Shown here: in pieces, positions 1-32,868 of the stretch | How the letters are laid out: the number at the start of each line of letters is the position of its first letter | Position numbering within the stretch: position 1 is the first letter of the stretch | DNA from: a virus | Reading direction: 5' to 3' (one strand) | IMG/VR virus record: IMGVR_UViG_3300032093_000512 | Coordinates: 1 to 32,868 of that record | DNA: 32,868 bases | Made by a program: the position numbers and the translations under genes | The notes under the pieces: model-generated | Seen by the model: only the letters and a program-made list of their open reading frames with translations | The model's database searches: none | What the model was told of the DNA's origin: nothing

Positions 1-110
1 ACGAAACCTTTGGCGGCAAGTTCGGCGGCTGGGGTGTCTACCCCGGCTATGGCGGCGCCCCTGACAGCACATTCACCCACTGGATGCCCCTCCCGGAGCC
101 CCCAGCATGA
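1..110 (+). CDS. DUF551-like protein, C-terminal fragment
   Basis: Frame 3 is open from the left edge to the TGA at 108-110; the start lies outside the window. The visible 35 residues are rich in Gly, Trp and Tyr and end with THWMPLPEPPA. A terminal W-M-P-L-P-E-P-P is the hallmark of DUF551 proteins, small phage and prophage proteins of unknown function. The stop overlaps the next ATG (ATGA), so the two genes are probably translationally coupled. Family recognition rests on this tail motif only. Confidence 0.65.
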   Translation, partial: ETFGGKFGGWGVYPGYGGAPDSTFTHWMPLPEPPA

Positions 111-307
111 CCCGCACCCGCCCGCTCCAGACAGCCGCCGAACTCCGCGCCGAGCGCCACGCCCGGACGTTCCTGCCTCGCCAGCTTCCCCCGCCTGACC
201 CGCGTGTGGCCCGGCTCGCTGCTGAAGGCTACGTGCCCGTCCAGATCGCTTCCATGCTGCGGATGCCCGTCGCGGATGTGAGGCTGATGTTGGCGGTGAA
301 GTCATGA
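107..307 (+). CDS. small helix-turn-helix-like protein, unknown
   Basis: A 66-residue basic protein with no family I recognise. The N-terminal half is rich in Arg and Pro. The C-terminal half, about residues 34-62, reads as two or three short helices with a turn (VARLAAEGYVPVQIASMLRM), resembling the sigma-70 region 4/HTH pattern in which AAEGYVPVQIASML would contain the turn. A DNA-binding role is an inference. It is bracketed by ATGA overlaps on both sides (107-110 and 304-307), which supports the start and shows that it belongs to one polycistronic chain. Confidence 0.55.
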   Translation: MTRTRPLQTAAELRAERHARTFLPRQLPPPDPRVARLAAEGYVPVQIASMLRMPVADVRLMLAVKS

Positions 308-822
308 GGACCGAAGTCATCGGAGACGCCACGCCCATCAAGGGCACCACGATTTACCTGCTGCGCGGCCGGATCGGAGGCCCTGTAAGGTACGTTGGAA
401 AAACAGCCCGTTATATGTGCGATCGCCATAAGCAGCACTTGCGAGAGGCCAAAAAAGGGCGCTCGCTTCCCGTGTGTCGTTGGCTGGCAAAGCAGCCTGC
501 AAGTGTCATTGAAGCCGTGGAATTTGTTCCTGACGGGCAAGATTGGGCCGCTCGGGAGCGTTACTGGATACAGCATTACCGGAACGTTGGCGCCCCGCTG
601 TTGAATTTGACAGACGGGGGCGAGGGGCTTTCTGGTCACTCGCCTACGCCTGAACACCGCGCGAAAATAGCAGCCAAACTTCGGACGGGCGCACACTTTG
701 CGTGTGAGGTTTGCGATCAACAGTTCTGGCGCAAAAAGCGGGACATCCAGGCTGGGCACAATCGCTTCTGTTCTCGGCGCTGCGCGAACACGCGCCACAA
801 AGGCAAGGGGCTGTTCCAATGA
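304..822 (+). CDS. GIY-YIG family nuclease with NUMOD3-like and zinc-finger parts
   Basis: This 172-residue protein resembles free-standing GIY-YIG endonucleases of phages. The first motif appears as TTIYLLRG (residues 15-22) and the second as RYVGKT (29-34), followed by R41 and H42; E85 in ARERYWIQHY is the expected metal-binding glutamate. NLTDGGEGLSGHSPTPEHR looks like a NUMOD3 DNA-binding motif, and the C-terminus has a CEVC...CSRRC zinc-binding pattern. Such enzymes cut DNA and often act as homing endonucleases. It starts in an ATGA overlap with the preceding gene and ends in one with the methyltransferase. Whether it is mobile, or cuts unmodified competitor DNA, cannot be told from the sequence. 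Confidence 0.85.
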   Translation: MRTEVIGDATPIKGTTIYLLRGRIGGPVRYVGKTARYMCDRHKQHLREAKKGRSLPVCRWLAKQPASVIEAVEFVPDGQDWAARERYWIQHYRNVGAPLLNLTDGGEGLSGHSPTPEHRAKIAAKLRTGAHFACEVCDQQFWRKKRDIQAGHNRFCSRRCANTRHKGKGLFQ

Positions 823-1544
823 CCAGTCCGAAAAAAGTGACAATTGGCGATGCGGAACTTTGGTTAGGCGATTGCCTTGAGGTTCTGCCTACGCTGGGGC
901 GGGTGGATGCTGTCGTGACTGATCCGCCTTATGGGATTGGGCGGGACGGGCAGAAACGCACAACAGGCGGCAACGGCGGACGCAAAGAATACGCTTTCAA
1001 GGGCTGGGATGCAAGCCGCCCTGAAGCGCCGATTTTTGCTGCAATGCTAGACATGGCTGACGAGGCGGTCATCTGGGGCGGCAACTACTTTGCAGATTTG
1101 CTGCCTCCGAAGGGCAAATGGCTTGTCTGGGACAAAGGCCAGCGGATCAATCAATCGGACGGCGAGCTTGCCTATACCACCCTTGACGGCGCGCTCCGCA
1201 TCTTCACGCAGAACCGCGTGGCCTTGCTTGTAGAAGGCGCTCAGCACCCGACACAGAAGCCGCTGGAGGTGATGCGCTGGAGCATTCTTCAGCTTCCCGA
1301 TGCAAAGACAATCTGCGACCCTTTCATGGGCTCCGGCACCACAGGCGTAGCCGCCCTACAGCTTGGCCGGAAGTTCATCGGCATAGAGCTGGACCCCGGT
1401 TACTTCGACATTGCTTGCCGCCGCATCGAGGAAGCATGGCGCCAACCGCGCCTCTTTGACGAACCGAAGGCAAAGCCCGAACCGGCGCCTTCGCTCTTTG
1501 ACGCAACCCAAACCGTAACAACAACACACGCGAGGAAGACATGA
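819..1544 (+). CDS. orphan DNA methyltransferase (beta-class, N6-adenine or N4-cytosine type)
   Basis: SAM-dependent amino-methyltransferase of 241 residues. The catalytic motif IV is DPPY (residues 35-38), followed by HPTQKP (143-148) and the SAM-binding motif I DPFMGSGT (167-174). Motif IV before motif I defines the beta class. DPPY is commonest in N6-adenine enzymes, but the base cannot be assigned from this alone. I chose the ATG at 819 because it overlaps the preceding stop as ATGA and has a purine-rich stretch (AGGCAAGGGG) about 8 bases upstream; the in-frame ATG at 711 would overlap the nuclease by more than 100 bases. No restriction partner is visible, so protection from host restriction or regulation by methylation is likely. 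Confidence 0.92.
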   Translation: MTSPKKVTIGDAELWLGDCLEVLPTLGRVDAVVTDPPYGIGRDGQKRTTGGNGGRKEYAFKGWDASRPEAPIFAAMLDMADEAVIWGGNYFADLLPPKGKWLVWDKGQRINQSDGELAYTTLDGALRIFTQNRVALLVEGAQHPTQKPLEVMRWSILQLPDAKTICDPFMGSGTTGVAALQLGRKFIGIELDPGYFDIACRRIEEAWRQPRLFDEPKAKPEPAPSLFDATQTVTTTHARKT

Positions 1545-1882
1545 CCGCCACAATACACACGCCGTACAAGGACCAACTGGAAAGCGCGCTAGAGCGCATG
1601 ATGTTGCCGCCCCGGTTCCCGCATCACGAAGTCATGGTGGACGGGCGACTGATCCCGAACCTTGAATGTCGCAGGGACGGCGACACGATCACTTTCCTGC
1701 TTGACCGGCGCTTTGCTCTGGATGTGCCAATCGACCTCGCCATCCCGGTCGCCAGCTTCGTTGCCAACGCAATGGCGATAGGCGCTGGATACCCGTGGCA
1801 CGGAGCCGAAAGCAAGAGCGCGCCGTTTGCCATGAAGTGCATGGAAGCCTCGGTCAGCACTGAGCCGGGAGTGCCGATATGA
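1541..1882 (+). CDS. hypothetical protein
   Basis: A 113-residue protein that I do not recognise. It has an amphipathic N-terminal helix (KDQLESALERMM), a central segment with alternating charged and hydrophobic residues suggesting strands, and an alanine-rich hydrophobic stretch (IPVASFVANAMAIGAG) that is short for a membrane helix. It starts in an ATGA overlap with the methyltransferase and ends in another with the next gene, so its reading frame is well supported by context. Function unknown; it travels with the accessory genes. Confidence 0.7.
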   Translation: MTATIHTPYKDQLESALERMMLPPRFPHHEVMVDGRLIPNLECRRDGDTITFLLDRRFALDVPIDLAIPVASFVANAMAIGAGYPWHGAESKSAPFAMKCMEASVSTEPGVPI

Positions 1883-2124
1883 CCGAGGATGAAGCGAAGA
1901 TGACCGACAAGCTGGAAATTCTGGCTCGGGCTTGGATTGAGTGTGATCCGAACCGCCAGCCTGCTGACCCCGACGAAATCATGACCCAAATGTCGGGCGA
2001 GTTGAAGGATCAGCCCCGCTGGCGCTGGTTCATGCCGCGCGCCGTAGCGCTGGAAGAATACCTTGAACGGCATGGCTTTGTCATCGTCCGTGCTGAGCGC
2101 GTCGGCCTAGCGGGGCGCCCATGA
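1879..2124 (+). CDS. hypothetical protein, small and acidic
   Basis: An 81-residue protein without a recognisable domain. It is helical and rich in Trp and charged residues (DKLEILARAWIECD, QPRWRWFMPRAVALEEYLERHGF). Repeated WxW-type residues and a C-terminal amphipathic helix suggest a small soluble globular protein. Both ends are ATGA overlaps (1879-1882 and 2121-2124), which is the main support for the call. Confidence 0.6.
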   Translation: MTEDEAKMTDKLEILARAWIECDPNRQPADPDEIMTQMSGELKDQPRWRWFMPRAVALEEYLERHGFVIVRAERVGLAGRP

Positions 2125-2183
2125 TCCCCCTCATCCTCCTGATCCAACTCATGGGCGCCGTCGTCTGGGCAGGTGCGGAATGA
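2121..2183 (+). CDS. 20-residue membrane peptide
   Basis: A very short reading frame, ATG at 2121 to TGA at 2181-2183. It begins MIPLILLIQLMG, and 18 of its 20 residues are hydrophobic or small, enough for one membrane-spanning helix. It is linked on both sides by ATGA overlaps, exactly like its larger neighbours, and fills the gap between the genes ending at 2124 and starting at 2180. The alternative is that it only carries ribosomes across the gap for reinitiation. It has no assignable function. Confidence 0.4.
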   Translation: MIPLILLIQLMGAVVWAGAE

Positions 2184-2797
2184 ACCCCGCCGCAAACTAC
2201 ATCATCGGCTCCTGCCGCCCGTGGAAATACGGATACATCCGCCGCGAGTATACCCGCTCCCGCGAAGACGGGCACGGGGAATACCTCGTCTGCGCTATCC
2301 ACGGCCTGCGTGTGATCGAAGGCGAAAGCCTCTGGTTCCAGTGCATGATCATGGAAGGCAAAGGCGCAGGCGCTGGGTTCATGGCCCCGATTGAAGCGTT
2401 TTGCCATCGCATCCCCGACGAACCCCGCGCCAAGGGCGAGCCCGTGGACATGAACATGATCCAACCATGGGACACGTTTTCGTCCAGCTTTGGCGTTCAC
2501 GAGTTCGAGTTCCACCGGCACATGCGCGCCGTGATCCTGCCAGCCAGGATGGATGCAACCTACTGGTTCACCATCGACTTTGCCGAAAGCAGCCTTGCCG
2601 AGAACGCAGACCAGCACAAGCACCTGCACCTGTTCGAGCTGGCAGACGGCAACATAGGCGCGTTTCCGAACAACCGCGTGCTGTGGAACGACCCGGCGTT
2701 TTGCAAGCCGACTGAAGAGCGGCCTGATTTCACAAGCCTGTGGGGCGAGTTTAGATCGGAAGGCGTTCTGCCCGTTGGAGGTGGAAACCCATGGTGA
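2180..2797 (+). CDS. hypothetical protein
   Basis: A 205-residue protein that I cannot assign. It appears soluble, with mixed strands and helices, many aromatic residues and a His-rich segment (QHKHLHLFELADG) in the C-terminal third. There is no signal peptide or membrane segment. The start is an ATGA overlap with the tiny membrane peptide and the end overlaps the following gene by 7 bases. Its position among accessory genes suggests a non-structural role. Confidence 0.7.
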   Translation: MNPAANYIIGSCRPWKYGYIRREYTRSREDGHGEYLVCAIHGLRVIEGESLWFQCMIMEGKGAGAGFMAPIEAFCHRIPDEPRAKGEPVDMNMIQPWDTFSSSFGVHEFEFHRHMRAVILPARMDATYWFTIDFAESSLAENADQHKHLHLFELADGNIGAFPNNRVLWNDPAFCKPTEERPDFTSLWGEFRSEGVLPVGGGNPW

Positions 2798-2973
2798 GAC
2801 CGCACTCCTTCCGCTGCCAGTTCAACTGGCACCGCTACGATGAAACCGACGAATTTGGCCGCACGTGGTGTTCCCGCTGCGGCGAACGCCAGCCCCGCCG
2901 CTTCGCCCAAATCCAACCCGCTGAAGACGTTGGCCGCGTGATGAACCGGCCACGCACGAAAGGTCAACGCTGA
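2791..2973 (+). CDS. small zinc-binding protein, DUF1660-like
   Basis: A basic protein of 60 residues. It has a CxxC pair in TWCSRCGERQ plus an upstream Cys and His (FRCQFNWHRY), so one zinc could be held by the four ligands C9, H13 and the CxxC. This short arrangement resembles the DUF1660 prophage proteins, whose function is not known. It overlaps the preceding gene by 7 bases and ends in TGATG, sharing one base with the next start. Family placement is tentative; zinc binding is likely. Confidence 0.6.
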   Translation: MVRPHSFRCQFNWHRYDETDEFGRTWCSRCGERQPRRFAQIQPAEDVGRVMNRPRTKGQR

Positions 2974-3500
2974 TGCCTTGGTTCGCTTTTACCGCCCGCC
3001 ACGAAGTCAAAGCCGCTCAGGAGCTACGTAGCGAGGGCTACAACGCCTATTGCGTGCAAATGGTAGACCGGCGCAAGCGTCACCGCCACCGGGCCAAGGG
3101 CGGGGCTGTGTGGGAGCCTCACGCCATTGTGGCGCTCAAGGGCTATGTGTTCATAGAGGCCGATTTCCCAGACCTGTGGGCCATTGGCAAGCTGCGCCAT
3201 GTCAGCCAGCCCGTGCGGTTCTGCGGTCGTCTACGGCCCATCCCAGACGCACAGCTTGCGGCTATCCTGTCAGACCGGGGGCAATACTTCCGGGATGACG
3301 ATCCCCCGAAAGCCCTTTCCCGCAAGGCGCCTGCCCACATCGCCCCCGGCGACAATGTGCGGTTTGACTTTGCCGCTGAAGCGATTGACGCGCCTGTCAT
3401 GGCCGTAGACGGAGAAACCTTGCTCGTGAAGCTGAACCGGATGATACTTGGCCGGGATACGATGCGGATCAGGGCGGAACTGGTGGAGAAGGTGGGGTGA
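2973..3500 (+). CDS. NusG/RfaH-family transcription antitermination protein
   Basis: This 175-residue protein has the two-domain plan of NusG and RfaH. The NGN domain runs from about residue 2 to 110: PWFAFTARHEVKAAQELRSE is the characteristic first strand and helix, and ALKGYVFIEAD matches the conserved PLFPGYVFV-type strand. A KOW-like C-terminal domain follows (IAPGDNVRFDF, GETLLVKLNRMI, residues about 123-172). Family members bind RNA polymerase and suppress pausing or termination, in some cases at specific promoter-proximal sequences. It starts at the TGATG junction with the zinc protein and lies just upstream of the noncoding boundary before the late genes, so control of late transcription is a reasonable inference. 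Confidence 0.85.
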   Translation: MPWFAFTARHEVKAAQELRSEGYNAYCVQMVDRRKRHRHRAKGGAVWEPHAIVALKGYVFIEADFPDLWAIGKLRHVSQPVRFCGRLRPIPDAQLAAILSDRGQYFRDDDPPKALSRKAPAHIAPGDNVRFDFAAEAIDAPVMAVDGETLLVKLNRMILGRDTMRIRAELVEKVG

Positions 3501-3769
3501 CCATTGACAGCTTCGGTCGGCTTGGTGACGTGGTAAAAGCCTTGCTTGGTGTTTGGCTTATTTGCGTTTGCATGGTGGGCACCTTTGAAGTGCTGGGGAA
3601 AGCCTACTCCGTTCTGTATCCGCAGATATACACCGACCCGGACACTGGCTGCCAACTGAAAGCCGTCTACCGTGACGGCAAGCTAATTGGGTTTAACCCT
3701 GTCTGGACCGATGACAACGCGCTTGCGGGCTGTAAACGTCAGCCTATTGACCTAATCCGCGAACCCTAG
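3497..3769 (+). CDS. small membrane protein, unknown
   Basis: This 90-residue protein has one predicted membrane helix at about residues 12-34 (LLGVWLICVCMVGTF), followed by a soluble part with two cysteines (DTGCQLKAVYRDGKLIGF and AGCKRQ). The start is a GTG at 3497 that overlaps the NusG-like stop (GTGA); I see no better start. The C-terminal part could be periplasmic with a disulphide, which is an inference. It is the last gene before a 215 bp noncoding stretch. Confidence 0.65.
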   Translation: MTIDSFGRLGDVVKALLGVWLICVCMVGTFEVLGKAYSVLYPQIYTDPDTGCQLKAVYRDGKLIGFNPVWTDDNALAGCKRQPIDLIREP

Positions 3770-3784
3770 CACAACATACACGCT

Positions 3785-3830
3785 TCAGGTTGATCCGCAC
3801 GCAGCCCAAAGGGCCGAGCCGCGAACCTGA
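3785..3830 (+). repeat. nested inverted repeats, candidate RNA element or operator
   Basis: TCAGGTT (3785-3791) and AACCTGA (3824-3830) are perfect 7 bp inverted arms. Between them GCCC-AAA-GGGC (3804-3814) forms a small inner stem. No run of T follows, so it is not a typical intrinsic terminator. It could be an RNA structure read by the NusG-like protein or an operator; that is inference. Confidence 0.4.
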
Positions 3831-3941
3831 TCCACGGGGGCCGGGCTAACCGCGACGCCTCCATGTGCGAAGCAATGCCACAACGCAGCGCGATAGTGAG
3901 CCGGGCCCCGGACGACTCCAGACGACTCCCCTTGTGTCCCC

Positions 3942-3959
3942 AGCCGGTCACCCCCGGCT
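3942..3959 (+). repeat. GC-rich hairpin upstream of the 3985 gene
   Basis: AGCCGG, a 6-base loop TCACCC, then CCGGCT form a perfect 6 bp stem ending 15 bases before the AGGAG ribosome site at 3975-3979. No T-tract follows. It may stabilise the 5' end of a late transcript. Confidence 0.35.
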
Positions 3960-3974
3960 CTCTCCCGCGCTGAC

Positions 3975-3979
3975 AGGAG
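3975..3979 (+). promoter_or_regulatory. Shine-Dalgarno AGGAG deciding the start at 3985
   Basis: AGGAG lies 5 bases before the ATG at 3985. It identifies the true start of the 134-residue protein; the frame stays open 120 bases further upstream, but without a ribosome site. Confidence 0.75.
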
Positions 3980-3984
3980 ATCCC

Positions 3985-4389
3985 ATGAGACTTATCCCGA
4001 TGGAAGAAGCGCGCTTGGTCGAGCAAGCGTGGAATGCCCAGCAGGCCGTCAATGGCCCTGAGCATACGGCAGACGTTGCCCTGCGCAACAAGCTGTCCGG
4101 CGAATTGCAAGAGGTTCACGACAGGGTAAACAAGCGTCTGGACAATTACTCGCGCGCCATGAACGCGCTGCGCGACTATCACCAGATTGAAGTGGAGTCC
4201 GGCGAAGCTGAGCCGGCCGACAACGAGGACGCCGCGCAAGTCATCAACGGCTACGGCCACACCTACGATTCGGATGAGTGGAAATATGTCGGCCCGAAAA
4301 CGTCGATAACCATGACAAACGGCGTTGTCGGTTTCGCGCATGACGACGACATTTTTGAAGACTTCACCCCGCCCGCACGGGCTGACTAG
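3985..4389 (+). CDS. hypothetical acidic protein
   Basis: A protein of 134 residues, starting at the ATG that follows AGGAG. The first half is helical and possibly coiled coil (QEVHDRVNKRLDNYSRAMNALRDY); the second half is strongly acidic (VESGEAEPADNEDAAQ, HDDDIFEDF). No family recognised. It is the first gene after the noncoding boundary and so probably opens the late block. An early regulatory or DNA-mimic role for such an acidic protein is possible but unsupported. Confidence 0.75.
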   Translation: MRLIPMEEARLVEQAWNAQQAVNGPEHTADVALRNKLSGELQEVHDRVNKRLDNYSRAMNALRDYHQIEVESGEAEPADNEDAAQVINGYGHTYDSDEWKYVGPKTSITMTNGVVGFAHDDDIFEDFTPPARAD

Positions 4390-4398
4390 GAGAGCGCT

Positions 4399-4596
4399 AT
4401 GACCCCTGAACAAAAACGAGTTGCCATGTTCGTCTGCGCCATTCTGGTTGGCGTTGGCGCTTACGTCCTGACCAGCAAGATCGTCTTTGACGGCGCTGCG
4501 ACCCCGAAAGAACTGCTGACCTTTGCCGGCGTGCTTGTCTCTGCCGCTGCTGGCGTATGGGCCGGCGCTGCGTTCTGGAAGCAGAACAAGCCCTGA
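4399..4596 (+). CDS. two-TM small membrane protein, holin candidate
   Basis: A 65-residue protein with two predicted membrane helices, VAMFVCAILVGVGAYVL (about residues 8-24) and LLTFAGVLVSAAAGVWAGAAF (about 39-59), joined by a short loop with a charged KE pair, and ending in a basic tail (WKQNKP). Size and topology match class II holins, but many small phage membrane proteins look alike, and this one lies far from the lysozyme gene. An AGGAG at 4388-4392 precedes the ATG at 4399 by 6 bases. The stop overlaps the next start (TGATG). Confidence 0.65.
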   Translation: MTPEQKRVAMFVCAILVGVGAYVLTSKIVFDGAATPKELLTFAGVLVSAAAGVWAGAAFWKQNKP

Positions 4597-4673
4597 TGCT
4601 GTTCGCAGCCGCCATCCTGCTTTGCCTCGCGCTCGGTTGCCTCATCGCAATCGGGCGTATTGCGTGGCGCTGA
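4596..4673 (+). CDS. 25-residue membrane peptide
   Basis: ATG at 4596 shares a base with the preceding stop (TGATG) and the frame ends at TGA 4671-4673. The peptide opens MLFAAAILLCLALGCLIAIG and ends with RIAWR, so one hydrophobic helix is followed by a positively charged end, expected to stay in the cytoplasm. Coupling to a two-TM protein suggests a partner or modulator, as in holin pairs; that is inference. Too short for homology-based support. Confidence 0.45.
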   Translation: MLFAAAILLCLALGCLIAIGRIAWR

Positions 4674-4722
4674 ATTTCCAGCGGCTGATCAGTATCGGCT
4701 CGTTCAGGCGCTGAAATCCCTA

Positions 4723-4743
4723 GCCGGGAGGGGTGTTCCCGGC
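4723..4743 (+). repeat. GC-rich hairpin in the 4674-4813 gap
   Basis: GCCGGGA (4723-4729), a 7-base loop, and TCCCGGC (4737-4743) form a perfect 7 bp stem. No T-run follows, so intrinsic termination is doubtful. It may be an RNA-processing or stability element between the membrane-peptide genes and the 4814 gene. Confidence 0.45.
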
Positions 4744-4777
4744 ACCCAATCCCCCGTCCTTCAAACTTGCATGACCA

Positions 4778-4794
4778 GCGCCCATTCCGGGCGC
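4778..4794 (+). repeat. second GC hairpin before the 4814 gene
   Basis: GCGCCC (4778-4783), loop ATTCC, and GGGCGC (4789-4794) form a perfect 6 bp stem that ends 8 bases before the AGGAG at 4803-4807. A hairpin just ahead of a ribosome site can protect a 5' mRNA end; no promoter was recognised. Confidence 0.4.
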
Positions 4795-4813
4795 CTAACC
4801 ACAGGAGCTTGTC

Positions 4814-5575
4814 ATGTCGTCTGTACCCGTCCGTTATCCGTCCGGCGTTGCGTCTCGACCCGCAGATCACCTGTACGGCAACTTTCCCCGTCCTGACCCG
4901 TCGCAGGTCTGGCAGTTCTTCGATGACTTCAACGGGTTCACCGTTGCAGCGGCCGGCGTCACCGGCTGGCACCTTGATGAGGTAAACACCGGCACCGGCC
5001 CGACGATGCTGGATGAGTTCGGCGGCGTGGTTCAGTTTGAGGCGGACACTGCCCAGGGCGACAACTACCATTACCAGCTTGCGATCAACACGACCCCGTT
5101 TGAGCCGGTCAAGCTGATTGCTGGCAAGAAAGCATGGCTTTCCACCTGCTTCAGCATCGAGGACGCTGACCAGAACAGCGTGTTCATCGGCGCGCACATC
5201 ACGGCAGATGACATTCTTGGCACTGAGCCGACTGACCAGTTCGGGGTGCGTGCCCTGCTTGGTGTGCTGACCTGCATTGCAGGCAAGACGGCATCGACCG
5301 AAGTTGTCGGCACCCTTGTTGCCGCCATGACCGACAGTGTGCGTTATGCGATCTATATGTACTATGACGGCAAGGACACGGTGCGCTGCCAAGCCTATAC
5401 CGTGGTGAGCGATGTCTACACGCTCGTAGGTTCGGCCAGCCTTGATGTCACCTCGTCCACTGCGGGCGACCTGCTGCCCGACACTGAAATGACCATCGCG
5501 TTCGCCCATGAGGCAAACGACACCGGCACAGACAAGTTCCAGCTTGACTGGATTCACATTTCCAGGGAGCGCTGA
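4814..5575 (+). CDS. beta-rich protein, possible ConA-like lectin-fold virion protein
   Basis: A protein of 253 residues, with AGGAG 6 bases before the ATG. After a 30-residue lead it is almost entirely beta-like, with patterns seen in concanavalin-like jelly rolls: FFDDFNGF near the start, AWLSTCFSIEDADQNSVFIG in the middle, VRYAIYMYYDGKDTVRC later, and a final strand FQLDWIHISRER. There is no signal peptide. The fold assignment comes from reading the pattern, not from a match I can name. Neighbouring genes are a second beta-rich protein and the terminase, so a head decoration or other virion surface role is plausible. Confidence 0.65.
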   Translation: MSSVPVRYPSGVASRPADHLYGNFPRPDPSQVWQFFDDFNGFTVAAAGVTGWHLDEVNTGTGPTMLDEFGGVVQFEADTAQGDNYHYQLAINTTPFEPVKLIAGKKAWLSTCFSIEDADQNSVFIGAHITADDILGTEPTDQFGVRALLGVLTCIAGKTASTEVVGTLVAAMTDSVRYAIYMYYDGKDTVRCQAYTVVSDVYTLVGSASLDVTSSTAGDLLPDTEMTIAFAHEANDTGTDKFQLDWIHISRER

Positions 5576-5578
5576 TCC

Positions 5579-5962
5579 ATGGCCGACGCCGTAGCCAGCC
5601 AGACCCTTTTGAACGGCCCGCGCAATTGCGTGATGAAGTTCACCAACCTGTCAGACGGCACGGGTGAATCGGCCGTCACGAAGGTCGATGTATCCGCTCT
5701 GGGCTACAGCCGGGTCCGCATCGACAAGATACACTACACCTGTTCCGGCATGACGGTTCGCCTCCTGTGGGACGCGACAGCCGATGTGCCGATCTTCGAG
5801 CTTGGCCCCGACAAGACCAGCACGCTGGATTTCACGCACTTCGGCGGGCTCCGAAACAACGCAGGCGACGGCGTCACGGGTGACATCAACTTCACCACAG
5901 TCGGCCATTCATCCGGCGACAGCTACTCAATTATCCTTGAGATGGTTGCCACCCCAGCCTGA
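5579..5962 (+). CDS. beta-rich phage protein, possible decoration or structural protein
   Basis: A 127-residue protein preceded by AGGGAG (5563-5568). It begins MADAVASQTLLNGPRNCVMK and continues with KFTNLSDGTGESAVTKVDVS, a pattern I associate with a conserved small phage structural or unknown family found near head genes. The remainder alternates strands and turns, as in a beta-sandwich (VRLLWDATADVPIFELG, SYSIILEMVATPA). The role in the virion is unproven. It follows the lectin-like protein by 3 bases, suggesting joint expression. Confidence 0.65.
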   Translation: MADAVASQTLLNGPRNCVMKFTNLSDGTGESAVTKVDVSALGYSRVRIDKIHYTCSGMTVRLLWDATADVPIFELGPDKTSTLDFTHFGGLRNNAGDGVTGDINFTTVGHSSGDSYSIILEMVATPA

Positions 5963-6004
5963 TAGCGCCTGAGCTCCGCGCGCATAAGCCGGGGCGCCTC
6001 ATGA

Positions 6005-6451
6005 ATGGGGAAGATGATGCCAGCACTCGCAAACGATAAGGAAGAAGCGCTCGCACAGGAGTTGGCTAAAGGCGCAACGCAGGCGTTAGCTTGGATAAAC
6101 GCCGGATACCCCGCCAAAAACAACAGCGTAGCTTCTGTGCAGTGCAACAAGCTGCTAAAAAAGAAACCAGAGATAAACCAGCGCGTCGATGAGCTTCGTG
6201 CCATTGCCCGCGACACGATCCTGACAGCCGAGTTCAATGGATCGGTTGAAGAACTGGCCCGCCTGCTTTTGGAAGACCGGCAGTTTGCCCGCGAGCAGAA
6301 ACAGGCCGGTGCTGCCGTGTCCGCATCTGCCCAGCTTATGAAGTTGTTCGAGAAGGGCGCGGACAACGTGAAGCACGGGGCATCTGAAAGCCTTGAGCGT
6401 TTCCTGGATTCGATTGCGTCACAGCCGCGCTTGAGTAATGGCGACCGCTGA
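6005..6451 (+). CDS. terS: terminase small subunit
   Basis: The protein has 148 residues. Terminase small subunits bind the packaging site on phage DNA and regulate the large subunit. The helix-turn-helix section runs about residues 12-60: EALAQELAKGATQALAWINA followed by GYPAKNNSVASVQ and KKPEINQRVDEL, the usual order for this family. The C-terminal half is helical, for oligomerisation. It overlaps the large-subunit start by 14 bases. The start is uncertain: ATG at 6005, 6014 and 6017 share the frame, and GGGGAA at 6007-6012 would serve the 6017 codon at short spacing. Confidence 0.85.
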   Translation: MGKMMPALANDKEEALAQELAKGATQALAWINAGYPAKNNSVASVQCNKLLKKKPEINQRVDELRAIARDTILTAEFNGSVEELARLLLEDRQFAREQKQAGAAVSASAQLMKLFEKGADNVKHGASESLERFLDSIASQPRLSNGDR

Positions 6452-7982
6452 TCAAATGAAGGACTGGCGCTGGCGCGTCAGCAACCTTTACACCATCGCG
6501 GACGAAGAAGGGCGGGTCATTCCGTTCCGGCCGAATGGCGAACAGATCAAGCTCATGGATACGATGCACAACCGCAACGTCATCCTGAAAGCCCGCCAGC
6601 TTGGTTTCTCTACGCTGATCCAGATCATGGGCCTCGATACCTGCTTGTTCCATGCCAACACCAACATGGGCGTTATTGCTCAGGACCTGCCTACCGCCGG
6701 CCGCATTTTCAGGGAAAAGATCAAGGACGTTTACGAACGACTACCGGACTCGATCCGCGCGCTGCGTGCCGCGACACAGAACTCCGAGCGCGCCATGGAG
6801 TTCTCGAACAAGTCGCGGATCTGGGTTGATACGTCGATGCGTTCGGGAACGTTGCAGTTCCTGCACGTCTCCGAGCTGGGCAAGATTGCAGCAAAATATC
6901 CAGGCAAAGCGCGAGAGATCAAAACAGGCGCGTTTCCTACGGTTCACTCAGGCCAACACATTTTCGTTGAAAGCACAGCCGAGGGGCAGGGCGGCTTGTT
7001 TCACGAGATGGTCATGACGGCCAGAGAGCGTGAAGATCAGGGCCTAGAGCTGACACCGCTTGAGTTCAAATTGCACTTCGTTCCGTGGTGGAATGACAAT
7101 CGCTACCGGATCAAGACTGACCGCACGATCCCGGCGAAGCATCAGGCATATTTTGCAGAACTCAAGCGCCAGCACGGCATTGAACTCGATATTGAGCAGC
7201 AGCGCTGGTACAGCCAACAAGCCCTGCAACAGGGCGAGGACATGCGCCGGGAGTTCCCGAGCTACCTTGAGGAAGCGTTCGAAGCCCCGATTGAGGGCGC
7301 TTACTACACCGAGGAACTGCGCCGCGCCCGTGAGCAATTGAGGATCGGGGATTACCCGTTCGATCCGAAGCTAGGTGCGGTTTACACGTTCTGGGATTTG
7401 GGCCGGTCGGACCTCATGACGATCTGGCTGGCGCAAAGGGTAGGCGCGTCACGCTGGCGGTTCTTTGACTATATCGAGGGGCAGGACGAGAGCTTCCCGC
7501 ACTATGCCCGTGTGCTGAGAGAGAAACAGAACGAACACGGCGGATGGGTATACGGCGGACACTTCCTCCCGCACGACGGCGCAAGGACGGACATCAGCGC
7601 CGCCGCGAGCCGAAAGACCACGCTGGAAAACCTGCACATCTTCCCGGTGCATATCGTGAAGCGCACCAAGGACCTGAGCGGCCCGGCGCTGACTAGTTCG
7701 ATCAACTTGGTGAAGGCGTTCATGGACCTTTGCGCGTTTGACCGCGTGGGCTGCGCTGAAGGGCTGAAGCATCTCGCCAACTACCGGCGCGAATGGGACG
7801 ACAAGCTGGCGATCTGGAAGACCAAGCCGTTCCACAATCAGGCGTCTGACGGTTCGGACGGATACAGGACAGCGGCAGAAGCGGATTACCAGGGGCTCCT
7901 GGACCGCGAAATGTACGGCGATGACTACGACGCGGCGGCCGAAAACCGGCTGCGCCATGCGGATGAACACACGGGGTATTGA
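6438..7982 (+). CDS. terL: terminase large subunit (packaging ATPase-nuclease)
   Basis: A 514-residue DNA-packaging motor that pumps DNA into the procapsid and cuts it. The N-terminal ATPase has a Walker A-like KARQLGFST (residues 51-59), a Walker B region FLHVSELG (141-148) with E146 as the likely catalytic acid, and a coupling motif VESTAEG (177-183). The C-terminal RNase H-like nuclease contributes D320 in FWDLGRSD and acids D471 and D474 in SDGSDGYR. Length and motif order are normal for the family. It starts inside the small-subunit gene and ends at the TGATG junction with the portal. Confidence 0.96.
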   Translation: MATADQMKDWRWRVSNLYTIADEEGRVIPFRPNGEQIKLMDTMHNRNVILKARQLGFSTLIQIMGLDTCLFHANTNMGVIAQDLPTAGRIFREKIKDVYERLPDSIRALRAATQNSERAMEFSNKSRIWVDTSMRSGTLQFLHVSELGKIAAKYPGKAREIKTGAFPTVHSGQHIFVESTAEGQGGLFHEMVMTAREREDQGLELTPLEFKLHFVPWWNDNRYRIKTDRTIPAKHQAYFAELKRQHGIELDIEQQRWYSQQALQQGEDMRREFPSYLEEAFEAPIEGAYYTEELRRAREQLRIGDYPFDPKLGAVYTFWDLGRSDLMTIWLAQRVGASRWRFFDYIEGQDESFPHYARVLREKQNEHGGWVYGGHFLPHDGARTDISAAASRKTTLENLHIFPVHIVKRTKDLSGPALTSSINLVKAFMDLCAFDRVGCAEGLKHLANYRREWDDKLAIWKTKPFHNQASDGSDGYRTAAEADYQGLLDREMYGDDYDAAAENRLRHADEHTGY

Positions 7983-9943
7983 TGCTGAACCCAACTGACA
8001 ACGGATACGACGAGGAACTGGACGGCGCTGCCGAACGGGCTCCTGTGTCCGTTGCGCAGAACTTGGCCGACATCTTAGCGTTTCGGGGCAACCTTATCGA
8101 GCTGATGCCGGAAGACGAACGCCGCCGGCTTGGCGCGGAAGTGGTCCGCGAGTACCGGATTGACGAGGCGAGCCGCAAGCCATGGCTGGACGGCGTAGAG
8201 CGCGCAATCAAGCTGGCGAAGCAGGACCCCGAGGCGAAGAACTACCCGTTCCTGAAAGCCTCCAACATCAAGTATCCCGTGCTGACCGCTGCGGCGATCC
8301 AGTTCGGGAGCCGTGCCTACGGCGCTGTGACGCGCTCTGACCAGCCCACGGTCACGAAAGTGCTAGGCGATGATCCGAACGGCCTCAAGGCGGCCCGTGC
8401 GTCTCGCCTGACGGCGTGGAACAACTACCAGCTCATGTACGCCATGGACGAATGGGACAGGGGCACAGACGAGCTTCTGCACACCATCCCGGTCACGGGC
8501 GCATCGTTCCGCAAGGTGTACTGGGACGCCTCGCTTGGCCGGATCGTGGCAGAGCATACGAGGGCACAGCATGTCTGCGTCCACAATGACAGCCCGAGTT
8601 TCGACCGCGCGCCGCGCCAGACGCAACCAATAGAGTATTACCCCAGCGAAATCCGCAGGCTGATCAAGCTCGGCAAGTGGGCGAACCACAAGTACGACGC
8701 AGACGACACGGAAGACAGCCAGAAAGCGGTTCGGTATCTTGAGCAGCTCCGGTTCATCGACCTTGACGGCGATGGTCTTGACGAGCCGTACATCGTGACG
8801 GTTGAGGAATGCTACGAGACGCCTGTGCGGCTTGATCCGGCATTCTCCAAGCGGTCCATGATGGTGACAGGAATGGGCGACGTGGAGACGATCCTGCGGG
8901 AAAGCCCGTGGATTGATTACAACTTCCTGCCCGACATGGACGGATCGGTGTACGGCATGGGGTTCGGCCAGCTCCTTGAAAGCCTTGGCGCCGCGATCAA
9001 CACGATGCTGAACCAGATCGTGGACGCGGGCACACGCCAGAACACGGGCGGCGGGTTCATTGCAGAATCCCTGCGTCTCAAAGGTGCGCGCGGCGGCGTG
9101 ATGCAGATCAACCCCGGCGAATACAAGTTCGTGAAGGCAGACGGCCAAGCCCTGACGAACAGCATTCATACGCTGACATTCCCCGGCCCGAGCCCGGTGC
9201 AGTTCCAGCTTGTCGAGTTCCTGCTGGGCGCGGCGCAGGACATCACGGCGGTCAAGGACGTGCTGACGGGTGATGCGCCAAGCGGCCAGGCCATGGGATC
9301 CACGATGGCGCTGATTGAGCAGGGCTTGCAGGTCTTCTCAACAATCTACACGCGCGTTTATCGCTCGATGCGGCGCGAGCTTCGCCTGATGCACCGTTTG
9401 AATGGCCTGTATCTTCCGGCCGAGACGTACATGAAGTTCCAGGACAGCCCTGATCTGCAACAGATGGTTCAGCAGGGCTATGACATCCGGCAAGAGTTCG
9501 ACCTTGAGGGCATGGATGTTGCCCCGAGCGCGGACCCCAAGTCCGTGACGGACATGCAGCGCATGATGCGGGCAGAATATGTCGGGCAGTTCAAGGGAAT
9601 GCCCGGCATGAACACGGCGGAGATTATCAAGTTCCAGCTTGAGGCCGCGCATATTCCGAAGCCGGAGCGGTTCTTCGCGCAAGGGCCTGACCCGATGGCG
9701 GGCCTCGCGCAGGAAAAAGCCAAGCATGAAGTGGCCGGCGAGAAGGCCAAGGTCATGAAGACGATGGCCGAGGCCGAGAAGATCAACCAGGAGGCAGAGA
9801 ATGCAGCGCTTGAGCGCGGAGCAACAATCGGAATGGCTGGAGGAATGGGCGGCATGGAAGGCCAGCCCGATGACACGGGCGTTCTACCAGTGCCTCAGCC
9901 AAATGGCGCAGGCCCAGCGGGACAAATGGGCGGCCAGTTTTGA
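7982..9943 (+). CDS. portal protein, P22-like
   Basis: The portal (653 residues) forms the dodecameric vertex through which DNA enters and leaves the capsid. Length and sequence style match the P22-type podovirus portal: an N-terminal helical part with KPWLDGVERAIKLAKQD, the YPFLKASNIKYPVLTAAAIQF stretch typical of the family, a central segment with DGSVYGMGFGQLLESLGAAI and the NQIVDAGTRQNTGG loop, and a long C-terminal helix (EKAKHEVAGEKAKVMKTMAE) resembling the barrel, then a Gly/Met-rich tail. I prefer the ATG at 7982, sharing a base with the terminase stop (TGATG), over a TTG one codon earlier. The last 143 bases also encode another protein in a different frame. Confidence 0.93.
   Translation: MLNPTDNGYDEELDGAAERAPVSVAQNLADILAFRGNLIELMPEDERRRLGAEVVREYRIDEASRKPWLDGVERAIKLAKQDPEAKNYPFLKASNIKYPVLTAAAIQFGSRAYGAVTRSDQPTVTKVLGDDPNGLKAARASRLTAWNNYQLMYAMDEWDRGTDELLHTIPVTGASFRKVYWDASLGRIVAEHTRAQHVCVHNDSPSFDRAPRQTQPIEYYPSEIRRLIKLGKWANHKYDADDTEDSQKAVRYLEQLRFIDLDGDGLDEPYIVTVEECYETPVRLDPAFSKRSMMVTGMGDVETILRESPWIDYNFLPDMDGSVYGMGFGQLLESLGAAINTMLNQIVDAGTRQNTGGGFIAESLRLKGARGGVMQINPGEYKFVKADGQALTNSIHTLTFPGPSPVQFQLVEFLLGAAQDITAVKDVLTGDAPSGQAMGSTMALIEQGLQVFSTIYTRVYRSMRRELRLMHRLNGLYLPAETYMKFQDSPDLQQMVQQGYDIRQEFDLEGMDVAPSADPKSVTDMQRMMRAEYVGQFKGMPGMNTAEIIKFQLEAAHIPKPERFFAQGPDPMAGLAQEKAKHEVAGEKAKVMKTMAEAEKINQEAENAALERGATIGMAGGMGGMEGQPDDTGVLPVPQPNGAGPAGQMGGQF
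9789..9794 (+). promoter_or_regulatory. Shine-Dalgarno AGGAGG inside the portal gene
   Basis: AGGAGG is 6 bases before the ATG at 9801, inside the 3' end of the portal coding sequence. It decides the start of the overlapping 90-residue gene and is the best ribosome site in this part of the window. Confidence 0.75.
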
Positions 9944-10073
9944 CCATCCCGAACCGCCCGGCCCGCAATACTGGAGCCAGTTGAAGTTCCAGGCCCTTGC
10001 CATTGAAGACATCACTAACCTGACAGGAGAAGACATCCTTGACCAACTACAAGCCCCTGCCGAAGCTGACTGA
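9801..10073 (+). CDS. hypothetical protein overlapping the portal 3' end
   Basis: A protein of 90 residues in the +1 frame relative to the portal; its first 143 bases lie inside that gene. Support comes from the AGGAGG 6 bases upstream, from continuation beyond the portal stop, and from a protein-like composition: helical and Trp-rich (SEQQSEWLEEW is approximate; the visible stretch is LSAEQQSEWLEEWAAWKASP), then MTRAFYQCLSQMAQAQRD. The phrase W...SPMTRAFYQ recalls small conserved proteins encoded after portals in podoviruses. Function unknown; a role in head assembly is suggested only by position. It overlaps the start of the GroES-like gene by 35 bases. Confidence 0.75.
   Translation: MQRLSAEQQSEWLEEWAAWKASPMTRAFYQCLSQMAQAQRDKWAASFDHPEPPGPQYWSQLKFQALAIEDITNLTGEDILDQLQAPAEAD
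10025..10029 (+). promoter_or_regulatory. Shine-Dalgarno AGGAG supporting a TTG start
   Basis: AGGAG is 9 bases upstream of the TTG at 10039. It supports a non-ATG start for the GroES-like gene, inside the end of the preceding gene. Confidence 0.65.
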
Positions 10074-10425
10074 CCTTGATCCCGGAATCGAGGTGTTCGA
10101 GTTCAACATCCTTGTCCTGCCGCGCCAGCTTGAGGAAAAGACGAAAGGCGGGCTGCTGCTTGCCGAAACGTCCCTTGAGCGTGAAGACGAGGCAGGCATC
10201 GAGGGCCTTGTGGTCCGCGCCGGGGAGTTTGCGTTCCATTTCGAGGACGCAAACGGCAATATCGAGCCGTGGAACAGCAAGCCGGAGCCCGGTGATGTGG
10301 TGATGTTTGCGCGTTATGCCGGCGGGCGCAATTTCATCGGCACGGACGGGCGCCGTTATCGCATCATGAAGGACAAGGACATCCTCGGCGTGCGCCGGAC
10401 TGAGCCTGCCAAGGTGATCGCATGA
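10039..10425 (+). CDS. GroES-like co-chaperonin
   Basis: A 128-residue protein with the GroES pattern after a 17-residue extension. GroES caps GroEL and encloses the folding chamber. Residues 22-31 (FNILVLPRQL) match the first strand; EEKTKGGLLLAE (32-43) matches the mobile loop, with LLL in place of the GroEL-contacting IVL; GLVVRAG (56-62) matches the EVLAVG strand; PGDVVMFARYAGG (84-96) matches the VGDIVIF strand; and YRIMKDKDILGV near the end matches VLIMSESDILAI. Between portal and scaffold, it may replace host GroES on host GroEL for coat folding, as T4 gp31 does. It starts with TTG after AGGAG. No GroEL is visible. Confidence 0.85.
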   Translation: MTNYKPLPKLTDLDPGIEVFEFNILVLPRQLEEKTKGGLLLAETSLEREDEAGIEGLVVRAGEFAFHFEDANGNIEPWNSKPEPGDVVMFARYAGGRNFIGTDGRRYRIMKDKDILGVRRTEPAKVIA

Positions 10426-11315
10426 GCATCGAAGCCGATACCGAAGACCATGTTGAAGAAGCTGCGCTTGCTGACGAGGCGGTAGAGCTTTCCGAAGTCG
10501 AACAGCTTGCGTCCGAGCTTGGCTGGAAGCCCCGCACGGCTTGGAAGACGAAGCCCGGCCAAGAAGATACGTGGACGGACGCCGCAACGTTCATCCGCCA
10601 GACCAAGGCGAAGGCTGAAGCGACCCGCAAGGAGCTTATCGACACGAAAAAGAGCGTTGACGATGCTGTCGTCAAACGTGTCGAAGCGATGGAGCGGATG
10701 GTCCGCACCAAGCATGAGCGCGAACTTGCCAGCGTCCGCTCGGAATACACCACGCTGATCCGCCAGGCCGTTGCCAAGGGTGACGAGCGGGCAGAAGACG
10801 CGCTCCGGGCTGAACTGGAAGGCATCGAGAAGGAATACGAAGACCTCAACCAGGTCGAGTTGACCCCCGAACAGCTCAAGAAGGCTGAAGACGAGTGGGT
10901 TGAGAGCTTCCCGATAAGCTATCCCAAGGTCCAGAAGCCGTTTTGGGAAGACCACGCATGGCTCCTCGATGACGAGGCTGACATCGAAGACTTTGGCCTC
11001 GTGGAGGCCGAGATTACCCGGATGATGCAAAGCGGCCGCTCCCTGCCTGAAGCGCTGGAAGCCGCAGACAAGCTGATCCGGAAGACGTTTGCCGAACGGT
11101 ATGAGGAAGACCCCGAACCCGTGCGGCGAGCGGAGAAAGACGGCCCGAGAGTGCCCGTCCTTGGCAGTGCACGCCGGGGCGCGGCAAAAACTCTGGCCTC
11201 GCGGCTACCGCCTGAAGCGCGAACGCAGGCTGCGAAAGACATCAAGCAAGGGCTTTTCGGTTCCTATGAGGAATGGGCCGAAGTCTATCAGGAATCAGGT
11301 GGAGAACTGCTATGA
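10422..11315 (+). CDS. scaffolding-like head assembly protein
   Basis: The protein has 297 residues, is highly charged, and contains long helical segments with coiled-coil character (residues about 60-160: KAEATRKELIDTKKSVDDAV, VEAMERMVRTKHERELASVR). Scaffold proteins direct coat assembly and are removed before or during packaging. Placement between portal and major capsid protein, acidic N-terminus and lack of any enzyme motif all fit. There is no clear sequence signature, so the call rests on position and composition. It starts in an ATGA overlap with the GroES-like gene and ends in one with the next gene. Confidence 0.75.
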   Translation: MSIEADTEDHVEEAALADEAVELSEVEQLASELGWKPRTAWKTKPGQEDTWTDAATFIRQTKAKAEATRKELIDTKKSVDDAVVKRVEAMERMVRTKHERELASVRSEYTTLIRQAVAKGDERAEDALRAELEGIEKEYEDLNQVELTPEQLKKAEDEWVESFPISYPKVQKPFWEDHAWLLDDEADIEDFGLVEAEITRMMQSGRSLPEALEAADKLIRKTFAERYEEDPEPVRRAEKDGPRVPVLGSARRGAAKTLASRLPPEARTQAAKDIKQGLFGSYEEWAEVYQESGGELL

Positions 11316-11833
11316 GCGAGACCGAACAGGAACAAGTGAAGCCTCGCCGGGGCGCCCGCGTAAAGTCGGGACCGAATGCAGAGCTTGCCAAGCGCCGCGC
11401 GGAGCGGATGCAGCGCGGATCTGTTGACCATGGGTTCAACAAACGGCTCGGCCTTGATGACGGCCAGCTAGATCACGCAAACTATCGCTATCGGTGGGTC
11501 AACGACACGCCGGGCAACGTCTCGCAGCTTACAGCCCGTGAATGGGAGCTGGTGCCAAGCGAGGAAATCGGCGGGCAGGAAGTCGCCCGTCACGCAGGCA
11601 CCGACCCGAAGGGGAAGGGAATGCAGACCGTGCTGATGCGCAAGTTCAGGCCGTGGTTCGAAGAAGACGCCGCCGCTGCGCTGACGCTGCACAAGAAGAA
11701 CATGGCCGACATGATGCGCGGCGCGAGCGACGTCCAGCGCGCTCCTGACTCCGATGGGCATGAATACGCTCTCAAAACCAACCGTGTCGAAGACGTGGCA
11801 AGCCGCCCTGTGCGCAACCCGGACTTCGGATAA
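11312..11833 (+). CDS. conserved-type phage protein upstream of capsid genes, unknown
   Basis: A 173-residue protein. I chose the ATG at 11312 because it overlaps the scaffold stop (ATGA); the frame is open further upstream inside that gene. The N-terminus is basic (KPRRGARVKSG, AKRRAERMQRG), and the middle has NYRYRWVNDTPGNVSQLTAR followed by EWELVP. This arrangement is one I associate with a small phage protein encoded just ahead of capsid genes, of unknown function. A DNA- or head-binding role is possible from the basic N-terminus. Confidence 0.7.
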   Translation: MSETEQEQVKPRRGARVKSGPNAELAKRRAERMQRGSVDHGFNKRLGLDDGQLDHANYRYRWVNDTPGNVSQLTAREWELVPSEEIGGQEVARHAGTDPKGKGMQTVLMRKFRPWFEEDAAAALTLHKKNMADMMRGASDVQRAPDSDGHEYALKTNRVEDVASRPVRNPDFG

Positions 11834-11857
11834 CCCCCTCAATCAAGGACAATTCAA

Positions 11858-12454
11858 ATGCCTAACGTCAACTCGGCGTTTGGCTTGCGCCCCGTGCGAA
11901 ATCTTGGTGGGGCGCCGTACAACGGCGCTTGCAACACCTACGTCGCACTCGCAAGCTACGCCACAAACATGTTCATCGGTGACCCGGTTGTGGTCACGGG
12001 AACGTCCGTAGCCGGCACGTCCGGCGGTTCCTACCAGGTCGTCAACGTGGCCACGGCAGGCGCAACGAACCAGATCACCGGCGTCATCGTGGGCTTTGGT
12101 CCGACGCCTTCCATCGTGCAGAACGGTTACGGCCTCGCCTCCACGCTTCGTGAGGTCTACGTTGCTGATGATCCGACGCTCCTGTTCGAAATCCAGGAAG
12201 ACAGCGTTGGCGGCGACATTGCTCTGGTATCGGCCGGCCTGAATGCCAACCTCGTTTCGGGCACGGGTTCGACTGCTACCAAGAAGTCCGGCTGGATGCT
12301 GGATTCTTCGACGGTGGCGGCTGACGCGACGTTCCAACTCACGGTTCGCCGTGCGATTGACCGTCCCGACAACGTCACGCCCGACACGAACGCCAAGTTC
12401 CTCGTGTCCATCAACCTCCATACCAATCGGTATGGCGCAGTAGCGGGGCTGTAA
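11858..12454 (+). CDS. head decoration-like structural protein
   Basis: A 198-residue, largely beta-structured protein, preceded by AAGGA (11844-11848). It opens with NSAFGLRPVRNLGGAPYNG and contains MFIGDPVVVTG, ITGVIVGFGP and DDPTLLFEIQED, which resemble small capsid decoration proteins in phages whose coat gene follows. Decoration proteins bind the outside of expanded capsids. It sits 3 bases before the major capsid gene, so the two are expressed together. Family name uncertain; structural role likely. Confidence 0.75.
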   Translation: MPNVNSAFGLRPVRNLGGAPYNGACNTYVALASYATNMFIGDPVVVTGTSVAGTSGGSYQVVNVATAGATNQITGVIVGFGPTPSIVQNGYGLASTLREVYVADDPTLLFEIQEDSVGGDIALVSAGLNANLVSGTGSTATKKSGWMLDSSTVAADATFQLTVRRAIDRPDNVTPDTNAKFLVSINLHTNRYGAVAGL

Positions 12455-12457
12455 ACC

Positions 12458-13363
12458 ATGACGGTGATCACACGTTCCGCCCACCCGTCAGCGCTCTGGC
12501 CTGGCGTAAAGGCATTTTTCGGGAAGACCTACAAGGAAATCCCGATGCAGTGCGACATGATCTTCACCGAGGAAAGCTCGGAGAAGGCATACGAAGAAAT
12601 CGTCGAATCCACCTCGTTCGGCTATGCGTCGATCAAGAAGGAAGGTCAGGCGATTGCCTACGACTCGGATTCCGAAGGCTACAAGAACCGTGCAACGCAC
12701 GCGGTCTACGGCCTCGGGTTCATCGTGACGCGCGAGGAAAAGGAAGACAACCAGTATGAAGCCAAGGGCAAGTCCCGTGCGCGTTCGCTGGCCTATTCCA
12801 TGCGCCAGACCAAGGAAGTGATCCACGCCGGCATCTTCAACACGGCGTTCAGCACGACCTACGGCGACGGCGCGGCGCTTTGCTCGACGGCTCACCCGAC
12901 GCTGGCGGGCAACAAGGCCAACAAGCTGGCCGTGGATGCAGAACTTTCGGAAGCGGCGTTGGAAGACGCCCAGATCGAACTGTTCCTGTTCACGAACAGC
13001 CGTGGCCTGCGCATCAACGTCAGCCCGAAGCGGCTGATCGTTCCTCCGCAGCTCTCGTTTGTCGCAAAGCGCCTCCTGTCGTCTGACAAGCAGCCCGGCA
13101 CGGCAAACAACGACATCAACGCCACGAAGGCCATGGGCCTGATCAGCGAAGATTTCGTCAACTACCGTTACCTGACCAGCCCAACTGCGTGGTTCCTGCA
13201 AACGGATGTGCCGCAAGGCTTCACCCGCTACCAGCGGCGCGCGATGGAGCTTCAGCAGGACAACGACTTCGACACCGAGAACGCCAAGGCCAAGGCGACC
13301 GAGCGCTATGTTGCGACGGTCAACGACTGGCGTGCGGTCTGGGGTTCGGACGGCGCTGCCTGA
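12458..13363 (+). CDS. major capsid protein, Mu gpT-like
   Basis: A coat protein of 301 residues. It resembles the Mu gpT-type major head subunit: near the N-terminus ALWPGVKAFFGKTYKEIPMQ, then an E-loop region with SFGYASIKKEGQAI, the segment SLAYSMRQTKEVIHAGIFNT that forms the long helix, CSTAHPTLAG in the middle, and RLIVPPQLSFVAKRLLSS near the end. Such proteins have the HK97 fold. Position after scaffold and decoration genes agrees. I see no separate protease gene in the window, although the large internal protein has a metallopeptidase-like motif. Confidence 0.9.
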   Translation: MTVITRSAHPSALWPGVKAFFGKTYKEIPMQCDMIFTEESSEKAYEEIVESTSFGYASIKKEGQAIAYDSDSEGYKNRATHAVYGLGFIVTREEKEDNQYEAKGKSRARSLAYSMRQTKEVIHAGIFNTAFSTTYGDGAALCSTAHPTLAGNKANKLAVDAELSEAALEDAQIELFLFTNSRGLRINVSPKRLIVPPQLSFVAKRLLSSDKQPGTANNDINATKAMGLISEDFVNYRYLTSPTAWFLQTDVPQGFTRYQRRAMELQQDNDFDTENAKAKATERYVATVNDWRAVWGSDGAA

Positions 13364-13635
13364 TGGCTCAGGATTTCACCGGCAATGATTATCTCAGCGG
13401 ACAGCCCTACGGGATCTGTGACCGCTGCGGTGAAAAGCACCGGCTGAAATCGCTGCGCAAGGAATGGACTAACCTCAAAGTGTGCGGGCCGTGCTTCGAC
13501 CCACGGCCCGCGCAACTCGACCCGCCGCAGATCGATCCGAACGAAGGCAAGCCGCTGCCCGACAGCAGGCCCCAAGTCCTGATGGAAGCGACGGATGAAC
13601 AAGCAGATTGGGACCCGGCGTCAGGTAGATCATGA
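13363..13635 (+). CDS. small zinc-ribbon phage protein
   Basis: A protein of 90 residues. CDRCGEKHRLKSLRKEW and then VCGPCFDPRPAQ give two CxxC knuckles 21 residues apart, so one zinc ribbon is very likely. The combination YGICDRCGEK...WTNLKVC..CFDPR is common among small proteins between capsid and tail-joining genes in phages. The start is the ATG at 13363, sharing a base with the capsid stop (TGATG); the frame is open further upstream inside the capsid gene and that part is ignored. The role is not known. Confidence 0.78.
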   Translation: MAQDFTGNDYLSGQPYGICDRCGEKHRLKSLRKEWTNLKVCGPCFDPRPAQLDPPQIDPNEGKPLPDSRPQVLMEATDEQADWDPASGRS

Positions 13636-14303
13636 GCATTACGTGGACCCTCACCGCAGGCGGTCTCGTCATCGAGGCGGCGCAGCGCATCCAGATGCTC
13701 GGACAGGGCCAGAACTTGTCTGCGCACCAGCTTGCGCGGGGCCTCGCGCATCTGAACGCGCTTCTGAAGCTGCTCCAGACGCAAGGCCCGAGCCAGTGGC
13801 GGCGCGCGAGCCAGACCGTTGACCTTGTGCAGGCGCAGGCGAGCTACACGCTGAGCCCGAGGCCGGACAGGGTAAGGGATGCGTTCTACCAGGAAGAAAA
13901 CGGCCGCGAGCTGATCATGGGCCGCTGGAATTATGACGATTACGAAATGCTGCCCACGAAGACGCAGCAAGGCAGGCCGGTGGTCTACACGATTGACCGC
14001 CAGCGGGCGAACACGTCGATTGTGGTGTGGCCCACGCCGGACGCGACTTCGGCGGCGCGCACGATCCGGGTCAGCTATGACCGCGTGATGGAAGACGTGA
14101 CGGACAGCGCGGGCGAGATTGATGTGCCGCAGGAATGGCTGGACACGGTAGCAGATACCGTAGGCGGACGGCTTGCGGTGGATTTCCGCATCGAGAACCC
14201 GAGCGCGCAGGAAGTGAAGCAGAGGGCGCGGGCATCGCTTGCCGAGTTGCTTGGCTCTGACCGCGAAGAATCAATCACCTTTGTTCTAGGAGGCCCCAGA
14301 TGA
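13632..14303 (+). CDS. head-tail adaptor, P22 gp4/T7 tubular-A-like
   Basis: The protein has 223 residues. Adaptors of this class form a ring below the portal and anchor the tail. The pattern agrees: an N-terminal helical part (HLNALLKLLQTQG), QASYTLSPRPDRVRDAFY, NYDDYEMLPTKTQQGRPVVY, then SIVVWPTPDATSAARTIRVS and DVPQEWLDTVADTVGGRLAV. This order is typical for the gp4-like and tail-tubular-protein-A-like families, which I cannot separate here. Start overlaps the zinc-ribbon stop (ATGA). Confidence 0.8.
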   Translation: MSITWTLTAGGLVIEAAQRIQMLGQGQNLSAHQLARGLAHLNALLKLLQTQGPSQWRRASQTVDLVQAQASYTLSPRPDRVRDAFYQEENGRELIMGRWNYDDYEMLPTKTQQGRPVVYTIDRQRANTSIVVWPTPDATSAARTIRVSYDRVMEDVTDSAGEIDVPQEWLDTVADTVGGRLAVDFRIENPSAQEVKQRARASLAELLGSDREESITFVLGGPR

Positions 14304-14500
14304 GCAAGAAACAGGACACCGCAAAGCCGACGCCGGCACAACTGAAGCTGCTTCGCCGCGCTGTGCGTGAGAAGCTGGGCATCGATACGGCGCTGGCGAA
14401 GAAGAAAAAGCCGGTGCTGACCGATCCTGACGAGGAAATGGCGTCCAAGGGCAAGGTGGCGCGCAAGGGCTATGCATCGTCCGTGAGCGGCAATGCCTGA
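14300..14500 (+). CDS. small basic protein, unknown
   Basis: A lysine-rich protein of 66 residues (ALAKKKKPVLTD, ASKGKVARKGYASS), predicted mostly helical in its first half. No recognised domain. It begins in an ATGA overlap with the head-tail adaptor and ends 8 bases inside the next gene. A small virion or core component is a guess based on position. Confidence 0.6.
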   Translation: MSKKQDTAKPTPAQLKLLRRAVREKLGIDTALAKKKKPVLTDPDEEMASKGKVARKGYASSVSGNA

Positions 14501-14945
14501 TGTGAAATGCCTTCCCGCAAGTCTGGCACATGCGGCCGATCTTGCGGGCCGGTTGTCTCAGTCTGACCGCGAAGAAGTGAGGCAGACCAGCGGCTCTGAT
14601 CCGGCGCACTCGCTGATGGCCGGTGTGGAGATGTCGCGGATGCGGACTGCCTTGGTGCAGGACAACCGTACGCTGGCGATCTGGGGCTTCATGGACGGCG
14701 CCGAGGGCGGTGTGCCATGGCTCTTGTCGGCTGAGCCTTCGGAATACTCGTTCAAAGCCAAGCGAAAGCTGCTCCAAGGGTGCCGCAGGGACATAGACCG
14801 GGCACTGAAGAAATGGCCGAAACTGAGCAATCGGATGCTTGCCACGAACGTTCACCATCTCCGGCTTTTGGAAAAGCTGGGGTTCCAGATGCGCCCTGAC
14901 GGCGGGAAATTTGTCCCTTTTGAAATGAGGCGTAGCGATGTGTGA
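14493..14945 (+). CDS. GNAT-fold protein, T7 gp13-like internal virion protein
   Basis: A 150-residue protein with an acetyltransferase-like fold: LAIWGFMDG strand in the middle, an arginine- and lysine-rich loop (SFKAKRKLLQGCRRDIDRAL), and the typical GNAT end ATNVHHLRLLEKLGFQM, in which N...LEKLGF is the hallmark. T7 gp13 has this fold and is needed for the internal core without known catalysis. The Q/RxxGxG acetyl-CoA loop is not obvious here, so enzymatic activity is doubtful. It overlaps the next gene by 8 bases, consistent with one ejection-protein operon. Confidence 0.7.
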   Translation: MPDVKCLPASLAHAADLAGRLSQSDREEVRQTSGSDPAHSLMAGVEMSRMRTALVQDNRTLAIWGFMDGAEGGVPWLLSAEPSEYSFKAKRKLLQGCRRDIDRALKKWPKLSNRMLATNVHHLRLLEKLGFQMRPDGGKFVPFEMRRSDV

Positions 14946-15957
14946 TCCGATTATTGGCGCGGCAGTGATCGGGGCCGGGGCAAGCCTTTTTGGCGCGTCC
15001 CAGATGTCCAACGCGGCAAACAGCGGGACGGCGGCCCAGACGCAGGCCAACAACCAGGCCATCGCGTTCCAGCGTGAACAGCGTGACATTGCCCAGCAGC
15101 AGCTCGCCCCCTATCAAGCGCGCGGCAATGCAGCGTTCGCGCTCATGGCGCCGCACCTTGGCATGGGCGGCGGCGCACCTTCGGCGGCAAACGGACTGGC
15201 CCCGCCATCTACCGGCCTCGGCACGAGCCGCGCGGACCAGATGCAGGCGTATTTCCAACAGAACAAGCCTGCGATTGAGGCGTTCTACCGCCAGAACGGC
15301 AAGACGTTCGACCGCATGGGCCGGGACTGGATGGCCGCGACGGAGCATTATTTCAACACCGAGGGCTGGAAGAAGGGCGACCGGCTACCGACACCCGGCG
15401 CTCCTGCTACGGGCGGGCCTGCCGTACCCGGAACAACCGGAATCGGCGGCGGGGCGATGATGCCGGGCGGTGACGGCCAGCAGATGGCACAGGGCGGCGG
15501 CGATATGGCGGAGTACCAGACGCCGGGTCAGGCTCAGGAAGAAGCGTGGAACAAGTACCGGACGGAGACGACGTTCGGGAAGATCGGTGATTTCTACGCG
15601 GACAAGGCGGGCAAGGAGTTTGTGGATCTCGCAGGCTCGCAAGGCTCGACGCTCAGCGGGCGTACGGCGCGCGGCATGGCGGAAGTCGCCAATGAAGCCG
15701 CGATGGGCAACTTCAATTCGTACATGGGCTATCTCGGCGGCATCAGTGACCAAGGCTATGGCGCAACGACGGGCATTGCCTCTGCCGGACAGAACTTCGC
15801 CAACAATGCGAGCCAATTGACACAGGCGAGCGGCGCAGCAGCGGCACAAGGCAAGCTCAACTCTGCCAGCGCATGGCAAAGCGGGCTGTCTGACGTGGCG
15901 GGCTGGGGCGGCTGGGCTGCGGGGCAGCTCTACAAGCCGCAGAACAAAGCCGCGTAA
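14938..15957 (+). CDS. ejection protein (T7 gp14/P22 gp7-like)
   Basis: A 339-residue internal virion protein, released into the host envelope during DNA entry. The N-terminus reads CDPIIGAAVIGAGASLFGAS, a hydrophobic Gly/Ala-rich segment, followed by a Gln-rich helix (AIAFQREQRDIAQQQLAPY), typical of gp14-like proteins. A Gly/Pro-rich region with low complexity covers about residues 75-195; the C-terminal half is helical with SQGSTLSGRTARGMAEV. It overlaps the GNAT-fold gene and is followed by the other two ejection genes, the normal order of small, medium and large internal proteins. Confidence 0.78.
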   Translation: MCDPIIGAAVIGAGASLFGASQMSNAANSGTAAQTQANNQAIAFQREQRDIAQQQLAPYQARGNAAFALMAPHLGMGGGAPSAANGLAPPSTGLGTSRADQMQAYFQQNKPAIEAFYRQNGKTFDRMGRDWMAATEHYFNTEGWKKGDRLPTPGAPATGGPAVPGTTGIGGGAMMPGGDGQQMAQGGGDMAEYQTPGQAQEEAWNKYRTETTFGKIGDFYADKAGKEFVDLAGSQGSTLSGRTARGMAEVANEAAMGNFNSYMGYLGGISDQGYGATTGIASAGQNFANNASQLTQASGAAAAQGKLNSASAWQSGLSDVAGWGGWAAGQLYKPQNKAA

Positions 15958-15969
15958 CGCGAGGGTCCG

Positions 15970-17274
15970 ATGAGCATCTTCCAATCCTTCCAGACCGGCC
16001 TTGCCATGGGCCAGCAGCAGCGCAAGGAGCGTGACCGGGACACGGCGCGCGCCTCGGCCTCGGAACTGTTCAAGGCGGGCAACTACGAGGGCGCAGAAAC
16101 GGGCCTGATGACGGCTGGCCTCTATGACGAGGCGCAAGCATTTGGCAGCGCTGGTGAGCGCCGCAAGGCTGCGGAGAAGCAGAAAACCTACGGCGAGACG
16201 TTCAAGACGGGCGGCTGGACCGGGCTTGGCGAAATGGCGGCAGGTCAGGGCGACTTCGAAACAGCGGGCTACGCGCAGGGTCAGGCCCGTGCCAAGACGC
16301 TCCAGGATTGGGAAGATCATGACCGCGCCATCACGGTCCAGAAACAGGGCGTGGAGTTCCTTGCGACTTCGGCGGGCCAGCTCAGGAACCTGCCTCTGGA
16401 AGCGCGCGGACAGGCCGCTATGGACATCATCGCAAAGAGCCCGTTTGCGGACAATCCGCAGGTCATGCAGGCCGTGCAGCAAGCCGCTGCCGATGGCCGG
16501 ATCACTGACGAGGAACTGACCCAGTTCGAAGAACAGATGCTGACCTACGCGCAGAAGCTGGAAGGCCAGCGGTGGCAGAAGTCGTTTGATCAGGGCGTGA
16601 CCGAGAGCCAGCGCAGCTACGACCTGCAAGCCGAACTTGGCCGTGGCGGTCTGGCTATGGACCGGGAGCGGTTGAACATTGCGAAGGATGCTGCACAGGC
16701 AGAGGCGACTGCTGCAGATGGCCCTAACGTAGATGACGAAGGCCAGTTCCGCCGCGAATACAACACGATCACGAAAGAGTTCCGTGACGTGCAGTCGGCA
16801 TTCGGACGCATCCGCGCGACCGACCCAAACACGCCAGCCGGACAGATAAGCCTTGTGTTCCAATACATGAAGATGCTGGACCCTGGCTCAACGGTTCGTG
16901 AAGGCGAGTTTGCAACTGCCGAAAATGCGCGCGGCGTGCCGGAGGGTGTGATGAACACCTACAACAAGATCATGGCCGGCAAACGTTTGACCCCTGAACA
17001 GGTTGGCGATTTCAAAGCGCAGGCAACTCAGCTCTACGGCCAAGCGCTTGAAAGCTATGATACAACTCGCAAAACCTATGAAGGCATTGCGGGCGAGTAT
17101 GGTTTTGGCGTGGATCGAACCGTGCCCGACCTCGCAACGATGCGCGATTACAAGCCAAAGACGTTCCTTGAGCGCGGAAAAGGGATGCTGCCTAAAGGCA
17201 CGCAACCGATCATGCCCACCGGCCTTGAAGAGGCATCTGATGACGACCTCTTCTCCATCCTTGGGGGCCGCTGA
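15970..17274 (+). CDS. ejection protein, second internal virion protein
   Basis: The protein has 434 residues and is helical, with coiled-coil stretches (ERRKAAEKQKTYGE, EEQMLTYAQKLEGQRW). The segment MKMLDPGSTVREGEFATAE at about residues 299-317 is a motif I know from internal virion proteins of many podoviruses and other phages, usually in the large ejection protein. The N-terminal repeat-like region has GNYEGAETGLMTAGLYDEAQ, a TPR-like or helical-hairpin composition. It starts 12 bases after the preceding stop with GAGGG upstream and shares one base with the next ATG. Confidence 0.78.
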   Translation: MSIFQSFQTGLAMGQQQRKERDRDTARASASELFKAGNYEGAETGLMTAGLYDEAQAFGSAGERRKAAEKQKTYGETFKTGGWTGLGEMAAGQGDFETAGYAQGQARAKTLQDWEDHDRAITVQKQGVEFLATSAGQLRNLPLEARGQAAMDIIAKSPFADNPQVMQAVQQAAADGRITDEELTQFEEQMLTYAQKLEGQRWQKSFDQGVTESQRSYDLQAELGRGGLAMDRERLNIAKDAAQAEATAADGPNVDDEGQFRREYNTITKEFRDVQSAFGRIRATDPNTPAGQISLVFQYMKMLDPGSTVREGEFATAENARGVPEGVMNTYNKIMAGKRLTPEQVGDFKAQATQLYGQALESYDTTRKTYEGIAGEYGFGVDRTVPDLATMRDYKPKTFLERGKGMLPKGTQPIMPTGLEEASDDDLFSILGGR

Positions 17275-20200
17275 TGCCAACGCCTGAAGAACGTATTGCA
17301 GCAGGCCAAGAACTGCGCCGCCGGGGCAAGCTGTCGCCCCAGCAGGACGCGGCATTGGCCGAGCTTGAAAAGCGTTACACGGCGCCCGCAAGCGCTTCCG
17401 GCAAACGTGGCGGCATGGTCACCGAAGGCACAATCAGCCGCGAAGAATACATGCGCCAGCGTGGGCCTGTGAATGAGGCTGCGCCGTCTGCGCCGGATGG
17501 CAGCTTGATCCCGATGGCGAGCCAGCCCGTCCAGACGCCGCTCATGAAGCCCGTGGTCAGCGAAGACATTCTGCGCCCCGGCCCTATGGGCATGAACATG
17601 GCTGCCACGTCGCAGGCCCTTGAAACACCGCAGGCGCTTCGTTCTGAGAAGATGACAATGGCGCAGTCCGCAGCGCTTGGCGTCAACGACCTCAACCCCG
17701 TGCGCCTTGCAACGGGCGACCGTGGTTATGAGGCTGCGATGACGCGCAGCCTTGAAGACAACCCGATTACCACCCGTGTAGGCCAGACAGCGGCGCTGAC
17801 GGCAGGCGGCGGCGCGCAACTTACGAACCGTGCGCTTGTGTATGCCCCGAAGCTGGTTGCCCCTGCTGTGGCGGCACGTTTTGCCGGAAGCCGAGCCGCT
17901 CAGTACCTTGGCCGCGCTGGTGTGCTGGCGGGTACGGGCGCTGCCGACTTCTACGCATACAACGCCCTAGCCGAAGCGCCTAACCAAGCCCGCATGACTG
18001 GCGCTCCGAGCCCTACGATGGGCCAGCGGATCGACTACGCCAACAGCCAAGTGTTCACACCGGCTGGACTGATCTCGGCTGGCTTGCCTGTGGCGGGATC
18101 GGTCATTGCGCGCGGCGTGCGCGGCGGTATCGCAGCAACCAAGAACCTTGCCACAACCGGATCGGCAACGACGCGCACGCTTCCCGGCGGTGGCACCGCA
18201 CAAGTCCCTGTAAGCAACCTGTTCACGCCCGCTAGTGTTCAGCGCAGCGTGGCGGCAGGGCAGGCCATCAACGCACAAAGCAAGAGCGCACGCGGGCGCA
18301 CGGCACGCGAGGAGGCGATTGACCTCCTGATTGCCAAGGGCATCAGCGCGGACGAAACCGAAAAGCTGGTCAAGCTGATCTCGTATGACAACTACACGAC
18401 CGTCGATGAGATGTTGTTCGAGCTTGCGAATGCTGACATTGACCAGCTTGCAGTTGCCGCTGCCCGTGTTGGCGGCGATGCAAAGAAGACATTCCGGGAG
18501 GCATTCAAGGCACGTAATGCCGAGATGCCGGAGCGCATCCGCACGCAGTTGCGGGACGCTATGGCGCTGTCTGGAGACGAACTGGAAGACTTTGCTGCAC
18601 AGATGGCAGCACGGGCAGACGAGGCCACCGCCGATGGATACACCGCCGCTTACGCACAGCAAATCTCAGACACAACCTGGGGCAAGATGTGGGACCGCCT
18701 TAGCGTTTCCCCGGACGCCCGAGAAGCAATCGCAGCCGGAGCCCGCCTCGCCCGAAACAGTTACCGGGGTAACCCGGCTCAGTTGGACGTTGCAAGACAA
18801 CTTGAGCAACTGGCTAGCGCGCTGGATAGCCCGTCTGCAATCCCGCCCAAACTATCGACACATGCTCTCGATTACCTCGACCGTGGTTTTGGAAGCCTCA
18901 TTGCCGGTCAGAAAAAGAACAACCAGGCGTTCGCAAGTTCTCTCATCGAAATTCAGAAAGCCCTCCGAGACGCAGGCCTTGACGCAGACACCGGACTAGC
19001 CGGGCCGCGTCAGGTTTACTCGCAGTTCAAGGCAGCCGGACGCGCGCTGGAATTTGGCGCCAAGGCCTTCGGTCGCGGGACTTCGCTGAAAGACCTCAAG
19101 AAGCAGTTTGCCGCGTCTCTGAAGGACGCTGACGAGGTGTTTGAGGACATCGTGGGCGAAGGCCGCTCCGTTGTAGATCAGGCGCTCATCATGGGCTGGC
19201 TGCGCGGCGCTGAGGACGCTATCGAAACGGCAACCAATCCTGGTCAACTGCTTCGGCAGATTTACGGATCGGAGCGTCAGCGCGCTAAATTGCTTGAGAT
19301 GATGCCGAGCGAGACGGACGTCATGACCAGCGGTGTCAAGGGCGACCAGACGAAGCGCATCAAGGCGCTGGTGGGCAGCGAGCTGGGCAAAGAGGACTAC
19401 ACATTCAATTTTGGGCTTGGGTCCGGTGCGCGGGCAGAAGGTCGCCGCGCTGTGCCCAGCCTGTTTGAACGCCAGCGCACGATGCTGGAAAATCAGGGCA
19501 GGGTGAGTGGCAACTCAGTCACGGGAGACGTGACTGAAGCGATTGCCAACCAAGGCGGTTTGCAGCGCGCGGCAGGCCTAATTGCCCAATCGGTGATGAA
19601 CCCACAGCAGGCGGCGCAGAACGCCGCCCTGTGGGCTGTCCAGCGCGCCACGTTGCCTGCCATCTTCAAGCCGGAAGTCAACCGCGAGCTTGGCCGCATC
19701 CTGACCACGCGGGGCCGTGAGCAAATCCTTGAGATTGTCGCTGAAATTCGCGCCCGTCAGGCCGCAACCGGCAAAGGCCCGAAGCCGCCCGCCGCACCAG
19801 GCACGCCCCCACGCGGCACACCCCCCTCCGGCTCTCCCGCCCCATCCCCCAACGCACTCGCCCCGCAAGGGCCGATCCGGGCGGCTGGGTTTGGGGGCTT
19901 GCAGTCCAAGACTGCTAACCGGGCGGCTTATGATCAAGCTGTTGCCCTTGAGACCTCTGGTGCATCACGCAGGGAAATCTGGGATCAGACCGGCTGGTTC
20001 CGTGATGTAGACGGCAACTGGAAATACGAAATTGACAACTCAGCCTCGCGGTTCAAAGCCCAGCCATCGGCTGAAGACGGGCTTCCGACGCGGCCTGATG
20101 GCAGCTTGAAAGCCGGTCGTTACAAGCTGGGCGACATCTACGAAAACCAGAACCTTTATGATGCATACCCAGAGCTTTCCGACATCGTTGTAACTGTTAA

Positions 20201-22730
20201 GTATGGCAAAAGCGGGGGCGCGGCTTTCAACCCAGCAACTCGCTCAGTCGAGGTTGTCATTCCCAAAGGCGGGGATGGTTCTGTGGGCCGTACAGGTATC
20301 GCGCACGAAGTTGCGGGCCATGCGATTCAGGCAATCGAGCGGTTCAACGGCGGCAAATCCTTCTACAAGGACGGCCCTCTAAAATACTGGTATTCTGACG
20401 GCGAGGTCAGCGCCCGGAACATTGAAACCCGGCTTGATGGCGACAAGACCAAGGCGCCTTGGGAAACGATTGATGTTCCCGAAGACCGGATAGTCGGCAG
20501 CAAGCCAATGGCCAGGCCGTCTCCTATTCGTGAGGCTCTTGTGCAAGGTGGCCTTGCCACTGTTGGGCGCGCCAGCTTTGGATATGCTGGCGGGGCTGCG
20601 TCTGGCTATGCGGTAGACTATAACGGCGACGGCGTGCTTGACGAAAAAGACCGTCAGATCGGCGCGGCGATAGGTGTTGCCGGACTTGCTGGCGGTCGCC
20701 CGATCCAAAAGGCGCTGACGAACCGTGTATTCTCAAAAGCAGCGCAGAGCGGCGCCAACGGCCTCCCCCTCCGAGGCGACCTCGGCAACGCCCTAGCAGG
20801 CGCAGGCCTTGGCGCAGCAGGCCCGGCAGACAGCAACGAGGAGCGGCTTCGGAATATTGGGATTGGCTTTGGTGTTGGCCTCGGTGCGCGCCGTGTCGGC
20901 AAGGCGTTTGGTGCGGGCGCAGATGATGTGGCGACGGCTGGGGTTCCGGGGGGGCCTCGCAAGCCATCCTTGCCTGATTTCGGCTATGACGAACTGAGCA
21001 TTGGCAAGGCCTCCGTCGAAGTCACCCGCGTCGGTGACGGAATGACCATCAACCGGATCAAGGTTCCGCAGGATGCGCGCGGGCAGGGCGAGGCGTCGAA
21101 AGCGCTGAAAGAAGTACTTCGCCAAGCGGACGAGCAAGGGCTTACGGTGTTCCTGACTGCCGACCCAGTCGGCGCGGGCGGCATGTCTAAGGCGCAGCTT
21201 GAGGCGTTCTACAAGCGCAACGGGTTCGTTCCCAACAAAGGGCGGAACAAAGACTTCAGTTCGCAGGCGGGCATGATCCGCCCGCCCGCATCCCCCATCC
21301 TCACGGCTGGCGTAGGAGGCCCGCGTAAGCCCGTCCCGCCTCGCACGGTGGGCAAGTCCAAACTCGGCACCCGCACCGCTGATGCGGCTGCAATCACAAC
21401 GCTGGCGGCAGGTGGGCCAACGGCAGAGGCGGATACGGTCGATCCTCGCGCCGAAGCTCAAGCGCGCATTGACGAACTGTCGCAAAACCAAGCTGCCGCG
21501 CAAGAGCTCATCACCGAGTATGAGCAGAGCCTGAAAGACTTTGAGGCGCTGTCTCCAACGGACAAGCAAATCTTCCTGAAAAACAACGGCTACAGAGGCC
21601 CGAACGGCGAAATTGTAAAGCCGGACGGAGACGTGCGCGGCGTCACCGGCTTTGCGATCGATACCTACAAAAAGGAACTGAACGACGCTCTTGCCGCGCA
21701 AAAAGCCGAACGGGACAACTTCAGGAAAGAGATCAACCGAATCCGCGTCGGCCTTGCCCAGAAACCAGAAAAGCAGACCAATCCGCTTGTCGATAAGGCC
21801 TTGGAGTTCGGCACTTACGGCGCGATGGTTTATGGCGCGCACAGGTTCCGGGGCGCTATGGTCAAAGGCTCACAAGTATCGGCCAACCGCGCAGCAGCGA
21901 AGGCCAATGCCCTGCTGACCCGCCTTCCTGTTCCGCCCGAGGCGCCAAAGAAAACCCTGCTCAGCCGCGTCCCGATTGTGGGCGCCAAAGACAAGGCCCG
22001 CATTGCAAAAGAAACGAAGGCGGCAAACAAAGCGCAGTTTGCCACTGAGGAACGTCTGGCTGGCCGAGACATTCCGCCTATTTCGCCTGACCCTAACTCA
22101 CCGGACGGCCTGCCCAACCGGCTGGCCAACGTCGATGAGTTTGACCGTCAAAGGGCTGCGGGAGATTTTGGCCCCGTTGGCCGTCTTGGCAGGCTCATGG
22201 AGCCCGTCAACAGCCGGGTGCGTGCTGCGGATTTGGCTGTTATCGGCACTGGTGCGGCTGACACATATCTTATGGAAGGTATGCTTCAAAAAACGCGCGC
22301 TGACATTGCTGCGGAAGAAGGGCGGCTCAAGGACGCTTTGGCGGCGAACAATGGGGAGGGTGATCCGGATGCGGTTGAGGTCTCAACAAAGCGCCTGGAG
22401 CAGCTTCGTCAAGCCGAAACCGTGCAGGTCATTCTTCAGCGCGTCGGTATCGGCTTAATGATCGGTGGCGGGTTCGGCCTGACGCATGGTCGCTATGTAA
22501 GACCGCAGCCCCGGTTTGAAGCTGCCGCCCGTGAGCGGGATCTGATCAACCGGGCTATGATGCCACCGCCGGCAGCGGCCGCCCCAATAGCACCGCCTCA
22601 AGCTCCGCTAAGTTTGCCCGCGCCTGCGGCGGTCACTCGCCCGAGATTGCCGCCCACGCCGAAGCCTAAGCCGCCCGTGTCTTTCTCAAGAGGAAAGCCG
22701 CGCAAGCCGTCTAACGACAACGACCGCTAG
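17274..22730 (+). CDS. giant polyvalent internal virion protein with HExxGH and GNAT regions
   Basis: 1818 residues, about one sixth of the window and in the place of the largest ejection protein (T7 gp16-like). The N-terminal ~830 residues are Ala-rich and helical. A Pro-rich linker (835-870) leads to a region with HEVAGH at 1011-1016, followed by IQAIERFNGG and SDGEVSARN, resembling large polyvalent protein-associated metallopeptidase-like domains (LPD23 type). A calcium-loop-like DYNGDGVLDEKD is at 1115-1126. A GNAT-like domain covers about 1236-1335, with ARGQGEASKAL as the acetyl-CoA loop and LEAFYKRNGF at its end. A hydrophobic stretch lies near 1718-1742. No transglycosylase motif was seen. 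It would help DNA cross the envelope and may deliver enzymes to the host. Confidence 0.8.
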   Translation: MPTPEERIAAGQELRRRGKLSPQQDAALAELEKRYTAPASASGKRGGMVTEGTISREEYMRQRGPVNEAAPSAPDGSLIPMASQPVQTPLMKPVVSEDILRPGPMGMNMAATSQALETPQALRSEKMTMAQSAALGVNDLNPVRLATGDRGYEAAMTRSLEDNPITTRVGQTAALTAGGGAQLTNRALVYAPKLVAPAVAARFAGSRAAQYLGRAGVLAGTGAADFYAYNALAEAPNQARMTGAPSPTMGQRIDYANSQVFTPAGLISAGLPVAGSVIARGVRGGIAATKNLATTGSATTRTLPGGGTAQVPVSNLFTPASVQRSVAAGQAINAQSKSARGRTAREEAIDLLIAKGISADETEKLVKLISYDNYTTVDEMLFELANADIDQLAVAAARVGGDAKKTFREAFKARNAEMPERIRTQLRDAMALSGDELEDFAAQMAARADEATADGYTAAYAQQISDTTWGKMWDRLSVSPDAREAIAAGARLARNSYRGNPAQLDVARQLEQLASALDSPSAIPPKLSTHALDYLDRGFGSLIAGQKKNNQAFASSLIEIQKALRDAGLDADTGLAGPRQVYSQFKAAGRALEFGAKAFGRGTSLKDLKKQFAASLKDADEVFEDIVGEGRSVVDQALIMGWLRGAEDAIETATNPGQLLRQIYGSERQRAKLLEMMPSETDVMTSGVKGDQTKRIKALVGSELGKEDYTFNFGLGSGARAEGRRAVPSLFERQRTMLENQGRVSGNSVTGDVTEAIANQGGLQRAAGLIAQSVMNPQQAAQNAALWAVQRATLPAIFKPEVNRELGRILTTRGREQILEIVAEIRARQAATGKGPKPPAAPGTPPRGTPPSGSPAPSPNALAPQGPIRAAGFGGLQSKTANRAAYDQAVALETSGASRREIWDQTGWFRDVDGNWKYEIDNSASRFKAQPSAEDGLPTRPDGSLKAGRYKLGDIYENQNLYDAYPELSDIVVTVKYGKSGGAAFNPATRSVEVVIPKGGDGSVGRTGIAHEVAGHAIQAIERFNGGKSFYKDGPLKYWYSDGEVSARNIETRLDGDKTKAPWETIDVPEDRIVGSKPMARPSPIREALVQGGLATVGRASFGYAGGAASGYAVDYNGDGVLDEKDRQIGAAIGVAGLAGGRPIQKALTNRVFSKAAQSGANGLPLRGDLGNALAGAGLGAAGPADSNEERLRNIGIGFGVGLGARRVGKAFGAGADDVATAGVPGGPRKPSLPDFGYDELSIGKASVEVTRVGDGMTINRIKVPQDARGQGEASKALKEVLRQADEQGLTVFLTADPVGAGGMSKAQLEAFYKRNGFVPNKGRNKDFSSQAGMIRPPASPILTAGVGGPRKPVPPRTVGKSKLGTRTADAAAITTLAAGGPTAEADTVDPRAEAQARIDELSQNQAAAQELITEYEQSLKDFEALSPTDKQIFLKNNGYRGPNGEIVKPDGDVRGVTGFAIDTYKKELNDALAAQKAERDNFRKEINRIRVGLAQKPEKQTNPLVDKALEFGTYGAMVYGAHRFRGAMVKGSQVSANRAAAKANALLTRLPVPPEAPKKTLLSRVPIVGAKDKARIAKETKAANKAQFATEERLAGRDIPPISPDPNSPDGLPNRLANVDEFDRQRAAGDFGPVGRLGRLMEPVNSRVRAADLAVIGTGAADTYLMEGMLQKTRADIAAEEGRLKDALAANNGEGDPDAVEVSTKRLEQLRQAETVQVILQRVGIGLMIGGGFGLTHGRYVRPQPRFEAAARERDLINRAMMPPPAAAAPIAPPQAPLSLPAPAAVTRPRLPPTPKPKPPVSFSRGKPRKPSNDNDR

Positions 22731-22804
22731 TCAACGCGATCAAAAAGCGGCGCCAAACGCAGCACCGCAAGACCCGCTACAACTAAATAAACCCACCAAT
22801 CCAT
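22727..22804 (-). CDS. possible 25-residue membrane peptide on the minus strand
   Basis: The gap 22731-22815 contains, on the minus strand, ATG (22802-22804) to TAG (22727-22729). The peptide starts MDWWVYLVVAGLAVLRLAP and is hydrophobic enough for one membrane helix. The gap is AT-richer than its surroundings and the frame fills it almost exactly. Against it: no strong ribosome site, minus orientation within a + strand operon, and the risk of chance in so short a frame. Unproven. Confidence 0.25.
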   Translation of the reverse strand: MDWWVYLVVAGLAVLRLAPLFDRVD

Positions 22805-22809
22805 AGGAG
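22805..22809 (+). promoter_or_regulatory. Shine-Dalgarno AGGAG for a TTG start
   Basis: AGGAG precedes the TTG at 22816 by 6 bases and decides the start of the 79-residue gene. Confidence 0.65.
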
Positions 22810-22815
22810 TCCCAC

Positions 22816-23055
22816 TTGGAAAACGAACAAGCCGCAGACGCCATCCTTAGCGCACTTCAGCAGCTTCTGGAAGCCGCAGGCCCGGAATGGACGCTTGAGT
22901 TCCTTAACGCTGGCCTTGCAGAAGCCGGGCAGGGCGGCGGCGCAAAGCAAATGCCCCCCGAGCCCGAAATGATGTCGCCCGGTGGTCCCAGGTCCATGGG
23001 TCCGATGACCGGCCTCGGCGGCGCGTCCCGCCCGATGCCTCCGGTTCGGAACTAA
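22816..23055 (+). CDS. small hypothetical protein
   Basis: A 79-residue protein starting at TTG after AGGAG. The first half is an acidic helix (NEQAADAILSALQQLLEAAG), the second a flexible tail rich in Gly, Met and Pro (PPEPEMMSPGGPRSMGPMTG). No family recognised. It lies between the giant ejection protein and the gp10-like tail protein, so a virion component or assembly factor is likely, but the evidence is positional. Confidence 0.65.
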   Translation: MENEQAADAILSALQQLLEAAGPEWTLEFLNAGLAEAGQGGGAKQMPPEPEMMSPGGPRSMGPMTGLGGASRPMPPVRN

Positions 23056-23059
23056 CGCC

Positions 23060-24478
23060 TTGGTCTACGTGCCGGTCATTCTCAACAGCGATAACCGTTC
23101 CCTGCGGGGAATGGCGCCGATCAAGCTGTGCAACTGGTACGTGGAGCCGATCAGCCAGGACAACACCAAACAGGCCGCAGCGGTGCTGCTTCCAACGCCG
23201 GGGCTTGTGTCAAAGCTGGACCTCGGGGCGACGATCCAAGGCATCTGGCAAGAAGACGGGGTGCGCGGCGGGCTGATGTTCGCGGTGGCCGGCAGCAAGC
23301 TCTACAGCATTTCGTCTGGATGGGCTGCGACCGAGATTGGCAATCTGGACGCAGGCGAGGCTGAGTTTGTCGGCATTCGGGACGTGCTGTTCGTCGCGGT
23401 CAACACGCGCCTCTGGCGGTGGAACGGATCGGCGCTCACCGAAGTGACGGACGTTGACCTGCCGGACGTGGGCACGATGATCGCCATCAACCAGCGCCTG
23501 CTTCTGAACAGCGATGATGATGACACGCTTACATGGTCTAACACGCTGGACGGAACGGCATTCGAGGCGCTGGCCTTCACGACCGCTGAGCAGTCACCGG
23601 ACCCGATACGCAGGCTGATGAAGCTGTCGGGGCAAGCTATTGCGTTTGGATCAACCGGCATTGAAATCCTGCGCGCCGTGCCGTCCACAAGCCTGCCGTT
23701 CCAGAACGTGACGAACCAGGCCATCGAGGAAACAAAGGGCATCCTCGGCAAGTATGCGGCCGCAAAGTCTGGCGACAAGTGCTTCTTCATCGGCGGCGAT
23801 ATGCAGTGCTGGGCGATCTACGGTATGAGCGTGACGCCGCTGACGCCAAACTTCGAACTGAAAGAACAACTGACGCGCATGACGGCAGCCAACCGCATGG
23901 CGACCCGGACGTGGGCCTACCGCGACGGCCCGCATGACTATTTCGTGGTGCGCCCCGTTGGCCATCCCGCGCATGTCTATGACGGGGCAACGAAGCTCTG
24001 GCACACGCGCGAATCCTACGGGCTCGGGTATTGGGCGCCGAAGTATCACACGAACGCTTATGGCTATGACGTGGTTGCGCTTGAGGGCGGCTCTGAAATC
24101 TACACGCTAGAGCGCACCGTTTATTCTGATGATGGCGAGCCGGTCGTGAGGACCGCCACGCTCCGGTTCAACAGCATGGGCCGGGAAGCCATCGGATCGC
24201 TCTGCCTTGATGCTGCAACGTTTGACCTGCCGGCAAGCGGGCAGGGCTCGGCGCCGCAGCTCCTAATCTCGTTCTCGACCGATGCGCGTGCCGTGCCGGG
24301 GAATAATCGCAACACGCTGATCGTGGATATGCCGCCAGTCGGAAACTACTGGAAACCCACGATCTGGGGCCTTGGCCAGATGACGCCTTCCGAAGGCATG
24401 ATGGCACACGTCAGCGTTTCAGATCCACTCGGCGTGGCAATTCACGGCGCATGGATCAATGAAGGACAGGTGTCCTGA
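23060..24478 (+). CDS. P22 gp10-like tail hub / DNA-stabilisation protein
   Basis: The protein has 472 residues, the usual length for P22 gp10, which plugs the portal-tail channel after packaging. It is beta-propeller-like: repeated strands such as KLCNWYVEPISQDNTKQAA near the start, GIRDVLFVAVNTRLWRWNG, MIAINQRLLLNSDDDDTLTW, and FIGGDMQCWAIYGMSVTPLT. VEP near the N-terminus and the CNWY segment recall the family. The start is a TTG at 23060 with no strong ribosome site; a GTG three codons later is possible. It is followed at a one-base overlap by the adaptor gene. Confidence 0.82.
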   Translation: MVYVPVILNSDNRSLRGMAPIKLCNWYVEPISQDNTKQAAAVLLPTPGLVSKLDLGATIQGIWQEDGVRGGLMFAVAGSKLYSISSGWAATEIGNLDAGEAEFVGIRDVLFVAVNTRLWRWNGSALTEVTDVDLPDVGTMIAINQRLLLNSDDDDTLTWSNTLDGTAFEALAFTTAEQSPDPIRRLMKLSGQAIAFGSTGIEILRAVPSTSLPFQNVTNQAIEETKGILGKYAAAKSGDKCFFIGGDMQCWAIYGMSVTPLTPNFELKEQLTRMTAANRMATRTWAYRDGPHDYFVVRPVGHPAHVYDGATKLWHTRESYGLGYWAPKYHTNAYGYDVVALEGGSEIYTLERTVYSDDGEPVVRTATLRFNSMGREAIGSLCLDAATFDLPASGQGSAPQLLISFSTDARAVPGNNRNTLIVDMPPVGNYWKPTIWGLGQMTPSEGMMAHVSVSDPLGVAIHGAWINEGQVS

Positions 24479-25077
24479 TGTCCGACCGGCTGATTCCTCA
24501 ATTGCTTCACGGGATGCCGATCATCAATCCCGATGGAACGCCAACCAAATGGTTCGTGGACGCATGGAATGATCTTCTGGACCGCACTGGCGGACAAGCG
24601 GTCAACCTGGTCGGCAACATCATCAACGGCCGCCAAGAGCTTGCAGACATAAACCTAGCTGGCAGCAGCCTGAGCGTTACGCTTCAGGCGGTCAACAGCA
24701 ACATCGACAGCACCGCCACTGAAGCCGCTGCGGGATCGGGCGGCCTTGTGGTGTCGATTTCCCCGTCTCTGGCGTCAGGCCGCAGCGATACAAGCGTTGT
24801 GACCAGCAATACTGTGACCGCCTCGGTAACGGGAGGCGTTGCGCCATACACCTACACGCTGACAAAGGTTTCTGGCGACACAATCGACAATGTGATCAGC
24901 GGCGCCAACAACAATATCGTTCAGTTTTCGCAGACGATGACCGTGGGCCAGACGCTAACGGCCCAGTATCGCTGGACGGTTGAAGATTCTACCGGAACGC
25001 CCCTGACCGGCAACAAGAGCTTTTCAGTGACGATGACGCGGGATGAATTTGTCCTGCCGGATTTCATCTTCTCGTAA
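24478..25077 (+). CDS. tail adaptor protein with Ig-like C-terminal domain
   Basis: A 199-residue protein. The N-terminal part has MPIINPDGTPTKWFVDAWND, a motif common in small phage tail proteins that link to fibres. The C-terminal part (about residues 90-195) is an Ig- or PKD-like beta sandwich: VSISPSLASG, TGGVAPYTYTLTKVSGD, LTAQYRWTVEDSTG. Ig-like domains on virions often bind carbohydrates or stabilise fibres. ATG at 24478 shares a base with the preceding stop. The exact place in the tail is inferred from gene order. Confidence 0.7.
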   Translation: MSDRLIPQLLHGMPIINPDGTPTKWFVDAWNDLLDRTGGQAVNLVGNIINGRQELADINLAGSSLSVTLQAVNSNIDSTATEAAAGSGGLVVSISPSLASGRSDTSVVTSNTVTASVTGGVAPYTYTLTKVSGDTIDNVISGANNNIVQFSQTMTVGQTLTAQYRWTVEDSTGTPLTGNKSFSVTMTRDEFVLPDFIFS

Positions 25078-25081
25078 CCCT

Positions 25082-25095
25082 CGCGCAATAGCGCG
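25082..25095 (+). repeat. short GC hairpin before the fibre gene
   Basis: CGCGC, loop AATA, GCGCG forms a 5 bp stem in the 58 bp gap between the adaptor and fibre genes. No T-run follows. A minor RNA structure. Confidence 0.3.
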
Positions 25096-25122
25096 CCCCA
25101 CTTTCCCCGAAAATTGAACCGC

Positions 25123-25129
25123 AAGGAGG
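25123..25129 (+). promoter_or_regulatory. strong Shine-Dalgarno AAGGAGG of the fibre gene
   Basis: AAGGAGG lies 6 bases before the ATG at 25136, one of the strongest ribosome sites in the window and consistent with high expression of a tail fibre. Confidence 0.75.
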
Positions 25130-25135
25130 CTGCCT

Positions 25136-26965
25136 ATGGCAAGCGGGATTCCGTTTGGTGATCAGGTTGAGAACTCGTCTGGCACGCCTGTGTCCGGCGC
25201 CAAGATCTATTTCAAGATCAAGGGCACCAACACAAACGCCACGACGTACACGGACAGCGCGCTGACCGTTCCGGCGGCCAACCCCGTTGTGGCAGACGCG
25301 GCTGGCTGGTTCAATACGTACCTCAGCCCAACGGTCAACTATGACGTTGAGATCAAGTCTGCCAACGATGCGATCACGTATCGCAGCTTTTCCGAAAGCC
25401 CCTCCGCAACCGGCTCCCAGCCCGTAGACGCTACCCTGACAGCGCTTGCCGGGCTTGGCCTTGAAAACCGGAAGATAACCCGAGGCACGGGCGTTGATAC
25501 TGGCGAGCTTGTGTTCAGCGGCGCATTGTTTGGCGTTCAAAACGTGCTGGACTATGGCTCAAACGCTACAGCGTTCACATCAGCGGCGGCGGCTGGGGAT
25601 GTTGTCATCCCGCCCGGCTCCTACACGCTAAGTGCAAAGGTCACGGGCGACTTTTACCCCTCTCCGTTTGCAACGTTCACGACTCCCGCCAACTTTGCCG
25701 CGTCTGCGGTGCGCGGGTTCCTGACGGACAAGGATGATGACCCTTCGATCTTCCGCGTTCCGCAACGCTTGCTGATTTCCAAGGCGGCGCAGGATTTTGC
25801 GGGCAGTTCCCAAGCGACTGATGGCGATACATGGCTTCAGGATGCTGGCGCCGGGTTCTACCATGAACGCGCGTCACATATCGTGGCTGTGTCGGATCGC
25901 GGGGCAATCGGTGTGCTGGGCGCGTCCCGAGCATCGGATCGCTATACGATCAACGGCGCGGTGGTCTGGCAGGCTTCCACGGCCTATTCTCTGAACGCCA
26001 TCGTTGGATATGCCGGAAGGCTCTACACCGTCACGGTGGCGGGCACGACCAGCACGGTTGCCCCGACGCATACCAGCGGCAGCGTTGTGGATGGAACGGC
26101 CACGCTGACGTGGCTTGACTACACCTACCTCGTTCCAATCGGCGCCTCGTTCGTTGGCTTCTCGGACGTGGTAGATGGGACAGGCACGTGGGCCGGATAC
26201 TTTGAAGGCATTCGCGGGCCAGATGGCAGCACGGTTTATGCGGCTGAAATCGCGGTCAAGAACCGGGGCAGCACGGATGTGGTCAACACTCCGTATTCGG
26301 TGTTTCCGGGCGGCTCGACCATTGGCTTCTATTTCGCGGGCGGGGGAGATTCGGCGCTCGGTGCTCCGACACACCCCAGCACTTGCGCCATCCTGATTGC
26401 TCGCAACGCAGAGACTTTCAACAAGGGTATCGTGATCGGCGCCACAGCCATTGAAGGCACCGATGGCGTCACGGGCACCGGCGTTGCCATCAGCATGGCC
26501 AAGGGCCACGTTTTTGAGTGGCAGGCGTCAGACGGACAGGCCGCTACGATCTTCTCGTCAGTCAGCGCGACGGCGAACCGTGTGGGGCTTGAGTTCACAA
26601 ACGATGCGATCCGCCACACGTTCCAGGGCGAAATCGGTATGCAGGTTGAAGGCGCAGCGGGCACGCTGGCCAATTACCTGCGTGTCATTGCGAACACGAC
26701 CGGCCAACCCCTGCGGATCGAGACGCAAGGCTCTGATACAAACATCACGGTCCAGCTTGCTCCGAAGGGAACGGGCCTGATTGATATTCGGGGCAGCTCT
26801 GGAAACAGGGTCATCGGTGTCGGTGTGAACACGCTGGGCTTTTACAACACCACGCCGGTTGCCCGGCCAACCATCACCGGATCGCGCGGCGGCAATGCGG
26901 CGCTTGCAAGCCTGCTGGCCGAACTGACGACAATGGGCCTGATCCTGAACGGAACAACGGCATGA
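25136..26965 (+). CDS. tail fibre or tailspike
   Basis: 609 residues. The N-terminal ~80 residues (FGDQVENSSGTPVSGAKIYF, ANPVVADAAGWFNTYLS) form a small beta sandwich that attaches fibres to the tail. Next comes LDYGSNATAFTSAAAAGDVV, ending IPPGSYTLSAKVTG, the entry segment of pectate-lyase-like beta helices, but no long helix of regular coils is obvious. The C-terminus (PTITGSRGGNAALASLLAEL) resembles the conserved end of many phage fibres. Residues in between are glycine- and threonine-rich strands. It should contact the host surface, and a depolymerase activity is possible but not shown. Confidence 0.82.
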   Translation: MASGIPFGDQVENSSGTPVSGAKIYFKIKGTNTNATTYTDSALTVPAANPVVADAAGWFNTYLSPTVNYDVEIKSANDAITYRSFSESPSATGSQPVDATLTALAGLGLENRKITRGTGVDTGELVFSGALFGVQNVLDYGSNATAFTSAAAAGDVVIPPGSYTLSAKVTGDFYPSPFATFTTPANFAASAVRGFLTDKDDDPSIFRVPQRLLISKAAQDFAGSSQATDGDTWLQDAGAGFYHERASHIVAVSDRGAIGVLGASRASDRYTINGAVVWQASTAYSLNAIVGYAGRLYTVTVAGTTSTVAPTHTSGSVVDGTATLTWLDYTYLVPIGASFVGFSDVVDGTGTWAGYFEGIRGPDGSTVYAAEIAVKNRGSTDVVNTPYSVFPGGSTIGFYFAGGGDSALGAPTHPSTCAILIARNAETFNKGIVIGATAIEGTDGVTGTGVAISMAKGHVFEWQASDGQAATIFSSVSATANRVGLEFTNDAIRHTFQGEIGMQVEGAAGTLANYLRVIANTTGQPLRIETQGSDTNITVQLAPKGTGLIDIRGSSGNRVIGVGVNTLGFYNTTPVARPTITGSRGGNAALASLLAELTTMGLILNGTTA

Positions 26966-27159
26966 TGACGAAGCGCGCCGGAGAGTTCACCTGCAAGTGC
27001 GACGTGTGCGGAGCGTTTGAGACGTTCCACGCGCACACCCATTCGCAGGCTTGGGAAGTCATCAAGCGCCGGGCTTGGGCCGTGCGAAAGAATGCGTTCC
27101 CGATCATCCATGTCTGTCCCGAATGCCCTGTGGAGGTTTCCCGTGCGAGAGCAAATTGA
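26962..27159 (+). CDS. small zinc-finger protein
   Basis: A protein of 65 residues. CKCDVCGAFETFHAH and VCPECPVEV provide four or more cysteines (CxCxxC and CxxC), so a zinc ribbon is likely; HAHTH adds histidines between them. Start at 26962 overlaps the fibre stop; an ATG one codon later is equally possible. The following gene begins inside its last codons. Function unknown, perhaps a fibre-assembly or host-takeover factor. Confidence 0.6.
   Translation: MMTKRAGEFTCKCDVCGAFETFHAHTHSQAWEVIKRRAWAVRKNAFPIIHVCPECPVEVSRARAN
27132..27136 (+). promoter_or_regulatory. Shine-Dalgarno GGAGG for a GTG start
   Basis: GGAGG precedes the GTG at 27143 by 6 bases. It fixes the start of the 178-residue gene; an in-frame ATG at 27017 lies deep inside the zinc-finger gene and the intervening sequence reads as its shadow. 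Confidence 0.7.
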
Positions 27160-27679
27160 CGCCATCCTTCGCCCGTTCAAGCGGGGAGGATATGACACAG
27201 GCGCCGAGTTCAACGGCAAGTTCTGGGAAGTGTGGATCGGAAACCATGCCGGGGGCCGGGAAAACGGCGTCTCACTGGCGCAGGACTTGGCCGAGAAGGT
27301 GCGAGGCATGACCGTGCAGGCTGTTCAACCCGTCCCGCCCCAGCCGCTCACCGCGTCTCTGGCAGCCAAGCCAACCCCTCCGGCAACGGACTATGACGCC
27401 ATCATTGCCGGGCTCAAGGCCCAGCTTGCCGAAGCGCTGGCGAAGGCGCCGGAGGTGATAGAAATCCCCGCTTTCCTCAAACCGCCCGAGGCTGAAATGA
27501 ACTTTCACGATGACTTCATTGCCCGCGAGGCGCTGGACGGCGAGGAACGCGCTGACACCGTTGCCCGCCTGCAACTCCAATTTGAGAAGCTGACAAACTA
27601 TTCTTACGTCCGCATTCTGGAAGACGCAGAGCAGACGCGGCTCAGTGAGCTGACAACCAACCTTCGCCTCGGTGGTTAA
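27143..27679 (+). CDS. hypothetical helical protein
   Basis: A 178-residue protein starting at GTG 27143 after GGAGG. The first ~55 residues look globular (YDTGAEFNGKFWEVWIGNHA), then a Pro-rich linker (PVPPQPLTA), a helix with coiled-coil character (YDAIIAGLKAQLAEALAKAP) and a charged helical C-terminal part (DGEERADTVARLQLQFEKLT). It overlaps the zinc-finger gene by 17 bases. Not recognised; position suggests a tail-associated or lysis-related accessory protein. Confidence 0.65.
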   Translation: MREQIDAILRPFKRGGYDTGAEFNGKFWEVWIGNHAGGRENGVSLAQDLAEKVRGMTVQAVQPVPPQPLTASLAAKPTPPATDYDAIIAGLKAQLAEALAKAPEVIEIPAFLKPPEAEMNFHDDFIAREALDGEERADTVARLQLQFEKLTNYSYVRILEDAEQTRLSELTTNLRLGG

Positions 27680-27681
27680 GC

Positions 27682-28062
27682 ATGGACGGGCTGGGCAAGG
27701 ACTTGTCAGGCGTCCTGATGGAGCTGATCGCGGGGCAGTCGCGGATAGAAGCCAAGGTGGACGGCCTCGTCAGTCACGAGCGGATGAATGAGGTGGTCAA
27801 CGTGAGCCGGCAAGAGTGGCGCAGCGACATTAAGTCCGCAATGAGCGACCTCGCTGAAAACCAGCGCACCGAACGCCGCGCTGAAATTGCGGAGATGGAA
27901 AAGCGCATCACTGCCGAGATCGACAAGAAACACGCTGACCGCGAGAAGCGGGACACTGAAATCGAGAACCGTGTGCGGATCACCTTCATCAGTGCGGGCA
28001 CAGCGGCGCTTGTGACCATCGGTTACACAATGCTGCGCGCGATGGGCTGGGTAGGCGGCTAA
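27682..28062 (+). CDS. coiled-coil protein with C-terminal TM, XhlA-like
   Basis: The protein has 126 residues. A long charged helix (about residues 15-98; EIAEMEKRITAEIDKKHADR) is followed by one membrane segment near the C-terminus (FISAGTAALVTIGYTMLRAM). This topology matches XhlA-type phage membrane proteins, which assist holins in Gram-positive phages, and various virion membrane proteins. It begins the membrane/lysis block, 2 bases after the preceding stop. A lysis role is an inference. Confidence 0.65.
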   Translation: MDGLGKDLSGVLMELIAGQSRIEAKVDGLVSHERMNEVVNVSRQEWRSDIKSAMSDLAENQRTERRAEIAEMEKRITAEIDKKHADREKRDTEIENRVRITFISAGTAALVTIGYTMLRAMGWVGG

Positions 28063-28072
28063 GGGGCTGACA

Positions 28073-29110
28073 ATGAACACATTCTGGAAATACTGCCGCG
28101 AGCAATTGCCCGCGCAGGTCGCTACCTTTTGGATGGTCGCCGCGTTCTACCTGCTGGGCTTCGGGCTTGTCCTGGCGTTCCTCCAGATTGACGCTGAGTT
28201 CTCCCGGCCCCTCGCGGGCGGGGTAGTGCCAGAGCATGTCACGCAGCACCTTGCGTGGGCTGTGCGGGCGTTCAGCGTCATCGTCGGCATGGCAGCCATG
28301 TACTGCCACGTTCACGCCATGCCCCGGTTCCGCAATATGCTGCTTTGGATGGGCGGGATTGCGGCTGTGCTGCTGTTCCTCCATGCGCTGGGGATTTCCG
28401 CCAAGATCATGGAAGGCCAGTATGGCCGCGCCGCTGCTATCGGGCAGATTGAGACGGCAACGACGGACACGAGCGCGGCGCAAATCGCCATCCTGCAAAG
28501 CCAAATCGACGGTATCAGGGCAGACCGTGACGGGCAAGTCACTCGCCTGCAAGACAGCATTAACGGCATTGTCAATGACGGCCTGAACAATGACGAACTG
28601 GCCGACGCTTACCGCGCTGACCAGATCGCAGCCGAGAACGAAGCCCGCGAGCGTATCCGCCCGCTGGAAGACCAGATCACGGCATTGACGACCGCTGCCG
28701 GCGCAACGGTAGTTGAGGCGACCGAGGCGAAAACCAAGGTGGACAGCTTCAACCCGCTGTTCACGTTCATGGCCCGCGTCATGAGCTGGACGTGGGACCC
28801 GGCAAAGCAGCCGACCGAGACGCTTCAGTTCGGGCTCGGGTTTGCGTTCCTGACGCTGTTCTTCGGGTTTGGTGAAATCCTGATGATGGCGTGTTTCACC
28901 ATCGCTTACGGGATGCAGATCATCGTGGCGACGCAGAAGGCCAAGCCGCAGCCGGTTGAGGCCATCCCCGAGCCCGTCAACGACGAGACCGAAGACACGA
29001 AGCTGACCCGCTCCGAAATCGGCCGCAAGGGCGCGCAGGCGGCAAACATGAACCGCAAGATGCGCGGCATGGATAACCGCATTGCAGTCGGTGAGGGGGC
29101 TGCCGCATGA
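28073..29110 (+). CDS. four-TM membrane protein with internal coiled coil, unknown
   Basis: A 345-residue protein. Predicted membrane helices: FWMVAAFYLLGFGLVLAFL (about 19-37), AFSVIVGMAAMYCHV (66-80), MLLWMGGIAAVLLFLHALGI (89-108) and FGLGFAFLTLFFGFGEILMM (257-276, continuing to ~288). Between helices 3 and 4 lies a ~145-residue charged helical region (QIAILQSQIDGIRADRDGQV), probably coiled coil and periplasmic if the N-terminus is inside. The C-terminal ~55 residues are soluble and charged. It overlaps the Hsp70-like start (ATGA), so the two are probably co-translated. I recognise no family. Confidence 0.72.
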   Translation: MNTFWKYCREQLPAQVATFWMVAAFYLLGFGLVLAFLQIDAEFSRPLAGGVVPEHVTQHLAWAVRAFSVIVGMAAMYCHVHAMPRFRNMLLWMGGIAAVLLFLHALGISAKIMEGQYGRAAAIGQIETATTDTSAAQIAILQSQIDGIRADRDGQVTRLQDSINGIVNDGLNNDELADAYRADQIAAENEARERIRPLEDQITALTTAAGATVVEATEAKTKVDSFNPLFTFMARVMSWTWDPAKQPTETLQFGLGFAFLTLFFGFGEILMMACFTIAYGMQIIVATQKAKPQPVEAIPEPVNDETEDTKLTRSEIGRKGAQAANMNRKMRGMDNRIAVGEGAAA

Positions 29111-30579
29111 TGATCGGTATCGACTTCGGCACGACGAACAGCGGCGTGGCGGTCTGGACCCCGCGCGGGACAACCATGATCGAAATCGCAGGCCAGCAAG
29201 ACACGCTGCCTTCGGTCGTCGCGCAAACGGATAAGGGGTTCGTCACAGGCCGCTATGCCCTGACGCAGACGGATGAAAACCCTGACTTCACGTTCCGCAA
29301 TATCAAGCGATACCTAGGCCGCGAGTTTGACGAACAGGAGCACTCGCACTTCCAGCTTGCGGAAGGCCCTGACGGCAAGGTCTGGTGGCGCGGGCGGGAT
29401 GGGTTGATCTCCGGCCCTACGCTGGTGGCGGAAATCCTGAAATCGCTGCTCATTGCCGCTGAAAGCCATCTGAAGGTCAAGCCAAGCGGCGCGGTGATTG
29501 CGGTGCCAGTTGACTGCACGCAGGCCCAGAAAGACGCTGTGCGGGAAGCTGCGCGCCTCGTGGGCCTTGAGCGTGTCGAACTGTTTGAAGAGCCCTACGC
29601 GGCGGCTGTGGCTTACGGCGTGACCGCGCTGGACGACAAGTTTACCCGCGTGGTGATTTACGACCTTGGCGGCGGCACGTTCGACGTGACCGTCCTGCAC
29701 ATGAAGAACGGCGTCACAAGCCCGGCTGGCATGAACGGCATCGGGTTCCTTGGCGGCGCGGACTTCGATGCGCGGATCGTGGAAGACTGCGCGGACAAGT
29801 TCTTTGCCGAGCATGGCATTGACCTTCGCGGCAAGCCGCATTGCATGGTCCGGCTGGTCAAGGAAGCCGAGGAAGCCAAGCGGCGCCTTTCGGACGTGAC
29901 CGAAACAATCATTCACCTGCCGCAACTCGTGCTGACCGATGACAAGGGCCTGCTCACGCTGAAACAAAAGTTAAAGCGCTCCGAGCTGGAGGCCATGACG
30001 AAAGACCTCGTTGCCAGCACCGTTACGTGCCTCACCGAAGCGCTGAAGCAGGCGGACCTTTCCAAGAAGGAAATCGAACACGTCCTTCTCGTCGGTGGCC
30101 AGTCAAGAATGCCGCTCATTCATTCCGTGCTGTCGCGGTTCTTCGGGCCGGACAAGCTGGTGACGGGACCGAGGCCGGAACATGCCGTTGCGCTTGGCGC
30201 TGCAATCCAGGCGGCAGAGATCGAAGGCCGCAAGGCCAAGTCCGTGCTGGAACGCATTGCGCCCGCATCGATCGGCATCACCCGGTTCGGCGGCGAGTTC
30301 GTGCCGGTCATCAAGCGCGGGGAGAAATACCCGGTTCGCAAGACCGCTGAGCTTTGCACCGTCAAGGACGGGCAGGCCATCCTTGGCCTTGAAATCACGC
30401 AGGGCGAGGCTGTGGCGGCAGAGGATAACGAGCGGCTGGTGTTCTACCAGATCGGCGCGGAAGCCCTGCCAGCGGGCGAACTGACCGTCACTGTGACGCT
30501 GGACGTGGACGCAGGCGGGCAACTGTCCGTGATGGCGGGCGATGAAGTTATCATTGGGCTGAAGGACAAAGCAGCATGA
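29107..30579 (+). CDS. Hsp70/DnaK-like chaperone lacking the lid domain
   Basis: A 490-residue Hsp70 relative; DnaK is about 638. The ATPase domain has phosphate-1 GIDFGTTNSG (4-13), IKRYLGREF, EEPYAAAVAYG, phosphate-2 DLGGGTFD (186-193) and the adenosine loop LLVGGQSRMP (327-336). Residues from about 390 match a shortened substrate-binding beta domain (LGLEITQGE, VTLDVDAGGQLSV), which ends the protein; the alpha lid and C-terminal tail are absent. The interdomain linker, VLLLDV in DnaK, is replaced by SVLERIAPASIGI (379-391). It would bind ATP and probably peptide, but allostery may differ. No DnaJ or GrpE is visible. It is coupled to the membrane protein upstream and the lysozyme downstream by ATGA. 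Confidence 0.93.
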   Translation: MMIGIDFGTTNSGVAVWTPRGTTMIEIAGQQDTLPSVVAQTDKGFVTGRYALTQTDENPDFTFRNIKRYLGREFDEQEHSHFQLAEGPDGKVWWRGRDGLISGPTLVAEILKSLLIAAESHLKVKPSGAVIAVPVDCTQAQKDAVREAARLVGLERVELFEEPYAAAVAYGVTALDDKFTRVVIYDLGGGTFDVTVLHMKNGVTSPAGMNGIGFLGGADFDARIVEDCADKFFAEHGIDLRGKPHCMVRLVKEAEEAKRRLSDVTETIIHLPQLVLTDDKGLLTLKQKLKRSELEAMTKDLVASTVTCLTEALKQADLSKKEIEHVLLVGGQSRMPLIHSVLSRFFGPDKLVTGPRPEHAVALGAAIQAAEIEGRKAKSVLERIAPASIGITRFGGEFVPVIKRGEKYPVRKTAELCTVKDGQAILGLEITQGEAVAAEDNERLVFYQIGAEALPAGELTVTVTLDVDAGGQLSVMAGDEVIIGLKDKAA

Positions 30580-31685
30580 CCTATACCGTAAGCACTAGGG
30601 CCGTTGACCTTGTCACGGAGTTCGAAGGCTCAAAACCCCGCCTCGTTGCAGAGCTGTGCGAGGGCGGCAAGTACGAGCTGGGATGGGGATCTACCTACCA
30701 TCTGGACGGGCGGCCCGTAGAGGCGGGCGAGACGTGTACGCTGGAATATGCCAAGCAGCTTAGGGCGCACGCGCTGGGGGTCGAACTGGCGCCTGTGTTG
30801 CGTGCCGTAAGAGTACCGCTGCGCCAGCATGAAGTCGATGCGCTGGCCTCGTTTGCTTACAATGCAGGGGGCTCGGCTGCGGCTGGGTCCAGCGTCGTCA
30901 GGGAACTGAACGCGGGCCGGTTTGAAAACGCCGCCGCTGCGTTCGCCATGTGGACCGGCGCGACAAGCTCGGGGCCTTCGCCGCGCGAGATCAGGAACGG
31001 TTATCGGATCGAAGCGCCCTATCAGCGGATCGGCAACACGAACCGCTGGATTGGCCCCGATGGCCAGCCCTGCCAGTATTTCCGCAGGCTGACGGGATTG
31101 CTGCGCCGTGGCCACGCACAGGGCTGCCTCCTGCTTGGCTATGACCACAGCGAGGCCACCAAGCCCGGCGCGCTATCGATCCGCACACGGCTGGAATGGA
31201 ACGCCGCCAAGAACCGCTGGCAGGACGTGATTATTGAGCAGACCCCGTTCACGTCTACGCTCGCCGTTGCCCGCAAGTATCCGCTGCTGCCCGCTATGCC
31301 ACCCATCCCGCAACAGCCTGACCCGCCGAAAGCCCCCGCGCCTGTTGTGGAAGTCAAAGCCGAACCCCTGCCGGAACTGAAACCCGCCGTTGACCCGTCG
31401 CTGCCGCCCAAGAAGATTGAAGATTCCCGCACTGGCAAGGCCGTTAACCGCGCATCCCGTGGACGCGAAACCGTCGCCATCAGCACCATCGGCACAGTCC
31501 TCGCGGGCCTTGCAACGCAAATCGAAATCATCGGGCGCAGCCTTGAGAACATTGGCACTGATACCATGATCCGTGTCGCGCTGTTCGGGTTCATCTGCCT
31601 TGCTGGCATGGGCGCTTACTGGTGGTGGAGCGGACGCAACGAAGCGTATCACCGCCGCCTTGAAACACAGGACCCGAAATACTGA
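30576..31685 (+). CDS. GH24-type endolysin with C-terminal membrane anchor
   Basis: A 369-residue muramidase-like lysis protein. The lysozyme domain spans about residues 1-192: FEGSKPRL with catalytic E17, GKYELGWGSTYH in place of the TIGYGHT loop, ALASFAYNAGG, SVVRELNAGRF and GLLRRGHAQGCLLLGYD, in the usual order. The canonical E-x8-D/C-x5-T becomes E17, C28, E34 with a two-residue insertion. A Pro-rich linker (about 237-280) leads to a C-terminal membrane helix (about 332-351, ALFGFICLAGMGAYWWW) followed by a basic tail. It starts in an ATGA overlap with the Hsp70 gene. N-terminal signal or SAR sequences are absent. Confidence 0.85.
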   Translation: MTYTVSTRAVDLVTEFEGSKPRLVAELCEGGKYELGWGSTYHLDGRPVEAGETCTLEYAKQLRAHALGVELAPVLRAVRVPLRQHEVDALASFAYNAGGSAAAGSSVVRELNAGRFENAAAAFAMWTGATSSGPSPREIRNGYRIEAPYQRIGNTNRWIGPDGQPCQYFRRLTGLLRRGHAQGCLLLGYDHSEATKPGALSIRTRLEWNAAKNRWQDVIIEQTPFTSTLAVARKYPLLPAMPPIPQQPDPPKAPAPVVEVKAEPLPELKPAVDPSLPPKKIEDSRTGKAVNRASRGRETVAISTIGTVLAGLATQIEIIGRSLENIGTDTMIRVALFGFICLAGMGAYWWWSGRNEAYHRRLETQDPKY

Positions 31686-31999
31686 TGGCACCGATAGGAT
31701 ATTCCATTTGGCTGTGGTTCCGCTCGAATCCAGCAGCGCAAGCCGTGGCGTTTGTCGTCGCGCTCTACATCGCGTTTCGCCTATGGCTCGCCCGCAAGAT
31801 ACGCCGCGAGCGCGAGGACGCTGCCGAGGAAGCCGTTGAACAAGTCACCGAACAGATACAGGAGAAGACCGATGAAGCTATCCAGCGTGTTGAGGACGAC
31901 CGTGCTGCTGTTGAGCGCCTCAACTCTGAGCAGTTGCGCAAGCTCGCCGAAGCCAGTCCGCACAACCGAGGCCGCTTGCACCGTCCTGAAACCGATTGA
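31685..31999 (+). CDS. i-spanin (Rz-like) inner-membrane subunit
   Basis: A protein of 104 residues. One N-terminal membrane helix (AAQAVAFVVALYIAFRLWLA, about residues 17-36) is followed by a long charged coiled coil (RREREDAAEEAVEQVTEQIQ, through residue ~90). Spanins of this type link inner and outer membranes and fuse them in the last stage of Gram-negative lysis. The gene for the lipoprotein partner lies in the overlapping frame, which strongly supports the call. ATG shares a base with the endolysin stop (TGATG). Confidence 0.82.
   Translation: MAPIGYSIWLWFRSNPAAQAVAFVVALYIAFRLWLARKIRREREDAAEEAVEQVTEQIQEKTDEAIQRVEDDRAAVERLNSEQLRKLAEASPHNRGRLHRPETD
31860..31865 (+). promoter_or_regulatory. 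Shine-Dalgarno AGGAGA for the nested o-spanin
   Basis: AGGAGA lies 6 bases before the ATG at 31872, inside the i-spanin gene, and decides the o-spanin start over upstream in-frame codons such as 31752. Confidence 0.7.
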
Positions 32000-32120
32000 G
32001 TATCACCTGTGCGAAGCGGGGGATCTGGATGACGCCACGAACAGTTGCGATACTGTAGCGACTGCCATGCGGATTTATTACCACAACCGCGACCTTGCCG
32101 CCCTGTGTGCCCCAAAATGA
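31872..32120 (+). CDS. o-spanin (Rz1-like) lipoprotein
   Basis: The protein has 82 residues. It starts MKLSSVLRTTVLLLSASTLS with the lipobox LSSC next, so signal peptidase II would cut before Cys22 and the mature protein would be lipid-anchored in the outer membrane. The mature part contains three further cysteines or more (ACTVLK, HLCEAG, NSCDTV). Proline-rich content typical of Rz1 is low. The gene overlaps the i-spanin in another frame by 128 bases and extends 121 bases beyond it, an overlapped rather than fully embedded pair. The stop overlaps the next start (ATGA). Confidence 0.85.
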   Translation: MKLSSVLRTTVLLLSASTLSSCASSPKPVRTTEAACTVLKPIEYHLCEAGDLDDATNSCDTVATAMRIYYHNRDLAALCAPK

Positions 32121-32494
32121 GCCGCGACCTAGCCGACGAAATCCTAGCCTCTGCCGGAGCGGAACACAGCGCCCGGCATGGGGAAGTGATTGACCATCCG
32201 CTGCGCTCCAAGTTCCTCGCCCGAACAGCCCCTAAGCCCCCCGAAGGCATAGAAGTGCCAACCCCCGTGGCATGGCTTGTCAGGGCCGGGCCTTACCTGT
32301 CCGTGCTGGCCGTCACTGTCGTTGCGCTCCTGATCTATGTCGGGGAGCGGCGACAGATGATCCTGGCAGACATTGGCCGCACGACCTGTTCGGCTGACAG
32401 CTCGCTGATGCTGGAGCAAGACCCCGGAAGCGACGTGCCAAGGCTAAACGACACGGTGCTGCTCAAGTGCGCGAAGGCTTACGAGCTGTTCTGA
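32117..32494 (+). CDS. single-TM membrane protein, unknown
   Basis: A 125-residue protein starting at the ATG that overlaps the o-spanin stop (ATGA); an ATG at 32045 in the same frame is inside that gene. The first ~55 residues are soluble and charged, followed by one membrane helix (YLSVLAVTVVALLIYVG, about 72-88) and a C-terminal part with two cysteines (GRTTCSADSSL, VLLKCAKAYELF). As the last gene before the terminator in the lysis block it could be a holin or antiholin, but I cannot show it. Confidence 0.65.
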   Translation: MSRDLADEILASAGAEHSARHGEVIDHPLRSKFLARTAPKPPEGIEVPTPVAWLVRAGPYLSVLAVTVVALLIYVGERRQMILADIGRTTCSADSSLMLEQDPGSDVPRLNDTVLLKCAKAYELF

Positions 32495-32577
32495 ACTTCG
32501 CCACATTCCCCCAGCACAATCCGAACGCTGACCGCCCCACCCATCAGCCCCCCAGCCCAAAGCGGGGTGGAAAGCGA

Positions 32578-32622
32578 AGCCCCGCCCGCATTGACCTTCT
32601 GGTCGCGTGGGCGGGGCTTTTT
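32578..32622 (+). terminator. Rho-independent terminator of the late operon
   Basis: AGCCCCGCCC (32578-32587) and GGGCGGGGCT (32609-32618) form a perfect 10 bp GC-rich stem, extendable by an A-T pair, with a 21-base loop and T at 32618-32622 after the stem. It lies 84 bases after the last + strand gene and just before a convergent gene. On the minus strand the T content after the stem is weaker (TTCGCTTT), so bidirectional action is possible but less sure. Confidence 0.9.
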
Positions 32623-32627
32623 GCGTT

Positions 32628-32858
32628 TCAGCGCATGTTCACGACATTGCGCTCGGCATACTGTTCGCGGCGCTTTGCATTAAGCTGCTCACGCGCATAC
32701 GCCGCAGCCTGATCAAGCCGTTCCTGCCGTGCATCGATCAGCTCGCGGATTTCCCGGCTGGCAGCGTACAAGCCGCCCCGGACCATGAACATTGAAAGCT
32801 GGAACAGTCCCGCCCCGATCGCCAGCATCCAGATAGCAGGCGGTTCCTGACCCATCAT
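32628..32858 (-). CDS. minus-strand small membrane coiled-coil protein, possibly partial
   Basis: A protein of 76 residues read from 32858, with ATG codons at 32858 and 32855; the frame stays open to the right edge, so a start outside the window is possible. An N-terminal membrane helix (AIWMLAIGAGLFQLSMFMV, about residues 8-26) is followed by a charged helix (REIRELIDARQERLDQAA). It ends five bases before the terminator and is the only well-supported gene facing the other way. Topology recalls i-spanin-like or regulatory membrane proteins; function is unknown. Confidence 0.6.
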   Translation of the reverse strand: MMGQEPPAIWMLAIGAGLFQLSMFMVRGGLYAASREIRELIDARQERLDQAAAYAREQLNAKRREQYAERNVVNMR

Positions 32859-32868
32859 CTTGATGATG

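Follow-up and report, generated by a model that had tools for sequence, protein, structure and literature searches.

The locus described here raises the question of whether a phage-encoded relative of NusG acts at the boundary between early and late genes, and whether the noncoding DNA behind its gene could hold the site at which it joins RNA polymerase. The DNA analyzed (hereafter the window) is the 32,868-base virus contig IMGVR_UViG_3300032093_000512, positions 1 to 32,868. The same virus is represented by a longer contig, IMGVR_UViG_3300031963_000315 (42,776 bases), which differs from the window by 17 letters across window positions 1–19,940, and those differences that could be placed all lie within 4664–4948. 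Another contig, L005, carries the window version in this patch but diverges upstream of 4592, a pattern across 4592–4948 that points to a module boundary near the start of the late genes.

The gene order around the boundary was defined using Pfam and PHROG matches. On the early side, the longer contig contains DnaB helicase and DUF1376 genes (Pfam) upstream of the NusG-like ORF, followed by small ORFs and genes for a GIY-YIG protein and a DNA methylase, all on the + strand. The NusG-like ORF itself (2973–3500, + strand, 175 aa) is overlapped at its stop codon by a 90-aa ORF without a family match (3497–3769, + strand), behind which lies the noncoding interval 3770–3984. In a hand-made gene list of the window this 215-nt gap is the longest noncoding interval, the next ones being 139 and 95 nt, and it contains no plausible gene. 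The original prediction had placed the noncoding region just downstream from the NusG-like gene; the region exists as described, but the 90-aa ORF intervenes. The first ORF past the leader (3985–4389, + strand, 134 aa) has a good ribosome-binding site, and about 28 kb of late genes follow the gap in the window. That the region precedes the late genes was borne out by the + strand genes for the terminase large subunit (6438–7982, PHROG) and the portal (7979–9943, PHROG and Pfam SU10_portal), which served as markers of the late operon, and by Pfam matches to a capsid protein at 12458 and a lysozyme at 30576, while a terminase-small-subunit match at 6005 was weak and below the Pfam cut-off. The late side also includes two chaperone-like genes recognized by Pfam, a GroES-like gene in the head region (10039–10425) and an Hsp70-like gene beside the lysozyme gene (29107–30579; HSP70, 8.6e-110). 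In phage lambda, the Q gene occupies the same kind of place, at the end of the early genes and before the late leader. The NusG-like gene of the window, at the end of the early operon and ahead of the late leader, takes up a Q-like position.

The assignment of the 2973–3500 product to the RfaH/NusG family, as originally proposed, held on several grounds. The protein matched Pfam NusG (PF02357) with 24.8 bits against a cut-off of 22.2, which identifies an NGN domain, and this was its sole Pfam match at E ≤ 0.1; it also matched PHROG 6386 (phrog_6386), annotated as a transcription antiterminator. An AlphaFold model calculated from an alignment of the window protein with eight divergent relatives had a pLDDT of 81, while an earlier prediction from only two sequences was poor (pLDDT 40). 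The model shows the strands and helices of an NGN domain (residues ∼1–103) followed by a small KOW-like barrel (∼122–175, with strands across 128–174); the barrel is seen in the prediction only, with no Pfam KOW match in this protein. Comparisons using VIA-align showed that residues 1–103 align to the N-domains of NusG and RfaH, with a Z score of 9.5 and an rmsd of 2.1 over 96 residues for the RfaH N-domain, and a Z score of 12.3 over 155 residues spanning both domains for Thermotoga maritima NusG. The top ranks in Foldseek were Aquifex NusG (1.6e-6) and polymerase-bound RfaH (2.4e-6), and the low whole-chain TM-scores (0.37–0.43) are explained by a different placement of the domains. Among viral models, ranks two and three were taken by proteins of uncultured phages named RfaH and NusG antiterminator, which indicates that such phage proteins are already present in databases. 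On the basis of its profile matches and modeled fold, the 2973–3500 product is a predicted two-domain, divergent NusG paralogue.

The only near relative of this protein that was found is in the longer contig of the same virus. A search of 50,697 phage records gave no convincing match, with three weak ones at E 0.9 or worse. None of 396 genomes of one order contained a relative, in a search run without a positive control, so that this empty answer is uninformative, and a whole-record search with the Pfam NusG profile missed the NusG-like gene of the window itself, so that absence by that route carries little weight. NusG-like proteins were catalogued across 240 genomes from the class to which Phenylobacterium belongs, and NusG-like matches were also seen in unannotated phage records.

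To place the gene in a wider context, an alignment of four portals was used to collect loci encoding a portal relative, which gave 80 viral loci out of 559 candidates, plus 14 genome loci. NusG-like genes at these loci were detected using Pfam scans and a profile whose training set was partly made up of these genes. Such a gene was present in nine of the 94 portal-family loci listed, and in eight of the 33 loci that extend 7 kb or more upstream of the portal, while none was detected in the remaining 25 of the 33. All nine genes are on the portal (late) strand and end 2.8–6.6 kb before the portal; one of the nine loci (L013) is that of the window's own virus, and two others are prophages in a single Phenylobacterium genome. 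In one of these prophages (L107) the NusG gene is in two pieces, at ∼6579–7247, and looks broken, while the copy in the other (L098) is intact. Upstream ORFs at the portal-family loci numbered 267 candidates, of which 232 passed a length filter and 192 (90 + 102) were scanned; among the latter, Pfam recognized one GcrA, three DnaA C-terminal domains, and two sigma-70 region 4 domains. Regulators of these types might occupy the slot at loci without NusG.

Comparable arrangements were found in named phages. In the portal relative ct2G2228, a gene that its depositor named "rfah factor," which Pfam does not recognize, is located after a replication gene and before the late genes. Four further named phages fall outside the 18 records matched by portal. 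Bradyrhizobium phage ppBjS10J-1, which is outside the portal family, has a NusG-like gene in a comparable layout, as does Rhizobium phage RHph_N28_2, with a gene annotated as "NusG-like transcription antiterminator." The same annotation occurs in RHph_TM3_3_3, where the layout is visible on the late side only, and in both RHph phages a few opposite-strand genes lie between the antiterminator and the terminase. In Microcystis phage yong2 the NusG-like gene closes both the early operon and the linear record, and only the early side can be seen. The recurrence of this arrangement in diverse phages supports the view, already part of the original prediction, that a NusG paralogue at the early/late boundary acts there.

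The gap of the window was then considered for signals that such a protein could use. The original prediction had pointed to nested inverted repeats, and repeats are indeed present in the region 3886–3972 and adjacent to it, with 3886–3905 facing 3953–3972 (20 nt at 85%) and 3837–3850 facing 3896–3909 (14 nt at 86%); the two pairings are mutually exclusive, because both use 3896–3905. They are, though, not above chance. The folding of 3770–3984 had a z score of −1.01 against shuffled sequences, with 33 of 200 shuffles equally or more stable, and its stability was average among 60 same-length window segments (rank p 0.54). As Rfam also gave no match anywhere in the window, a structured RNA in 3770–3984 was rejected. 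No sigma70-like promoter above chance (p 0.785) and no intrinsic terminator were found in the window gap. Across 12 NusG gaps the mean z score for sigma70-like promoters was 0.25, with p ≤ 0.05 in four of them (L015, L061, L062, L098), and an unguided search for k-mers common to these 12 gaps gave nothing above shuffles. The end of the window leader is rich in C and poor in G (3906–3983, + strand), a composition with p 0.031 in the window alone and a nonsignificant 0.096 over 12 loci together; as a candidate Rho entry region it would suit Rho, albeit weakly. The leader also contains a 10-nt direct repeat with two sites of the CcrM methylation motif GANTC, at 3914 and 3924, out of 29 in the window.

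A much clearer signal came from the relatives of ppBjS10J-1, here called the L092 branch. Their NusG proteins are 76%–90% identical, and their leaders differ almost everywhere but in one block, which consists of GCAAATCAG or a close form of it, ∼15–20 nt, CGGCCGGT, a short spacer, and TTTCACCCGCCGGGnGGCTTGTG. In its short form, CAAATC..GGCCGGT..TTTCACCCGCCGGGnGGCTTGTG, this element is kept in five relatives with otherwise differing leaders. When all viral contigs were scanned for a 20-nt core of the element, with no protein criterion applied, the core was found in 23 contigs, 19 of which have a NusG-like ORF on the same strand that ends 48–316 nt upstream of the core. Three others (L156, L161, L176) are cut off at 302 nt or less upstream, too little for a NusG gene, while one (L162) has the element and no NusG gene in the 1.46 kb searched upstream. 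Hence, the element stands behind a NusG-like gene in 19 of the 20 viral contigs with enough upstream sequence; four of these 19 were already known through NusG, which leaves 15 independent ones. Of the 19 ORFs, 18 were also recovered by a profile that excluded the ppBjS10J-1 sequence, and the NusG proteins of the element loci range down to 40% identity to the ppBjS10J-1 protein. Among 397 genomes in the order of Bradyrhizobium the core occurs in one, again with a NusG-like ORF upstream (E 5e-20), and this genome is the sole one among 117 of its genus.

The invariance of the 20-nt core follows from the construction of the search, but conservation extends beyond the core. Within 90 nt upstream of it, CAAATC was present in 22 of 24 cases and GGCCGGT in 23 of 24, as compared with 4% and 1.4%, respectively, of random 90-nt pieces from the same loci. 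An intrinsic terminator with p ≤ 0.05 follows within 150 nt behind the element in 14 of the 24 cases (Fisher 1e-9, with some of the cases being close relatives). Pfam was applied to 37 of the 38 large ORFs downstream from the element, excluding one truncated by the end of its locus, and recognized portals of the P22 type (10) and the SU10 type (2), terminases (9 and 3), and capsid proteins (2). RNAalifold predicted that CGGCCGGT pairs with ACCCGCCG and that GGC-UUGU-GUC closes, and none of the predicted pairs changes on both sides, so that there is no covariation for an RNA fold of the element. In L157, L166, L167, L174, and L177, and in L092, L158, and L168, the element is directly preceded by sequences resembling TTTAACAAAnCACTAAATGACA or ATTAAT..TATGAATG, which may be promoters. 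The tie of the element to NusG-like genes makes the boundary a well-supported candidate loading site in the L092 branch, as judged from sequence comparison.

The idea that the boundary holds a loading site, which is well supported in this one branch, is only suggestive for the window. Neither the window nor any of 13 further NusG gaps or leaders contains the full element. The window gap contains, at 3931–3939 on the + strand, the sole copy in the window of CTTGTGTCC, which equals the 3′ piece of the L092-branch element; by chance, 3.0% of shuffled gaps and 1.3% of same-length segments match at least one of 11 conserved 9-mers. A count of element pieces in 12 NusG gaps that do not belong to the L092 branch, with that of the window among them, gave 26 against ∼8.7 expected, with overlapping pieces counted repeatedly, and this total was reached by none of 500 shuffles and none of 500 same-genome draws. 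At least one piece was present in 9 of 12 gaps, hardly more than in the reverse-strand control (8 of 12). The GCAAATC piece had been spotted in four NusG gaps before the branch alignment was seen. A permuted copy of the element in the window (GCCGGT and CACCC near CTTGTGTCC) was also considered, and a pattern search gave no support for it. Taken together, a single 9-nt piece in the absence of the full element would be suggestive of a loading site in the window gap. Group-specific sites would explain why the L092-branch element is missing from the window, much as the ops element and the LoaP hairpin differ from one another.

These features can be compared with those of known systems. RfaH and LoaP are described as joining RNA polymerase at signals in the leader and as enabling long operons to be read (PMC7819879, PMC12691694). 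Like RfaH, which acts at ops in Escherichia coli, the window protein is a NusG paralogue with predicted NGN and KOW-like domains, and its N-domain is predicted to match that of RfaH. It differs in scoring 16.1 bits against the RfaH family model TIGR01955, for which the cut-off is 144.5, and in being encoded in a phage, next to its presumed target. The best match to ops in the window leader covered 8 of 12 positions (p 0.595), which is at the level of chance, and an ops-like site in the gap was rejected. In the dfn system of Bacillus velezensis, the LoaP paralogue is also encoded beside its target operon, with a leader element and then a terminator (PMC12691694). LoaP uses a UNCG hairpin, whereas the element of the L092 branch is a different sequence. 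Inspection by eye of the L062 branch showed, in the NusG leaders of three of its five members (L146, L147, L150), CCTTCGGG stems with UUCG-type loops followed by a T-rich stretch, which recall the UNCG leader hairpin of LoaP.

The likeness to lambda Q lies in the place of the gene and in its presumed role, while by sequence the window protein is not Q, its sole Pfam match being NusG. GafZ of the Caulobacter gene transfer agent is likewise an antiterminator from alphaproteobacteria; it serves a phage-like late cluster and has a site at the promoter of that cluster. Unlike the NusG-like factor considered here, it is described as resembling no known antiterminator and as working with the host NusG (PMC11150451). 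Specialized NusG paralogues such as UpxY and ActX are also divergent, serve long operons, and are often encoded beside their targets, as reported in PMC7819879 and PMC6391919, and their targets are capsule, pilus, or plasmid operons; the window protein scored 16.7 bits against the UpxY model NF033644, far below its cut-off of 100. The target operons that these two sources name for specialized NusG paralogues are of the capsule, LPS, antibiotic, toxin, and plasmid types (PMC7819879, PMC6391919), and rfaH-like genes on prophages are mentioned in PMC7593976.

The best-supported reading, based on the protein family, the slot, the element, the terminators, and the analogy to known paralogues, is that the 2973–3500 product would be a late-gene antiterminator. 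It is probably a specialized NusG paralogue of the phage with a Q-like place and role. From these data we infer polymerase recruitment, antitermination, and the use of the element as a loading site. The paralogue would be made near the end of the early operon and would join the host RNA polymerase while the noncoding leader behind its gene is transcribed. There it would displace the housekeeping NusG, and the polymerase bearing it could reach the late genes by reading through terminators or getting past Rho.

Other explanations have to be weighed against this one. The paralogue could act elsewhere, on early transcripts or host genes, for example as a decoy against NusG–Rho, with its boundary position merely reflecting the end of the early operon. 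The window, in which neither a recognized loading element nor a terminator in the gap was found, agrees with this possibility, which we regard as unlikely because, in one branch, 19 of the 20 viral contigs that extend far enough upstream have the element behind a NusG-like gene, with terminators and head genes following it. It is also conceivable, with a still lower probability, that the gap is an ordinary late promoter region governed by another factor or by copy number, and that the NusG-like protein only aids processivity, with no specific site. The sigma70-like promoters in four of the 12 NusG gaps would fit such an arrangement, but the window gap is not among these four, and a promoter alone does not account for an invariant element.

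An action mainly on the translation of late messages, in which the protein would recruit ribosomes to the late leader as RfaH also does via its C-terminal domain, appears quite improbable. The predicted KOW-like C-domain is compatible with it, and RfaH is described as a translation factor too (PMC7819879), while the frequent intrinsic terminator behind the element is better suited to antitermination.

Returning to the late-antiterminator reading, its wider form holds that temperate phages, many of them alphaproteobacterial, have a second, independently evolved late switch, a NusG-type antiterminator in the Q slot that recognizes a group-specific leader element before a terminator, with the window as a divergent member whose element has drifted. 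We consider this version slightly better than an even bet. NusG paralogues and Q-type switches are each already known, and the new part is their combination with a NusG-linked leader element; a search of open-licence papers returned none describing this combination. The NusG gene, together with the conserved DNA element in some of the relatives, suggests a second, little-studied kind of late-gene switch. If this is true, there would be a class of phages in which the paralogue, the cis element, the terminator, and the target operon lie close together, and specialized NusG paralogues would also serve as late-gene switches. Such phages would offer a compact system for asking how NusG paralogues find their sites, and thanks to the element a single short DNA fragment and a small protein would suffice to test the idea.

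Follow-up and report, generated by a model that had tools for sequence, protein, structure and literature searches.

A 32,868-base virus record from IMG/VR, analysed here at its full length and referred to below as the window, carries between the genes of a membrane protein and a cell-wall-cutting enzyme an ORF that reads as an Hsp70 without its lid. This locus raises the question of what such a chaperone does in a phage, with which partner it works, and whether it can still take part in the chaperone cycle of the host.

A true Hsp70 that lacks the alpha lid

The ORF at 29107-30579 encodes a true Hsp70, in which an intact ATPase domain is joined by an altered linker to a beta substrate domain and the alpha lid is missing (Table 1). 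A preliminary description, made from the letters of the DNA, had claimed just this layout and had proposed structure prediction, a search against Hsp70 families and a phylogeny as checks; the layout was borne out by Pfam, model and alignment. The protein matches Pfam HSP70 (PF00012) over residues 2-480 with an E value of 8.6e-110 (368 bits against a cut-off of 20.6), far beyond chance, and the same residues align with the PDB sequences of solved structures, DnaK and mitochondrial Hsp70. The match to NCBIfam DnaK (NF001413) has an E value of 2e-110, and its score of 370 bits is below the equivalog cut-off of 648, so the protein is not DnaK proper. The scores for TIGR02350 (366.6 bits, cut-off 822.55) and for the HscA equivalog (324.1 bits, cut-off 708.55) are also too low; in addition, no isc genes were found in the cassette, and the protein falls outside HscA in the tree. 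The motifs GIDFGTTNS, YDLGGGTFD, VGGQSRMP and GAAI are intact, and only about six residues follow the beta domain, indicating that the lid is absent.

An AlphaFold2 model was built from seven family members (pLDDT 80, pTM 0.71). Its actin-like ATPase domain matches DnaK with Z 48-49 and an rmsd of 2.0-2.4 A over 378 residues, and eight beta strands are formed by residues 388-483. Since most structure-match rows span the ATPase domain only, the beta domain is assigned from sequence alignment and the predicted strands. An actin fold of the MreB/ParM type was rejected, because MreB matches with an E value of 1.1e-17 versus 8.6e-110 for HSP70, and because a beta substrate domain is present; the ParM-type or exopolyphosphatase-type fold named in the preliminary description as a contrary outcome thus fails.

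Table 1. Features of the lysis cassette in the window (all on the + strand)
Feature	Position	Strand	Description	Basis or remark
Protein B	27682..28062	+	126 aa; coiled coil and one C-terminal TM segment	Similar small proteins precede C in the cassettes read
Protein C	28073..29110	+	345 aa; predicted TM helices on either side of a coiled-coil segment, then the tail	Stop overlaps Hsp70 start by 4 bp
C-terminal tail of C	29006..29107	+	TRSEIGRKGAQAANMNRKMRGMDNRIAVGEGAAA	Common to other C proteins preceding lidless Hsp70
DNRIAV	29072..29089	+	Window form of the short tail motif [DE]xx[ILV][PAV][VI]	
Lidless Hsp70	29107..30579	+	490 aa	ATG at 29107, stop ends at 30579
Hsp70 domain layout			ATPase domain, about residues 1-376; altered linker, 377-387; beta substrate domain, 388-484; no lid	
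ELFEEPY	29578..29598	+	Replaces DnaK RIINEPT (R167..T173); catalytic E171 kept	
Linker KSVLERIAP	30238..30264	+	Replaces DnaK DVLLLDVTP	
Endolysin	30576..31685	+	GH24 phage lysozyme, Pro-rich linker, two C-terminal TM segments; SpmX-like layout	
Rz-like inner-membrane spanin	31685..31999	+		PHROG E 0.0021
Rz1-like lipoprotein	31872..32120	+	Lipobox LSSC; overlaps Rz in another frame	Sequence inspection
Small TM protein	32117..32494	+	Ends the cassette	Similar proteins in L002-L004

Scans of viral contigs gave relatives on L001, L002, L003, L004, L120, L121/L122, L124 and L150; L111 was reached via its endolysin, and many more via protein C. Clustering at 97% identity left 21 distinct relatives from about 30 IMG/VR contigs, and all are lidless, with lengths of 484-513 aa and about 0-6 residues past the beta domain. 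Truncation by sequencing error is ruled out by contig L001 from the same phage, which is identical at 100% over 13,762 bases, and by 20 further lidless relatives that end at about the same place. In a tree based on the ATPase domain only, all the sampled lidless phage members form one clade (97/97), wherein L124 branches first, and this clade is separate from DnaK, HscA, HscC and a group of short bacterial Hsp70s. The lidless group, which comes from uncultured phages, has one origin. A recent host DnaK was also considered as the source and rejected, since no bacterial relative exceeds about 39% identity and the clade is separate; the truncated host DnaK that the preliminary description had named as the outcome against it is thereby dismissed. 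The closest plasmid or chromid matches are alphaproteobacterial DnaKs with about 39% identity. Pairwise dN/dS values in the family range from 0.036 to 0.13, indicating strong purifying selection on the lidless Hsp70 and ruling out a pseudogene.

Contrary to what the preliminary description had supposed, Hsp70 itself is not scarce in phages. At least 569 stretches coding for Hsp70 came up in one scan of IMG/VR, and among the best 80 loci 75 are closed full-length DnaK-like genes. Full-length DnaK is therefore common in viral contigs, and only the lidless type is unusual among phage Hsp70s.

Residues of the 21 relatives were numbered by mapping to E. coli DnaK. All 21 keep D8, K70, P143, E171, D194, T199, D201, G228, E267, K270, G341, G342 and R345, and T11 (T, S or A) is the sole variable position among the checked residues of ATP binding and hydrolysis. 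The triad R167/N170/T173, used in J-protein docking and allostery, is altered in every relative and never complete; it reads E/E/Y in the window. In DnaK, R167 pairs with the aspartate of the J-domain HPD motif and with D393 and D481 (PMC7289447; PMC6843406). The GrpE contact V59 is likewise changed in 21 of 21. The linker is KSVLERIAPA in the window versus DVLLLDVTPL in DnaK, so that VLLLD has become SVLER; that of the other clades varies, and D393 is kept in most relatives outside the window's clade, suggesting that the allosteric machinery is not wholly lost. The substrate pocket of the beta domain is mostly still hydrophobic, and the sequence of this domain varies more quickly than that of the ATPase domain. 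A search of 20 contigs with the Hsp70 found one Hsp70 on each and no DnaJ or GrpE gene, the DnaJ and GrpE search being positive in 12 of 14 control genomes. Taken together, this viral Hsp70 line appears to have given up the co-chaperone cycle, while strong selection has preserved its motor. With both docking surfaces altered, the assays with host DnaJ and GrpE proposed in the preliminary description would be expected to give a negative result. As a minor point, DnaK R167 corresponds to E and D393 to R in the window protein, a possible reversed salt bridge that is absent in the relatives.

These residues bear on the idea of a decoy for the host DnaK system, which would capture DnaJ, GrpE or unfolded proteins and thereby weaken either the heat-shock response or a defence that guards chaperones, such as bNACHT25. 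A counter-defence role has been proposed for phage-encoded DnaK and DnaJ (PMC12619734), and bNACHT25 requires DnaJ-DnaK (PMC12169576). However, replacement of the J-protein site and the GrpE contacts in all 21 relatives is the opposite of what a decoy needs, and the coupling to C and the endolysin is left unexplained; we regard a decoy as very unlikely.

The lysis cassette and its membrane protein

All the loci that were read gene by gene show one order, namely B (if the contig extends that far), C, Hsp70, a GH24 endolysin with a C-terminal TM segment, and Rz/Rz1. In most loci the stop of C and the start of Hsp70 share 4 bp, and the Hsp70 and endolysin genes overlap in many, the endolysin start lying over the Hsp70 stop by 4 bp in the window. 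When loci were fetched by C alone, a lidless Hsp70 was the next gene in 28 of 31; one of the remaining three is cut by the contig end, and the other two (L229, L230) represent one phage without the Hsp70. Meanwhile, a homologue of C or of the cassette endolysin was found at none of 77 full-length viral DnaK loci. A chance neighbour is ruled out by these two counts. Pfam and PHROGs offered no named family for B or C.

The terminase of the window has a weak match in the phage of L002 and was undetected in those of L003 and L004, so the cassette travels as one block among different phages. A common chaperone for virion assembly, taken over from a host DnaK and by now in decay, is hard to reconcile with this distribution: the Hsp70 is always in the lysis cassette, and with carrier terminases unrelated or undetectable it does not follow virion genes. 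Although a DnaK/HscA-like ancestor, the alphaproteobacterial DnaKs among the best plasmid/chromid matches and the presence of DnaK in other phages would suit such an origin, decay is excluded by the strong purifying selection and the conserved catalysis, and we consider this explanation very unlikely. Of the clients suggested in the preliminary description, the neighbouring membrane protein is genuinely supported by the gene order and by the tail of C, whereas no evidence points to virion proteins.

Several minor observations concern the surroundings of the cassette. In L120 an HNH-endonuclease-like ORF of 240 aa (1296-2018) lies between C and the lidless Hsp70 and is perhaps a homing insertion. 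A tyrosine-integrase-like ORF, recognised by inspection near the L150 cassette (6963-8114, - strand), suggests a temperate phage. The window region 25136-26965 likely encodes a tail or decoration protein, with a weak CBM_5_12 match (E 7e-4) below the cut-off.

The cassette endolysin resembles SpmX and the phage-derived SpmX-type lysozymes of Alphaproteobacteria in combining GH24, a Pro-rich part and a C-terminal TM segment (NCBIfam SpmX, 4e-12), but its 46 bits against the 700 of the SpmX model are far under the cut-off. The Hsp70 might be a dedicated chaperone of this endolysin, of the spanins or of other phage proteins, keeping them soluble or inactive until lysis, and C would then be a neighbour and not a client. 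The endolysin gene is directly downstream and overlapping in many loci, every endolysin with at least 37% identity that was found in viral contigs is preceded by a lidless Hsp70, and the rate of change is higher in the beta domain than in the ATPase domain, as expected for a client-specific site. However, the phage of L229 and L230 has an SpmX-like endolysin of the same layout without the Hsp70, and the C protein of that phage has lost its tail. In addition, lidless Hsp70s release clients fast and make poor holdases; DnaK without its lid has on and off rates 10-100 times faster (PMC7083937). A dedicated chaperone of this kind is improbable in our estimate.

The C proteins are very divergent in their membrane part and similar in their tail, where a short hydrophobic strand comes after a basic, helix-prone segment around G-G/A. 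Hydropathy and charge suggest that C is an inner-membrane protein with a cytosolic tail. A model of C has low confidence (pTM 0.37) and shows a helical protein only. The short tail motif was picked after the tails had been viewed, with a chance rate of 3-20% per tail, and the tail of the L224/L215 type does not match the strict pattern. Tail HMMs were also built without a given clade and scored among 9,587 background tails. These held-out HMMs detect tails across clades with E values of 1e-7 to 0.03 (L002, 3e-4; L111/L120/L121, 0.002-0.03; L150/L204, 1e-6 to 2e-7; L224, 0.001). Against the same background, the tails of L003, L004 and L124 were not significant, and that of the window reached only 0.1-0.56; in a direct match, the window tail and the L002 tail gave 9.5e-6. 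In a search for prophage carriers, alignment of C to 398 Pseudomonadota genomes gave only three short matches (E 4.7e-4 to 7.1e-4), which were taken as chance.

Two natural contrasts bear on the link between tail and Hsp70. In L229 and L230, which lack the Hsp70, an SpmX-like endolysin is present and C is related to that of the other loci, but the C terminus of this C is different and the tail motif is absent. In the two close phages of L003 and L004, the N-terminal parts of C are unrelated, and homology sets in again at the final 45 codons of C and extends over Hsp70, endolysin and spanins. Together they indicate that the tail of C travels with the Hsp70. The L003 and L004 Hsp70s are near-identical beyond codon 60 and diverged in the first ~60 codons; this is a recombination joint beside the swapped membrane part of C. 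As a side observation, the region 5040-9220 of L229 (same phage as L230) holds C and the SpmX-like endolysin without Hsp70, with the differing C end, and a protein upstream resembles the product of 27017-27679 in the window.

The swapping could also be read in another way, namely that C and the Hsp70 together serve superinfection exclusion or act against injection and happen to be co-transcribed with the lysis genes; the variable part of C in the periplasm would block or sense a phage that comes in, with the Hsp70 to signal or reset it. A membrane part exchanged between L003 and L004, with the same tail, Hsp70 and endolysin on both contigs, would fit diversifying pressure, as would a membrane part that differs among the window, L004, L124 and the remaining loci; such a system could be of use to a lysogen, and the integrase gene seen by inspection in L150 would agree with this. 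However, the cassette position and the 4-bp overlaps mark late lysis genes, which is late for exclusion, and C matches no known exclusion family. The part between the membrane segments of C in L002 and L003 has PG_binding-like matches (E 4e-4 and 2e-4, below the cut-off), suggesting the cell wall and not a phage as its target. We think exclusion unlikely; together with chaperoning of the endolysin it is the chief rival of the reading favoured below.

A proposed working of the Hsp70 with protein C

We favour, with a probability of roughly 45%, a specialised Hsp70 that stands outside the DnaJ-GrpE cycle and serves as the fixed partner of C, whose tail would be a built-in ligand as in yeast Ssz1, probably to mature or time lysis. 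The pairing with C rests on genomics; we infer the role in lysis and the biochemistry, that is, tail binding, an ATPase that works free of a J-protein, and the membrane topology. C would sit in the inner membrane with its variable part in the periplasm and its C-terminal tail in the cytosol. The open, lidless beta domain could then hold the basic helix-forming stretch of the tail and its short hydrophobic strand (e.g. RIAV, RVPV, YIPV or LLVI), by analogy with Ssz1, in which the linker is detached and the beta domain holds the LP motif of the permanent partner Zuo1 as a pseudo-substrate (PMC7083937). The state of the C-Hsp70 complex would be set by the conserved motor, which would bind ATP and hydrolyse it slowly with no need of a J-protein.

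Because C, the Hsp70 and the membrane-tethered endolysin form one translationally coupled unit with the spanins, lysis control or maturation is the likeliest purpose: the membrane components of lysis would be kept competent but inactive, and the complex might help to decide the moment at which the endolysin acts. Phage MS2, which lyses a DnaJ mutant with delay (PMC12169576), shows that chaperones can act in lysis. Nevertheless, the position of the Hsp70 in the lysis cassette may reflect co-transcription only. A more daring version makes the Hsp70 a nucleotide-driven switch of the phage lysis clock, which grips a wall-sensing membrane protein by its cytosolic tail and, on letting it go, triggers the membrane-tethered endolysin. 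Release might follow a fall of ATP or of membrane energy, or a changed wall signal. We find this version doubtful; if true, it would be a chaperone-derived lysis regulator of a kind not described before.

Relation to known Hsp70s

Ssz1 of the yeast ribosome-associated complex resembles the phage protein in lacking the lid, keeping the beta domain and having an unusual linker (PMC7083937). It differs in being eukaryotic and ribosome-bound, in having a J-protein as its partner and in not hydrolysing ATP, whereas the phage Hsp70 keeps all the checked catalytic residues and neighbours a membrane protein. The likeness is one of working and implies no closer kinship than among Hsp70s generally. The nearest cellular relatives are bacterial DnaK and HscA, with 33-40% identity in the ATPase domain and a shared fold, catalytic residues and eight-stranded beta domain. 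In contrast to them, the phage Hsp70 has no lid, its J-protein and GrpE sites and its linker are altered, and its scores are far under the NCBIfam equivalog cut-offs.

Among viruses, the full-length DnaKs of large phages (Lak, other huge phages and moraphages, PMC12619734) are also phage-encoded Hsp70s; however, they have 621-656 aa and canonical RIINEPT and VLLLD, lie on another branch of the tree and are found without such a cassette. In the fold search, HSP70h of plant closteroviruses also appeared as a virus-specific homologue in a viral job, but it belongs to plant RNA viruses, is ~18-25% identical and, as far as the fold search goes, has a C-terminal part of another kind.

The Hsp70 superfamily is known, and lidless members are known from yeast and, judged by their sequence, from some bacteria. 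Our literature search, which was incomplete in coverage and reached few subscription journals, found no report of an Hsp70 family that lacks both lid and co-chaperones, is fixed in the lysis cassettes of phages and is linked to the tail of a membrane protein. Its place between a membrane protein and a cell-wall-cutting enzyme suggests that a general chaperone has been turned into the dedicated partner of a phage membrane protein. The family offers a natural experiment on what the core of ATPase and beta domain can do alone, and a bacterial-virus parallel to Ssz1. If its tie to C and the endolysin is functional, chaperone-type control of lysis would join holins, pinholins and antiholins.

Short bacterial Hsp70s of 485-527 aa (Selenomonadaceae, Bifidobacterium, Solobacterium) likewise end after the beta domain and are without the R167/T173 pair. 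They form a separate clade, however (100/100), so the lid was lost there independently. These short proteins were found in L008, L009, L010, L011 and L013, which are genomes of Firmicutes and Bifidobacterium.
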